A stretch of 64,000 nt of DNA from Polytrichum commune (taxonomy: Eukaryota; Streptophyta; Polytrichopsida; Polytrichales; Polytrichaceae). How positions within the stretch are numbered: position 1 is the first letter of the stretch; each line of letters opens with the position of its first letter. The notes beneath the pieces are model-generated. The model did not search any database and was not told the DNA's origin. It saw nothing but the letters and a program-made list of their open reading frames with translations. Location: the NCBI GenBank assembly GCA_950295325.1, contig OX485809.1, forward strand, positions 26,550,144 through 26,614,143, given 5' to 3'. The translations under genes were made by a program, and so were the position numbers. Positions 1-64,000 of the stretch are shown here, in pieces.

Positions 1-560
1 CTTTTGGGTCAAATGCACATTGGCAAATCGCACACCCGGATCGGTGTGAAACCATTGCATGTGGATTTGGCCACAACACCACCAACCATGTAGAATGGAT
101 GTTCATGCACTTGTTCCACATCCCAATGGTGATCCTCATCGGGCACTTGCTGTTAATCGATGCTCCCGCTTGGCAATGTCACTCCTTATTCTTATCCCAC
201 ATACTAGGGTACATCTGCTCATCTTCTGGCCATGACGTGAGCATCATATTCCGCATTCTCTGATTGCGGTTTCATTCTTTCTGGATGTTCTCAAACTCAG
301 CTTAAAATTGACGGGCCTTTACCATAGCAAACAATGTGCATGTCCTCATATTCTTGCGCTCTACAATCGCATTCAACAGAAATTTCTTTAGCCTTGCATT
401 CTGTTCCTCCAATTGATCAAGAATGTCAAGGTTAATCTTGGCTTTGTAATCAACAATAACTTCATAGACCACTTGAATTTGTTGCTACATGTCCACCACC
501 TCTTTTAGCAAAGCCTCCATATTTCCGCGCATTACTTGATTTATCGTACATACTTCCAAA
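1..560 (-). pseudogene. Decayed coding remnant with coiled-coil-like stretch
   Basis: Read on the minus strand, one frame from about 560 to 170 stays protein-like except for three stops. It is rich in Leu, Glu, Lys and Asn (a run reading DILDQLEEQNARLKK), as in a coiled coil, followed by a Trp/Pro/Asp/Glu-rich stretch. The frame shifts near 165 and continues to the window edge. I do not recognise the family. In a region otherwise made of transposon debris it is most likely a piece of a mobile-element protein. The rest, up to 898, is AT-rich and shows no gene. Confidence 0.3.
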
Positions 561-898
561 GTTTTTGACTTTGCAATCTTGGCTTCTTTTAAATATATTA
601 TATTTAAAGAAATGGTTTTTGCAAGATTTCATCTTATAGTCATATAGGATCGAATATTAAAAATTGAACTTTATCTAGAAATAAAATATAAATATTTAAG
701 ATTTATTTATTTTATATTAATTTCTTAATAATAAATAAAAAACATATGTTTTTCAAATATTTGGATTATTCGAATAATAAATCTTTAAAAACCAAATTAA
801 ATTCATAATACTAGGAGAATTTTAATGTTGTAATTTTATATATTAATTAGTATTTTAAATTAAATATAAAATATATACATTTATATAATTTTTTCAAA

Positions 899-1264
899 GT
901 GACTACTCAAGCCATTCTTTTCTCACTAGTGTACGGAAGGGAGGCTACTCTTTCCATTGAGTCCGAGGTCAAGTCATTACGAGCTGCAGATAGCTGCCGT
1001 TTTACAAACAATCAATCATTGAAGAGGAGGTTGGCTTCACTTGAGACATTTGATGAGAGCTGGAGGACAAGCCTTCAACACATTAAAGCTATTCAGAAGC
1101 GAAAGAAGATCACCTCCGATAAGAGGCACAAGATTCGGATCTTAAGGTTGGGTATGATGGTTTTATTTCAAGATGCACGGAAGTTAGACTTCCTAGGTAA
1201 GTTTGATGAAGATTGGTTTCAAATGGTACATATTGACATAGTCACGCCCCAATGTTTAATTTAG
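899..1264 (+). pseudogene. Gypsy (Ty3) integrase C-terminal remnant
   Basis: The 121-codon frame contains LFSLVYGREATLSIE followed by a helical region with LETFDESWR. This is the usual order at the C-terminal end of plant Ty3/Gypsy integrases (a variant of P-F-x-L-V-Y-G-R-E-A-x-L-P-I-E, then a Leu-Asp-Glu-x-R helix). It starts without an in-context ATG and lacks the DDE core, so it is a truncated pol fragment. The DNA just upstream (about 560-898) is very AT-rich and noncoding. Confidence 0.55.
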
Positions 1265-4200
1265 GGTTTTTTAATTTACGATATGAATTTATAAAGAAAT
1301 TTGAATATAATTCTATAATTTAGAAAACCAATTCTTTATTGATTTAAAAATAACATTTTGTGACCTCTCACAAAGTTGAACGATACAGTGAAGATTGGCC
1401 GAGAATTTGATTGACCTGAAATTGCTTACTCGTTAAATTATCCTAAAGACCCATGTAAAACTTATGCTCGCAGCAATAGGTTCATTTACTTGATCGTCAA
1501 TGAGAATATTCATTTTTGTTGAGCTTCTATGTGTTTGTCATGCTGTACTAAAGTCATAGAAATATGCAGTAATAAACGGCAGGTTGAATTTTAAAATGAA
1601 AATAAAATAGAAGTGATAAAACATATTATACAAGTAATAATTTTATTACTGCGACGACGGTACAAATGCCCTTTATAAATCATATACATGAACAAATTAT
1701 GCACAATCTAATGGTCCACTTCATTCCGTCAACTTGATTTCCGTCATGCCAACCTTGTAGATGCTCGTGACTTTCGTCGAGGGTCCTTTTTTGGCGTAAG
1801 AGGATCCGGTCGAAGTAAATCAACATAGCTAATCGTTCGGTCCTTTATCCGTTTCTTCAATGGTAGCCAATGAAGCGATAATCCTCTTATCTTCTTACGA
1901 AAACGCAAAGTCCTTGAATATTCGTCCGCTACCTTGACTTCTTCAATGTCGATTGTGAACCCTTAGAGTGGTCTACTATTCCGCGGGATTAATTACTTTT
2001 AGTTAGAATATTAGCATTAAAAGTTAGAATTGATAGGGAATTTAAGGAAAATTAGCTCATTTAGCATTTAGCCTAGAAGAAGGAAGGTTAAAATGAAATT
2101 AAGTAGTGCTAGAAGATATCGAAGTAGAAAAAATATGCTAACTAGTAAAAACAACTAGCTAAGGTTTAAGTTAGTAAATGCTAGCTAAGCAAATGTTAGT
2201 AGATGCTAGCTAAACAAATGTTTGTTTATCAGTTAGTGTGAGCCACACAAAACTATTGGAGGTGTTTGGCGTAAGAAGATGAAATTGGCTTAAAGACTTT
2301 GGAAGAAAAATAGAAAGAGAGCAAAGGGGCTACATGCCCACTTACCCCCTTCTCAACTCGATGGCGAAAAAATTAGAAAGATATCTAAGGTTTCCCGTCG
2401 GAGCTACCTCGGCGAGAGGGTGACAACCTTACTCGGAAAAATCCTCGAGCCAAAATTTTAGAAAAGGGTTTGAAAAATGGAGCCGATGGAGGAGGGGTCC
2501 AACCCTTTTGTGAAAGTGTTTAAAAACCCCTCCTTTCATCTTGTAGGAACTCTCTCTTCTTCTAATGCTTGGGCGAAGCCCTCCTTCAATATAGTTAGGA
2601 AAAAATCCTTTAGCATGCATTCGTAATGGCCTAAAAAATAGGTTGGAGAAACTCCTCTACTCTCTCTCCTAGTTAGAATGTGTGTTTATTAACACACCAA
2701 CAAAATTATTCATTCTTTTGTAGAGGTAGGTTGGATGGTAGAATTTTGAGTGGAGGCATTGTAGACCTCATCTGCCAATGCCTTGGAGGCTTAGTTCAGA
2801 AGCTAGAACAAAATATTTATCATTTTTTTTAGAGAGATTTTCTATAGCTATCAATAGCCGTTTCCCATTTGTGATTTTGGTTAAGATGACAATTAGTTAT
2901 GGATTTTCGAAGATGGAGTAGAAAAACTGGGTGGTCTTGTGGGTAGCGGCTGCTGGATCAGACCTGCAAGCCCAATAAGAATTTTAATTCTAAGAAGTTA
3001 TATTTTTCCAAGTAGAACTTTTGTCTAGCTTTCCAAAATTGCTTAGAACATTTGATTTGAGCATGATTTGAACTGGATATGAATTGTGAAAGATGGGACA
3101 CATAGTTTGAGAACTTTTGGTTGACTGCTGCATTACAGAGGATCTGCTGGGTTCACTTGGGCTTACCTTTCTAATCACATATTTTTATCAAATACATATT
3201 TTTAATATCTCTCCAGGGTCATATAGAACGTTTGATTTGAATAAGATTTTAATTAGATATGAATTGTTGAAGGCAAGATACATAGTTTAAGTCTTCTAGA
3301 TTGACTTCTGTGTTACAAGGATCCTGCTGAATTTTTATTAGCTTAACCTGCTAATGTCATAATTTTTCTAGTCAGAAATTGTTCATAGCTTTCCAATGGT
3401 ATAAGGAAAGCCGAGATCCAAGTAGTAAGGAATGTGCTATGAATTTTTGAAGTTATAACTTAGATAGGTGGGTTGGAAGGGTCGGTTGAATCGACCTCAC
3501 ACTTCCAACCCTCATAACTTTTGCATTTGTTATCCGATTAAAGTGATTTTTAGATCATTGGAAAGATAATTAGGTGCACTAAGTATAAATATTATGCTTA
3601 GGATTAAATTATAGTGTAGAATAAATACTTTATATTTTAATTATTAACTAAAGTACGCTTACTACCAAACTAGTTACAAAGAAGGAGGCAAGGTCGACGC
3701 TTGGGAAGTGGAGCAAGGAAGGAGGTAGCGGCTCGGCCTACATCAAGCCCAAATCAACCGAGGAGAATTGAGGTAAATTAACTAACCTTAAGCCTTTCAT
3801 TTAGGGTTGGAGGGAGCGTGCCTAAGGTATGCCTCTCTAAACCCACTCACCTATCTCGTAAGGTCAAGTGGCTTGACCACTTGGCCGCCAAGGGAATATC
3901 CAACTCCATTGTTTTCGGGCCCTTTTGTATGTTTTGTGGTAGTAGCTTCATTTATTAGCAAGTTTCGTATGTGGTAAGTCGGATTAATCACCGACATATC
4001 CACTCTTAATGTTGTTGGTAGAAAGGTGGGATTCATGACCCGCGAATCTACTATTATGTTATTGGCCCCATAGATTGGGAGTAATGGCCCTAATTTATGA
4101 AGATTGCGCAACAGGTTGTACGTACAAGTCGTCCGTCACCCTGGTCCCATTGAATTGCATTTCGTGGTCTGTCCAGTGTAAACACATTTAACAATCAAAA

Positions 4201-4760
4201 TATACAAAATAAATCGTAAACCCTTGTTGACAAGAGACCCGAATCGGCAACTTAACTCGGTGGAGTGATACCTCCCTTCGAACCATTGATGTTCGAATGA
4301 GTTTGAGATGTCATTCAACCTTCAAAGGACCTGCACGAGGCCTTAGAAGGTTCCAAGGTAAGGGGTGCACCAACCAGGTAAGGGGTGATGCCTAATATGT
4401 GAATGTAGTGAGGTAGGACGTGCAAACGAAAGTAAGTAATAAGAAGGAATTTGTGTGAAGGGCGGGACTTAGGCCAAGTTACCCCGCTTAGAAAATTAAA
4501 TAAAACTAAGTAAAGAAATATGAAGAATTAAATGGTCCATCAAATTGTCGTTATTCCGTTCATTGAGCTAAGGTGGTATGAGTCACACCCGGTTGGTGTG
4601 TATTAGAACCATCCTAATTCACAAATTAGGATTGCCTTGGTTTCAAGGCTGGTGCATCTGCGCGTAGAATAGGTTGTAGGTTAAGGTTAGAACTAGATAT
4701 GAAATTGGTTAGTGAAGTTTAGAGCCACACTAGTAAAAAATTAAGGCCCAACCTCTAGAG
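1265..4760. other. Noncoding stretch with degenerate repeats
   Basis: No convincing gene was found on either strand. Short open frames here lack recognisable domains and splice context. The region holds a degenerate ~190-bp tandem repeat (listed separately) and low-complexity AAGTTAG/CTAGCTAA stretches around 2010-2260. It ends at the 5-bp target site of insertion E1. Confidence 0.5.
3018..3400. repeat. Degenerate ~190-bp tandem repeat (two units)
   Basis: A block beginning AGAACATTTGATTTGAG near 3045 recurs as AGAACGTTTGATTTGAA near 3227. Both are followed by a gATATGAATTGTtGAA segment, then ACATAGTTT and a GATCCTGCTGa segment. Similarity is roughly 70-75 percent by eye. This kind of tandem is common in the untranslated parts of plant LTR retrotransposons, but no element boundary is visible. 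Confidence 0.5.
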
Positions 4761-4764
4761 GTAT

Positions 4765-6268
4765 TGTCACCAAAAGTACTCCACCCTTCGATTTCGTCCT
4801 AGCCCGAGTGGAATAGTATTGATGACACTTAGCAAACTCCTTCCTTAGTAATTCAATGTATCATTCCAATATGCCTTTGGAATATACACAACGTTAATGA
4901 CTTATGATTTAACCCCTAAGGCTACATCCAGAACAAATTTCAAAATAGTGTAACTTTCCCATTACTTCTCGGAATGTCCTGAAATTTTATCTATAACTAG
5001 GGAGACAAAGCAAAAAAACATCTCACCAATTTGTGAGCCTATCCTATTTTCTGTCCGACAGTTATGACCATTTCAGTGTGTTAGTCTACCCAGATTTCAG
5101 AATGTCATAACTTCCTTCCACGGGCTCCAAAGAACTTCAAATTTTGGGAGAAATCACAAAAACTAATTGTTTATGACCCTCTGAAATTTCAAACTATTTT
5201 CAATTTTTGCCAAAACGTTATGGCCTTTTTAGTCTGCAACTCTTAAAAACACTTCAGAATGATATATCTCCTTCTCATCTACTCGGAATGACTTGAAATT
5301 TGTACCACAACTAGGAAACCTAAGAGAAAAACATCCCTCAAAATTTCATGCGTTTTTAAGCCTATGCCCAGGAGTTATGCTCATTTCAACTCAAAAATGT
5401 AGGCAAAGTTCAAAATGTCATAACTGCTGCTCCAATACTCCAAACATCTTCAGATTTTGACCATGTTCATATAAACAAGTTGTTTACTAACCCTCTAAAT
5501 TTCAACGAAGTATCTTCTTCTTCTCGGAAGTTATGCCCCTTACAACCTAGACTACTCAAAGCACCCTCTCATTTACCAACTCGTGTTCCGGCAACGTGTC
5601 ACCAAAAGTACTCCACCCTTCGATTTTCTCCTAGCCCGAGTGGAATAGTTATGATGAAACTTAACAAACACATATATCCAAGAAATATGAACTCAAGTAC
5701 TACAACTTGAAGCCATAAATTATCTTAAAATCATTCACACCCAAACTAATTCTAACAAGAGGTCAAGCCCTCTTCAAGGCCAACTAGCCTTGGCTCCTAA
5801 CTTCAAAACCATGCACACACATGTGCTCCTATCTTGCTTCCATACACCCACACTTATAACACGTGGGGTGCCAAAGAGCACGAAGGAAAGAGAGGATGAG
5901 TGAGGGAATAATGAAGGATTATATAGTAAGTTTGAGGGGTTAGCACCCTCAAGGCTCACGATAAGCCCTCGAAATCTCCTCTTACTTTGTAGGCTCTCAT
6001 CTTATCTCCTAAGCCTTCCTCCCTCAAATGATCAACAAAGATCCTAATTCAAACATTTAACTAACCTTGGCTTTCTACGTACCATACTTTACCAAGGTAT
6101 GTCCTCATACTACTTAAATTCACTCCACACAAGCCTAATGCTTCAAACTTAGCTTTCTTCAAGCTTCATTTTTTATATATTTTTGTGAATAATCATAAAT
6201 TAACAAAACACCACTTGTAATGTTTTACAAGTGTTAACAACACATATGGGCATCAATTTGGGCTCACA
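4765..6268 (+). mobile_element. E1: TG..CA insertion, 1,504 bp, TSD GGTAT
   Basis: The insertion starts TGTCACCAAAAGTACTCC and ends TTTGGGCTCACA. It is flanked by direct copies of GGTAT at 4760-4764 and 6269-6273. The first ~50 bp resemble the ends of E2, E3 and the 58,266 end (CCACCCTT then CGTCCTAG then CCGRGTGR). The last ~110 bp match the end of E2 (shared TTTTGTGAATAATCATAA). The opening ~75 bp are repeated directly at 5597. No transposase or pol frame is present. It could be a solo LTR (TG..CA ends and a 5-bp duplication fit) or a non-autonomous element of unknown type. Confidence 0.7.
4930..5580. repeat. Four degenerate ~158-bp units inside E1
   Basis: Units built around a GTCATAACTTCC-like core begin near 4945, 5104, 5260 and 5418, giving spacings of about 156-159 bp. 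Each continues with CTCC..., an ACTTCAAATTTTG-like segment and a CTCTRAAATTTC segment. This array lies between the two copies of the E1 opening sequence and accounts for most of the difference between E1 and E2. Confidence 0.5.
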
Positions 6269-6369
6269 GGTATTACGACGCATATTTAATCTCCCTTAAA
6301 AATCTAACTACTCACGTTATACATCTATCATCCGGATTCGGCTTGGGCACCTGCAAGTGCATGCCATCT

Positions 6370-6792
6370 TCACCAAAATGCTTGTGTGATACTTTTAGGC
6401 TCCCTCGAAAGGAGGTGGCCCAAAAGTACCACATCAATTGAATTGTCCTCCACATTCACATCTCCGGGCTTCCGTAAAATATCCGCACTGAAATCAACCA
6501 CATCATTTAGATCTTCGGCCACGCATTTTGTTAGGTTTTTCTCTACCGCATCGATCTCAAATTTGTCCGCATATCGTCGTTGGTTATCCTCCGCCCTCAA
6601 CTTCCATGCGTGTGTAAATTGTGTGAAGGGGGTCTTGACATATTCATTACGAAATCGATCTCTAGCACTTCTCTCATTTCTCTCACGCTCGGATGATGGA
6701 TTGAATGAAATATGGGGATCTCCTAAATTCTCTATCTCCTCATCCCATCCTAGACCCTCAAACATGTTTCTTTCCTCTCCCATCCTATCCAT
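6370..6792 (-). CDS. Unrecognised acidic/charged 140-codon frame
   Basis: On the minus strand an ATG-started frame of 140 codons runs without a break. The product is highly charged: an acidic N-terminus (GLGWDEEIENLGD), a basic Arg/Glu stretch (SSERERNERSARDRFRNEY) and a C-terminal segment ending DVVLLGHLLSREPKS. Its amino-acid composition is more protein-like than that of its neighbours. I do not recognise a domain. It begins ~100 bp outside E1 and may be an exon or a transposon-derived frame. No splice partners are obvious. Confidence 0.3.
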   Translation of the reverse strand: MDRMGEERNMFEGLGWDEEIENLGDPHISFNPSSERERNERSARDRFRNEYVKTPFTQFTHAWKLRAEDNQRRYADKFEIDAVEKNLTKCVAEDLNDVVDFSADILRKPGDVNVEDNSIDVVLLGHLLSREPKSITQAFW

Positions 6793-6944
6793 GATACTCT
6801 ACCCTCGTTATATGTATGAATCTAAATGCTCTACTTATATATTGAGCTCAAAGGACTTCATGAAATATACAATAATTGATGTAATCCAAGATGTAGAAGA
6901 TCCAATTCTTATTGGTAAGATAAAGACAATACAATTGGAATAAA

Positions 6945-7072
6945 AAAAAGTTGGTGAAATAAAAAAGGTAATTGCACTTTTTGGAAAAGTCTTCCGATAC
7001 CCGCATTGGAATCATTTTTTATACCTCTTTGAAGCTTCTATATTTGATTAGTTATCCATTCATTCAATAAAT
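6945..7072 (+). repeat. Left arm of a ~127-bp inverted repeat
   Basis: The arm starts AAGTTGGTGAAATAAAAAAG and runs through TTGGAAAAGTC, CGATACCCGCATTGGAA and GAAGCTTCTATATTTGATTA. A matching inverted copy lies at about 8850-8978, with close to 88 percent identity by eye. The pair encloses 1.8 kb. I did not find a target duplication. Confidence 0.65.
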
Positions 7073-8849
7073 CACATATTTGTGCTTCAACCTTAGTGGT
7101 TCATATGGTTTCACAACCCATGTCACGCATCCCAAGGCCACTTTCATTCAATAAATCACAAATTTCAAATCAAATGACTTAGGAATTGACCATCCCAAAG
7201 TATTTATCACAAATGTAGGCGGTGCCACTAGTGAGAGTGGATCATCTACCACTGGCCTAGAGTACGTGACAAACTTTGGGGACTTGTGAACGTTGATGAC
7301 ATTCAAATTACAAACCCAACAACAATATTGCTTCCAATCTATCTTCAATTAAGGCATTGTGAATTGTACATTGTACATTACACTCAAATTGAAGGGGATC
7401 TCTGCATTTTGCAAAGTTTACCTCAAATCATCCCAGTGTCAAGCTAAGATGCCTCATAATTAATCCAATAATTAACCAGCCAAAGCATCACTCTTTGAGA
7501 TTTGTTGGGGCAAATTGTTCATTCACATGCCTGCACAAAACAATCGTGGAAATACATCCGCAAGAGACCATGAATAATGGTCTTGTGGGCCTTGTACTGA
7601 GCCTCCACCACCTCTATGATCGATCACCGTCTTAGCTGTAGGGCCTTCTTGGTTACAAAGGAAATTACAAGAACAAGGTTGAAGTTAAGTATGTAAGTGA
7701 GTGTAGGAAGTTCTCCAACTATTATGCGTTATGTTTTCCACATACTTGAGTTGCAGTTTATAGTACTTAAGTTGCCTAGTAGTACATGTCATCTCAATTT
7801 CTAGCATGTCAATTGACGTGTGGTTTTTTCTTCACAAGTCACAGTACGTGTCAACTTCTTAATTGTGCATGTCAATTGACATGCATTTTTTTTGCGAGTT
7901 TTTGCGTGTCAAAAGTGAATAACTTACAAAAACTTTGTCAAATATACACACTGCTTCCCCCCATCCCCCAGCCTTCCCCCCCTATGCTCCCGTACAGTGT
8001 GTATGTTTGACAAATTTCATTTGACATTCAACTCCAAATACAAAGTGTCATGTGACATTTTCAAAAACAAAAATGAATGTCAAAATGACATATACATTTA
8101 ATTCTAAAATGTCACCTCAATTTTGGGTTATACAATATTTTAGAAAAACTAATATTTAAATAATAAAAAATACAATCTTGATTTGTATCAAAAAACTATC
8201 AATCGGGCATAAGTATCCTTTGGTCTCATATGTTTCTCCAAATGTTGAAGATGGTAGCCCAATCCATTGCATCCACTTCAAGCCCACAAATAGAGACCCG
8301 CATAAGAGCATCAAGGGTCTTCAAGTTCAACCTATTGCGCAAGTGGCTTTTGATCGCATCTTGTTTGGAAAATCCTCTCTAAAAAATAGCTATACTTGAG
8401 GGAATGAGTATAATAATTTTCCAAAGTTACATAAGTTTAGGCCAATTTGTGTGCCATTCCAAATTGCTACCACACATGTGCTATTGTTTTGTTCTCACAC
8501 TCATGTCGAAGTGTTTTCATAAATTCCAAGAGTTCTCCCTTACACATGTCACTTTCTTCTTCAGTGTATTGAAACTCCAACAATATCCTTTTGAGCCACA
8601 ATTCGGTATTTGTGATTCAGTCACTATTATCGCTTGGATAATTACTAGGGTTAAAAAGTTTGGTTGCATTGAATATTGGGAGGTCTGGGAAACGATCATT
8701 CAAAACATGAACAATTTTTTGCACATAAGATGCATCCAATAATATTAATGGTTGTAGTTCATTGGGCCCATAACATCAAGTAGCAATGCTAGGAGGGTAC
8801 CCTTTGAGTACCCGCAAATTTACCTCAACAAGAAGGGAAAAGCTTGCAA

Positions 8850-8978
8850 AGCAAGGGTGAATGAATGGATAATTAATCAAATATAGAAGCTTCAAAAAGG
8901 CATCAAAGATGTTTCCAATGCGGGTATCGGGAGACTTTTCCAAAAAGTGCAACTACCTTTTTTACCTCACCAACTTTT
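8850..8978 (-). repeat. Right arm of the ~127-bp inverted repeat
   Basis: This is the inverted partner of 6945-7072. Read on the minus strand it gives the same order of blocks (AAAAGTTGGTGA, TTGCACTTTTTGGAAAAGTC, CGATACCCGCATTGGAA, GAAGCTTCTATATTTGATTA, CCATTCATTCA). It lies between two parts of a hAT pseudogene, so it may be a nested MITE-like end or an intronic repeat of that element. Confidence 0.65.
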
Positions 8979-9166
8979 CCGTTGCTTTATAGCTATTAAG
9001 ATTTGTTTAGATCGTAATTTAGCCTAGATTGGAACCTTTACTACCGCTTGGCATTAGTTTTGTCCTAGAAACCGACATAATTAATTTTAAACATTGAAAG
9101 TAACTACCCAAATAGTTTAAGAATAGCCTAAGTAAAACTCAAACTTCGTTCTATCTTTGCTCAAGA

Positions 9167-9204
9167 AAGAGCATCAAACCGGCACGCGCCGGTTTGATGC
9201 TCTT
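9167..9204. repeat. Perfect 17-bp stem hairpin, 4-nt loop
   Basis: AAGAGCATCAAACCGGC (9167-9183) and its exact reverse complement (9188-9204) flank ACGC. With one gap the pairing extends outward to CTCAA/TTGAG. No T-run or gene end is attached, so it is not called a terminator. It is possibly a MITE-like foldback. Confidence 0.7.
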
Positions 9205-9711
9205 TTGAGAAGGTCAATGCGGGCTTGCTACTTAATGTTATGCCCATCAGTTGCCAATGCATGAATAATACAATATCTTGTATTGTTTTCATAACTCAAC
9301 TGAAGTTTTCTTGCAAATTTCCTCAAGAATTTTCCCAAATTCTTGCTTGTACGACCCAACATAGGTCCATTCCTAGATTTTAAAATGACGTGATAAATTG
9401 AAATAATGAAATTGATGATTGCATTAATAGTTGTGATATCGACCATATCATATTTAAATTTCATATTCAATTTATTCAACTCTTGTAAACCATCTTCAAG
9501 CAAGTTCAAATAAAAATATAATTAAAAAAAACATATGATCTCATACCAATGCGGTTCTTCATCTTTGAATAATTCCAATAGCGCCAGCATGCATTGTAGT
9601 GAGTAGGTCATGACATTACCGTATTGCATGAATGTGTAAAACCACTATATAATCTTCTTCAAATACATCCTTCAACAATCGTTTCAGCTCGTTGCGTCGA
9701 TTTGTACTACG

Positions 9712-9858
9712 GCCCCCATTCCCCCCGTCCACACCCCTTACCCCCGTTCCCGACCCCGTCCGACCCGTTCCCGCCCCCGTCCGCCCCGTTCCCTCCCGTC
9801 CGCCCCCGTTCCCGCCCATGTCCGCTCCGTTCCCTCCCCCCCCCCCCCCCCGTCCGCC
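9712..9858. repeat. C-rich minisatellite (CCCCCGTCCGCCCCGTTCCC type)
   Basis: Short degenerate units of CCCGTTCCC and CCCGTCCGCCCC repeat for ~145 bp. Open frames across it in all phases are composition artefacts (Pro/Gly/Arg only). The same repeat in the other orientation lies at 61,666-62,090, and both are joined to the same unique-looking block (9862-10130), so they belong to one repeat family. Confidence 0.8.
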
Positions 9859-9861
9859 CCA

Positions 9862-10130
9862 CACCCTCCTTAGTCATATTTTACTACTTTGATTTTAACA
9901 GAATGATAAACAGAATGGCAAAATGGTTTACCTGGCGCTATGCATATCCACGTCCACGTCGGCCTTTTCTGCCATATAGGACGTCACCTTGGCAAGAAGG
10001 TAAGTATTTTACCCACCCTACTAGCTTCCCCCTAGGTTGACCCTACGTGGACCCTATTGTGTTGTGACGGAGGGGTCCGTCACGACACAACACGTCATGA
10101 CGTCGGGATAGACAACCCTGGCGGTGAGCT
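9862..10130 (+). repeat. Dispersed repeat block, inverted copy at 61,385-61,665
   Basis: The block runs from the minisatellite edge through CTTTGATTTTAACAGAATGA, CAAAATGGTTTACCTGGC, CTTGGCAAGAAGGTAAGTA, GGACCCTATTGTGTTGTGAC and ends CGACGTCATGACG... in reverse sense near GTCTATC/GATAGAC. The same order, inverted, is found at 61,385-61,665. It includes the short palindrome TCCGTCACGACA with its complement across a 4-nt loop. No gene is present. It is probably the conserved part of a non-autonomous element. Confidence 0.7.
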
Positions 10131-10338
10131 TAGCATTGCCAATATATCGGCAGTGCTCAAAATTGAAGCCCTCATATGAATTTCATTTTGAAGGGCTCTG
10201 AAATTTCAGCATTGCAATTGAAGGGCATATCTAAATCTAGGACGTCAATGGAAAATTTTCAAAGAAATATAAAACTTATATTAAAATTATGCATGATTTG
10301 CATGGTACATGCTTCTAGTACAATGAAATAATGGAGAA

Positions 10339-11067
10339 TCAACTATCTAACTCCACCTCTTGAAGTGACAATGCCCTACGCTTGTTGGTTACTGTAGCGG
10401 TTTTCCAAGTGTCAAAAATGCCATTCCAATCCATGAATTCAACTCCCAAACTGTTTAGGCTAATCCTCATCAATGCATCAAGTGTGTCAAAGTTTAGGCA
10501 TGTTCTCCTTTCGCTCTTAACCCAATTCTGCTTTGAAAAACCACACTCACAAACAGCAGTGCTAGTAGGGATCACAAGTATGGCTTGCCATAGCGACATT
10601 AGGGTTGGCCAATTGATCTTAAACTCTCGGTCACGGCCACAAAAAACCCAATCTTCATGCATACTTCGGTGTTGACAAGCTGAAGATAACATCTCCACAA
10701 ATTTGAGCAACTCCGCATTGGCTTGATCAACAAGAACAGAGCTCCACTTGAAATGTGTCACCAACCGGTTCAACCATTGCTCAGTTAAAGTGCCTCGATC
10801 CAATGCATCCATGGGATAGTGTTTTGGGCTGAAAAGCCTGGCCGCATTAAAAATGGGCAAGTCGGGGAAGCGATCATTTAGTGAGTCAATAACCTTTTGG
10901 ACGTATAGTCTACCAAGGGTGATGCAATCCTCCAACGAGCCCCCTACATCACACCCGGCCAGGCATAGAGTCATAGTGCAAAGTATGCACTTTCTCACAA
11001 CCAAACCTATCAACATACAATTCCCATCTGGACTAATTCCCATTTGGATATGAGATCTGAAGCGCAA
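10339..11067 (-). pseudogene. hAT-family transposase, C-terminal part, copy 1
   Basis: The 242-codon minus-strand frame carries a clear hAT C-terminal (dimerisation) region: LWQAILVIPTSTAVCECGFSK, then KSERRTCLNFDTLDALMRIS. hAT family members use this C-terminal segment for transposase dimerisation. The canonical ERGFS is ECGFS here. The N-terminal half with the catalytic DDE residues is not found in frame upstream. The 137-codon frame at 11,070-11,483 is separated from this one by a stop and does not look hAT-like, so this is a truncated copy. A related, more decayed copy lies at 8200-9509. Confidence 0.7.
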
Positions 11068-11544
11068 AGTTAGACAGCCGGAGTTAAACGGCTACTTGAG
11101 ATGACGAACATTACTTGAAGGGTACTATTTATCCAGCACTTCAAGTGAAGGGAGCACTTAGATATGAGGATTATGTTTTGAAGGGTTGTTTTCCTTGAGG
11201 TATTTTTTGAAGTCCCAAAACCCATTTGAAGGGCACTGAAAACTTCAATTTTGAGCACTGTATATCGGGATACCACTGCTAAATTCAGTATTACCTTGTG
11301 GTGGAAGCTGAAAGGAGCCCCCACATTCCCCATCATGTCGCGCGTGGCACGTTTGGTTTTGTGCATCCCTGCATCCAACTCCAAATCAAAGTCAAACTTC
11401 TCGGATGCAGGTAATACGCTAACAAAGAAGCACTCCGGGCTGAAGCCAGCGATAGTGAACGACCTTTTATTTGTCCGATCCAACCAAGACTTGGTGTAGG
11501 CGGGTAATACACATTACACAATTTTTGAATACATGGGCGCAATT

Positions 11545-11745
11545 TGAATAGCATGGGTGGGCATGGGTGGGCACATGTCATGCTATGTGTGGGCATGGGT
11601 GGGCATGGGTGCGCACATGTCATGCTATGGGTGGGCATGGGTGGACATGGGTGGGCACATGTCATGCTATGTGTGGGCATAGGTGGGCATGGGTGCGCAC
11701 ATGTCATGCTATGGGTGGGCATGGGTGGGCATAGGTCGCTACTGA
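11545..11745. repeat. Tandem repeat, ~42-bp unit (GGGCATGGGTG... CACATGTCATGCTATG)
   Basis: About five units alternate between two slightly different versions, giving a higher-order period near 84 bp. Each unit holds two or three GTGGGCATGG motifs and one CACATGTCATGCTATG motif. It sits between the hAT pseudogene and the outer end of the DUF7869 element (~11,788). Frames through it on both strands are repeat artefacts. Confidence 0.85.
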
Positions 11746-12106
11746 TGGGCATGGTTTGGGTATGGATGCAATTTAAAGGAAAATGTTGGGCTCTGATAGG
11801 ATATCAATATGAATTAGCTTGAATATAACCTTTGAATGGCCATATTATAAAGATCATATTAGTTTACATGCATGACGGTCAATCATTAGTAGTGGTGGTG
11901 AAAAACTTGAGCCAAATTAGTACCAATAAAGAATGTCTTGGGCCTAGTTATCTATTTGTACTTCATGCACATACGACATAGAACTCCACTACCATCGGTC
12001 ATGATTACTATATATGGTGGAGGGTTAGTATGTGATGACCTTGTGGTGTTTGGAATCGGAGGGAATGCCTATTATGTACCTTCAAAATTGGAGGAAATGC
12101 TCACCT

Positions 12107-12116
12107 TATATATAAG
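12107..12116 (+). promoter_or_regulatory. Possible TATA box in left arm
   Basis: TATATATAAG lies in a stretch conserved between the two arms (right-arm counterpart near 20,010). No frame downstream of it on the plus strand looks like a real gene, so its use is doubtful. In the right arm the equivalent sequence would face inward towards the DUF7869 gene. Confidence 0.3.
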
Positions 12117-12249
12117 GGCGACCATTTGGAAGCTCATTTCTTTCTTTTCATTTTAGCCCATCCCCCTTGACTCTTGAAGAACTTACCATGGAGAGCGTTG
12201 CCTCACATGGATGAAGTGGTTAGTGTTTATAATCCAATGTAGCGTGCTA

Positions 12250-12620
12250 GTGAGCGCGTGGGGTCTCCCACGGGTGCGCCCGTGGTGTCTCCAAACGCAC
12301 TTGGCACAATAGTAGATGCATCTCATGGATGCGCCCGTGGTGTGTCCAAACACACTTGGCATAATAGTAGATGCATCTCACGGGTGAACACATGTGGGGG
12401 CTCCCAACCGGTGGGCGGAGTCTCCCACGGGTGAACGCTCGTGCGGGCTCTCAACTAGTGGGCTGAGTATCCCATGAGTGAACGCCCATGGGACAACTAG
12501 GCCCCCATGGGCGTTCACCTGTTGGAGATTTCATCCACCAGTTGGGATCCCCCACATGCGTTCACCCGTGAGAGACTCCGCCCACCGGTTGGGAGCCCCC
12601 ACGGGCGTTCACCCGTGGAA
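12250..12620. repeat. Palindrome array in left arm (CACGGGYGNNCRCCCGTG)
   Basis: Imperfect and perfect copies of a palindrome built on CCACGGGCGANCGCCCGTGG occur at about 12,268, 12,379, 12,425, 12,505, 12,552 and 12,600, plus half-sites near 12,328 and 12,478. Between them are CCCACCGGTTGGGAG-type segments that are also near-palindromic. Isolated copies continue inward at 13,456 and 13,690. Ordered subterminal motifs of this kind are typical transposase-binding sites in CACTA- and MULE-type elements. That function is inferred here. Confidence 0.8.
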
Positions 12621-12869
12621 GTCTGTGGGTTGTATTTTTGTTTCGCTTACAAGATTTACACATGTGTGGTAATAAGTTACTCTATATGCCTTGTGTGTTT
12701 TTTCATAAGAGTTATAATTTCACTTACATTTGTGAATTTTCTAGACTTAAGGGAATTTTGTAGTCCATGGGTAATTTGGTTAAGTTATTATGAAGTGGGA
12801 GTTTATACATGTATTATAATGTTGGTTACGATGATATAATTTAAATTGGAACTTAGATCATATAGTGAA

Positions 12870-13893
12870 CTTTGTTTTAAATGACATCTACTTCATCACC
12901 ACTTGGGATAACTTGTGTGACTTGCACCTACGTAGTAATAAGTGTGTAGAAGTATGCAAGTTTTCACATACTAAGAATGTGTGTGTGTGTGTGGGTGGGG
13001 GGGGGGGGGTTTGTTAGAAGATGTGTATTCAAATGGGAGCCATGGATATGTCAAGTAAAATGGGAATTACTTCGTGTTAATTTTGGTGTCGAGATTCTAA
13101 ATGATTTGTAGTTGGGGTTGTGTGGAATATGGTAAGGAGAGATTTTTTCCAAGGGGGATATGCTAAATTGAACACACTTCAACTATCATTGTGTGAAGTG
13201 AGGTGTAGAGCTTTACCACTACATGGCTTTATTAACTAAAATGAGCCAATTGGTCCGCTCAATTTAATGTAGGGAACGTGATGGGAACATAATGATTAAA
13301 AGTTGGTACGAGAGAATACCGGTTGAGGGTTCTTAAAATACAACTCAACCATTCCAATACACCCACACATGTTTATAAAGCCATGCAAATAATCAATTAG
13401 TGAATGGAAGATCTCATCAATTGTGACTCACGAAGGAATGTGCTTACACTCCACGGGTGAATCCCCGTGGATTGTTTGGGACCACCATGCACATTGGACG
13501 ACTCCCAAGCATGAAGAACATATTTCCAAAATATTACAATGCACATGAAAGTTCACATAATTGATGCCAATAAAAGGGGAAATGTGAACATCCCTAGACA
13601 AATGTCAATGTCTGGGGCTCCCCAATTTATGCACACATTTATCAAAATTGGGCATCTAACATGATAGTCCCTGTCCACCGAGGGTGTACACCACAGGAGT
13701 TCACCCGCGGATACCAAGGATTGAGCAATGCATATCCAATCTACATGCCTTCTGTTGATACCCCATCCTCGAATTGATCTCCACCGGTCATGTGCTCACC
13801 TCTTGTGCATCAATCTAAATTATCCTTTGCGAAAAGAATTTGCTTCACTAGGATGACAACATTGTCATCGGACGCATTCTTCTGTCTTGCCCA
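12870..13893. other. Noncoding interior of copy A downstream of the gene
   Basis: This stretch lies between the left arm and the stop codon of the DUF7869 gene at 13,894. It contains a (GT)n(G)n microsatellite at 12,968-13,010, two more copies of the palindrome (13,456 and 13,690) and no recognisable coding sequence. Confidence 0.5.
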
Positions 13894-14261
13894 TCATGCC
13901 ACAACACAATCTAGAGATTGACGAGTTGGAGCATATTCCTTGAGCCTCGTCCATCTAAAAGGTTTTGCCATGTCCCATTCCTCATAAAGTTCATCCAAGG
14001 TCTTCTTGTTCCTTGTGCCAAGGACCGGTACATAATACACAATCTCAATATAACGAGCATGAGGACCGACATGTGCCAAATTAGGCTCGGAAATCACTCG
14101 TCCCATCTAGACGGGATTAGCACAATCCTCACTAAGACGTAATAAGACATAATGGCCGACCCTGATATGTGCACCAGGACGAAAGGTCTCAACGGGTCGA
14201 GAACTAGCTGGTCCGACATAAGCATAGTGAGTGATGTTTTCCTCAAATAGATGCTCATTGT

Positions 14262-16064
14262 TGTGAGCTCAATTACATGCTCACATTTTAAGTTAGTCCT
14301 TAGGAATGTCAAATCTTTGAATTTGTAATTGTTGTAAGTTAGTTAAGAAGCTATATAGAATTGAGGGTTCAAAATTAGATGGAATTGAATTGAGAGTCCT
14401 CACACTAGGAATAAGTAAGAGTAAAACTCAAAAAGAGGTAAGTGATTAGTGTAGGGGTCAAGCTTCCTAGGGGGCAAGCCTCCTTGGGGGCAAGTTCAAC
14501 TTGAAATTAAGAAGTGCTTGATGACACGAGGGCTTTTTGTGAGGTGGCTCCGCCAAAGAAAGTGAGGGCAACTAAAATTGGGAGAGGACCTGAAGGGGGT
14601 CAGAGGGAAACTCTTGGATCCCTCATCTCGATTGAGGAGGTAGTCCCGGAGGGGGAAGGCCTCTGCTGGGTAGGAAGTTTAGTTAAAGGAGAGGTTGTGG
14701 CAAAAGCCGACGGGGGGCAATGCCGTCACGGGGGAAGGAAGATAGTGCAGCTCCGAAGAGGGGGTTGCAGGAATCGTCAAGGCCGGGTTCTCCTCTCTGG
14801 AATTGAGGCACTTGGGAAAAAGTGAGAGGCAAGGCTGGTCGGCAACTGCCGAGGGAGCTCGAAGTTCGGCAGCTCTAGTGGCTTCCCCAACCAAGGAGGA
14901 AATGTAATGAAAGCAGATCGAGGGAAACTGAGATTAAGGGGAAGCAGCTAGGCTACACTAAGTCCAACTGCAGAATTGCAGCATTTTTCAACTGAAAAAT
15001 TCAAAACAATCATTTAGGAGGCGCATGTGACTACATTGCCGCCCCAAGCATTGCTGCTGCTTGTAAGTGTGCGGGACATTATACTACCACACATGTGCCT
15101 CTTCTGTACACAAGGGCATGTCAATGCTACATTCACAGAAAAAAAATCTTAGGAGAGGTGCGAAACAGGGGAGTCACGGCTTGCCATGCAATTTTAGGGA
15201 GCTGAATAGTTGGCTAGTTGAATTCATTTGAATTCGGAAAACAACAGCTTCTGAAATCAGTCAATCAACCGGGTGGCTTCTGGGAGCATTCGCAAGCTGC
15301 AGCAAATCGGGCCGAGCGAGTTGGGGCGGTGACTGCAATCAAGGGACGCGGAGAGGTCTGAGCTCCGAGGTGAGTAGAAGCTAGGGAATTCAGGTGGGAT
15401 CAGGTTGTTGTTGGTTGTTGTTGCCCTCCTTCCCAATTTTTTGTGACTGCCAAGGGAATCAGTAGTTGCCGCGGTTCTATGATGCGAGGAGAGGCTGTCC
15501 CACCAACTGGGGAAATCGGGTTGACTACAGAAGACAATAACTTTCAAATCTGTTACATTGGGAGTGGAGGCTGCCGAATTGGTGAGGGGTGGCAGTGGAA
15601 GGAGCTGATGCGACCATGAAAACAACGAAAGGTGGCTGAGGAGAGAAGTGAACAACAGGAGCTGCAAGGGTTAATAGGGGACATTTAGCATAAGTGGATG
15701 GATTTGCAATAGGTGTGTGTGGAGCCAAGTAGCACCCTAATGGTGTGGCTTGAGAATTAGTGAGATTGAAGTAGGAGGGGTAGCCAAACTCTCATGTTGA
15801 GCTTGGTGCCGGCATTAACCTTGCTCAGGGAGTGAATTAGGGAATGTAGAGGCTTGAGAGCGGTTGTGGTGTGTGGCAATGACCTTGGAGTATTTCTAAA
15901 TACTCGCGACCTTGGGTTCTTGAATAAAGTTGTGTATTTTGAGATTTACATTGGGGGGCATCGGGTGCTGCGTGCAAATGGCTAAGTGCGGTCATTTAAG
16001 TATGTGCTAGCCGTAGGCCTTCACCCGGACTACGACGCATAAGGGTGGAGGTTTAGGGCTCACA
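14262..16064. mobile_element. E3: TG..CA insertion, 1,803 bp, TSD ATTGT
   Basis: Starts TGTGAGCTCAATTACATG and ends GTTTAGGGCTCACA, flanked by ATTGT at 14,257-14,261 and 16,065-16,069. Removing it and one ATTGT rejoins the DUF7869 frame exactly (ALHVDN on one side, EHLFEEN on the other), and the joined frame aligns with copy B at YVGP-S-RP. Its right end carries the block CGGACTACGACGCATAAGG, shared with the 58,266 end and, as reverse complement, with the starts of E1 and E2. An AATAAA lies near 15,923. No transposase or pol frame, and no repeated LTR pair, is present. It is either a solo LTR or a non-autonomous element. Confidence 0.8.
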
Positions 16065-16330
16065 ATTGTCCACATGTAGGGCAACTGCAATGGAGAACCG
16101 TGTTGAAGGCCAAAAGGGCTCGCTAAGTTCAGATGGAGTTGGAGATAAAGGATGATCCATAGCTGCAAGCACATTCTCCCAATATAAAATTGTTGGCGCA
16201 ATGGACTCCATATATGCCCCGGAACTATCTTGATTTGCCATATCCTTCCAATACTTAATAAAACCTTTCAGTCCAAGCTTTATGTTCATGGAATCTTTCA
16301 TTTCCCTTTTTGGAACGGGATGGGGACAGC

Positions 16331-16469
16331 CTACAAAAACAAATATACATTGAGCTTAGAGCAAAACCATGGACTAACGGCCCACGGGGGATCACCCGTG
16401 GGCCACGTGCATACCACCTTGTATTTTCTAGTGTACTTCCAAAGCAACATTGTCCAAACACCCACTAAC
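16331..16469 (-). other. 139-bp intron in the DUF7869 gene containing one palindrome
   Basis: On the minus strand the exon ends ...CCACCAA and the intron begins GTTAGT. It ends TTTTTGTAG before GCTGTCCCC. Splicing joins MFPP to SCPHPVPKREMKDSM in frame. Copy B has no intron at this point (TMLPDGEPRPCKPIF continues straight on). The intron holds CCCACGGGGGATCACCCGTG at about 16,381, a version of the arm palindrome. Confidence 0.6.
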
Positions 16470-18519
16470 TTGGTGGGAACATGGTTTTCTTTGTGACAGG
16501 GTCCACATTCCATAGAGCAATTCCTCCTTCTGGCGCCCAACTTGGATCTGTACAAAACACTTTGTATTGCATCAATGGCACTCCTTGAGGGTCTACATAA
16601 AAACGGAATTGGTGTGCCTTGGAATGCCCTATAAGTTGGTCTTGACCAAACTCATGGTAGTATCCCTTCACCCATTCCTTGAAATCAACAACCTCATGGA
16701 TCAAGTACGGGACAATAGTGGGATCCCCAGCTTCCATGGACGATGCCATGAGGTTGGGGAGTGTATGGCAATCCTCAATCTTCAACCTTTGTCCAAACCG
16801 GCCGAACATTGCATCCACATCCTCATGAGTATGTCCAACAATGAGGTTAGACACCCGGACTTCACGAAAAATTCCCTTTGCGGTCAGAGCATACCAAAAC
16901 AACATGTTGTATTTTGATTTGTTATCCTTTGCACAATTGTCCATCTGAATAAGCAAGAGGGGTGGCAACCCTGTAGGTGGAATAATTTTGGGCGGTGGCA
17001 AAGGAAGTGCTCCTGAACACTTCTCTACGCCAACCACCAGTGCGTCGTGCAAAGGGTCACCTATGGAAGAAATAGGAATGTGTCGAGTGGAGCAGACCAG
17101 TGGGACCTCAAATTGACAAAGCAACTTCATGATGGATGTGATAGTGAAGTTCGCATCGGATGGGTACATATCAAGAACATAATGCGCACAATTCACATCA
17201 GAGTGACCATGCGCAATCATTCCCGCAATGGATATTGGGAAACGCTCATATTTGTCAACACGTTTGTTTTTGTGCGCAAAAACAGGAAGCGCCGTTTTCC
17301 CATAATCCATTTTGTCATGAATGATACAAAGGACCTCTTTTGGAGAGTACTTTGACAAGATCCTATCTTTATAGTAATTGTTTCTATGAGCCTCCTGCAA
17401 TGTCAAATGCCGATGGCTAGCCTTCGAGATGGCCAAGTACCCAGTAGTGTTTTTTGTGTATATTCGCAATAAATCCTTGAAAGCTGCGCAAATTCCACAA
17501 CGTGAAAAGTTGTCCCCAGGGATCTTCACAACATATTGCTTGAAATGTTGTCGATGTAAGTGGCTAAAACTTGACATTGAAACAGGCGTGTACCCGAGGT
17601 CTTTGTCCAAGTTGTTCACTTCCTCTAGTAGCTTAGACCAAATTGTTCCCACAAGGAGCATCTCCGTACCTATCTTTTCACCAGTTGGAAGAGTCCAAGT
17701 CGTATGGGGCATGGATTCCGCTCTACCCTCAATCAATACTCCAAGAGTCACTTGTGCCTGCACTGTATTCGCCCTCGGCTTTCTGGTTCCTGTATTTCCA
17801 TGATCTCAAGATCTAACCCCCATCAAGCTGTCGGCCTTGTTCCTATTAAATTGTGCCCTTGATATTATGTAAATGTTCCTCCATGCACGAGTGCAAATTG
17901 TTCTTCCTTCCACAACAACCGTTTGCCTACCGTTGTGCTCTTGTTTCTGGATCGTTTGGAACACTGCAAGGGCAATGAGCTTCCGAGCATTGAATGGCAA
18001 GGCAAAGTAATGTTCCCAAATACTAACCAACAAAGGCCTTGGAAATACATGGCAACAATGCTCCTTGCAGCAATCAACCGTGGATAACATCCGTGCTCCC
18101 TCCTTAGTGGCACCCCAAGTTTTTTTCCCAGGTGCCCGAGGTGCCCGAGGTGCACATATCCTCACAGTGTTGTATCGGCGTTTTCCAAGCAAACGCCGAC
18201 GACTCTCATCTTCACGTGTCGCATTATGATGGACCAACAATATTTCCGCCAATGTGTGTCCTTCAAATTTCGTGAGTGATAAGGGCCACCGGTGTAGAGT
18301 ATTCTCCCAATCCATCGAAATGACATTGCCAGTTGGGTTCAAGATAATTACTCCAACATCTTCATCGCCAAGGATGTTATTGTCAACACAATCTAGCGGA
18401 TTAGTGTTGCAAATTAACCCATCACACAACGCATGATCCCCATCATCAAAGAGGACAACCGACTTACCCTTCAAGTCCTTCCTCAACAATCCAATGTAAC
18501 GTGGTATCTGAATGTAAAC

Positions 18520-20312
18520 ATTAATATATATTAGTGCACCATATCACTCTAGGCAGAACAATATCATCACGTTGTCCCATACTCATGAACAGTAAGTAAT
18601 GAAGGCCACATTGACTTGAAATTTCTAGGTCACATTCACTATACGCAGTAATTTCCAATTTCAACAATATCATCGTAACCAACATTGTAATAAATGTTTC
18701 AACTCCAACTTCATATTCACAAGTCCTAATTACCCATGGACTATAAAAGACACCCAAATATAGATGTTCACAAATAGGCAAGGAAGAACAATTATAACAC
18801 CCATGAAGATACATGCAAGACTTATGGAGTAACTTATTCCCACACACGAGCATTGAGTTTTGCTCGTAAAGTCATACATCCCATATACCCTCACGGGCGA
18901 ACGCCCGTGAGGGCTGCCAGCTGGTGGGCATAGTTTGGCACGGGCGATCGCCCGTGGGGGATTTAAACTGGTGGGCAGAGTCTCTGACATGCGAATATGA
19001 AGGTTGCATTGACTTGAAACTTCTAGATTACATTCACTATATGAACTAAGTTCCACTTTCAATGATACCGTCTCAACCAACATTTGTAATACATGTGTCA
19101 ACTCCCACTTCATAGTCATATGTCCAAAATTGACATGGACAACAGACGAACACCTAATTCTTAGGTCTACACAAATAGGCATGTAAGCATAATTGTAACT
19201 CCCACGAAGAAACAAGCCAGACATATGGAGTAGCTTATTTCTACACATAAGCAAAGAGCCTAAAGAAGAATAGAAATACAACCCCGATCTTCCACGGGCG
19301 AACGCCCGTGGGAGCTCCCACCTGGTGGGCGCCGTTGCCCACGGGCGAACACTTGTGAGGGCTCCTAGCTGGTGGGCATAGTCTGGCACAAGTGATCGCC
19401 CGCGGGGGATTTTAATTGGTGGGCGAAGTCTCTGACATGCAAATATGAAGGTCGCATTGACTTGAAACTTCTAGATTACATTCACTATATGAACTAAGTT
19501 CCACTTTCAATGATATCGTCTCAACCAATATTTGTAATACATGTGTCAACTCCCACTTCATAAACATATGTCCAAAATTGACATGGACAACAGACGAACA
19601 CCTAATTCTTAGGTCTACACAAATAGGCATGTAAGCATAATTGTAACTCCCACGAAGAAACAAGCCAGACATATGGAGTAGCTTATTTCTACACATAAGC
19701 AAAGAGCCTAAAGCAGAATAGAAATACAACCCCAATCTTTCACGGGCGATCGCCCGTGGGAGCTCCCACCTGGTGGGCGCCGTCGGCCACGGGTGCATCC
19801 GTGAGATGCACCTACTATTGGGCCCAATGCATTTTCAAGGCTCCACGGGTGCACCCGTGGGGGACCCCACGAGCTCAATAACGCGCTAAAGTGCATTATT
19901 GACACTAACCTCTTCATCCATGTGTGACACGCTCTCCATGGTAAGTTCCTCAAAAGTCAAGGGGATGGCCTTCAATGATAAGAAAGAAATGAGCTTCCAA
20001 ATGGTTGCCTTATATACAATGTGAGCATTCCCTCCAATTCCTAACACCACAAGGTCATCACGTACTAACCCCCTACCATATAAAGTAATCATGACCGATG
20101 GTAGTGGAGTTCTATGTCGTATGTCCATGAAATACGAATAGATTACAAGGGCAAGACGATTCTTCCTTGGTACTAATTTGGCTCAAGCTTTTCACCACCA
20201 CCACTAATAATTGATCCTCGTGCATGTAAACTAATATGATCTTCATAATATCCCCGTTCCTAGCCTAAAGTCAAGCTAATTCATATTAATACCCTATTAA
20301 GCTTAGAAACCC
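18520..20312 (-). repeat. Right inverted arm of copy A with 444-bp duplicated units
   Basis: Inverted relative to the left arm. A unit beginning ATGC(G/A)AATATGAAGGT at 18,993 is repeated at 19,437 (period 444 bp, about 97 percent identical by eye), and a more diverged unit lies at 18,590-18,880. Palindromes of the CCACGGGCGANCGCCCGTGG type sit at 18,891, 18,939, 19,292, 19,340, 19,388, 19,741, 19,788 and 19,843. Long open frames on the minus strand here come from this repetition and are not genes. Confidence 0.75.
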
Positions 20313-20399
20313 ACTTAGGCACGTCTCCCATAGCACCACGTAGACATGTTTAATTCCAAAATATTTTTGAACTTATGGACATCTTCATTTGATGTTCAA

Positions 20400-23100
20400 C
20401 TTCACATCCAAAGTAGCACATGACGTTATAGGTTCTAAAAATGTCTGTCAATTGACATAGTGTACCTTAATTTTAAAAAACCATTTGGGGATGACATTTT
20501 ACAACACACACAATTATGACACACAATTATCGAGCCTAGGCTACGCGATAATTCTTGTGCACATGACATGATTGTATGGGCAAATTCGAATGATGAATAT
20601 GCTTACATGAGTTTCTTGTTTTAATCATTATACCTCTAAGGTATTCTGAGTGTATGAATTCCATAGAATTGTCCTATATAAATCCCACATGGACATGTCC
20701 ACGTGGGTTATTTATCAAATGAATCATACATCCAATATATTTTGAAGGTGAGCATATCAAACAACAAACACCAAACATATACAATCTTAAGGTAGATAGT
20801 GAGCTTTAGTATGTCTTATTTGTGCCCATTATTTCTTACATTTGGGGATGATATTTTACAACACACACATTATGACACCCAATTATCAAATTTAGGTTTC
20901 GCGATGATTCTTGTGTAGATTACATGATCGTATGGGCAAATTCGAATGATGGATATGCTTACGTGAGTTGCTTGTTTTAATCATTACACCTCTAAGGTAT
21001 TCTAAGTGTGTCAATTCCAAAGAGGAGCCCTCCATCTATATATATATATGTATGAAAATTAGTATGGTATTCATACGGGGGCATGTCCTATATAAATCCC
21101 GTATGGACATGCCCACGTAGGTTATTTATCATATGAATCACACATCCAATATATTTTGAAGGTGAGCATATCAAACAACAAACACCAAACATACACAATC
21201 TAATAGATGGGCTTGCAACGGACCAACTACACATTCAGTGTCCGGGGAGGGTATCTGTAAACCCTAAACCCTAAACCATTTTAAGACGGGCATTTCTTAG
21301 TTTGGAAGGTAGGGATGTCAATACTAATGGAATATTCTATTTGTACCAATATATGTGTGCATATGATCAATGTGTGTATAATAGGCATTTCATCCAATTC
21401 CTAACATCACAAGGTCATCACGTACTAACCCTCTACCATACATAATAACCATGAGTGATGGTGGTGGAGTTCTATGTCGTATGTCCATGAAGTACGAATA
21501 GATTACTAGGGCAAGAAGATTCTTTCGTGGTACAAATTTGGGTCAAGCTTTTCACCACCACGACTAATGATTGCTCCTCGTGCATGTAAAATAATATGAT
21601 CTTTATAACTTTCCCGTTTATAGGGACTACGTTTCTAATGAAGTTGACCGTCAAGCTTACAGTGGTTGTTGTTTTTCGAGTGGCCAGACCAACAAATTTA
21701 AATTTCATGTCATATATTTTAAAGTGGCCACCTTATTGGCCGCCCACATCTAACTGTATGGCATTAATAGGTGTCCATACTTATATATGAACATTAGTAT
21801 GGTATTCATACCGGGCATGTTACATGTATTATATACACCCCACATGGACATGCCCATATGGGTCATTTATTAAATGAATTACATCCAATATATGTAGAAG
21901 GTGAGCATATCAAACAACAAATACCAAACATACCCAATCTTATAGTGGATAGTGAATTTTTACATCTCTTATTTGTGCCCACTATTTCTAGCATTTGGAC
22001 ATGACCTTTTACAACACCCATATTATGACACCCAATTATCAAACCTAGGGTACGCGACGATTCTTGGTCACATTCCCCTAATTATGAGAAAAATAGCCAC
22101 AAACAAGATTTGAACCGCCAATGATCGTGCGTTTAGCACACTAAATTTAGATGTAGTGTTTGAACATATATAGTGTTGTTACCACCCTACCATGCTCAAA
22201 AATACTTTCCAATTCCTTGATATTTAGTGGTGGACATAAATGTGCCGCTACCTTGCATATCATCGCTTCCCTTCTTGTGTGCGTTGACATTTCATTTACA
22301 TTTAATGTTATTTAATTTCATAGGGTTATTGACATGTAGTGTGTGCGTTCGTATTTGTTGTATTAGCTATTTAATGAGAATGCAATTGACCTTACCAAAC
22401 AAAGTAAATTATGTTCCATAATGTTGAAACAAACTATGGAATGTCCAGGTAGGCTATCAGTGTTACAGAATATATGTGAGCCGTCCATTTGAAAATGGAA
22501 TGTCCGGGTAGGCTATCAGTGTTACGGAATGATTGGATGGGAGGGTATCTTAGAGGGCAAATGTTGGTTAATTATGGAGGGAATTGTAATATGTGTATAC
22601 ATATGATACGAACAAACATGCAAAACCATCCGGGGACCATACCATATTGAATGTTCGGTTGTGGACTTGCAACGAATGAACTACACATTCAGTATCCAGG
22701 GAGGGTATCCGTAAACCCTAAATCCTAAACCCTTTTTAGACGGGCACTTCTTAGTTTGGAAGGTGCGGATGTCAATACTAGCATGAACTTATCCCTTCTC
22801 ACTTTGGGAAGGACATTCAAGGCCGTCAATATGAAGGTCAAGGAGTGACATACCCAATTTAAGTTTAAGACGGGTACATCATATTCCAATGAGAAGAAGA
22901 CAATCTCATACCCAATATTGTGGAGGTCACACATTATAACATACGCATTATGACACACAATTATCGAACTGAGATCATGCTACGATTTGTGTGGACATTA
23001 AATGATCATATGGGCAACTCCCAATAATGGACATGCCTACGGGGGAAACTTGTTTTAATCATTATACATGTAAGGTATGCTAATTGTATGAATTTGAAAA
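20400..23100. repeat. Nested direct repeats of a ~350-400-bp unit
   Basis: A unit with ACACACAATTATGACAC, TACGCGATAATTCTTGTG, GTATGGGCAAATTCGAATGA, CACCTCTAAGGTATTCT and GAAGGTGAGCATATCAAACA occurs at about 20,500 and 20,850. Partial copies lie at about 21,150, 21,890-22,060 and 22,930-23,090. A second repeat of ~110 bp with GGGAGGGTAT..GTAAACCCTAAA..CTTAGTTTGGAAGG is at 21,215 and 22,676. A 36-bp segment (GGTAGGCTATCAGTGTTAC) is repeated at 22,446 and 22,506. There is no coding signal. Confidence 0.7.
21390..21620 (-). repeat. Isolated end fragment of the DUF7869-type element
   Basis: This fragment is close to the outer right arm of copy A (20,030-20,260): it shares AAGGTCATCACGTACTAACCC, GAGTTCTATGTCGTATGTCC, CAAGCTTTTCACCACCAC and CTCGTGCATGTAAA. 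It lacks the inner arm and palindromes, so it is a relic end of another copy. Confidence 0.7.
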
Positions 23101-24055
23101 CGAGCATCTACAATGACAACAGGCGTACATTAAGTTCCCCCATAAGAACTATGGGGCATATCAGATCATTCAGGGGCAACCTCCAGTGAAATTTCCGAAC
23201 CAATCCCAGTCAAGTCTAAGCAATTTTGATCAATCCTAATTAAGCCCAAATAAATCAGAAAGTATGCTTATCTAATTGAGTAAGATTAATTACTCATACA
23301 ATATAATTACTAGATTTAAATCTAATTAAGATCGGTAATGAGATACTAATAATCCCCGTATCCAATTAATGCATGTGTAAATGAATGAATGAAATAAAAC
23401 ATCCCCATGAAAACTACATTCTAGCACATCTAAAGATGAAATAGGAAGCCTTCTACGGTAATAGATTATAGTTTTGTAACAAATTCCTTCAAACTTATTG
23501 GGGAAAAAAAAACTCTGTATAAGTTCTTAGCATCATCTTTGACACTTTCTCCAAACATATTTTATAAATAATATAAATAATAATTATAGGAAAAATAAAA
23601 AGAGCACACAAAGTGTCATGTACTATGTAAGATATCTATGAAGCACATTGAAATTGACTAAAAAAACCACTTGTTGTGGCTCGTGCTAATTTTCTACTAT
23701 AATTAATGTGGTTGTAACCCACATTAATTCTCATTACGAGAATTAGTGTGGACTCTATAAATTATTGGTTGTGGCCCACATTAATAAGAGTATTCGTTGT
23801 ACTTGATGTTTGATTTATGGTGTATTGCACCTATGGTCATCAAAAATATTTGAAGTTCCATAAGCAAAAGGAACCACAAAGAAAAAAACTTATATTGTAT
23901 TTAGTGTCGCCAATTCTATTTGTCTTCCTCAATACTAAACCAGTCATGTACTGTCAACAACACTAAATGTAAACCTAACATTATACATCACTTCTTGTAA
24001 ACAAGTTCTAAACATTATAGATGTACAACATTGCAATTGTTATGACTTGCTAAGT
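23100..24055. other. Noncoding; left part of the E4 target repeat
   Basis: No gene is visible. From about 23,890 to 24,055 the sequence is a diverged copy of the repeat at 61,155-61,323 (TTAGTGTC-CCAA, CTCAATACTAA, CATTATACATCACTTCTTG versus CATTATTTGCCATTCCTTG). This identifies it as the left half of the site into which E4 inserted. Confidence 0.5.
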
Positions 24056-24435
24056 GTTTTTGTGGGAGTCCAAATTCGACGGAAAGACGGAAATACGGAT
24101 TCAATTTCCGTATTTTACCCTGCTTGTATGAGGATAATAGGGTCTCTTAGGATAAATTAATTATACTAGGAAATAAGGCATTCTTAATCCGCCTTGTGCG
24201 ATAAAACGAATTAAAATGAGTATTATGACCGGTCCGTCAAAATGGATTGGCGGACCGTTCAATCATGGTCCGAACCGTTGGTCCGGACCAAGTAACGGAC
24301 GCGCCAAGATTACCCAACGGACCGGAAGTAGCGGTTACAACGGGTTTATGACGGTTGAGGGCAAACCGTCGGAAAACGGTTGTAACCGTCTTCCGTTAAC
24401 CCCAACGGTAACAGGGGAAGGAAGAGGGGGAAAGG

Positions 24436-24443
24436 TATTTAAG
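24436..24443 (+). promoter_or_regulatory. TATA-like element of E4
   Basis: TATTTAAG lies ~235 bp upstream of the ATG at 24,677, in a position suited to drive the single E4 transcript. The polyadenylation signal AATAAA at 27,014-27,019 would close a transcript of about 2.6 kb. Confidence 0.4.
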
Positions 24444-24676
24444 GGTCTCTCCCTTCTCCTCCCCACTTTTTTCTGATTCACAAAAGACAAATTTGTTGAG
24501 AGAACGAGTGGTGAGACTGTCGTCCTTTCGAACCGCCAGCAGTTGGATTGTTGGGGCCCCGCATTTTTTCAGTCACCGGCAGTTGGCTTGCCGGGACTCT
24601 GTAGCAGTTAGACGGAAGAGAGGGATCCGGAAGAGAGAGAGAGTCTTCAAGCCGGAAAGTTAGAAAGGAGAGGAAA

Positions 24677-26735
24677 ATGCCGGAAGCACGGGAAGAGGAT
24701 CAGCGGGAACCCATTCCGATTCCGCTCAAAGCTCTCACCCCTGCAATTCCGAGGGAGGATAGGGAGCTGCAGGAGCTCGCGGAAGATCTCCGGGTTATGG
24801 GCTGTGCGGGATTGCTCTCCAAACCCTGGAACCTCAGGGCGGAAGATACCCTACGTGAGTTCAAATTCGAGAGAGGAAATCAGTGGCTAGGAACAAAGAG
24901 GAGGGATCCGGAAAATTGGACTCCGGATACTTGGAACAGGGTCTACGGGTTTCCTAGGGGGATTGCAGAGGAGTGGGCAGGCCGCCGTGACGGCCTGTTC
25001 GCCGGAAAGTTCAGAGGGGACGCGGATCCAAAAGACGACTTCCATCCCGGGAACTGCCGGAACCTGAGGGAGAGGAGGGTACTCGAATTTCTCCTGCCCA
25101 TCCTCAATCCGGACAAGCCGAAGCGGATTAGCCTCACCATGGCTAACACCCTGTTCGGTGCCATGTCCGGAGTCCGGCCCGTGAACTGGGGTTTGATCAT
25201 CCAGGAGATAGTCGGGCGGGCCCTCCCCCACATTGGCCGGAAACCCTCCTTTCTCTCCCCCTTCATTTTGCACCTCTACCAGCACTTCGACTGCATCTTG
25301 GCAGAGGAGGAGGACCTGCTAACGATAGCGGCGGACGAGGTCACCTACAAGCTACTCCCGGAAGCCGGAGACCTCGAGACGGAGACTTCCAACGACCCAA
25401 TTCTTCCGGAAGCACCTCCCTCGTCACCCGGAAGCCCGCCGCCAACCGTCTCGAGGCCACTCTCTCCTCCTCCCCCTCACCATCATCCGGAAGCCGGACC
25501 CAGCCGGGAGACCACATGGCGGAATGTGGATCTATCCGCTTGGGACTTTCCGGAGAATCCCTTCAAACGGATCCAGGATGGGATGGAGGACCTGCAGAAC
25601 CAGTACTACCGACTAGAACACATCGTCCGAGGAGCGAACCAGGCTCTGGACGACTGCGGACCCGGAAATATTCTCCGAGAGTTGGCAAAGAGGGTGGACA
25701 GGAAGGAGCTGGAGCAGGCCAAGACGGAGAACGCCCATCTCACCGCGCAGGTAGTGGCTATGACTCAGGAGCGAAGAGATCAGGAAGTACCACGCGGAGC
25801 AGGCAGTGCTCTTCAGCCGGATCCGGGAGCTGGTGGGGCATCCGGCAGAGATCGTCAACAAGGCGCATCTCTACGACCGGATGATGGAGTCCGGAGAACC
25901 CGCTTCCGCCAGGCATACCCTTCCCATCCTCGTGAAATACTCGCGGACGATGAAGGATCTCCCGGCGGAAATCCAGAGGGTGGTTCCGCCAAGCGGAACA
26001 CCCCGGCGGGTACTCTATCCGGGTCCGCCCGGGTCCCCTACCGGAACCCTGTACGAGGTAGTTGGCGAGGTCGCTCTAGTTCAGAACCCGCCAACGTCTG
26101 CAGGACCCAGCCAGCAGGGAGAAGGCTCTCGGCCGGCTAGTTCCGGGAGAGCTCCGGAAGGGGTCCGTTCTCCCCAGGTGAGGAGGAAGAGTACCGGGTC
26201 GGTCAGATCCGGAAGAGGCCAGTCCCCTGTTCCGCGGAACTCGGATCGGTCCCGGACTCCGGACAGGGCTAGGACACCGATCCGACATCAGACTTCGGAT
26301 CGAGAGGCAACTCCGAGTAGGGGCAATGCCCCTATGGCCCACGCCTCGCCGTCGTCTCCTCCGGACTGCCAAATGGTCAGTCCCTTTCCTCCGCCACCCT
26401 CAAGAGCGGCCTCCAACAGGGATCCGCGGACTACCTCGATGTCGGGCGGGCAGAATCCGGAACAGGGCACCGGAAGCGATCCTTCTCCGGTCCGGAGCAT
26501 CCGGAAAGAGACAGTTTCCGGAACCCCAGGGGCAGTCTCCGGAACACCAAGGACCGGGACACCGCGGACCGAGGGAGTAGCGGATTCGGAGGACGAGATT
26601 GCCCCGTCTCCGAACATGAGGAGGATGCTCACACGGCTCCAGAAGGCATCGCCGGGTGGAGGCTCATCCGCCGTCAGCGGACTCGGCAGTCATTCGAAGG
26701 AAGGATCGGCTCAGAAGAAGCACCGCTCTTCTTAG
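24677..26735 (+). pseudogene. E4 gag-like protein, one frameshift
   Basis: From the ATG at 24,677 the first frame is protein-like to about 25,785, after which the +1 frame takes over (KYHAEQAVLFSRIRELVGHP) to the stop at 26,735. Repairing one base would give about 685 residues. The N-terminal ~210 residues form a conserved-looking globular part (WTPDTWNRVYGF, GKF, RRVLEFLLPILNPDKPKRIS, VNWGLIIQEIVGRALPHIGR, SFLSPFILHLYQHF). A Pro/Ser/Glu linker, a coiled coil (about residues 300-400) and a long Ser/Arg/Pro-rich tail follow. No zinc knuckle, protease or RT is present. Spacing of W-x-x-[IV]-[IV]-Q and S-x-F-[IL] motifs resembles the frame at 52,754. It could be a gag-only (TR-GAG-like) protein or a putative plant transposon protein. 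A programmed shift cannot be excluded. Confidence 0.55.
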
Positions 26736-27182
26736 CTTAGAATGGCATCTAGATTAGTGAGGTAGAAAGGTAGAAAGGTAGAACTTAGGAGTTTTTGTAA
26801 ATGAGGAATAAAATTCTCCCTTGGGTGTGTCACCGGAAAATCCGGATCTTGATCCGGGAAACCCGGGAGAACGAGTGTAGTTAGGGTTTTCCTTAGCGGC
26901 GGCCGCTTGGGCCGCCGCCCTCAGTTTAGGGATTTTGGGCCTCTACTTAAGGCTGAATAAGGAGTTGGGGAAGGGTTCCTTCTCCATTGTTGTATTTCGA
27001 TTGCTCCTACTCCAATAAATGACTTGGTCTCTCACTTCTTGACTTTCCTTGGTTGATGTTTGCATGAATGATCCGGAGATTGTTAGCGGAGGAGAGAGAG
27101 AGAGAGCATGAGGGAGTTCCGGATAGGACATGGGAGAGGAGACCCGGATCTGATCCGGTTATTGCCTTGTAGATCCTCTCTG

Positions 27183-27660
27183 TGTGTAGTGGGAGGGAAA
27201 CCTCACTAACCCGGATGGTTGAGTAACGTCTAGGTGGGATAGCCGCTGGGAGGATTGGGTGAGATCCGGAAGGGATCCGGACTCACGCCAATCTGATCTT
27301 CTAAAGAGGTCCCACCGCCCTTAGACGGACCAATCCGGAATGTGGTACAGATCGCCCAGTTAACTCATATTGAGTAGAATCCAAGGTAGAGGTAGTCGGA
27401 TAGATCTGTCGGAAGGAGGAGGGAAGGACCGGATCAGTTAGGGTTCCGGGTTGGAGGCCACCTCCGGAGTGTAGTGGGAAGGGATCCTCAGTGTTCCGGA
27501 TGCCCGCGTAACGTCTAGGTGAGGTAGCCGGAAGGGAAAGGTTGGGCACAGGTCCGGAAGAGACCCGGAATGGCGCCAATCTGATCCTCCGAAGAGGCCT
27601 CATCGCCGGAGCACGGGACAATCCGGAAAGTGGCATGGATCACCCACTTAACTCGTCGAG
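27183..27660. repeat. Tandem duplication, 286-bp period, in E4 3' region
   Basis: GTGTAGTGGGA at 27,183 and 27,469 begin two diverged copies that share GTAACGTCTAGGTG, GCCAATCTGATC, GAAGAGG/AAGAGG and CAATCCGGAA..TGG segments. Identity is roughly 75-80 percent. This noncoding 3' part of E4 shows no open frame of note. Confidence 0.7.
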
Positions 27661-28124
27661 TCAGATCTCCAGTTGGAATCCGGACTCCTCTAGTCCCTGT
27701 GGTCCCAAGAAACAATCCGGATCTCTCTGTGTGACCTGCCAAGACGGATCTGATCAATCCGGATTGATTGTGAGGGAGTTTCCGGATTCCAATCTTATCA
27801 AGGACGTCTTCACCGGAAGAAACCACCTAATCTAGAGGGTAGATGTAGAGGGGTGAGTAAGCATTATAACTAGGACCTAGAGGTACAATCCGGAAAGGCA
27901 CACTCCGGAAAAAGACTAAGAGTGTCCCCAAAGACTAGAAGTCCGGAAACTAGGCTTTCCGGAAATCTGGCTAAGGAAGAGGAAGTAAGCAGGTACGGAA
28001 CGTGCTAGACCTCCTACACTTCACAGGATCCCTGGACGATACTAGGGTCATCCAGACAAAACCGGATTAGGCACTTAAAAACGCCAATCCGGATATGTTG
28101 GTGTTCGCGTGTTCCCACAGTTTT

Positions 28125-31100
28125 CGTTAGACATTTCAATCATCCATGACAATATCACATTGTGGACGTGTTAGGATGAACTAAAGTGAGTTGAGATAAT
28201 AAGATTTGTGAACTTGTTCGTAAGAAGTGTCATAATTTTATAAAACATATCGTTTCTAACTAGAATGACGTAAAATTGAACCAAAACAATTACTACAAAA
28301 ATTAAGATGCTCAAAAATTTCAAAAAACATACAATTTTTTTTTTATCAATGGTTATGCATATGTAGAAAAAATACCATAATTTTCAAAATTATTTATGGC
28401 ATATAATAAAGGGTAGCAAAGTTTTATCGCACGTGGTTATGAAACGTAAGGGGGGTGTGATCGCCCTGAGAGAAATCTTTGCACTATTGCTCTCCCTCTT
28501 TAGTATGACATTTTTGGGAAATACAAAAAAGTCGTATTATCGAGGTGTCGTCTTCTCATTACTATGACAAATGACATAAAGTTGTCATACTATTGAGGGA
28601 ATACGAGAACATAAGTAATATGAGCTTAAAGATATATACAACAAGTTTAAGCAATATAGATGGTATGAAATAATAACTTATAACTCCAAACAATTACAAA
28701 TATTCTCATGAACTCTTAAAATAAGAGTCCAAAGATCTTTGGTGTTGCCTATCCAAGTTAGCAACTGTCATCTTATCTAAATTCCCATCTAACTTTTGGA
28801 AAGTAATAATTTCATTAACACCAAAATATAAAGAGTTCTCTAATAAGAAACTAGACAACAATGATGCATGACGTTTAGCATCAAGATACTGGTGATACTA
28901 TATCACCCGTGTACAAGGTAACACCCTAAACGGAGATTCTATATGTTGCATTATCAAGTGTTGTAGTCGTATAAAAGAGGGAGTTTTGAACTAAAAAGTT
29001 TGGTCTCGTAAAAATGTGTCGTAATGTTGAGGGTGTCGTATTAATGAGGTTGGACTATACCAACATGTTATTTGTTTAAAAATCAATAAGAAGATAATGT
29101 TACATACTTATTTACCTTGATTTGGATGTATTATAGAGGTGGAACATTTTCAAATAAATTATTGTCATAAAAGAAGTTCTAAAACATTGCCATATACATT
29201 TTATTTTCTTTATCAATATAATTCTTTTAAATATCAATACAATGGTCATTTAGGGGGTAAGGTTTCTACTATGGCTGGCTTTGACCATTTTGTGAAGTAG
29301 TCTGGTGGACTTCTCCTCTCGGTGAAGTTGTCCAATACACTTCTCCTATAGGTGGTTACACTACGGCCGGTCAAGACTTCTTAAGGCATTATTTTATTGT
29401 GTTTTCATCTTCTCCGGCATACCATCCCTCGCCTCAAACAACCATGTCTTGGGCGAAAGTTCTTGACCGGCCGGTGCACTTCTCCACCGTAGTGTAAAGC
29501 GGCCCTAAGGTTGCCGTGGCTTGTGGCTTTTAAAGTATAATTCAACTACTGTAATTTTCACGAACTTCAAATGCTTATGATATGTGGCAAGCCTTGATAT
29601 TCCTTGAACTTAGTTAATTGGTTTAGGGGTTACATTGTTGCTAATCATCCCAATTCAATACCAAAGTAGGGATGTGAGTGTGCACATAACATTATTCAGA
29701 TCCAAACCAACGTTATGTGGCACTGACAATATTCTACATAATATTTCCAGATATTTCTCACATTCAAATATCTGGAAATATTTTGTGGAATATTGTCATT
29801 GCCACATAACGTTGTCATGGTCTATGCAATTTACATGGCCAATTGATTAGACCTCTACACAATCAATTTTCTTCTCACATGTATGTCTGCCCATGATCGG
29901 TTGTGAATATCATCAATGCCCATCAATAAGCCATTTTTCCCAACATTAATGACACATTGAACTTGCCATCATTCTCTTCCGCCTCGTGACTTTGGGAAGG
30001 ACGAATCAACCCTTGCTAAATAAAAAAGAAACAAAATAACATGTCGAAGTGTGTGACATGCTTGCTAAGAGTTGATCAATGTTCCTTCTAACAATGCCAC
30101 TTGTTGTGACGACATATGCGTATGATATGCTAGCTAATTAAGGCAAGTTGTGGAAGTCATCAATCATCAACCTTGCAACCTCATTGGTAATTCAAATGTA
30201 AGCACCAAACCTAAGGGTTTTTTTGGGGCCTACACTCAAATGAAATCTATGCCAAACAGTAATATCATGCTACATACATTAACAACATGGGTTTTTGACA
30301 TACTGGGAAAGATGAGCGTTGTTTTTATCAAAATCACTACATATTATCTCACACTTGAACACAACAATATGAAATATGAAATTAAATGTACGAATGTTGT
30401 ACACGTTTAGAGTGAATCCTATGGCATCAAACGGGGAAGGCATGCATTTTCTCAAAAATTACATTTAGACCACAATTGATGCACTCCTGCAGTTCATGGC
30501 ATGTAACTCAAGGATTGCATCAAACACACAAAGATAAGAGCACATTAACTTGGCCACAATCTAGAGAGCAAAACAAAGGAAGCCCACGAGAGCTCCAATA
30601 GTCGCTAGTTTGCAAAAGCCTAGAACCCAAATGGGCCAAATGCAAACCCTAACAAGAAGACACATGATAGTCATTGAGGATTTTGACCATATGAAAACAA
30701 TGGATGAATTGTGAAGTGGATAAAACTAACACATCTATTGTACAAAAGGAGGCCATGAGGTTCATACCCCAATCACACCAAAATTTTCTCGTCTGGTTCC
30801 AACCAGTGATTGGGGAGATTTTTGGGCATAATCGGTGGAGATCCTATTGTTTGCAAGTCTAACCAGTTACATGTTGACATCCTTCGGGATTTCTATACTA
30901 ATTTGAGGTATATTCCATAAATTCCTATGAAGTGATCGGTAAATCTCTTGAAGTCTTGAACTTCAACCGGTTATTTCTCAAACTCAATCGGTTCATTTGT
31001 AACTAAGGGCCACTTCACACATGAGCCAAGAGCCGTGAACTTGTAATGGTGAGGACCCTTGATTCTCATCCAAAGGCCGTACCATGTGTGTTGGGAAAGC

Positions 31101-31800
31101 CGTTTTATGTAGTCACGGGCCCTCAGGCATAGTGTTAAGTGAGAATGGACCATGTTGCGGGACCATTGCATATTTTGTTGGCGGAAAAAGAGGGGAGGAT
31201 TTGGTTTAGTATAATATGTGTCAAAATCTATCAATTTAAGAGGATTACTTGGTGGTGTTTATCTGTCTTGGAATTTGTCCTAGAATCTGTTATGAAATCT
31301 GCCCTGCCATCTTGTCCTGAAATTTGTCATGCTGGAAAAAATATTAAAAAAAAATCATGTTTTCTTGGAATTTGCGTTATGAAGGTGAGCTTGACAAAAA
31401 TTTCCGAGAGAACACGAAACCTTATCCGTAGTCCGCCATGTAGGACTCCATGTAGACTTTTCATCCATGAAGTCTTCTTTGGACCTTTAAGCCTTCACCT
31501 TCGTGTGTGAAGTGAACTTGGATGGTCTCTGCCCTTTCGACCAATGAGAGCTCTTTGATTGAAATGGTCACGGGGGTTCAGTCATGTGGGCCTTCAGTCA
31601 TGTCTCCCTAACTGTCGGTATTGCCGGATCATTGGTTCCAGCCATGAAATTGGGGGGGATTATTTTGAGAAATAAATGCTGGCCCACCACATTTCCGGTG
31701 CACCGGCCATCGGTCCAGAGTTTCCATGAAGTGATGTGGTCGGCAAGATTCTGATCAGACGGTGATCGGCATCGTTCCAGGCTTGCAGGGAAATATATAT
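28125..31800. other. Intergenic, AT-rich, no gene seen
   Basis: 28,125-28,300 is the right half of the E4 target repeat. No recognisable protein or RNA gene was found in the remainder. It contains a long near-perfect hairpin (29,708-29,814, listed separately) and a possible small inverted-repeat element at about 29,248-29,515. The latter has ends resembling TTAGGG..TTTCTACTATGG / ACACTACGG..GCGGCCCTAA. Confidence 0.45.
29708..29814. ncRNA. Long hairpin, 49-bp arms, 9-nt loop (small-RNA precursor or MITE)
   Basis: Arms 29,708-29,756 and 29,766-29,814 pair at 46 of 49 positions, separated by CTCACATTC. The left arm starts CAACGTTATGTGGCA and ends CCAGATATTT. The transcript of either strand would fold into one long stem with three isolated mismatches, compatible with a plant microRNA or siRNA precursor. 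A young foldback transposon is an equally good reading. No target site or promoter was identified. Confidence 0.5.
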
Positions 31801-31885
31801 TAGGTTATAGTTGGGGGCCAAGTTGGGTGGCTACTTAATCTGTCTGTATCGTTCATTCAATGTGATAGGATTCCTCTTGTCGATG

Positions 31886-32086
31886 CAGGTCCTGCTCTTG
31901 TCTGGTTCCGAAGGTCTGCGAAGTTTGAACAACAAGTTAGCTAGCGGCGATCAGGCTTACTCTCCACCACCATCCGCTGCACAAGTAGCGTTTCAGCCAT
32001 TTCGCGCCTTCGTCTTGAGCAGATTCCTGCAGATGCACCAAGAGGAAGAGGTCTTCAAATTGAGAAGCATCAGACAACATTGCGAA
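31886..32086 (+). CDS. Candidate upstream exon of the lipase-GTPase gene
   Basis: The frame from the ATG at 31,877/31,886 reads LASGDQAYSPPPSAAQVAFQ and ends at a strong donor (GCGAA|GTAAGT). It looks coding. Joining it to the acceptors at 32,297 or 32,301 puts it out of frame with the next exon or hits a stop. It is therefore either a 5' untranslated exon, uses an acceptor I did not find, or marks a frameshift. Confidence 0.35.
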
Positions 32087-32306
32087 GTAAGTTCCCTCTT
32101 TACTACATTGTGTACCGCAAGGCTGCAGTATCACACACAACCAAAATACATAGGCAACACCTTGCCATACACTCTTAGGCATGAACTCACATTCCCGTGC
32201 GTACTTAATATAGTGGCAGATTCTTGGTGTGCCCTATCTCATGTTTGCCCTATCTCATGTTTGCACTCTCTGACCGGCTGTTCTCTGCGTCCTGCAGACA
32301 GGATAA

Positions 32307-35300
32307 ATGGGTGACTTTCATCCATCGGGCGATTCCAGCGATTCCCGGCATATAACCCCGCGACGAGTGGACTTGTGGCGAGCTTTTCTGTGCGCAGAGG
32401 CGATCTATGAGGATCATCAAAAAGTTGAAGAATTTATAAGAGCAGCCCAGAAAGAGCTGCGACCGTCTCAACAGCTCCTGAAAGTCCATATATCGTGTGA
32501 GAAATACAGCCTGGAACGGAATGCGTCCAAGTTCCTTGTGGCGTACGCTGAGGATGCCACTTTCATTGCATTTATAGGCTCGACAAAATTCGAAGAAAAC
32601 AGCAGCGAATATAATTTTGCAAATTACCCAGCTCGGCGGGGATCCTCTCAGTATCACTTGGGGATCGAAGAACGTGCCAATGCCTGGTTCACGGGAGATG
32701 AGTTGAACAGTATCGTCTCTGAGTTGCTCAATCGGCCTGAAGAGTCTCCAGAGTCTGCAGATTCAGATGGAAACTCTCAAAAGTCTGCAGACACTGAACA
32801 AAAGTGTAAGAAGTCTATGAAGCGAATCATCTTTTGCGGGCACAGGTTGGGAGGGTCCCTGGCACACATGGTGTTGCTGCGGACCATGATGAAGTCAAAG
32901 GGAAAATCTGGGAGACTTCAGTTGCGCAAAGCTTTCAAGAAAGCCGTGAGTTCTGTGTCCACTTTTAAGTGATGGAGCCCTCAAACATCATATAAGTGAG
33001 CCCACAGTGCAGTCCTAGGATAAATTTGAATGGTTATCTGCATGAGTACATGAGGCTTTAACTTGATGCTCTTTGCGAATTATACAGTTATGCCCAATCG
33101 AACTGCATTGTTCATACCAACAAGTTACTACTGCTCAGGAAGTAAGAATTAAATGAAACCGGGAACTAGGAACTGATGAGGAGTTTGGTTGCAGGGTCAA
33201 GTAGTACTGGGTGATCAGACGATGATCTCGATTGCGTTTGGAGCTCCTCCCATATGTGTTCGCAATGTAGCTCAAGATGTGAATAGCGATAACGATATTT
33301 ACTTATGTTTCTTCAACTGTGACCATGGAGAAGATAATCATGCCATCAACGTCGCACATAGCAGGGCTAAATCGTCGAACTCGGCAAATTCAGAGGACCA
33401 CACTAGTGAGTCAAAATTTCAATCTATTGGTGTTCCCTTGGTGTTGAAGGGGAACGAGAAGACAGAGGACGGATCCTCTAATTGGGGGAAGCGGGAGTTC
33501 AGTGATAAATACCGATCTGCAGTAAGGTAAGCCTTTTATTGAATCCTAGCACCCATTCCCAAGCCCCTGTTAACACCGAAGTCAAACATATTATCCTTCT
33601 AACTCAATTGCTATCTATCTATCTATCTATCTATCTATACATATATATATATATAAGGGGTCCGCAATCACTCAGAGTTTATATTCAACATCCCTCTCTT
33701 ACTAAATACAAACAATACAAAAATGCCTTGATGCATCAACAACTTTTCACAATCTATCAATATGTCTGGGACAGGAACTTAGTTTCCGAGCTGCCATGCT
33801 TCGATCCTGCAGACGAGCTTGATGATTTAATGCCAAATACAGGAGAGCTGGCTACTTCAATAGTCTCCACACCATCCCCAAAAGTAAGTATAGTACTGTG
33901 CCCCTTCTTGTCCTCCGCATGCCTTGATCTGTGCGTTGCTCTTTTGTATTCACCTTGTTGATTGCTTGTTGATTTATGACACACGTTGGGTGTGCGTTCA
34001 GTACAAGTTTTGATGGCACTCTGACTCACTTTTTGTGTTGCACATAGTTAACAAATAGTCTGAATATACACACGTATTGTAGGTTGCATTCATGAGACAA
34101 AACTTGGTCCAGAGCCGTGTGCATATATATATTTGACGTAAAAGAAATTATACAAGAAATGAATTCGCACAACTGATTCGCACAATCATTCGCATTGATT
34201 CGCACAAGTGGTTAAATGAGAAATTTTAGATAACCCGGGGAGTTTACTGATCATTCTGGACTCATGTCAATCGTTTATTTATGTTCAATGGTATTTGAGT
34301 ATGTTAGGGAATTAGACCTCAATCGAAAGTCTTGTGTACTTTTGCTAAGAAAGAGCATGTCAATTTCATTATACATGTACTAGGGTTCCTGATTTCAAAT
34401 TTTCTGTAAAAATGACAGCTTCAATCTAGTAAGTTGACCAAAACTAATCTAAGGACTGCTGCAAATGACAAATCACACCCAATTCACTCTGCCTTGTTTA
34501 CTATTGTAATTAAACTAGGGAATTGTGTCCTCCATTCACATAATCAAGAGGCAATATACTTTCTTGAGATGAGCTGATGATTGCAACATCAATTAATGTA
34601 TCCAGGTATTTTGTGCGATGTGGAAAAAATCTGATACCGGAAAGCCTTCCATCGAGATTATAGGAGACAATCTTTTGTTTCTTCGCGAGCCTGTTAAATT
34701 AAATGGAATGCGGCTTTGGCGACCCTTGGTGCAAACAGATCAATTTTTGCTTCTGGAGGAGAGTTCATCGAGCGATGCCAATGACGAGTCGGAGAAAGAT
34801 GTGAACATGATCACTGTCGTCACTGCCTTTGGAGCAGTAAGCCGTGTCATGACAGAGGTCAGACCTTTATATTTTTAAGACATTTAACTCCGGTCCCAGT
34901 GTGATTCCTGGTAACATGAATTTGGTCCCAATTTGGTGAAAGGACGCTTACACCGTCAGAATAATAAGTAATAAATAATAGATCGGTTTTTCTTTCTTTC
35001 AATATACTGATCTAGTTCCTGGTTGTAGTACTGTAGGAATTTGAGGGACAAGGAGAAGATACTGAAGTTCAAAGATTGTTGCGTCAAATTATGCAACTAT
35101 TCATGGCCCTGGTCAACCCCCCTTTGTGCACTCTCCCCAGTCCTGAGGAGCTCAACAAGTTAGACAGCATTGTACAATGTGAGAACTCCAAGATTACGAA
35201 GCTCTCTACTTTGTACTATATGTGAAAAGATAAAAGCTCGAGGCGGCCCTACGAAGTTGCATCTTCTATATTAATTGGATGTACTTCATAATGTTGAATT

Positions 35301-38013
35301 GCAAGTTCAATTGTGCAATGCTAGGATTTCATTTTTTATTCCAAACATCAGCAACCAATTCTGGTATGTCATTTACACATTTCTGGGAATATCAGTTGAC
35401 AAGAAGGGTTTTACATTGATGACCCTAGGTTTCCTATGGTTAAACAGGGTAATTTGTCACGTTTCAATGTTGCCCCAAATGGGACTTGTAGATTAATAGT
35501 TCATGTGCGCGAACTAGGTAAAGAAGCCTAGTTAATAGAAGCTTTCCTCTGTTCCAGGTAATTGTACTCTGGAACCAAGGACATCGTTACATAATATATC
35601 TCTTGATGGTTAGTGTAGGTTACCGTTTGAAGTTGCGTAGGGCTGAGACTTTGTATAGATGTTGCAACGTTTACAAGTACAACACAGGTAGATAGTATAA
35701 TTTTATAAAATGAGAAATTATTTGACAGTTGAAAGTTACATTCTACTGTTAGAAGTCATACCATTGTGTAGTTGCATGGTAAGTATACCCATGAAAACAT
35801 GGGAACATATAACTTTGTTTTGATCTATTATCCTACAGGTGTGCCTCGCTTGGAAACAGTATATCTGTCTAAAGAACTGAAGAACCTGCTATCAGACACT
35901 GGTGCCGACCTTGTGGATACTGAAAAGGTTCGAAAGACATTGATAAGCATCAACTCAATAATCAAGCAAGTGACCGATTTCCTAACCAGCAGGTGCGTAT
36001 TGTCGTTGCAGCTTCAGTTCATTATGTTACATTTTGATTGTTCAGGATTATTTTAGTTTTGAAAATTTCTTGGTTTCATTACTACTACTAAGCGATGTGT
36101 CTACGATGGAACAAACTTTTCTTGCAGCAGTGAGTCTGGATCTTTTATACCTTAATCTTTGGTATGATCATTGCAGCTACAAGATCAATTATAAGGTAAA
36201 TATGAAAAAGGTTTTTTTCCTTGGCGGGGCACTTGCTGCGACGACACTTGCAGTGACAGCAGTTTTTTGGCCAATTGGAGTGCTCATTGGCACGGACCTT
36301 GGTGCTGCCGCCTTTGGATCCCTGTTTGGTATCTCCGTCATTGTTATAAGTGAAAAAAGTGCTATGATTAACGACTACGTTGGGGTGCTGCAAGTTGCAA
36401 TCCTGGAGGCAACAGTGTGGTCTAAAATGGCCACTGGAAAGTCATCTAAGCCTTCTTTGGCTGATTCAGTATCGCCAGTCATATCCAAGTTATCAAAACT
36501 AAGGGCTGGGCGGAAGTTTAGTAAGTCGAAGCTTCAGGCGCCCTCAGGACTACCCAAGTCATCTGGATTATCCTCAGGACCAGTACTTAAGCCATCTCAA
36601 CCTTCCCCGGAACCACCGGCACCGGCTGAGTCTGTGGCCGAATTGGAAAATTTGCTTGTAGAAGCACTTGAACCACTTGGTATTCACCCTCACTTGTCTA
36701 CTTCTCGCAAAATTGCACTGTTGTGGCTTTATGCTGTATCCCTCCTTCGCTGTGATGTTAGGAAAGCGTGGTCATTCCATCTCTCTAGTACCACTCAATT
36801 GACAAGTGACCTACACTTGCATTCCAGGACATGAGTACTTGGACCGGCTGCTTGCAGAAAGTTGCAAAGATTTGGAAAATGTGAAGCTCCAGTCAGAGTT
36901 ATTAAAATCCAATGTCAACTTAGACACCAAGCAAAGACTGCTGAGAAGGATGAAAATTGTGTTGGATACCAAATCCTTGCACAAAAGCGCGGTAGAAGGG
37001 AAAAAATTTGTGGGTATTGTTGGGGCGGAGGATGCAGGAAAGTCGACTTTCATCAGGGTTGGATCTCATATCCGACTCATATCTCTGCCGCATATTGCTT
37101 CTTTGATTTTAGCCCCATTTTAGCGAAAAGTGTTCCAAAATGACTATATCGTGCACTCTTAGACTCGATAAGATTCAACTCAACCTTTTAATGTAACCAT
37201 ATTTTGCAGAAAGCTCTTGAACAAGGAGGAGCAATGGATGATCAGGGGAAGTTGCCGGTGGTAGGGACCACGGTACACACATCTGTGGTGAAGCCCTATA
37301 AGCTGAATGACTCCTTGTGGCTGGTGGATTTCCCTGGCAGCAATGGCGTCGGAGTGTATGCGGATGAGTGGAAGCAATTTACATCACTTCCTAGTTCTTG
37401 CATTCTGCTCCTGGATTTTAAGGCACCCTACCTCACCTAATACCTGTACTGTATTCTGTTTTCGTCTTTGATATTTGAGAAACTTTAGTTTGTGGGACGG
37501 GAGGGACGGGCGTGGCCAAGGGAATGCCTGTGAATCAATTGGTCACTGCTGAATAGTAAAGAGTTGCACACGTGTGGAATGGTTGTGAGTAATGAAATGT
37601 CGCAGCATTGTTCACGATATTATTTTATTTTATTGCATGAACTTAATTCTCATTTGTTTGCTGATATGTACATCCAGGATGACATCAAGAAGGACCAATG
37701 TGACATGTATAAGACCATGACGAGGGACCTCAAGACCCAGGTGACAGTGGTGTTCAACAAAGTGGACGAAAAATTCACAAAACGCAATGAAGCCACATAC
37801 ACCGCCGCACATTTTTGTCGTCTACGAGAAAACACTGCAAACCAGCTTGGCTGCAAACCAGAAGATGTGGAGTTTGCATGTTTGGATCCGGATATCGAAG
37901 AGGACAAATTCAATATCTTGAAGGAGCGTGGTGTCTTGGGTTTTGAAGAGCTTGCAAAGAAGTTGAACATCCCAATCAATACCAAACATGAAGTAACCGT
38001 ACCTATTGACTAG
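32307..38013 (+). CDS. Lipase-3-like / membrane / dynamin-like GTPase fusion protein
   Basis: My exon model is 32307-32945, 33195-33526, 33775-33883, 34606-34857, 35037-35178, 35839-35992, 36177-36679, 36828-37057, 37210-37422 and 37678-38013. It closes in frame at 2,910 nt (969 aa). Residues ~75-230 look like an alpha/beta-hydrolase of the class 3 lipase type, but the nucleophile elbow GxSxG reads GHRLGG (178-183), so the catalytic Ser is Arg180. Two hydrophobic segments (~555-600) could insert in a membrane, followed by a Pro/Ser/Lys linker. The GTPase part has GAEDAGKST (776-784, G1), a G2 Thr near 807, DFPG (827-830, G3) and NKVD (885-888, G4). The gene probably makes a membrane-anchored GTPase with a non-catalytic lipase fold. 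The start is uncertain, and the last intron would use a GC donor. It is the only apparently intact host gene here. Confidence 0.7.
33608..33655. repeat. (CTAT)n then (AT)n microsatellite in an intron
   Basis: About eight CTAT units followed by an AT run lie in the intron between 33,527 and 33,774 of the lipase-GTPase gene. It has no bearing on coding. Confidence 0.9.
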
Positions 38014-38289
38014 AGTATTGACTAGAGTAATCTCCCGCTTAAGTATGCACCCAGTTAAGTGCGCAATTCTTTTGACAAAAATTTGGGTTCATACTTTATT
38101 GTTTGAACATGTCATGTAAAGTCATTTGTCACGAATGCATGATTTTTTGACACTTGACATTCAATGCCAGTTTGTTAACGTCTTGTTGAAACCTCTAAAA
38201 CAATCGTCATAATTCATCATACATTTGTTTAGCTTCCGTTTGAACATCGGAGCAAAGCAATCGGTCATCGATGTCAAGGATGGTTCTGT

Positions 38290-40756
38290 GTAGAGCTTCA
38301 ATGTCTTGGTCGACCAGCTAGGAGAAATAGCCCTAGCACTACCAGAGGAATTCATATCCATCGTGGTACTAAATGCCATGCCAAAACTGTACAAAGGATT
38401 TGTACTTTCCCTTATCAGTAGAGATGAGCTTCCTCCTTTGGGAAACATAGAAGCCAAGCTCATATCTGAGGAAATCATACTCAAAAGCGACGGACCAGAT
38501 CCTATAGACGAAGCTCTGTTAGCAAACTCGTAGAAGACAAGACATTCATCATACAGACCAGGAGAGAGACCTCAATTCTCTTCAAACTTTAGAGGGAGAA
38601 ACAATCAAGGACCTGAGAGACTCACACGAGATTTGAAGGCAGATTTAGAGAATCTAGCAGACATCAAGATGGCAAGTGTGACAACTGTGGACAAACAGGA
38701 CACTAGGAGAGAGAGAATGCCCACTCAAACCAATAGATGAGCAAATACACGAACTTGAACAAAAGAGGCGTGGCCTTCGCAACGCAGAAGCTCATTCTGT
38801 CTATGACCTTGAAAACAACTCAGAAAAAGACTCCGACGAATACCATCACCAAGGCCGACTCAAGCATAACGTCCGAAGCGCTGAACACAAGGACAAACAC
38901 AACATTCAAGTCACGACTCTGCCTCACCCCAGGACAGCTACAGCAGAAGCCTTGCTCACTGAAATGATCTCACAAATCCAGAGCAACAACGCACTCGCCA
39001 TCGAAGATCACTCGGTTGCTTGGTATCTTGACTCAGGGGCATCAAACCACGTCACAGGCAACCGTAATCTTTTAGTTGATATCAAACCAATCGAACACAA
39101 CAAGGTATTTCACACAGCAGGAGGTCAATCATTATTCGTCAAAGGAATAGGGTTTGTTGTCATGAAGTTACCAAGTGGAGAAATAAAAACCATAGGAAAC
39201 ATTTTATACGTCCAAGGCCTCACCAAGAACCTATTCTATGTAGGATCAATAGCAGATAAAGGCCTCACAATTCATTTCTCACCACATGCATGCTATGTTG
39301 TAGACAAGCGTACTAACTAGACTCTCATCAAAGGAGTCCGAGACTTAATCAACTCTCTCTACCGCATTAAGGATTCCGTCTTCGTCAATTGCATAGAAAT
39401 CAATGTTACCTCTCGTATTAATCCTGCCACACTATAGCACGCCAGACTAGGTTGCCCCAACAAAAGGCGACTTCATACCCTTGTTCACAAACAACTTGCG
39501 CATGGATTACCGGCAAGCCTCCCGGAGAATGCTACAGAATGCGAAACCTGCGTAGCCAGCAAACAGTGTTGACTCCCTTTCCCTCAAGCTACATTACATA
39601 AGGCTTCTAAGTCCCTACAACTTATACATACAAACCTCTGGGGACCAGCACCTATCCCGTCTTATTCAGGAGCTCGCTACTTCTTTTCCATCATCAACGA
39701 CTTCAGCCAAAAGAACTAGATTTACTAACTCACAAGAAAAGGAGAAACCTTGGACAAATTCCAAATTTTCCAACGCATGGCAGAAAAAGAAACAGAGCTA
39801 CAAATCATCAACATCTGGACAGATAGAGGAGAGCTTACTTCACATATATTCAACCAACATTTGCCAAGATAATGGCATCCAACGCCAATTAACCATGGCC
39901 GGCACCCCTCAACAAAATGGCATCATTGAGAGACGCAACCGCACCTTACTCGAAACCGCCAGGTGCCTCACTACCAATCAGGACCTACCTCAACGACTTT
40001 GGACGGAAGCAATTTCAACAGCAGCATACCTCCACAATCGACTACCTAGTAAGGCCACTCCACATTCTACCCTTGAAGATTTGGTTACAAGCATGATGTC
40101 TCTCACCTCCGTGTCTTTGGTTCCATTGCATTTCTACACATTCTCTCAAACAAAAGAGACAAATTGTCTCCTAAAACTACCAAATGTATTATGGTAGGAT
40201 ATGACATTCCAAGCAAAACCTATCGTTGCTTTGACCCCATCACCCACAAAATATATTTGTCTCGTGATGTGGGATTCATCGAACATCAATATTCACCACC
40301 AGCTTCCTCTCCTGAACCCAATCTACAGACGCTTCCGTCCCTCGAGCGGTTATTTCCCTCCACTCACCTTCCTCTCTTAGTTCCAGTCCCAGTCCCAACA
40401 CACTCTCTCACTCCTTAATCAACTACCCCAAACCTCTCTTCTCCGCCTTCCCCGACTCACAACCCCCCCCCCCCCCCCACACCACCCTCGCCTACCCCAT
40501 CCCCCTTCCCACCTATAGATAGCAACCCCCCTACACAACCCCCTTTTCGCCGCTCCTCACACTTGCCCCTCTTTCCCAGACACCTCAATGACTTCATAGG
40601 GGCCACAGAGTGTTTGGCCACAGCTCCCTTAAAACCAGTTACCTTTCAGGAAGCTCTTCACCACCCCCAATGGCTCCTCGCCATGCATGGAGAATCACAA
40701 TCCCTACAAAATTTCAATATCTGGCAACTTATCGAATGCCCCCTGGACACTCCTAT
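38290..40756 (+). pseudogene. Truncated Copia (Ty1) gag-pol
   Basis: Pieces appear in the Copia order. A gag UBN2-like region lies at 38,300-38,533 (LPEEFISIVV..MPKLYKGF). A zinc knuckle at about 38,665 (CDNCGQTGH then a stop) is followed by the protease at 39,030 (YLDSGASNHVTG). GAG-pre-integrase is near 39,435 (HARLG with Trp replaced by a stop). The integrase C-terminal core at 39,895 reads AGTPQQNGIIERRNRTLLE, and a linker has CIMVGYDIPSKTYRCFDP. The first residues of reverse transcriptase (FQEALHHPQWLLAM) end at about 40,756, where similarity stops abruptly. In-frame stops lie at 39,435, 39,570, 39,717 and 39,726. No LTR was recognised on either side. It is dead and truncated at both ends. 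Confidence 0.8.
40463..40479. repeat. Poly-C tract inside Copia linker
   Basis: A run of about 16 C within a C-rich stretch in the low-complexity linker before RT. It is prone to slippage and probably the cause of frame loss there. Confidence 0.8.
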
Positions 40757-42110
40757 TATCTCTGGAATTGTGTTGATTTGTTTAAATGTACTATTGATTT
40801 ATTTATTTTTCAAGAGATTAAGTTTATTTTCCGGACTTTTCATTGATGGGATATGTGTAGTAGCTCTCATGCCTGCAACTAAGACTGTGAGCAGGGCTAT
40901 GGTCCATCCTCTTCTTGTGATGTTGTTGATGAGTGGTTGATATTTTGCAATTTTTCCATCAAGGGTTTTGCCGGCAATCTAACAATACAATATGTGAATT
41001 ATATGAATTGTATTGTGAGTTTGTGTGTAGGGATTTCCAGTTGGGGATGGTTGTCAAGGTGGCATGTGATGCATAATGTCGGGTTTTAAACTTGACATTG
41101 CAATGGCACCATATGTGTACATTAATATATTTATAATGATTTGAGGATAGGTTTAAACATCCTTGGAAGAGTGAACTAGAAAGTGCCATTTGTGCTTGGA
41201 ATTTCATTAATGACTTCCACAAAGGTTAGTCATTGTCACACTTGCATGCTTGAGAATAGAGCAACGTTGTGTGCACACATTATAAATGACATATTGTGAG
41301 CTTTAATAGTTTTTCTCATTTGCACAATGTCATGTTTGTTCTTTGTTGTTAATATCATGTACTTCCTCTTGCAAGGGTCTCAATAGCTACTTTAACTGTT
41401 GTATTTAGTAACTTTTACCATATGGAGTTAAACAATGTTGCCATTTTTTTGTCAAAATATTTGTTAAAACATAGCATAATGTTTGAGTTCAAGTAAAATA
41501 ATATCTTGAAACATAATTTATTATGTTCCTAAGATGGATCAAAGTGAAGTTGTTGGGGATGGTTTTTCTAAATCACTTATCATATATTCCTTTCTTTTAA
41601 TGCACTTGCAAAAATACATGTGGCTATTAGCCTTCCTCCCAATGGTGCAAGTCATATTCACTTCAAATAATAAAAAACGGATACAATATCTCAAATAGTG
41701 ACAATACATATTTATTCTATACGCCAAATATATGTCAACTCAAGTCACTTGATGGTTGGGGCATCGAAGAGCCAGGCTTAGTACACATTTTCTATTATAA
41801 AAACGAAGCGGGAAATTTTGTCAGGATGTTTGAACTAACGGCTAAAGGGGAATCAAGCGGGAAAGGTATCCAAAGAGGAAGCAGAGGCGGACAGTATAAA
41901 GGGCTAGCCTCCCCGAAAAGACGATCATTTTTGCTCATCTCCCGCTCCTGAAATTACAGCAAGCTCTCTCACTTGGAGCTCTACTACAAGGTTAGAGCAC
42001 GCTAGCATTCATGAGCAAGCAATCACAACATCCATCCATGACTTTATTTTCCCCACTGAGCCTATATTTAGAAGTCACCATATTCACGCCACATTAGACG
42101 GCGGATTTTA
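40757..42110. other. Noncoding, ends with a promoter-like segment
   Basis: No gene was found from 40,757 to ~41,800. At 41,895 TATAAA lies in GCGGACAGTATAAAGGGC, followed by a C/T-rich leader (about 41,930-42,060). It could be the promoter of DUF7869 copy B or an LTR/UTR remnant. Small open frames are not convincing. Confidence 0.4.
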
Positions 42111-42116
42111 CGGATA

Positions 42117-42540
42117 GTTTGGGTCGGACGACCCAAACCCTTCTCCATAGTGGCCAGGTACTAGGGTTGACTCACAGCCCATCCTGCCCTACAAAGTTTG
42201 GGTCGGTCGACCCAAACCCTTCCCCACATGGGGCAGGTACTAGGGTAGACTCTGAGCCCATCCTGCCCTATAAGGTTTGGGTTGGTCGACCCAAACCCTC
42301 CCCCACATGGGGCATGTATTGAGGATGACTTTGACCCCATCATGTTCAACAAGGTTTGGGTCGGTCGACCCAAACCCCTACCCTGCAGTGGACAGGTATT
42401 ACGGATGATACTAACCCCATGCCCCACAAAGTTTGGGTCAGTGGACCCAAACCCTTTCCCATAATGAGGATGTACAAAGGATGACTCTGACCCCATTTTG
42501 CCTCAACAAGGTTTGGGTCGGTCGACCCAAAGCCCTTTCC
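42117..42540. repeat. Palindrome array of copy B, six units, 79-bp period
   Basis: The palindrome TTTGGGTCGGTCGACCCAAA (with small changes) starts at 42,117, 42,196, 42,275, 42,354, 42,431 and 42,511. Spacings are 79, 79, 79, 77 and 80 bp. Each unit also contains a CCCCACATGGGG-like small palindrome and an AGGTA(C/T)TAGGGTxGACTCT segment. It ends about 290 bp before the first recognisable codon of the DUF7869 gene, like the arm palindromes of copy A but with an unrelated sequence. Confidence 0.85.
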
Positions 42541-44700
42541 CCAATGATGATTATGTGTCAATCTGACGACGCAATCATTACAATCGCAATGACATAGTAG
42601 TCATACAAACAGGTGTCAGGACTAAGTGTCCCCGAATTTCATGAAGTGGAATATTTTGATTATTTTGCTTTTGGATCCTAAAACTTGTGTGCCGCTTTGA
42701 CAAGGCTCGATGTGGATGTGTGTAGGCACGATAGAGGGATATAATGAACGAGGGGATTGCTCCTCAGAAGACATGGCCACTTGACTATCTGCATCTGAGG
42801 ATGAGCTTGACATTGTCGGGGAGGCCACTATGGATGACAGTGCAGATGAAGATCATTTGGGGGGTCCTTCGGCTTCCGTTCTGTTTTGCCCCATTGTGGA
42901 ATGTGTAGGGCTTTCAAGAGCTTCGTGGGTGAATTTGGAGGTGATACTTGTTAATGACAGTGGAGTAGCTGTGGCGGAGGGTATTTGTCGTAACGCCCAT
43001 CCACAAGATTGCAGTGATGAAAACCCACTTGGCACTGAGGATGTTGGGGTTGTCATATTGGAGTCACTCATTCATTCCGAGGTGGATCCCACTTATAGGT
43101 TTTCCCTCTGCAGGTAGCCATTGAGGAATGTCACGATTGATGAAATTAGTTTGCGTGAACGTGAACAACGACGCATTCAAATCCAAAAGGAGCTCCAAAC
43201 AAACATGCGGCTACGCAAAGGTCAACGAAAGTACGAGACATTGGCACGTCCTACTGCGTCTACAAATAAGTGTAAACGTCAAAGGTTGCTCAGTGAAGAG
43301 ACCATCAGAGAAGTTGCCACAAAGGATTGTTGTGTGCACCGTTGTTGCCAATTGTTCCCAAGGGATAAAATGAAGGCCATTTGGGATGAAATGTGGCTTG
43401 GAGATTTCCGTCTAAAATCCATCAAAAAACTTGATGTGCATAGGACGATACATGTGAACGGGGTTGGTCGCAAGGTCATCACCCTTGAAAGCATAGATGT
43501 GTGTTGTATGGCATGGTACATCATTCACGGTGTGTCCAAAGCGGAATTTTATAGACAAGCCGCATATGCCAAGGAAGGTTGCCGGTCCCGTCACCATAGA
43601 AACATGGGTTTGAAGAAACCTAAGGAAGCCACAAGGCAAGCAACTGCCACTTTGGCGACTATCATTGTCCCCCTTGCTGATGCAATGCCGCACAAAACAC
43701 ACACACTCGCAACCGGTGAAAAGGTTGTGGAGAAGGTTCTTCCCACATGCACAAAATAGAAAGACATATTGTTGGACGTAAATGCAGTTGGCGAGAAGGC
43801 CGGTTTGGAGCCAATTTCATTGTCAAAATTGAGTGCAATCAAGAAAGAAAATTTTAGCGAATACATTACAAAAAGACGAAGCGACAAATTTGCATGGTGT
43901 TCCAATTGCGAGAAGTTGAAGCGCCTTCGGGATGCATACATGATGGGTACCGAGTCCTATGCAGCACATCAATTGAACTATTTCAAGCATGTGAACATGC
44001 AAGAGGCACACCGTAATGATTACTATACAAATAAAGCCTTGTCCATTTCTAGGCCCTTGGAGGTCCTTACTGTCATCCATGATAAAATGGACCATACCAA
44101 AACAACGTCCTCATGTTTTGCAAATCGAATCAAAGCCATGGATGGATTTTTTAAGCTACATGTATCGGTTACATGTGAATTTGGAAACAACTACATCACA
44201 TACCCTAAACACAACTTTGTTTGTTTTCCGTGTTGGACATGGGGACATAGATGTACAAAAAATGGATTATTTAAAGATGTATAGTAATATTCTGGGTTGG
44301 CATTGCAAGAATGATTGCACATGGACATGGTGACATCAAGTTTGCTCATTATGCTCTCGATTTGTATCCGGCGGACTCAAACCACACAATAGGGTCATTT
44401 GCAAGGCTTTTACGTGATTTGGAGAAACCCCTGTCCTGTTCTTGAAGATTGTTATTTGAAAACATGGGATCAACACCTCTATATGAAGCGGTGTTGGATG
44501 GAAACGACATATGCCTGCATTCGTTGCCAAAGCCACCTAGTGAACCCGTGTTTGCCATGAAATTGCCCCCACTATGCGTGTCCAATTGGACAATTGTGCC
44601 ATGGATAATAAAAATAGATATGTTTTTGCATATTGGTCGTTGTTGGCTGCGAAAGGCATTTTCAAGGAAGTGTTTGTGCCCTTTCTTTTAGTAGGCCACT

Positions 44701-46124
44701 GTGAGGCCAAACCCACCACCCTTAAGCGTCCTAGTCCGGGTGATGATTTTGAGAATCACATTCAATTCCTAATACCATAATGTGGATTGCTGTATGGCTC
44801 TTATGTCCTAGGTACTAATTTCATCTCAACTCAACTTGCTTTGTTATTGTGATCATCGTTGCTCGTAGTGGAATTTGATTTCTCAAGGGTCCCGCCGCAG
44901 CCTTGGCCACACATGCCCTTAAAGAGATCCCTCTAGACTTCTTGATTTTTACGTCCTTAATCTTGTCCTTGCTAGGATTCTCCACATTCTCCATTAATTA
45001 TGCACGTGATTTATTCCAACCAAAGAGTGCGAGTGTTTAAAAACACTTACCTCAATGGGTAACCACCAACACATTCAAGAGTCACACACACTTCTACTCT
45101 CCTAATGAATCCAATTTTACCTAAGAACCAAGATGGCATGAAAGAACCTAGTGTGGTCTAGCAATCCGGTAAGGGATTAGCCTAACTACCCCCCCCCCCC
45201 ATAGTAACCTAACTTATTGAAGCTAACGAACTAGCCTTAGGCCCAGCAGAAATACAACCAGCAACCTTGGCTGTCGTGGGCTTGGCCCAACAGAAATGCA
45301 GTCCCGCAGCCTTGCTGCCATGGCCTTGGCCCAGCATAAATACAACCAACAGCCTTGCTGCCGTGGCCTTGGCCCAACAGAAATGCAGTCCCGCAGCCTT
45401 GGCCCAGCAGAAATACAACCAGCAGCCTTGGCCCAGCAAAAATACAACCAGCAACCTTGGCTAAGTCATGAACTAATCTAAGTATCTAAGTCATGAACTA
45501 ATCTAAGTCATGAACTAATCTAACACCCTACTTTTACTAACTACCACCTAATCACTACATGCAATCTTAAGCTTTAAGAGCTCACTCACTTGGGAGGCCT
45601 TGAGAGAGAGAGCTTAAATAATTAACTTCACTAAAACTAATAACCCACACACGTGGCTCAAGCTCTTAGGAGCTTGCTCCCTTGAGAGCGCTTGATGGAG
45701 AGAGAGAAAAATAAGAGAGAAACCACCTTAAGTAGTAAAGAGGGAGAGAGGGAGAGAAAGGTAAGGATAGGGTGAGAGGATTAGCACCTCCAATCACAAT
45801 CCCTTAACCTTCACCTCTAAAGTAGGGACTAATCCCCTTCCACCAAGCTTCCTTCTTCCTAAACTAACAAGGTGGATCCAAAAGTGGGCATTTAACCCGC
45901 GGAGCTCACCTTGCTTCACCTTACCCCCTACTCACATTATCAAGGCATACTCTTATTGAATTCAACCTTGAAATAATCACACAACACATTCTAAAGCCTA
46001 AACTTAAATCCAAACCACACTTCATTCTTTTTATGTTTTGTGAATAATCATAACACATCAAAGTCAAACTAAAATTGGTTTCGAAGAGTTAATCACCACA
46101 TGTGGGCACCATTTTGGGCTCACA
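44701..46124. mobile_element. E2: TG..CA insertion, 1,424 bp, TSD GCCAC
   Basis: Begins TGTGAGGCCAAACCCACC and ends CCATTTTGGGCTCACA (inverted ends TGTGAGGCCAAA/TGTGAGCCCAAA, 11 of 12). It is flanked by GCCAC at 44,696-44,700 and 46,125-46,129. Excision restores LLVGH-THDD exactly, the most conserved DUF7869 motif (VGHTHEDVD in copy A). The start has CACCCTTAAGCGTCCTAGTC, matching the shared terminal block, and the last ~110 bp match E1. It contains a tandem repeat (45,238-45,470) and a GAGAGAGAGCTTAAATAATTA segment. There is no gene inside. Confidence 0.8.
45238..45525. repeat. Tandem repeats inside E2
   Basis: Units of CCTTGGCCCA(G/A)CAGAAATA plus CAACCAGCAG (about 27-30 bp, with a longer ~60-bp variant containing GCAGTCCCGCAGCC) repeat for ~230 bp. 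They are followed by three to four copies of CTAAGTCATGAACTAAT. Frames on both strands here are artefacts of the repeat. Confidence 0.8.
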
Positions 46125-47164
46125 GCCACACGCACGATGATATTGATGCATCTTTTGGGCCGTGGAGCATGAAATTGCAAGAGGAGGATTTTCCAACAAT
46201 CTTATTGTTGATGAAGTCATACATGGATTTGGAGAACGTTCCCGTCATCCCCCATATGATCGAGGAGGTGCCCAACTTCAAGGCATTTATAGAACCGTAT
46301 ATTCGAAGTGGAGTTTACCGTTTGATCGGGCACACAAAGGCACAACAACTCCGGTTCTACATGCAGGGCGATGGTGTCACCGCTATGTAATACAAGTTGT
46401 TGTACACTACACAAGACTAGAGCCCGCTGGAGGGTCTCCTTGTGTGGCGCGTTGATGCGGATGGAAAGACGATGTTACCGGACGGGGAGCCTAGGCCTTG
46501 CAAGCCAATATTCATGAAGAATTTGGAGGATATTGTAAAAGGCATATCAGGCTTCATACAATATTGGGAAAGTTTGAATATAGCGGATGTTGGTGGGTCA
46601 TGTTGGCATCGTTACGGGAGTTGGATACAATATTGGACACGTGTTTGTGCCGCCTTGGCAGACCTTCAAGATACCTCCCTTACTTTGAAGCATGGATTTT
46701 GGCCACAAACACGAGTTGATGTACAAACTTCGGAGGCTAGTCTTTTGGGAAATGGAGAGGTTCTTGAGGAGTTTGATGTGGACGACCATTACGTCGGGCC
46801 TACTAGTAACCGTCCACCACCATCTTTCCGCATTGCAGTGGATTGTCATGAAGGCTATATGCTCATTTTGCATCCTGGAGATGAGACATATGCAAAGCCA
46901 GTGTGGGTGGCAAGAGCTTCGTCAAAACCAAATTTTGCAACTTCCAGCCCTCATTTTCGACAAATTCAAGTGGAGTACTACCGACCAACGGCACGGAATG
47001 AAGATGTAATTCGGCATTACACGGGCTAGGATACAAACCCTAACTTTCGGTGGAAGGTGGATTCTGAGCACGGTCCATCTTGGATAGATACAAATTCCAT
47101 ATTCATAGCATGGAAACCACGGAAAAATCATAGTGGATCAGTGTCCATCCCTCAAAAGTACATA

Positions 47165-47765
47165 ATTTTTGCTAAAGACAACCTTCCTCGGATCAAACAA
47201 GAAGCATGTCATGTTGAATGAGAAGTTGGTAGGATTGTGTTATCATAATAATTATAGTTCCATATGTAACTATAGTAGGCATATATTAATCATATGTGTG
47301 CTCCTCAAAATAAAGGTAGAGTGTGGGTTGAACTTAAGAACGCTATATTGTTCGGGGTTGGATGAATATCCATATAGAATATTTGCCAACAAATGTGAAC
47401 TTTATTTTATTATCATGTGGGGGATTAAATTATATGGTTGAATAAAATTTCATTTATTACATGATGTTATGTAGCTTGTAGTGTATATATATATTATTGG
47501 TCATGTTAATAATAGAAATCATTATGTATGCTTTGTTTTGGCGAAGTTGGTTTCAAATGCTTTATCCAATGTGTTTTTGTTGATGAAGTTGGTGTCAAAT
47601 GCTCTACCTAATGTGCTTATGTCGGCCAACGATTGATTTTGGGATACTAGGACTGATAATATATTTGAGATTGTTGACAATATAGTTTTGGGCGACATCA
47701 TATTCTTGTGGTCTATATATTAATTTGAGATAAGAGAAAGTCTCATTTTAACGAATATAGTGTTT
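47165..47765. other. AT-rich noncoding
   Basis: This lies downstream of DUF7869 copy B. No palindrome array, inverted arm or gene was seen, so the right end of copy B seems to be lost or unrecognisable. Confidence 0.4.
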
Positions 47766-47882
47766 TTTCTAAATACTCTTTGATTTGTTTCTTGGCCTCT
47801 TGCAGCTCTAGAGGACTCAATCTATAGATTGGCCTAAATGGCGGCTTGCCATCCGGCTCCAAAGGAATCGTATGGGCCATTT
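47766..47882 (-). pseudogene. Gypsy (Ty3) reverse-transcriptase N-terminal fragment
   Basis: On the minus strand the reading AHTIPLEPDGKPPFRPIYRL, then SPLELQEAKKQIKEYLE, matches the entry to Ty3/Gypsy reverse transcriptase (H-x-I-x-L-x-P..P-x-x-R-P-x-Y-R-x-S-P-x-E). Only ~39 codons remain. It lies in the same orientation as the Gypsy gag at 58.3-58.9 kb, but a link between the two is not shown. Confidence 0.75.
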
Positions 47883-48008
47883 AGGTACCGTACCTGCATG
47901 GCCAATTCAGCAGAAAATAAGTCATTTTGTGAGGTGCCGAAATATGTGATAAATACAAGGCCTCACTACCCAAAGTTGATGAAATTCATGGATGAATTGC
48001 CGAAATAG

Positions 48009-50234
48009 ATGAAATCAGCACGCGCGGTTCTGGCTTGGCGCGCGCAACGCGCAGACGATGTTCTGGCTTGGCTTGTCTCTGGGGCGCTGCAAAGGACCGT
48101 CGCAACCTTGGTGCAGAGCCAACCTCAAGTCTTGAAGATTGTGCCAAGGCACCGGGGTTTAGTGTCGGATCGGCAAGTTGTTTGGTTACGGGGGCCACAT
48201 TTGTTGACAAGATCATCATGGAAGAGTAGCAGGTGTTGTGCATCAGCATCAGGAGGAGGAGGAGGAGGGAAGATTGGGACCGATGTGGAGGGTTTGGGAT
48301 TAAGTGCACCGTTGCGATTACCATTGGCGTTATCGTTACCGGTCCGCGTATTCAAGCGAGCAATGGAGTCGGTGAGGGAGTTTTGGGGGAAGTTGCTGAT
48401 CTCGGCTAGTGGAGAGGATTGTGCTAGTTTTTGTGCACAATCATCCTCATTGTCACCGAAGAACGGCATTTTTCCAAAGGGGTGGCTCTGTACCTGTGCT
48501 TGGGTTAGCCCGGGGTTAGCATCACCCGGAAGCAATTTGGGAGCTGTTGTGGGAGCCCTGCCCGCCATGGATTTTGTGGCAGCTGCGATCACTCTAATTG
48601 GAGCTTTGGGAATTTTGCAGGTTTTCGATGAGCTTGCGAAGCGAGATATACTTGAGAAGGTGAGAGCAAGAATATCATCTCGGTAGTTCTTCTTCACCTA
48701 AATGAAATCATCGTTTTTGGTAATGCGCGCTCGACTTTCCTTCATAAAGTGGCTTGTTAGTACCTTGATTCAGATTGATGCTTAATGAATGCACTCAGGA
48801 TGTGCTCTCATATTCTAAAACAACACAAAACAACCGTCACCTCACGTGGCTACAAGGCTCAAGGCTTCAAGGCTACAGAGGTGTTTCAAGTAGTTCAAAA
48901 TAGGTTTGATGTGAGCGATGATAGACCCAGAATACAATGATTTTCAATTTTGAGATTCTACTTGCATACATTCTTCCTGTCGTAGTTGGGGTACTAAGGT
49001 TTGCGAGTGACTTCGTTTACTCCTTTCCCGTGGCTTTCACTCGTCCAGATTGTGAAGTACTTGTGTAAACGAGTGATTAAGTGTCGATGTGTCGATGTGC
49101 AAGTTATGTCTATGTGCACTTCTCGCACATCGACACATCTTGCAAACATCGTATCGATGTGCAAGATGGTGGGAATCAAGGAGTTTGAACGAAACCTAGA
49201 TGTGTATCTGATGGTTTCGTTTTGCTACTGACGCAGTTCTTCTTCTATCGCAAAGTACATGGCGGCCTTTGCACCGGCAGTTAATGGCATTCGCATGATA
49301 GGGTTAGGACTTGGCCTGTGGACGAACGAAGCACTTGTGAAGGCCTGTAGCAGAGAAGGCGGCCGGAGCTAGCATAACATTGTCAGTTCAAACTCTTTCT
49401 TTTGTTTGTTCATATTTAGTACTTAGCTAGGGACTAACTTAGGTACTCCTGATCTGTTTTGAAACACAAATTGTGGTCGTGGCTTATCTTGATGATTTTC
49501 TGGAGTCTAAAGTGGATTTGGTTTTGTAATGTGCAGGGAACTGCTGCAGGGCCCTCTATATTATGCAATCACTATCACAATTGTGACACTGTTCTTCTGG
49601 CGCAACTCACCTGTTGGTGTTGTGGCAGTAGCTAATTTGTGCGCAGGCGATGGTACGCAGTTTGCCACACAATTTCTTATGTGATTTTTTGCAAGATTTT
49701 GCGATAGAAAATAGTTAAGAGATGGTTGTCTCTTTTGTCAGTGTGTACAGGGTGTCCAGCTTTAGGGTTTAGTGCTCATGAAGGCTTTGAAGTTGTGGGA
49801 TGCAGGTTTTGCATATATTGTAGGGAGAAAGTATGGGACTCATAAGCTGCCTTACAACAGGGCCAAGTCAGTCATTGGCTCCATAGTTTTCTTTGTTATG
49901 GCTTCGCTGGTTTCCATGGGGTGAGTCATCTGTCATCTTGCCCATTTCCAACATACATTTTTTGTAAAACTTTCAAGAATTATGTTAGTTATGGGACAAC
50001 TCCTATGTCTTGCTTGCACAAAGTGACATGGTGGTTGGTTTTGCAATGGTGTGCAGATATGTTGCATATTTTTCAGCCTTCGGCTTTTTTCGAGCAACAG
50101 CCAACATTTACCTTGCAACAATTGGAGTGTCACTTGCCTCCGCAATTGCAGAGTCTTTGCCACTCCCACTTGACGACAACTTCACTGTGCCGTTCGTAGC
50201 AATTGCAACTAGAATGTTGTTGCTACCATTTTAA
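48009..50234 (+). pseudogene. VTE5: Phytol kinase (VTE5-type), incomplete copy
   Basis: Exons in order: 48,009-48,659 (transit-peptide-like Ser/Arg/Gly-rich N-terminus, then VFDELAKRDILEK), 49,256-49,365 (NGIRMIGLGLGLWTNEALVK), 49,537-49,652 (RELLQGPLYYAI, WRNSPVGVVAVANLCAGDG), 49,806-49,920 (IVGRKYGTHKLPYNRAKS) and 50,057-50,234 (ESLPLPLDDN, stop). The order and motifs match plastid phytol kinase, a CTP-dependent membrane enzyme that recycles phytol for tocopherol synthesis. Two defects are visible. The exon coding for the K-x-x-R-K-L-V-H segment and first membrane helices is absent between 48,660 and 49,255, and the donor after 49,365 is GA instead of GT. The usual GDG-M/I-AD is GDG-F-AY. 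It is therefore a partial or dead copy, though a functional paralogue with unusual splicing cannot be fully excluded. Confidence 0.65.
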
Positions 50235-50689
50235 GTGGGACTTGCTTTTCTACAGAATTTATCACTTACTTTTGCAGTGTTGCTTCTAGCTGCTCTTCGT
50301 CTTTTCTAGCACAGTTGAGAACTTCTATCCACAGAACTCGAACTCACAAATTTGAGCACGAGAGAGGTTTATATTTATGGTCTACATCCTCTGTCACTAC
50401 CAAACTGGTGAAGGCCAGGGTAACATTGCCACCCTTTTGGGTGTAGCTACTGAACCAATTTACATCTCTACAAGTTGTGCAAATTGGTTTTTTTCGAACA
50501 CTTTACCTTTTCCTTTGCACATCCTCTGTTTATTGTGTCATAATATTACTCGAGTCTGTCAACATACTGTAAATTACTGCTTTCACGCTTATATCTTTTT
50601 TGTGAATGTCCCATGAAATTCAGCATTTATATTTCGATGCGTATAGCTTCTATGTGCATGTCTTTAGAGATGTAACAATTTTGAGCCCT

Positions 50690-50755
50690 AAGTTCTCGTG
50701 GTTGGTTTCGATGCACCCAAAACTGTGGAGAATTTTATACACACAGGTACCTCAG
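50690..50755 (+). pseudogene. Possible cyclophilin-like exon fragment
   Basis: The plus-strand reading VLVVGFDAPKTVENFIHT ends at a potential donor (CACACAG|GTACC). A-P-K-T-V-E-N-F is typical of cyclophilin-type peptidyl-prolyl isomerases. The match is very short and nothing adjoining it supports a complete domain. Confidence 0.3.
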
Positions 50756-50781
50756 TTGTGAATGCAGCTCTTTTTCTCTTG

Positions 50782-51521
50782 TTTCCTAGAGGAACGGGGA
50801 CTTGTTTGGAGTGATTTTGATAGTTGTGAATACATAATCTGCTACATCAAAATGCACTGCTATGTCAACCTTGGGAGCAATTCCGCATCCATGGCATTTT
50901 AGATGTGATTGGCAATAGGAATTCAGATCCTTCACGAAAATCGGTGAGGTATTCAGCATTTTGTTGTGTATCAAAATCTCTTCCTTTGTGAAGGAGTTCC
51001 ATACAAAGACCAACATCTTGTGTGGCAGGTATTTTGACAAGGAGGCCACTTGTTTTGCAATTGCACAAGACAGATGATAAGACCGAGTATGCTGAGTTTC
51101 TGCATATGCCCAAGAAGCGGATCACTGATTTTGGTAAATGATTTTGATCCCATTATTGTTTAGCTAGTGTTTTTGACAGTTAGGTTTCTCAATTCCTTGA
51201 ATGTGGGTCAACCTCATAGTTTATATAATGGTGAAGTCTTCGCATCTTGTTGCAGCAAGCTGTTGATAAATGCATTTTGATGCTCAGTTGATTTTGGACT
51301 TCAGAAGTTGAAGTCTCGATGGGCTTTAGGATTAAATTGGTTTGTTATCTGACGAATTTGGATGGTCAGAGGTATACGTGGTTGATAATTGTCTAAAGTA
51401 TATGTTCAATTACTCTGTACAACTGTAAGGAAAGAGATTTCTGATGAGACAGACAGAATCACTGGACGCAGCAAGCAAATTTCTCCTGTGCCAATTCATC
51501 TGAGTGTATATTCTCCCAATG
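50782..51521 (+). pseudogene. DRP1: Dynamin-related protein 1 (DRP1-type) GTPase exon fragments
   Basis: Exon 51,029-51,133 reads [20 protein letters not shown] then [14 protein letters not shown] and has a GT donor. Exon ~51,430-51,521 reads [20 protein letters not shown] then [11 protein letters not shown] and has the donor G|GTAAGT. A piece at 50,782 (FPRGTG) may be the end of the P-loop exon. Together they match part of the GTPase domain of plant DRP1 dynamins, between G1 and G3. The exon with the DLPG motif and everything after it are missing: repeat DNA follows from 51,522. The P-loop exon itself is not found upstream. The gene was truncated or copied in part, directly behind the phytol-kinase copy and in the same orientation. 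Confidence 0.7.
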
Positions 51522-52753
51522 GTAAGTAGTGTTTAAACATGGGAAGAAAGGGTGAAGAATTTAGTTGTACCAACTTGGACACCATAAGGTTGCAAGAGTT
51601 TCTCTTAATATAAATAGTGATGAACCCTAATGAACCTAATGGGTGAACTGAAATGTGTAACAGATTGTAACTCTGAGAAGAAGTAGGATAGAATTGCCAG
51701 AGAGAAAAGAGGAATATTTCCGAGAGATTGAGGAAAGTGGAGAGACATTTGAGAGATCAGTAAAGAAACCAGAATAGTGATCCAACTCTCAAAGGAGTGA
51801 ATACAAGAAACAGAATGAGAGATAGATAGTTTCATATTGTGAAAGAAAGAGGGTGGATAAGAGTGAGATCAGTGCGAAGCAGTAGATTTCTGCCCTGAGA
51901 GAAAAAAAATGTTGCCCCTCGAACAAAGAAAGATCCAGTATCAAATTCTTTACTCTTCACAGAAGAAAGTGTAGGTAGAATCAACCTCAAAAGAGAGATA
52001 GGAAAGAAAATTCCAAGTATGAATTTCTGAGTGTAGCAAGGACTTTCTGAGAAGAGACTACCAAATGAAAGAAGAGAAAGAAAAGAAGCCAAAATCAGAA
52101 GAGAATGTGGAAACATGTTGGAGTCAAGAAGAAGAAAGATTCAGAGGAGTGGTAGTTAATAATTATCAGTAGGGTAGAGAACTTTGTTACACAAGATCAC
52201 AAGTAGTAAGCTCTTTGATGATCTCGGATGTGATTTCCTATCTTGCTTGTCTCTTTATGCAAAATGCTCTTAGATATCTCTTCTGGTAGAGGGATCCTGA
52301 TAGGTATACAAAATTCTTTTATCTCTCTGAACCTTGTCTTTCTCTAAAGAGCTTAGTTTCTCTTGGAAGAATCAGAGTCTAAGGATTCAAATTGACTGAG
52401 AAAGAAACTGGCAGTAAGGATAGGTCCCCTGTGATTGTCTTTTTATATAGAGTTTTGGTTGTCCTAGGGAATTCGTCCTTGTCCAAACATCTGTGCACCC
52501 TGTAGTTGATACATCCAAAAGAGACAGAAATGTGGTAGCTTTGATTTCAGATCTTTTCGAATGAGTCACCTAGAAAGAATGTTAGCTTAAGGGACTATAG
52601 TCTTGGCCGAGTGCTCAATTGTCGAATGAAGGAGCCCCAAAAGGTTCATTGCTGAGTAAACTGACCAGGTTCAAGTGTAGTTACTGCAGGGTTTTCAACG
52701 GACTACACACAAATTAGGACAGTGTACTGCCAAGAGTCACTTAGGAGTCAGAA
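51522..52753. other. Leader region of the second gag-like unit
   Basis: Purine-rich, noncoding. TATAAATA at 51,609-51,616 is a plausible TATA box. Runs of GAGAGAAAG follow to about 52,140. I compared this region with 55.4-58.27 kb and saw no long direct repeat, so no LTR pair is evident. Confidence 0.4.
51609..51616 (+). promoter_or_regulatory. TATA-like element upstream of the gag-like frame
   Basis: TATAAATA in CTTAATATAAATAGTGATG lies ~1.1 kb before the frame at 52,754, comparable to the leader arrangement of E4 but longer. Confidence 0.35.
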
Positions 52754-55363
52754 TTGGCCCCAATCCCTACAGTTTTGGCAGTGGTCCTCCCCGAAATTCC
52801 TCGGAAACTGCAACAAGCCATGGCGAAGAATCGAAGCCAATTGGAGCAGGCAGGGCTCTGGGAATTTTTACTGTGGATACGAGACGTGGAAAAAGAAGTC
52901 AACATTGCAAAGGTCACCCAGTTCGTCAATACCTACGAGCTGAAGACGAAGTTTGCACAAGTGGCAGGAGTGACAGTGAACTTTTCCACTTTATCAATAT
53001 CTCAGACCTTGGCCTTACCTGATCATGGGGTGAACATGGAAGCTTTGCCGGATCTGAAGAAGACGGAAGCAGAGGAGATTTTCGATTACAAGTTCAAATG
53101 GGGGAAAGACAACAAGTGGCATTTTGAAGCAGCCCGAAACCATTGGAAGGAGTGGTTCGATTTTGTGAACACATACTTGTTGTTCAGACCGGAAGATCAT
53201 AAGATGGAGCAGAAATACATTGTGGCAGCTATCCGAACTTGGGAAGGAAAGGAAGTAAGGTGGGCTAAGGTGGTGCAGAATCAAATAAATGAGGAGATCC
53301 AAACTCGAAAGGCCCAATCACCAACGAATATTTGCTTGATGTCGGCCTTTTTCATTTCCTGTCTGTGTGAAGGAAAGAGGATTGATGTGACCCCTCCGCG
53401 GAATGCTTTACCTACGCCACCGAAGTCCCTTGATTCACCAAATGTAGCAGAATTGGAGGTGCAGTTAGGACATACCAGAGTTAGACTGCGGGAGTTAGAG
53501 ATTCAGTTGTCCGAGAAGAAGGACAAATTGGTCGAGGTTCAGGAGAAAAGTGCGGGATACTTGCAGCAAATTAATCAATTGTTGCAAGACAAGTTTAATG
53601 ACCATCGTCGCTTCGAGGAGTTACAGGCTCAGAACACGGAGTTGAAGAGGCAACTTGAAGAGCCCCAGCCGAAGAAAGGAAAGGGCGTGGAGATTTCACG
53701 AGGGAAGGAGCCTGTGTGGCCCATTATGGTGGATAGATCCAGCAACACCGAAGAGCTGATAGTCCCACCAATGGCCCTGGTAACAGTGAAACCGGAGCAG
53801 CCTGCACCCATCTCCATCAAGCTACCTTTGGAGATTTGCACAAGGCTGTGGGATGTGGAGAAGAAGGTTATTCCTAATTTTAACCTTCATCAGTTCTATA
53901 TGTTTCAACGTGACCTGTTTTTGACTATGGTCGGGTTGGAATTAGAGGCGTGTCTTACCCCGGAGCAATTTGAGGAGCTGTGGGATTTTTCTGTGAAGTG
54001 CACAGCTGAAAACTTATTCACATAAATATTAGCTAAGAAGCACCTGAAATTGTTAGATCCCTTTCAGGCTTATGTAGTGACAGGGGATGTGGGAGCTCGA
54101 ATTTACCTGTACTATGCAGATTGTGAGGAGCAGCTGCACGTTAGACGTACCATAGGTCGCCGAGTGGAAGAGAGAGTGGTAGATTGGTCAGATTATGGGA
54201 CCCAAATGTCACAGTAGTTCTATGGTCAGAATCGTGAGACTCGGGCGAAGTGGAAGAGGAATATGGAGGAGTTGTTACCCATAATGAAGCATGACGAGTT
54301 TTTAGCCAGAGTCGTGAGTTGTAACCTCAAGAGGACCTATAGGATGGTAGAAAATGAGGACTTTACAGGGTCACACTACCTTTACAATAGGGATAAGTCT
54401 TTAGAAAGGATCGAGAGGTACATCCAGGCTGTGGAGGCAAGGAAACCTCCAGTGTTTACAATGAAGGGACAGGTCCAGTTTTTGGTGGCCCCACCCGGGT
54501 ACGTATCGACATTTTCCAAGATTATAGTCATCCCGGAAGGAGGCAATGTGGCGGATCAGAGATACTTGGGGCGGTACGAGGAGTTGTTCGACAATGCGCA
54601 AGAGCAACCTGTTCCAACTTGGGCAGCGATAACTTGGATCTTGCAAGACTATGGTCTCTCCCGAGTGGAACAGATGGCTGCAGATTTGGTGTACAAACAG
54701 ATTAGTGGGCCATGGTCTTTCAAACCCCCACCAGCAGTGCATTTGCATCCTCAATTTTGTCCGTGTGCTCGACGTCACAAGTGGGCACCTGATTCAACCA
54801 TCGCGTCGGTGGAGTACAATTGGCCTCAAATTCAAGGTGCACCCAGTTTTAACACACCAGCCCAATGCCGAGAGGCGTACCAGAGATTTTTTGATGAGCA
54901 CAAGACGCACAAGGATCCAGTGTGTTTCAGAGCGGCAATTTTTTGTGCAGCATTGGCCGATTGGTGTCCCCGATGGAATTTCGCGATTAACGTGAACGTT
55001 CACAATGAGTCGAAGCAGGAATTTTTGATGTTTCTAAAGTTACAATACAGGCCATCCCGATGGATCAGAGTTGTGGAGGCGATGGCGTTGACTCATTTCA
55101 TCGAAGGAGTTCATGTCTCCTTAATTAATGAATTCCCTTTCACCCGAGCCGGACCATTTGAGCGTTTCCTCAAGTGGCAGAGAAAGAATAATCCTCAGGC
55201 TGTGGAGCGCGACGAGGATCTTCAACGAGCCATCATGCGGCTGGAAGCTAAGGAGAGCAGACAAAGAGGCTCGGGTAGTCAAGATTATATGGACGTCGAT
55301 GAAGGCGAAGAGACTGAGGGCTCGATGAAGCGACTTAGAGTTGGCAGGGACGCCAACAGATAA
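52754..55363 (+). pseudogene. Long gag-like protein of unknown family, two nonsense codons
   Basis: One frame spans 52,754-55,363 (869 codons) with TAA at 54,023 and TAG at 54,215 only. The text stays protein-like across both stops. Residues ~1-220 resemble in layout the E4 protein (FDYKFKWGKDNKWHFEAARN, W-A-K-V-V-Q-N-Q-I, ICLMSAFFISCL). A coiled coil follows (~225-300), then a KKGKGVEISRGKEP linker and a second globular part with PPGYVSTFSKIIV, CPCARRHKWAP and FNTPAQCREAYQRF. The end is acidic with a DYMDVDEGEE motif and a basic tail. No RT, integrase, protease or CCHC knuckle. I do not recognise the second domain. It could be a gag-only retrotransposon protein or a domesticated or novel transposon protein. 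Confidence 0.55.
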
Positions 55364-58199
55364 AGGAGGGGGCTATGTGGTACAACTTTTTGGTCTCAGA
55401 ATAGTCATTTTAGAATTTTGATAGAATGTGAATTCATATTGTCACTCAAAATGTGAAATGGACACTAAAGTAAGTCATTGGTGACCAATTATCCGAAATG
55501 AGCTAAGTGTGAGACATTTAGTCCATATGAAACAGTTTCCAAGAGGAAGAGTCTTTTGGGCAGGGCAATAGACATGTGACCAAGTCGAAGAGCCTTATGA
55601 AATCTGGCCCCAAGAGACAAGGAAGTTAGCTCAGGGGGTATAGAGAAGGAGAGAGAGAGGAGAGAAGACAGTTCCTCTCGAGAAGAGAGCCTCCTTTGTC
55701 TCGTAGTTTTTGAGCGCTTCTAGCTTGGGTGTGAAGCCCTTTTGATTGTATATTTCACTTTACATAATATATCAGCGTGAAGCTATTTTACCAATTCTAT
55801 GTGAGAAGAGTGAATCTGATTGTACTTGTGTTCGTTGAGAATTTGTTGATTCAAAGTGTCTCTTTATGGCTTGAGAAAAGTCCAGGAAATTTGTGTCATC
55901 TTCCTTCTGTGGAAGAAGTAAGTTGTTCGTTGTGCAAACTTAATCGTGAAAGTTTATAAGTCACCGAGTTTGAATGTGAAGTTCTACCGTGACTAAAGTA
56001 CAGGAGTCCTCTCGGGAAAGGGAGCGACAAATAATTTACAGTGGCTAAAAGTCTCTCTGAGATAATCACCTTTGGCGTGAAGCCTTTGAATTGTGCATAG
56101 CATGTTTTATTAGTCAATATCGGAACATCGACGTATTAATCTCTCTTGTGAACTGATGTGCATTTACCCTGGACAAGGGACAAGTAAATTTGGGGGTGTG
56201 AAACCTGTAATTGGAATGTAAGTCCAAAGTGGAAACTTATTAAGTCAAAATCGGGTGAATGTGAAATTCATCTCTTCAGTGTGGATTCGACCATGTGAAA
56301 TGGTTGGATTAGTCTTAATCTATCTAATGTGACTTCATGATGGACGATTGAGAGACAATTTGTCATCCTTTTGCAAATCCGTATAAAGGTGCAAGTTGAA
56401 ATTGAACATTTGTGACAGGAGCTAATTCCATGTATCCTTATCTGAGGATTGTCTGAGACAAAACTGTGGGAAATAGTTTAAACTTCTCAATCACCCTGAG
56501 ATTACTTATGTTCGTGAGGAATGAGGAATGTGAAATTCCACGAGGATAATTTTATGTCCCAGTTCTATCAAATTCAATCTGAGTGAGCATCCAGTGACAC
56601 AACTCTGTGGATAAAAGAAAGAGCGAAAATAGTGTATATCCATATGAGAGGAGTTATGTAAGGATTTCTGGGATGATACGTCCTTGTATGAATTAGTACA
56701 GGTTCGAATTCTCCTATGTTTTGAGATTGATACGATTAGGAGTCGAAACTGACATCAGGGAAAGAAGATGAAATTTCACTCGTCGCTTTCTGATAGTGAA
56801 GTGTAAGGGGGAATGACATGTGAAATCCCCACTGCGAATAATTCCACCTATAAGAGTTCAATCCGAGGAGTGTCCGAGAGCTCGGGAAGCCAACCAGTAA
56901 TGATTCGCTCTCACGTGGCTTGATCCAAAAGCAGAAAGCACCTGTAATTTCTCTTTCTGTATTCGAAGTTCCGAAAAGGAATCTTGTAGTGTTTGGTTTA
57001 GAGCTTGGCTCGAATTTCAGCAAGGAAGATGGTCTTCTTCGGGTAATCCAGACCTCGAGAGAGATTGCAGAAATTCTATGGAGACTCAAACTGATGATTT
57101 CCGCGAGTAATTCCGTTATGTAGTTTTTGCTTCAATTGATTGAGGAGGAGCGATGTTAAATTCCCGTTCAAATCCGAAACATAGTAGAAGGTGTGACAGC
57201 GAGTCAAAGGATTTGTGAATCGTTGTCAGGGAATGCGGAGCTGAGGAACGTCGAAGCAATCGCGAGGAGTCTGCGAAAGGAGAAGTGCGGGGAGTCTATG
57301 AAGGAAGGAGCCGCGGAGGAAGAGAGAGGCCTTTAACCCATATGGTTTGGATGAGTCTAACAGGGCAAGGATAAAAGGAAGAGTGGCCAGCATCACATTC
57401 GAGAACTTGACGCTGACTTGGTTACTGGTTACTAAGACTATGGCCCTCTCTGTGAGACGTGACTTGACACTGGTTACTTGTGACTGTTACTGGTGACTAG
57501 ACTATGGCCGTGCCGTGCAGTCTATGGTCCTACCAATTAGACACTTTCAGTCCTGGTCCGGTTCAGTTCGCTTCACTTAGACTCGTTCACTAGGTTCCCG
57601 TCACTCGTAACTAGACTTTTGCACGTTATAACAATTAATTCTAATATGTCAAAATTCCATTTGATTTTGATAAGTCTAAAATGATCAAACAGTAATTTAA
57701 CTTTGAGATATTGAAGCAAATCAATTAATTCATTTGATCAAGAGGTAGGAAAGTCATATGTGATTGTGATGTTTCCTAGCCTGTGGTATGGCCGATAGTC
57801 CTTGGTTACTTATCTGAAGAGACTATGGTCACCTCAAGGAGTTCATGCCTTGGGTTTCTGAGACTATGGCGTACCCAAATGTCTATGGCTGAGTTGTGAC
57901 TCCTTGAATTGCAAAACACATTATAAGAGTGATGTTACTGACGAGAGTGGGTTGTGAGGGAGTGACTGATCAATTGCATGTACGGCTGTGAGTGACCCTC
58001 AACCTTAATTAAATCAATCCTAAAACTCACTCTAGAAGTTTTTTTCCCTGTGTTTGTTGTCCTAAATATATTATAATCCCCTTGTAATCTATCAATTAAC
58101 TCAATGGTGATCCCTAGATGTGACACCTGACACTCATTTGGTCTTCCCTGTGTGGTTTTCTTAATTGGAACCCAATCTAAAAACCTATCTACAGTCAGT
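55364..58199. other. Noncoding 3' region with recurring GTGAAG-type motifs
   Basis: Directly after the stop is a purine run (AAAGGAGGGGG) resembling a polypurine tract, followed by CTATGTGGTACAAC. Over the next ~1.2 kb a loose motif (TGTGAAGCC..TTTGAATTGTGCA, TGTGAAATTC) recurs every 100-150 bp. CTATGG-containing ACT repeats occupy 57,420-57,900. No gene is seen. Confidence 0.4.
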
Positions 58200-58266
58200 C
58201 AACCCCATGTGAGCCATAGCCTCCCCCCGGACTACGACGCACAAGGGTGGGGGTTTATGGCTGACA
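58200..58266 (-). mobile_element. Terminal block of an E-family element, junction with Gypsy gag
   Basis: The segment CGGACTACGACGCACAAGG through GGTTTATGGCTGACA closely matches the right end of E3 (CGGACTACGACGCATAAGG through GGTTTAGGGCTCACA). It is followed at 58,267 by coding sequence of the Gypsy gag, so 58,266 is an element end. The other end and its target duplication were not found. A TCTCC match at 51,486 lies within a dynamin exon and was rejected. Confidence 0.6.
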
Positions 58267-58940
58267 TCTCCCCTGGAAATAGGTGATTTCGTAATCTAAG
58301 AACACAGATGTTGAAAGTCGTTAGCATACTCTTCCACAGAGCCTTTCTATTTTAGAGTACGGAGCTTGTTCCGGGCAACCATTTCTTGGTTAACACTTCT
58401 ATAAGCTCTAATAAACGCATCCTGGAAATTTTCCCATAATAACGGATCTTTATCATCCGTACGAAGCTTCATTGCCAACATGTCCCAATGTTGAGTGACA
58501 TTGGTTTCCAAATAAGAGGAATCAATGACCACCCACTCCATTTTAGGTACCTTGTATGTAGCTAAGTACTTATGCATATAGGCTATCCAGGCAAGGATGG
58601 TGATTTTGGATTTATCCTTGAATTTCTCCGGTTTTATAGAGGTCGCAATGGAGCGTACTTTGTCTGCTTCCTGATACGTTTGTAAAACGTTCAGCTTATA
58701 GTCATGAGTGTCTACTTGACCGTCCAACTATGTATACATTGAAAGCAAATTGTCACACTGCGCCTCAATACTTTGAAATTGATCATGATCGTCAATTAGC
58801 TTTCCTGCACAATACTCCCAAATTTTTCTGGCCACTAGATGTCCCATTGTTTCATCCTTATCTACTAGAGTAATTACAAGAGGACTACCTTCATTGGAGG
58901 GACCAGACATATCCATATTCGTGGCCATTGGACAAAACAA
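58267..58940 (-). pseudogene. Gypsy gag, truncated by insertion, three nonsense codons
   Basis: One minus-strand frame from the ATG at 58,940 reads through TAG at 58,728, 58,347 and 58,296. It contains the retrotransposon gag core: ITILAWIAYMHKYL, then WDMLAMKLRTDDKDPLLWEN, FQDAFIRAYRSVNQE, KLRTLK-KGSVEEYANDFQHL and ITKSPISRGD. Each TAG sits where Gln would suit the family. The frame is cut at 58,266/58,267 by the terminal block of another element. Confidence 0.7.
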
Positions 58941-60609
58941 TCACAAATATCCCAAAAACTTGACATATACTTGCCATTTACTCAACTTTGAAGGTAATTG
59001 TAAAGAAAAGCAAGAGGAAGCATTTAAAATTACACAAAACGCTTCAAAAACACTTGCTAGGAGCAAAAATCCGTGGTAACCGGTTCAGCAGGTTACTGGA
59101 AAAGACTGCAGAAAATTTGACACTGAAAATGACCGGTTCAACAGGTCACCATGACGTCAGCAAAACTGCCATGTCAGCAAGTGACGTCAACACCACATCA
59201 ACACCGCCAACTCACCAAAATTAAAGATTCTCCCCTCCTCGAAACAACCAAGTTGGACAAGCGCCATGCAAGCAAAAAAATTGACAGTCTTGAGGTTTAC
59301 TTGAGGAATAAAATGAAATTTAAATTTTAGATTACCCCCACTTTATGGGGTAAAAACTCAAAAATAAATCCTAAGCGCTTAACAAACGCGCGACGAGGTA
59401 CATCTTGCTAAAAACGGATTTCTGATCCCCCTCTCGCGATAAAACTTGAAAAAATTAAATCACAAGTTGTCGCAACCCTCGCTAGCTCGCCAGCCCTTAA
59501 CTAACTTGGTCGTTTTTATTTCTAGCAAGGGTCATGAGCGCTAACCCTTCGCATTCCGCCATGCTAATGGTTAGCTCCCTATACCGCAGACCTTACAGTT
59601 CATAGGAGAAGAACTAACCATCATACTTTGCTTTCGGGACTCACCCCTTAATCGGTAACCAATTCTTTGATGTGGACTTCCATCCATGGAAGTCCAATCT
59701 TATGTTGATCATCGCATTGCCAGAGCAACACTATAACAACTCGAACCATACTAGGCAAATATGCCCTCACACTGGGCCAATGCCCATGGAACCCATGCCG
59801 TTCAGCCTCGGGTGGGTTCGGCCACGCCACCTCACCCATATAAGCCTCTGGTACTTTAGGCAGGGTCCCTACCCCACCGTCAAGAAACCTTTTGTCTCTC
59901 TACCAAGAGTTAGGGCCAAGTAGACATCTCCCCTTAGCCGGTGGGGCTAGAAGCCCCCAGCAGCTTCAGAACACCATAACTTCCTTGTATGATATTGGAT
60001 GCTAAGCGACCATTCCATCGTCATGTAGGTACCGATGGACCCCTCACTTGCTCCATTTGGGCAAGTCTTAAGGAAGTTATGCATGTTCAAACCTTGGCAG
60101 TCCTAGAAGCCATTCCCAGGCCACTGCTGTACCAGGGCGTTGTCCAGGGACAGTGCCCCACTCAAATTGCCATATCTCCTAGCTCACACCTCCGATTAAG
60201 GTGTTCATGATCATTTTAGAATTAACACGCCATAAGCTACGCATAGCTAATGGCCTTACCCTCGTGACTCCTAGTCTCCATGAGTGGGAGGTGTTCCCAA
60301 CGCCCGGGGCCCTCACCCACACTAGGATCACTTGGGCCCTCTCACCAACGGCGCCACAAGTCCCGGGTGTCACTCCAGGGTCCCCCTTGTGCCCACAGTG
60401 TTTTGGGCACTCCTCATGGAGAGGTGCGCAACACAAGCGTTTAACAAACGCGTGACAAGGTACTCGTTGAAAAAAAAATTCTGATCCCCCCCCCCCTCAC
60501 ACAATAAAAGCTTAAACATAAATCCTCTTTTAGAAAACAGGATTACGCAACTGAAAACATAACAACACCCCAAAAAAACTAGGTTCAAGAGCTTTTGCTC
60601 TAATACCAA

Positions 60610-60961
60610 TGTAACGTATCTCATAAATAATGAGATTCAAGAGGCATGTTCAACCCAACCTTAGAGCTTAAATACTTGCTTCTATTATGAGTTGAGGCTC
60701 CCTTCAACTAGTAGTGCAAGATATACCACTAGCTCTCCCTCCATACCTTTAGGATAACTCTAAGTATAGTTAACTCATGGTCGTTACTTACGAGGTGATA
60801 ACCTATTGTAACACCATAGTCTCAACTAGTAGTAACTCCCTTTACCTTGTAGAACTACTAGAGCACCTAGGGTGGAGCCTCTAGTCTTTTAGCAAAGGAG
60901 TTTAGTTGAACTAGAAGTTGTAAATAGTAAATAGTAAATAAATAAGTAAATACACGTTACA
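60610..60961 (-). repeat. Gypsy 5' LTR, 352 bp
   Basis: Plus-strand limits are TGTAACGTATCTC and TACACGTTACA, giving 7-bp inverted ends TGTAACG/CGTTACA. It directly adjoins the primer-binding site on its left. No second copy of this LTR exists in the window. Confidence 0.65.
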
Positions 60962-61384
60962 ACCAGAGATCCCTATGGAATTTGTGTTCTTCTCACAACC
61001 AAAATAAGTTCGTAATTCATTTTGACGATGATCGCAAGGGAGATAAAGCTTTACTCATAGATCGATTGGCAATGTTCATTCAAAAATTGGGGAAGTTATA
61101 TTCCAACACTACAATAACAACAATTTTGTGATTTGCAATTGTTAACTACACTAAATATGATATTTAGTGTCACCAACTTTAATCGTCTTGCTCAATACTA
61201 ATTGTAAACTGCGGTATAGTGTCACCAACATTAATTGTTAACCCAACATTATTTGCCATTCCTTGTAAATTTTTGGAGGATTATAGATTTACAGTGTTGC
61301 AATTACTATCATTTACTGAGTGAGTTTTCATCTAAATTTCAATCATCCATTGCAATATTTCATCACAAGTTGCTAACAAGAGAA
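60962..61384. other. Repeat copy holding the uninterrupted E4 target
   Basis: 61,155-61,380 is a relative of the DNA flanking E4. It runs through TTACTGAGTGAGTTTTCATC and CAATCATCCAT, where the E4 locus has CTAAGT-GTTTT-[E4]-GTTTT-CGTTAGAC and CAATCATCCAT. It carries one GTTTT (61,324-61,328). There is no gene. Confidence 0.65.
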
Positions 61385-61665
61385 GGTAGGGTTCAAGGTT
61401 GTCTATCGCGACGTCATGACGGTGTCGTGCCGTCATGTCGTGTCGTGTCGTGACGGACCCCTCCGTCACGACACAATAGGGTCCACGTAGGGTCAACATA
61501 GGGTGAATGGACTAGGGTGGGTTAAATACTTACCTTCTTGCCAAGGTGGCGTCCTATGTGGTAGAAAACGCCGACGTGGATGTGCATATTTCCCTTGCCA
61601 AGTAAACCATTTTGCCATTGTGTTTATCATTCTGTTAAAATCAAAGTAGAAAAATATGACTAAGG
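61385..61665 (-). repeat. Dispersed repeat block, inverted copy of 9862-10130
   Basis: Same order of segments as at 9862-10130, in reverse. It contains a perfect 12-bp stem (61,446-61,457 with 61,462-61,473) around CCCC: TGTCGTGACGGA / TCCGTCACGACA. It is followed without a break by the G-rich minisatellite. It is noncoding. Confidence 0.7.
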
Positions 61666-62092
61666 AGGGTGTGGGGCGGATGGGGGAGGGGGGTGGTGCG
61701 GACGGCGGAGGGGGGTGGAGCGGACGGACGGGGGGGGTGGAGCGGACGGAGGGGAGGGGGTGGAGCGGACGGACGGGGGAGGGGGTGGAGCGGACGGAGG
61801 AGGGGGTGTGGAGCGGACGGAGGAGGGGGTGTGGAGCGGACGGGGGAGGGGGGTGGAGCGGACGGGGGTGGGGCGTGAGGCGGACGGAGGGGGGTGGAGC
61901 GGACGGGGGAGGGTGGTGGAGCGGACGGAGGAGGGGGTGGAGCGGACGGGGGTGGGGGGGGTGGAGCGGACGGAGGGGGAGGGGGGTTGGGAACGGGGGG
62001 GGACGCTGGAGCGGACGGAGGGGGAGGGGGGTTGGGAACGGGGGGGGGACGCTGGAGCGGACGGGGGAACGCGGAGGGGAGCGGGGGGGAGG
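61666..62092. repeat. G-rich minisatellite (GGTGGAGCGGACGGAGGAGGGG)
   Basis: About 18-20 units of ~20-30 bp, each with GGAGCGGACGG and a G-run of three to eight. Many G-runs per unit on one strand give high G-quadruplex potential. All six frames stay open only because of composition, so the Pro- or Gly-rich frames of up to 207 codons are not genes. It is related to the tract at 9712-9858. Confidence 0.85.
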
Positions 62093-62998
62093 GGAACAAC
62101 GTGCAATTGCGGCCATATATTTTCTGACAGTAGAAATAATATTGCATATTCATGTAGAGGACTTCATTACCTATCCATGGATACCAAGAACTCATTTTTT
62201 GAACTTCATATGAATTTTTGAGAGCCAAAAAACCGAGACTATGTCCAAACTTCCAAAAAAAAGTGTTTCTGAATTATATATATATAAATATAAATATAAG
62301 CAATTGTGAAGAGTCCTTGTGAGAGAATACCATTCATAAAATTGCACACCCAATCAAAACTTTATTCAATATCAAGTTTACAAATCACGAGTGAATATGA
62401 ATCAATGTAACTGGATGTGTAGTTTTTATCATCCATATTATGGTTGTATTTCATCCGTTAACGTTTATAGAGTCAGATTTACAAAGAAGGGAGTACCATT
62501 TTGTTAACATTTAACACGTTTAACATTTATAGTGTGCAATATGTGGGGAGTAGAAGAAAGTTAACATTTAGAGATGTTGAGGATCACGTGTACAACCGAT
62601 ATAACTATTGCAATATTGTGCTCAACTTTAGTTAACTAGATATAACTATAGTTGACTACATTTTGTGGCATACCAAAATTAGAATAAATATAGGTAACTG
62701 CATTTTGGCAAGACATATCACAAACAACTATAGGTAACTTGAACTTAGCACATGGATGTGATAACAACGATGTGAAAGAACGATGTGGCCTCACGAGAGG
62801 CGAGAACCTTGGTTAGCCTCCCATAGACTTCTTCTCGATTATGGAGCAAAAGCCTCATGGAGTATGAACATTGCACTAAGATCCATAAACCTCATACAAT
62901 ATATAAGTTTTGTATGAAAAAATGATGGCTTTATTTACATCTCCAACGGTTACAAAATTCGTATGATTCAAAATTGCTGCAAAAAAATTAAAAAAAAT
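62093..62998. other. AT-rich noncoding
   Basis: A short (TATA)n/ATAAATA stretch lies near 62,275-62,300. TTAACATTTA and AACTATAGTTAACTAG motifs recur between 62,500 and 62,740. No gene is seen. It may contain the 3' untranslated part of the kinase-like gene. Confidence 0.4.
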
Positions 62999-64000
62999 CT
63001 ATTTTGCAGTGTCACGGAAGCACATTGTCGGGTTAACCATGTTGTATGGAGGGAACTTCAAAATGTTCACTACGTGTGTGATGGTTGACCTTTCCGCTGG
63101 ATTGGTCTTCGTCAATGAATCCAATGCTAACTCAAACCGCATATTCAAGCCATTTGGATCACTGTTTAGCTTAAACAAGGGGGAAGTCGCATCCCTGGCA
63201 TAAATTTTCTTTGCCAAAGCACCCACTGAGAAGGATTCCGAGAGAAACGTGTGCCTATGTTTCCGAGCCATCCTCACCGGAGAGGTGGATGTTCCACGCT
63301 GCCCTCGTACATGGAATAATTCTGGACCAGCATAGTTGTATTTTGCTTTGTGCTTGTTCATCTCATCCACTGAATCTCTTCCATAGTTGGAGGGTGCGTC
63401 TTCACCTCCCCAGGATGCCATGCCCCAATTACACACACCAATGTAAACCGTGTTATCACGGTCTTGTGGGAAATGCAGCATGACATTGTTGGGATTAAGG
63501 TCATTATGCAACACGTCATGCTTGTGCACTACATCCACAATGCACATTAGAGCCCATACCAAATAAGCTCGATGCCTTCGATATACAACCAACCGTTTCC
63601 GTGCTTCAAAGTCTGCCCCAGGCATTTGAAGGATTGTGCGCTCGTGGGTTTCCGGAACGCTGAAGTCATAGACCCTCATGTTCTTCAAGGAGCCTCCATT
63701 CCACCACATCGAATAGGATTCGTATGTTTTCATATTGAGGTATTGTAGCTTGATTACCCCAGGATGATCTACTGGACACGCCAATGCTTCAATTGAACTC
63801 TCCTTTCGGTTCTCCAGACTATTCGTGGCCTTCATGGTTTTCCCAACCCACTCTATCCAGCTAGGGATGAATGATGCTCCATGAATTGTGACTCTCCGCA
63901 CCACTCCGAAGGTCCCTTGGAAGATTTCCTTATCCAAGGCTTTGATCTCCGCATTCCTAGGCAACCATATGACACCCTGCCGGCCCTGAGTGGCAATGTT
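62999..64000 (-). CDS. Protein-kinase-like domain with NWG in place of DFG, runs off the window
   Basis: The minus-strand frame stays open to the window edge; the first internal Met is at 63,964. From that Met (321 aa): glycine loop QGTFGVV (16-22), candidate Lys in WVGKTMK (42 or 45), hinge-like MWWNGGSL (86-93), catalytic loop HNDLNPNN (153-160, Asp155 and Asn160 kept), then VCNWGMA (177-183) where the metal-binding DFG should be, so Asp is replaced by Asn. A YAGPELF segment (211-217) takes the place of APE, and the domain ends with a kinase-type NPAERSTITHVVNIL. The fold is a eukaryotic-type Ser/Thr kinase, but loss of the DFG Asp suggests weak or no catalysis. It could be an intact gene or a recent pseudogene. 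Confidence 0.65.
   Translation of the reverse strand, partial: NIATQGRQGVIWLPRNAEIKALDKEIFQGTFGVVRRVTIHGASFIPSWIEWVGKTMKATNSLENRKESSIEALACPVDHPGVIKLQYLNMKTYESYSMWWNGGSLKNMRVYDFSVPETHERTILQMPGADFEARKRLVVYRRHRAYLVWALMCIVDVVHKHDVLHNDLNPNNVMLHFPQDRDNTVYIGVCNWGMASWGGEDAPSNYGRDSVDEMNKHKAKYNYAGPELFHVRGQRGTSTSPVRMARKHRHTFLSESFSVGALAKKIYARDATSPLFKLNSDPNGLNMRFELALDSLTKTNPAERSTITHVVNILKFPPYNMVNPTMCFRDTAK

Follow-up and report, generated by a model that had tools for sequence, protein, structure and literature searches.

The window, as we call the whole stretch of 64,000 nucleotides from Polytrichum commune that was analysed, contains two DUF7869-type genes, each of which is interrupted by an LTR-like insertion (Table 1). 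The first of them lies on the minus strand between two inverted arms and encodes a DUF7869 domain (Pfam PF25273, E = 1.2e-43, 149.3 bits against a gathering cut-off of 26), in agreement with the original prediction, which had placed such a gene in an 8.5-kb DNA transposon bounded by the arms.

Table 1 Features of the two DUF7869-type genes and their surroundings (window positions)
Feature	Position	Strand	Remarks
Left arm of the original prediction	11790..13221		Inverted copy of a gene 1 5' flank, outside the element
Left terminus of the window element (ATGGCTTTATTAACTAAAATGAG)	13222..13244	+	Homologous to the terminus of the 25-kb copies; inside the predicted left arm
3' portion of the last exon, DUF7869 gene	13741..14261	-	Three in-frame stops; 82% amino acid identity to the intact last exon
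LTR-like insertion (solo LTR), 1803 bp, in the last exon	14262..16064		TG...CA; flanked by a 5-bp duplication, ATTGT
5' portion of the last exon, DUF7869 gene	16065..16331	-	Upstream limit approximate
Main exon of the DUF7869 gene	16465..18543	-	5' limit provisional; one in-frame stop at 17806-17808; DUF7869 in the second half
Right arm of the original prediction	18600..20302		Lies inside the element, as the gene's 5' flank; tandem repeats, mostly CACGGGCG-type palindromes
Further element body	20303..22031		Pieces in common with the 5' flank of one relative: to 20668, 20829-21206 and 21782-22031
79-bp tandem array around a GGTCGGTCGACC-type palindrome	42116..42543		Just upstream of the second DUF7869 gene
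Divergent second DUF7869-type gene (B type)	42893..47191	+	About 34-59% amino acid identity by piece; in-frame stops
LTR-like insertion (solo LTR) in the second gene	44700..46124		5-bp duplication GCCAC

A decayed copy in the window

The inverted arms are real: 11796-12340 matches 20297-19787 with 81% identity over 547 bp, and a gapped match covers 11790-12869 and 20302-19033. They are nevertheless not the limits of an element. Among seven close relatives of the window copy, six begin to align with it at the counterpart of 13221-13223 (in five, the terminus itself was read), with unrelated flanks and no arm match in the approximately 820 bp beyond this point, and the 5' flank of one relative continues to align past 20302 as far as 22031. 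In a copy located elsewhere, copy A, the alignment to 13222-14259 of the window starts at the terminus of copy A. An arm fragment also occurs at 21378-21623. By sequence comparison, each arm is a copy of the gene's 5' flank and the true terminal repeat is short; the left arm is probably what remains of a different copy in which the window copy inserted itself. The two arms are similar in sequence and end at matching points, which speaks for a transposable unit of arm, gene and arm belonging to a long-armed subfamily, but such a unit is largely refuted and very improbable given the alignments of the relatives, and no matching target duplication was seen by eye at 11790 and 20302.

The first gene had been described as open from 18,507 to 13,894, but one stop interrupts its main exon at 17806-17808, three more lie in the last exon, and the last exon is also split by the insertion at 14262-16064, at a place where copy A has no such insert. 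Positions 16065-18512 are 86.9% identical at the DNA level to the intact gene of copy A. Because of these four in-frame stops and the LTR-like insertion the window copy is dead, and it represents a decayed copy of an element of about 25 kb. Its right terminus was looked for in the window and was not found.

The end of the LTR-like insertion in the second gene resembles the end of that in the first (44 bp, 86%). No terminal inverted repeats above those of shuffled sequences flank the second gene (score 37; 30 single-base shuffles with a mean of 35 and a maximum of 57). A weak terminus-like match at 47742-47757 lies on the expected side and at about the expected distance, but it was rejected, as it has three mismatches and is one of four matches of this kind in the window, where 1.2 would be expected. 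Kinship of the arms of the first gene copy with the flanks of the second was not counted either: five of eight comparisons scored above all 10 shuffles, for the most part by little (51 against 39 in the largest case).

The intact element of about 25 kb

The last exon of gene 1, as the DUF7869 gene is called here, has at least 40 matches in the 408-Mb genome, including that of the window (40 scored of 88 candidates). Twenty copies with like scores were selected from these (17 with E = 1.0e-128 and three with E = 3.2e-130), and young copies are probably over-represented among the 20 because of this choice. The left terminus ATGGGGATATTAACTAAAATGAG opens all 20 copies, and the flanks outside it are unrelated. 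Its inverted complement closes 19 copies, with one base off in one of them, while L028 has lost its right terminus. The terminal inverted repeat (TIR) is short and imperfect, 34 bp with 29 identical between the two ends in copy A. The 19 copies with both ends are 22.0-62.5 kb long (median 25,092 bp). A perfect 4-bp target duplication, the sequence of which varies, flanks 18 of the 20; L015 is without one, yet both of its termini are intact. Inverted termini and target duplications at independent insertion sites, the criterion for a DNA transposon with TIRs, were thus found together in these 18 copies. Over 3.9 kb the pairwise divergence has a median of 0.47% and a maximum of 1.46% (190 pairs, 20 copies), and both main exons of gene 1 are uninterrupted in 16 of the 20.

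The near-identical copies, common exact termini, 4-bp duplications and uninterrupted exons establish the element as a recently mobile DNA transposon, so that the originally predicted DNA transposon was borne out by the genome search for further copies. The element measures about 25 kb and carries two gene sets, in place of the 8.5 kb and single gene of the prediction: the DUF7869 gene, at the left end of intact copies, is only part of the content, and a second gene cluster lies at the other end. The LTR-like insertions in both DUF7869 genes of the window could point to a retroelement that captured the gene, or the copies could stem from segmental duplication, but flanks differ among copies, a separate 4-bp duplication accompanies the inverted-repeat termini in 18 of 20, and the LTR-like inserts, absent from copy A at the place in question, have 5-bp duplications of their own; the probability of either origin is close to nil. 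The 25-kb DNA transposon has thus undergone a young burst, and with its second gene cluster it could be mis-annotated as host genes. Copies have been located in which the genes are uninterrupted, the termini exact and the duplications clean, so that excision and integration can be assayed directly.

The DUF7869 protein and its probable partner

In intact copies gene 1 encodes a protein of about 950 amino acids in two exons, the start and any upstream exon aside, and DUF7869 reaches 158.2 bits in L011. Codon comparisons with our own script, stop codons left out, gave dN/dS values of 0.156 between copy A and the window (683 codons) and 0.086 between copy A and L005 (367 codons), which indicate that gene 1 has been under purifying selection; between the two young copies A and L028, which differ by few changes, the value was higher, at 0.39. 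The protein alignment was made without L009 (stops) and L010 (one stop). Three acidic motifs, HDKMD, [ML]DNCAxDNK and HTH[ED]D[VI]D, are conserved in both the A and the B type, which share approximately 40% identity, and are spaced by 125 and 39-42 residues; the third reads HTYDNID in the B-type gene of L017. Candidate acidic residues of DUF7869 are D410, D535 and D577 in the numbering of the L011 main exon.

Confidence was low in both AlphaFold models (mean pLDDT 33.0 and 38.3); in a model of this quality beta strands lead up to the first two motifs or end in them, and a helix, a strand and the third motif follow. A phmmer search of the PDB returned chance matches only (E 0.91 each), and solved structures gave nothing useful. 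Judged by the RNase H-like order of its three acidic motifs, DUF7869 is most likely a DDE/D transposase. No mention of DUF7869 was found in the literature searched, and no relatives were confirmed by a pattern scan of viral contigs and of bacterial and archaeal genomes or by tblastn in phages; two further pattern matches were unrelated by eye.

The first ORF of gene 2, in the second cluster, is 482 amino acids long and has a match inside all 20 copies, nearly full length in 18, partial in L013 and in two pieces in L018. In five of seven copies of the window subfamily the match lies 16-36 kb from the left end, and amino acid identity is 72-74% in five copies of that subfamily. Together with 15 match rows of distant relatives with long frames (24-28% identity), this conservation could argue that gene 2, i.e. 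the 482-aa ORF and what follows it, is the recombinase, and DUF7869 the accessory protein. However, searches of the gene 2 ORFs against Pfam and NCBIfam gave no nuclease or transposase match, the only accepted match being NIF phosphatase in a 274-aa ORF, and it is DUF7869 that holds the acidic motif series. We regard this exchange of roles as unlikely.

As a whole, the window copy is probably what is left of a cut-and-paste type DNA transposon, with DUF7869 as the likely DDE/D transposase and gene 2 as a probable accessory gene. The DUF7869 protein of gene 1 would most likely cut the termini and join them to staggered 4-bp targets, and movement would occur by excision instead of copying. Gene 2, transcribed in the opposite direction toward the right end, encodes a large protein that would probably act as an accessory or DNA-binding partner. 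This suggests a concrete, testable role as the element-moving enzyme for a Pfam domain that has no assigned function.

Known transposons and the palindromes

Sola elements have a DDD transposase, 4-bp duplications, variable termini and TIRs of 11-1124 bp, and are mostly 2-9 kb, some >15 kb (PMC10741241). They occur in the moss Physcomitrella (PMC10741241), there as Sola1 (PMC9033089), and are described as uncommon in flowering plants. The varied 4-bp duplications and the short TIR of our element are within this range, the order of the three conserved acidic motifs, with Asp last, would fit a DDD transposase of RNase H fold, the predicted models being of low quality, and the occurrence in a moss is shared (PMC10741241; PMC9033089). 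By description, then, the features fit the Sola superfamily. The 25-kb size and the second gene cluster exceed what is usual there, the likeness is one of description, and no Sola-named family was among the Pfam and NCBIfam matches of the element's genes. That the element is an oversized Sola member, DUF7869 being Pfam's name for the Sola-type transposase domain, we slightly favour; it is a question of membership and compatible with the cut-and-paste reading. An orphan domain would then be tied to the Sola superfamily, and if DUF7869 is distinct from Sola, there is one more transposase superfamily.

Other groups agree less well. Plant CACTA (En-Spm) elements have a transposase plus a second protein. 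Large size, short TIRs and two proteins are shared with them, but the element has 4-bp instead of 3-bp duplications, ends in ATGGGG instead of CACTA/CACTG, and has no CACTA transposase domain among its Pfam matches. The giant Starship transposons of fungi have a tyrosine recombinase captain. Our element is likewise very large and has the gene for its probable recombinase at an end, with other genes in the interior, but it differs in its inverted-repeat termini with 4-bp duplications, and no tyrosine recombinase domain is among its Pfam matches. CACTA elements are usually >10 kb and some >20 kb (PMC10741241). Ginger1 and Kolobok share 4-bp duplications and a DDE or DDD/E transposase, as predicted here. 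Ginger1 has duplications of CCGG (75%) or CCGT/ACGG (24%) and ends in TGTNR (PMC2836005), whereas the targets of our element vary and its terminus is ATGGGG. Kolobok duplicates TTAA (PMC9587614), which is found in none of the 18 duplications. Mutator-like elements (MULE) have 7-12-bp duplications and relatively long TIRs (PMC10741241), in contrast to the 4 bp and 34 bp found here.

The original prediction also reported palindromes throughout the arms. Within the element they are indeed above chance: 13222-14245 and 16063-20302 together contain 15 sites, compared with 0-4 in five shuffles of two-base blocks. The left arm alone has only two against 0-1. The remainder of the window is likewise in excess (41 in 20303-64000, against 14-20), so the element is not distinguished by the mere presence of palindromes. 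Their type follows the lineage: CACGGGTG in one subfamily, mostly CACGGGCG in that of the window, and GGTCGACC in the B type. Similar palindromes stand in the introns and 5' flanks of gene 1 and gene 2 and are probably regulatory binding sites.

An end-located recombinase, a constant partner and a lineage-specific palindrome that changes with the protein, as if co-evolving, could also mean that DUF7869 defines a separate transposase superfamily, the members of which build giant transposons with two genes, a reading that we put forward tentatively and consider rather unlikely. DUF7869 proteins occur in other eukaryotes, and these would then be transposases or domesticated ones. For the gene 1 and gene 2 proteins, CACGGGTGAACACCCGTG and the terminal 34 bp would be candidate binding sequences.

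Copies of the element and their ends

The assembly comprises 408 Mb in 64 contigs, among which seven large ones (42-78 Mb) were seen, and the window lies at C7:26550144-26614143. The number of large contigs, together with plant-type telomere-like repeats in the window (Table), may point to a moss. A search with window positions 13894-14500, i.e. the last exon of gene 1 (the DUF7869 gene at the left end of the element) and beyond, gave at least 40 matches including the window's own (40 scored of 88 candidates); the others reached approximately base 370 of the query. Twenty of the 40, from the equal-scoring, young end, were chosen for their like scores and 10 kb around each was retrieved. The left terminus ATGGGGATATTAACTAAAATGAG was present in all 20 copies, directly after unrelated flanks. 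Extension to the far end was carried out for L011 on C1 (copy A; 24,961 bp) and L025 on C5 (copy B; 25,100 bp), and the two ends of A form an inverted repeat of 34 bp with 29 identities.

The right-end search used 600 bp across the right end of A, of which approximately 499 bp belong to the element (40 scored of 221 candidates); 18 copies were retrieved, giving 20 with A and B. A perfect target duplication of exactly 4 bp, varied in sequence, flanked 18 of the 20, the chance expectation for a 4-bp match being 1 in 256. L015 has both termini intact without a target duplication, and the right terminus of L028 is disrupted. The 19 two-ended copies were 22.0-62.5 kb long (median 25,092 bp). The longest, L014, probably contains nested insertions, since its target duplication is retained.

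Across the 3.9 kb that start at the left terminus, the 190 pairs formed by 20 copies had a median divergence of 0.47 % (maximum 1.46 %), and 21 pairs differed by less than 0.1 %. Both main exons of gene 1 were uninterrupted in 16 of the 20. The dN/dS values, calculated with our own Nei-Gojobori script with stop codons left out, were 0.086 for A and L005, 0.156 for A and the window copy and 0.199 for L005 and the window copy (367, 683 and 365 codons, respectively); for A and L028 the value was 0.39, based on few changes. The values involving the window copy include relaxed change, as this copy is a pseudogene.

Two divergent types of DUF7869 gene are distinguished here, A-type and B-type. Four of 25 A-type left flanks (0.8-3.0 kb each) lay in or beside a B-type gene: L008 (1-825), L017, L013 and L019. 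L008 and L017, which belong to different subfamilies, inserted at homologous sites of the B-type gene only approximately 8 bp apart, suggesting that certain targets are preferred.

The decayed copy in the window

The original prediction had taken a pair of inverted arms with a DUF7869 gene between them as the limits of the element. The arms do exist (81 % identity over 547 bp), the proposed self-alignment extended them when gaps were allowed (Table), and the gene was confirmed by a Pfam match (E = 1.2e-43). Neither arm, however, is an end of the element. The left arm lies outside it, since the alignment to the window starts at the counterpart of 13221-13223 in six of the seven closest relatives (L004-L010; DNA identity 90.5-93.8 % by piece), and the approximately 820 bp that lie beyond that start in these six do not match the arm. 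L009 aligned with the window only from 13683, and the terminus itself was read in five of the seven. The right arm lies inside the element and is gene 1's own 5' flank; near L005 the same flank (L057) continues along the window.

The left arm is an inverted copy of this flank, its pieces matching A from 7565 down to 6404, and is best explained as the remnant of an older copy that received the insertion of the window copy; the gene of that presumed older copy was not found. A genome search with the left arm gave at least 40 matches (40 scored of 71 candidates). Of those listed, many lie near L004-L008 in opposite-orientation pairs or threes a few kb apart, as expected for 5'-flank repeats inside elements.

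The window did not yield a right terminus for its copy, which must therefore be truncated or have a decayed end. Its gene 1 is broken by stop codons, three of them in the last exon, and by an LTR-like insertion. A second such insertion interrupts the B-type gene of the window; the two, called LTR-like from their ends and duplications, are alike at their ends, one per DUF7869 gene, each with a separate 5-bp duplication.

Positions of features in the window, copy A and the flank of L026
Feature	Sequence	Position	Remarks
Inverted repeat	Window	9732-10102 / 61431-61787	83 % identical, near either window end, 51 kb apart
ORF	Window	10339-11067	by eye, resembles the C-terminal portion of hAT-type transposases
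Left arm	Window	11790-13221	
Arms, aligned with gaps	Window	11790-12869 / 20302-19033	
LTR-like insertion, gene 1	Window	14262-16064	1803 bp, TG...CA, duplication ATTGT
Stop, gene 1 main exon	Window	17806-17808	only one in this exon
5' flank shared with L057	Window	to 20668; 20829-21206; 21782-22031	
Telomere-like repeats	Window	~21260-21279	plant type
ORFs	Window	24605-26735; 38682-40197; 52745-55363	by eye, presumably retrotransposon-like: gag-like, and pieces of copia-like protease and integrase
Second DUF7869-type gene	Window	42893-47191	divergent, B-type
LTR-like insertion, second gene	Window	44700-46124	duplication GCCAC
Weak terminus-like sequence	Window	47742-47757	3 mismatches, ~520 bp past second DUF7869 gene; alone not above chance
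Palindromes upstream of gene 1	A	starting in 6349-7193	7
Palindrome in gene 1 intron	A		1, between main and last exons
Palindromes upstream of gene 2	A	19221-19588	4
Palindromes within and after gene-2 cluster	A		7
NIF-phosphatase-like stretch	L026 left flank	565-1203	

The DUF7869 protein and classification

In A, the open frame of gene 1 spans 692 aa in the main exon, and approximately 258 aa follow in the last exon. A-type and B-type proteins are approximately 40 % identical and have in common the motifs HDKMD, [ML]DNCAxDNK and HTH[ED]D[VI]D, with the exception of the L017 B-type gene, which reads HTYDNID at the third. The acidic residues in A are D410, D535 and D577 (or E574), spaced by 125 and 39-42 residues. 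A review gives the rule for inferring RNase H transposases (PMC5718144): strands 1 and 4 carry the first two acids or lie close to them, and the third is near a later helix. In a second AlphaFold model, residues 403-409, 529-535 and 561-567 are predicted as strands and 542-555 as a helix, all ahead of the third motif; as its mean pLDDT is 38.3, the layout would be only consistent with an RNase H fold. A literature search for DUF7869 found no paper using that word.

By the duplications described for them, Kolobok (TTAA; PMC9587614), Ginger1 (CCGG/CCGT/ACGG; PMC2836005), CACTA (3 bp; PMC10741241) and Mutator (7-12 bp; PMC10741241) are excluded, as the 4-bp duplications found here differ from each. 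Of the superfamilies compared, Sola thereby remains as a candidate; PMC10741241 and PMC9033089 describe it as having a DDD transposase, 4-bp duplications and variable TIRs, and as known from Physcomitrella. From these descriptions, we lean slightly towards placing the element in Sola.

Palindromes and the gene-2 cluster

The CACGGGTG...CACCCGTG type of palindrome occurs 19 times in copy A, never within the 34-bp TIR. In the window subfamily, to which L004-L010 belong, the palindrome is mostly CACGGGCG; upstream of the B-type gene there are arrays of GGTCGGTCGACC. Sixteen-bp palindromes with at most one mismatched pair occurred at 35 sites in A compared to 6-9 in five shuffles of two-base blocks. 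The rest of the window (20303-64000) is also rich in palindromes (41 compared to 14-20 in shuffles, approximately twofold), and thus the excess is not element-specific; the sequence of A's palindromes, unlike their excess, is special to the element. We read them as putative, lineage-specific regulatory or accessory-protein sites. Alternatively, they may have arisen by tandem duplication and concerted change.

On the other strand of A, toward the right end, the gene-2 cluster contains open frames of 482, 429, 626 and 274 aa, all uninterrupted in B. The 274-aa frame matches NIF phosphatase (Pfam E = 3.8e-11); for the other three there was no accepted match in Pfam and none in NCBIfam. The NGQH motif of the 482-aa frame we take to be reminiscent of ParB-like folds, a likeness backed by no search. 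A genome search with this frame gave at least 92 matches (88 scored of 807 candidates), and, judged by place, every one of the 20 copies contains at least one of them. The match is nearly full length in 18 copies, in some of them with a stop, partial in L013 and in two pieces in L018. Among the matches listed, five of the seven window-subfamily copies (not L009 or L010) have one at a distance of 16-36 kb from their left terminus, and 15 with 24-28 % identity and frames of 309-706 aa point to a wider gene-2 family. Two matches report an 895-aa frame with one internal stop each, which suggests that the 482- and 429-aa frames are one gene. No gene-2 frames were found in the window. Just outside the element at L026, the left flank holds a second NIF-phosphatase-like stretch, with 37.5 % identity to the element's own NIF ORF.
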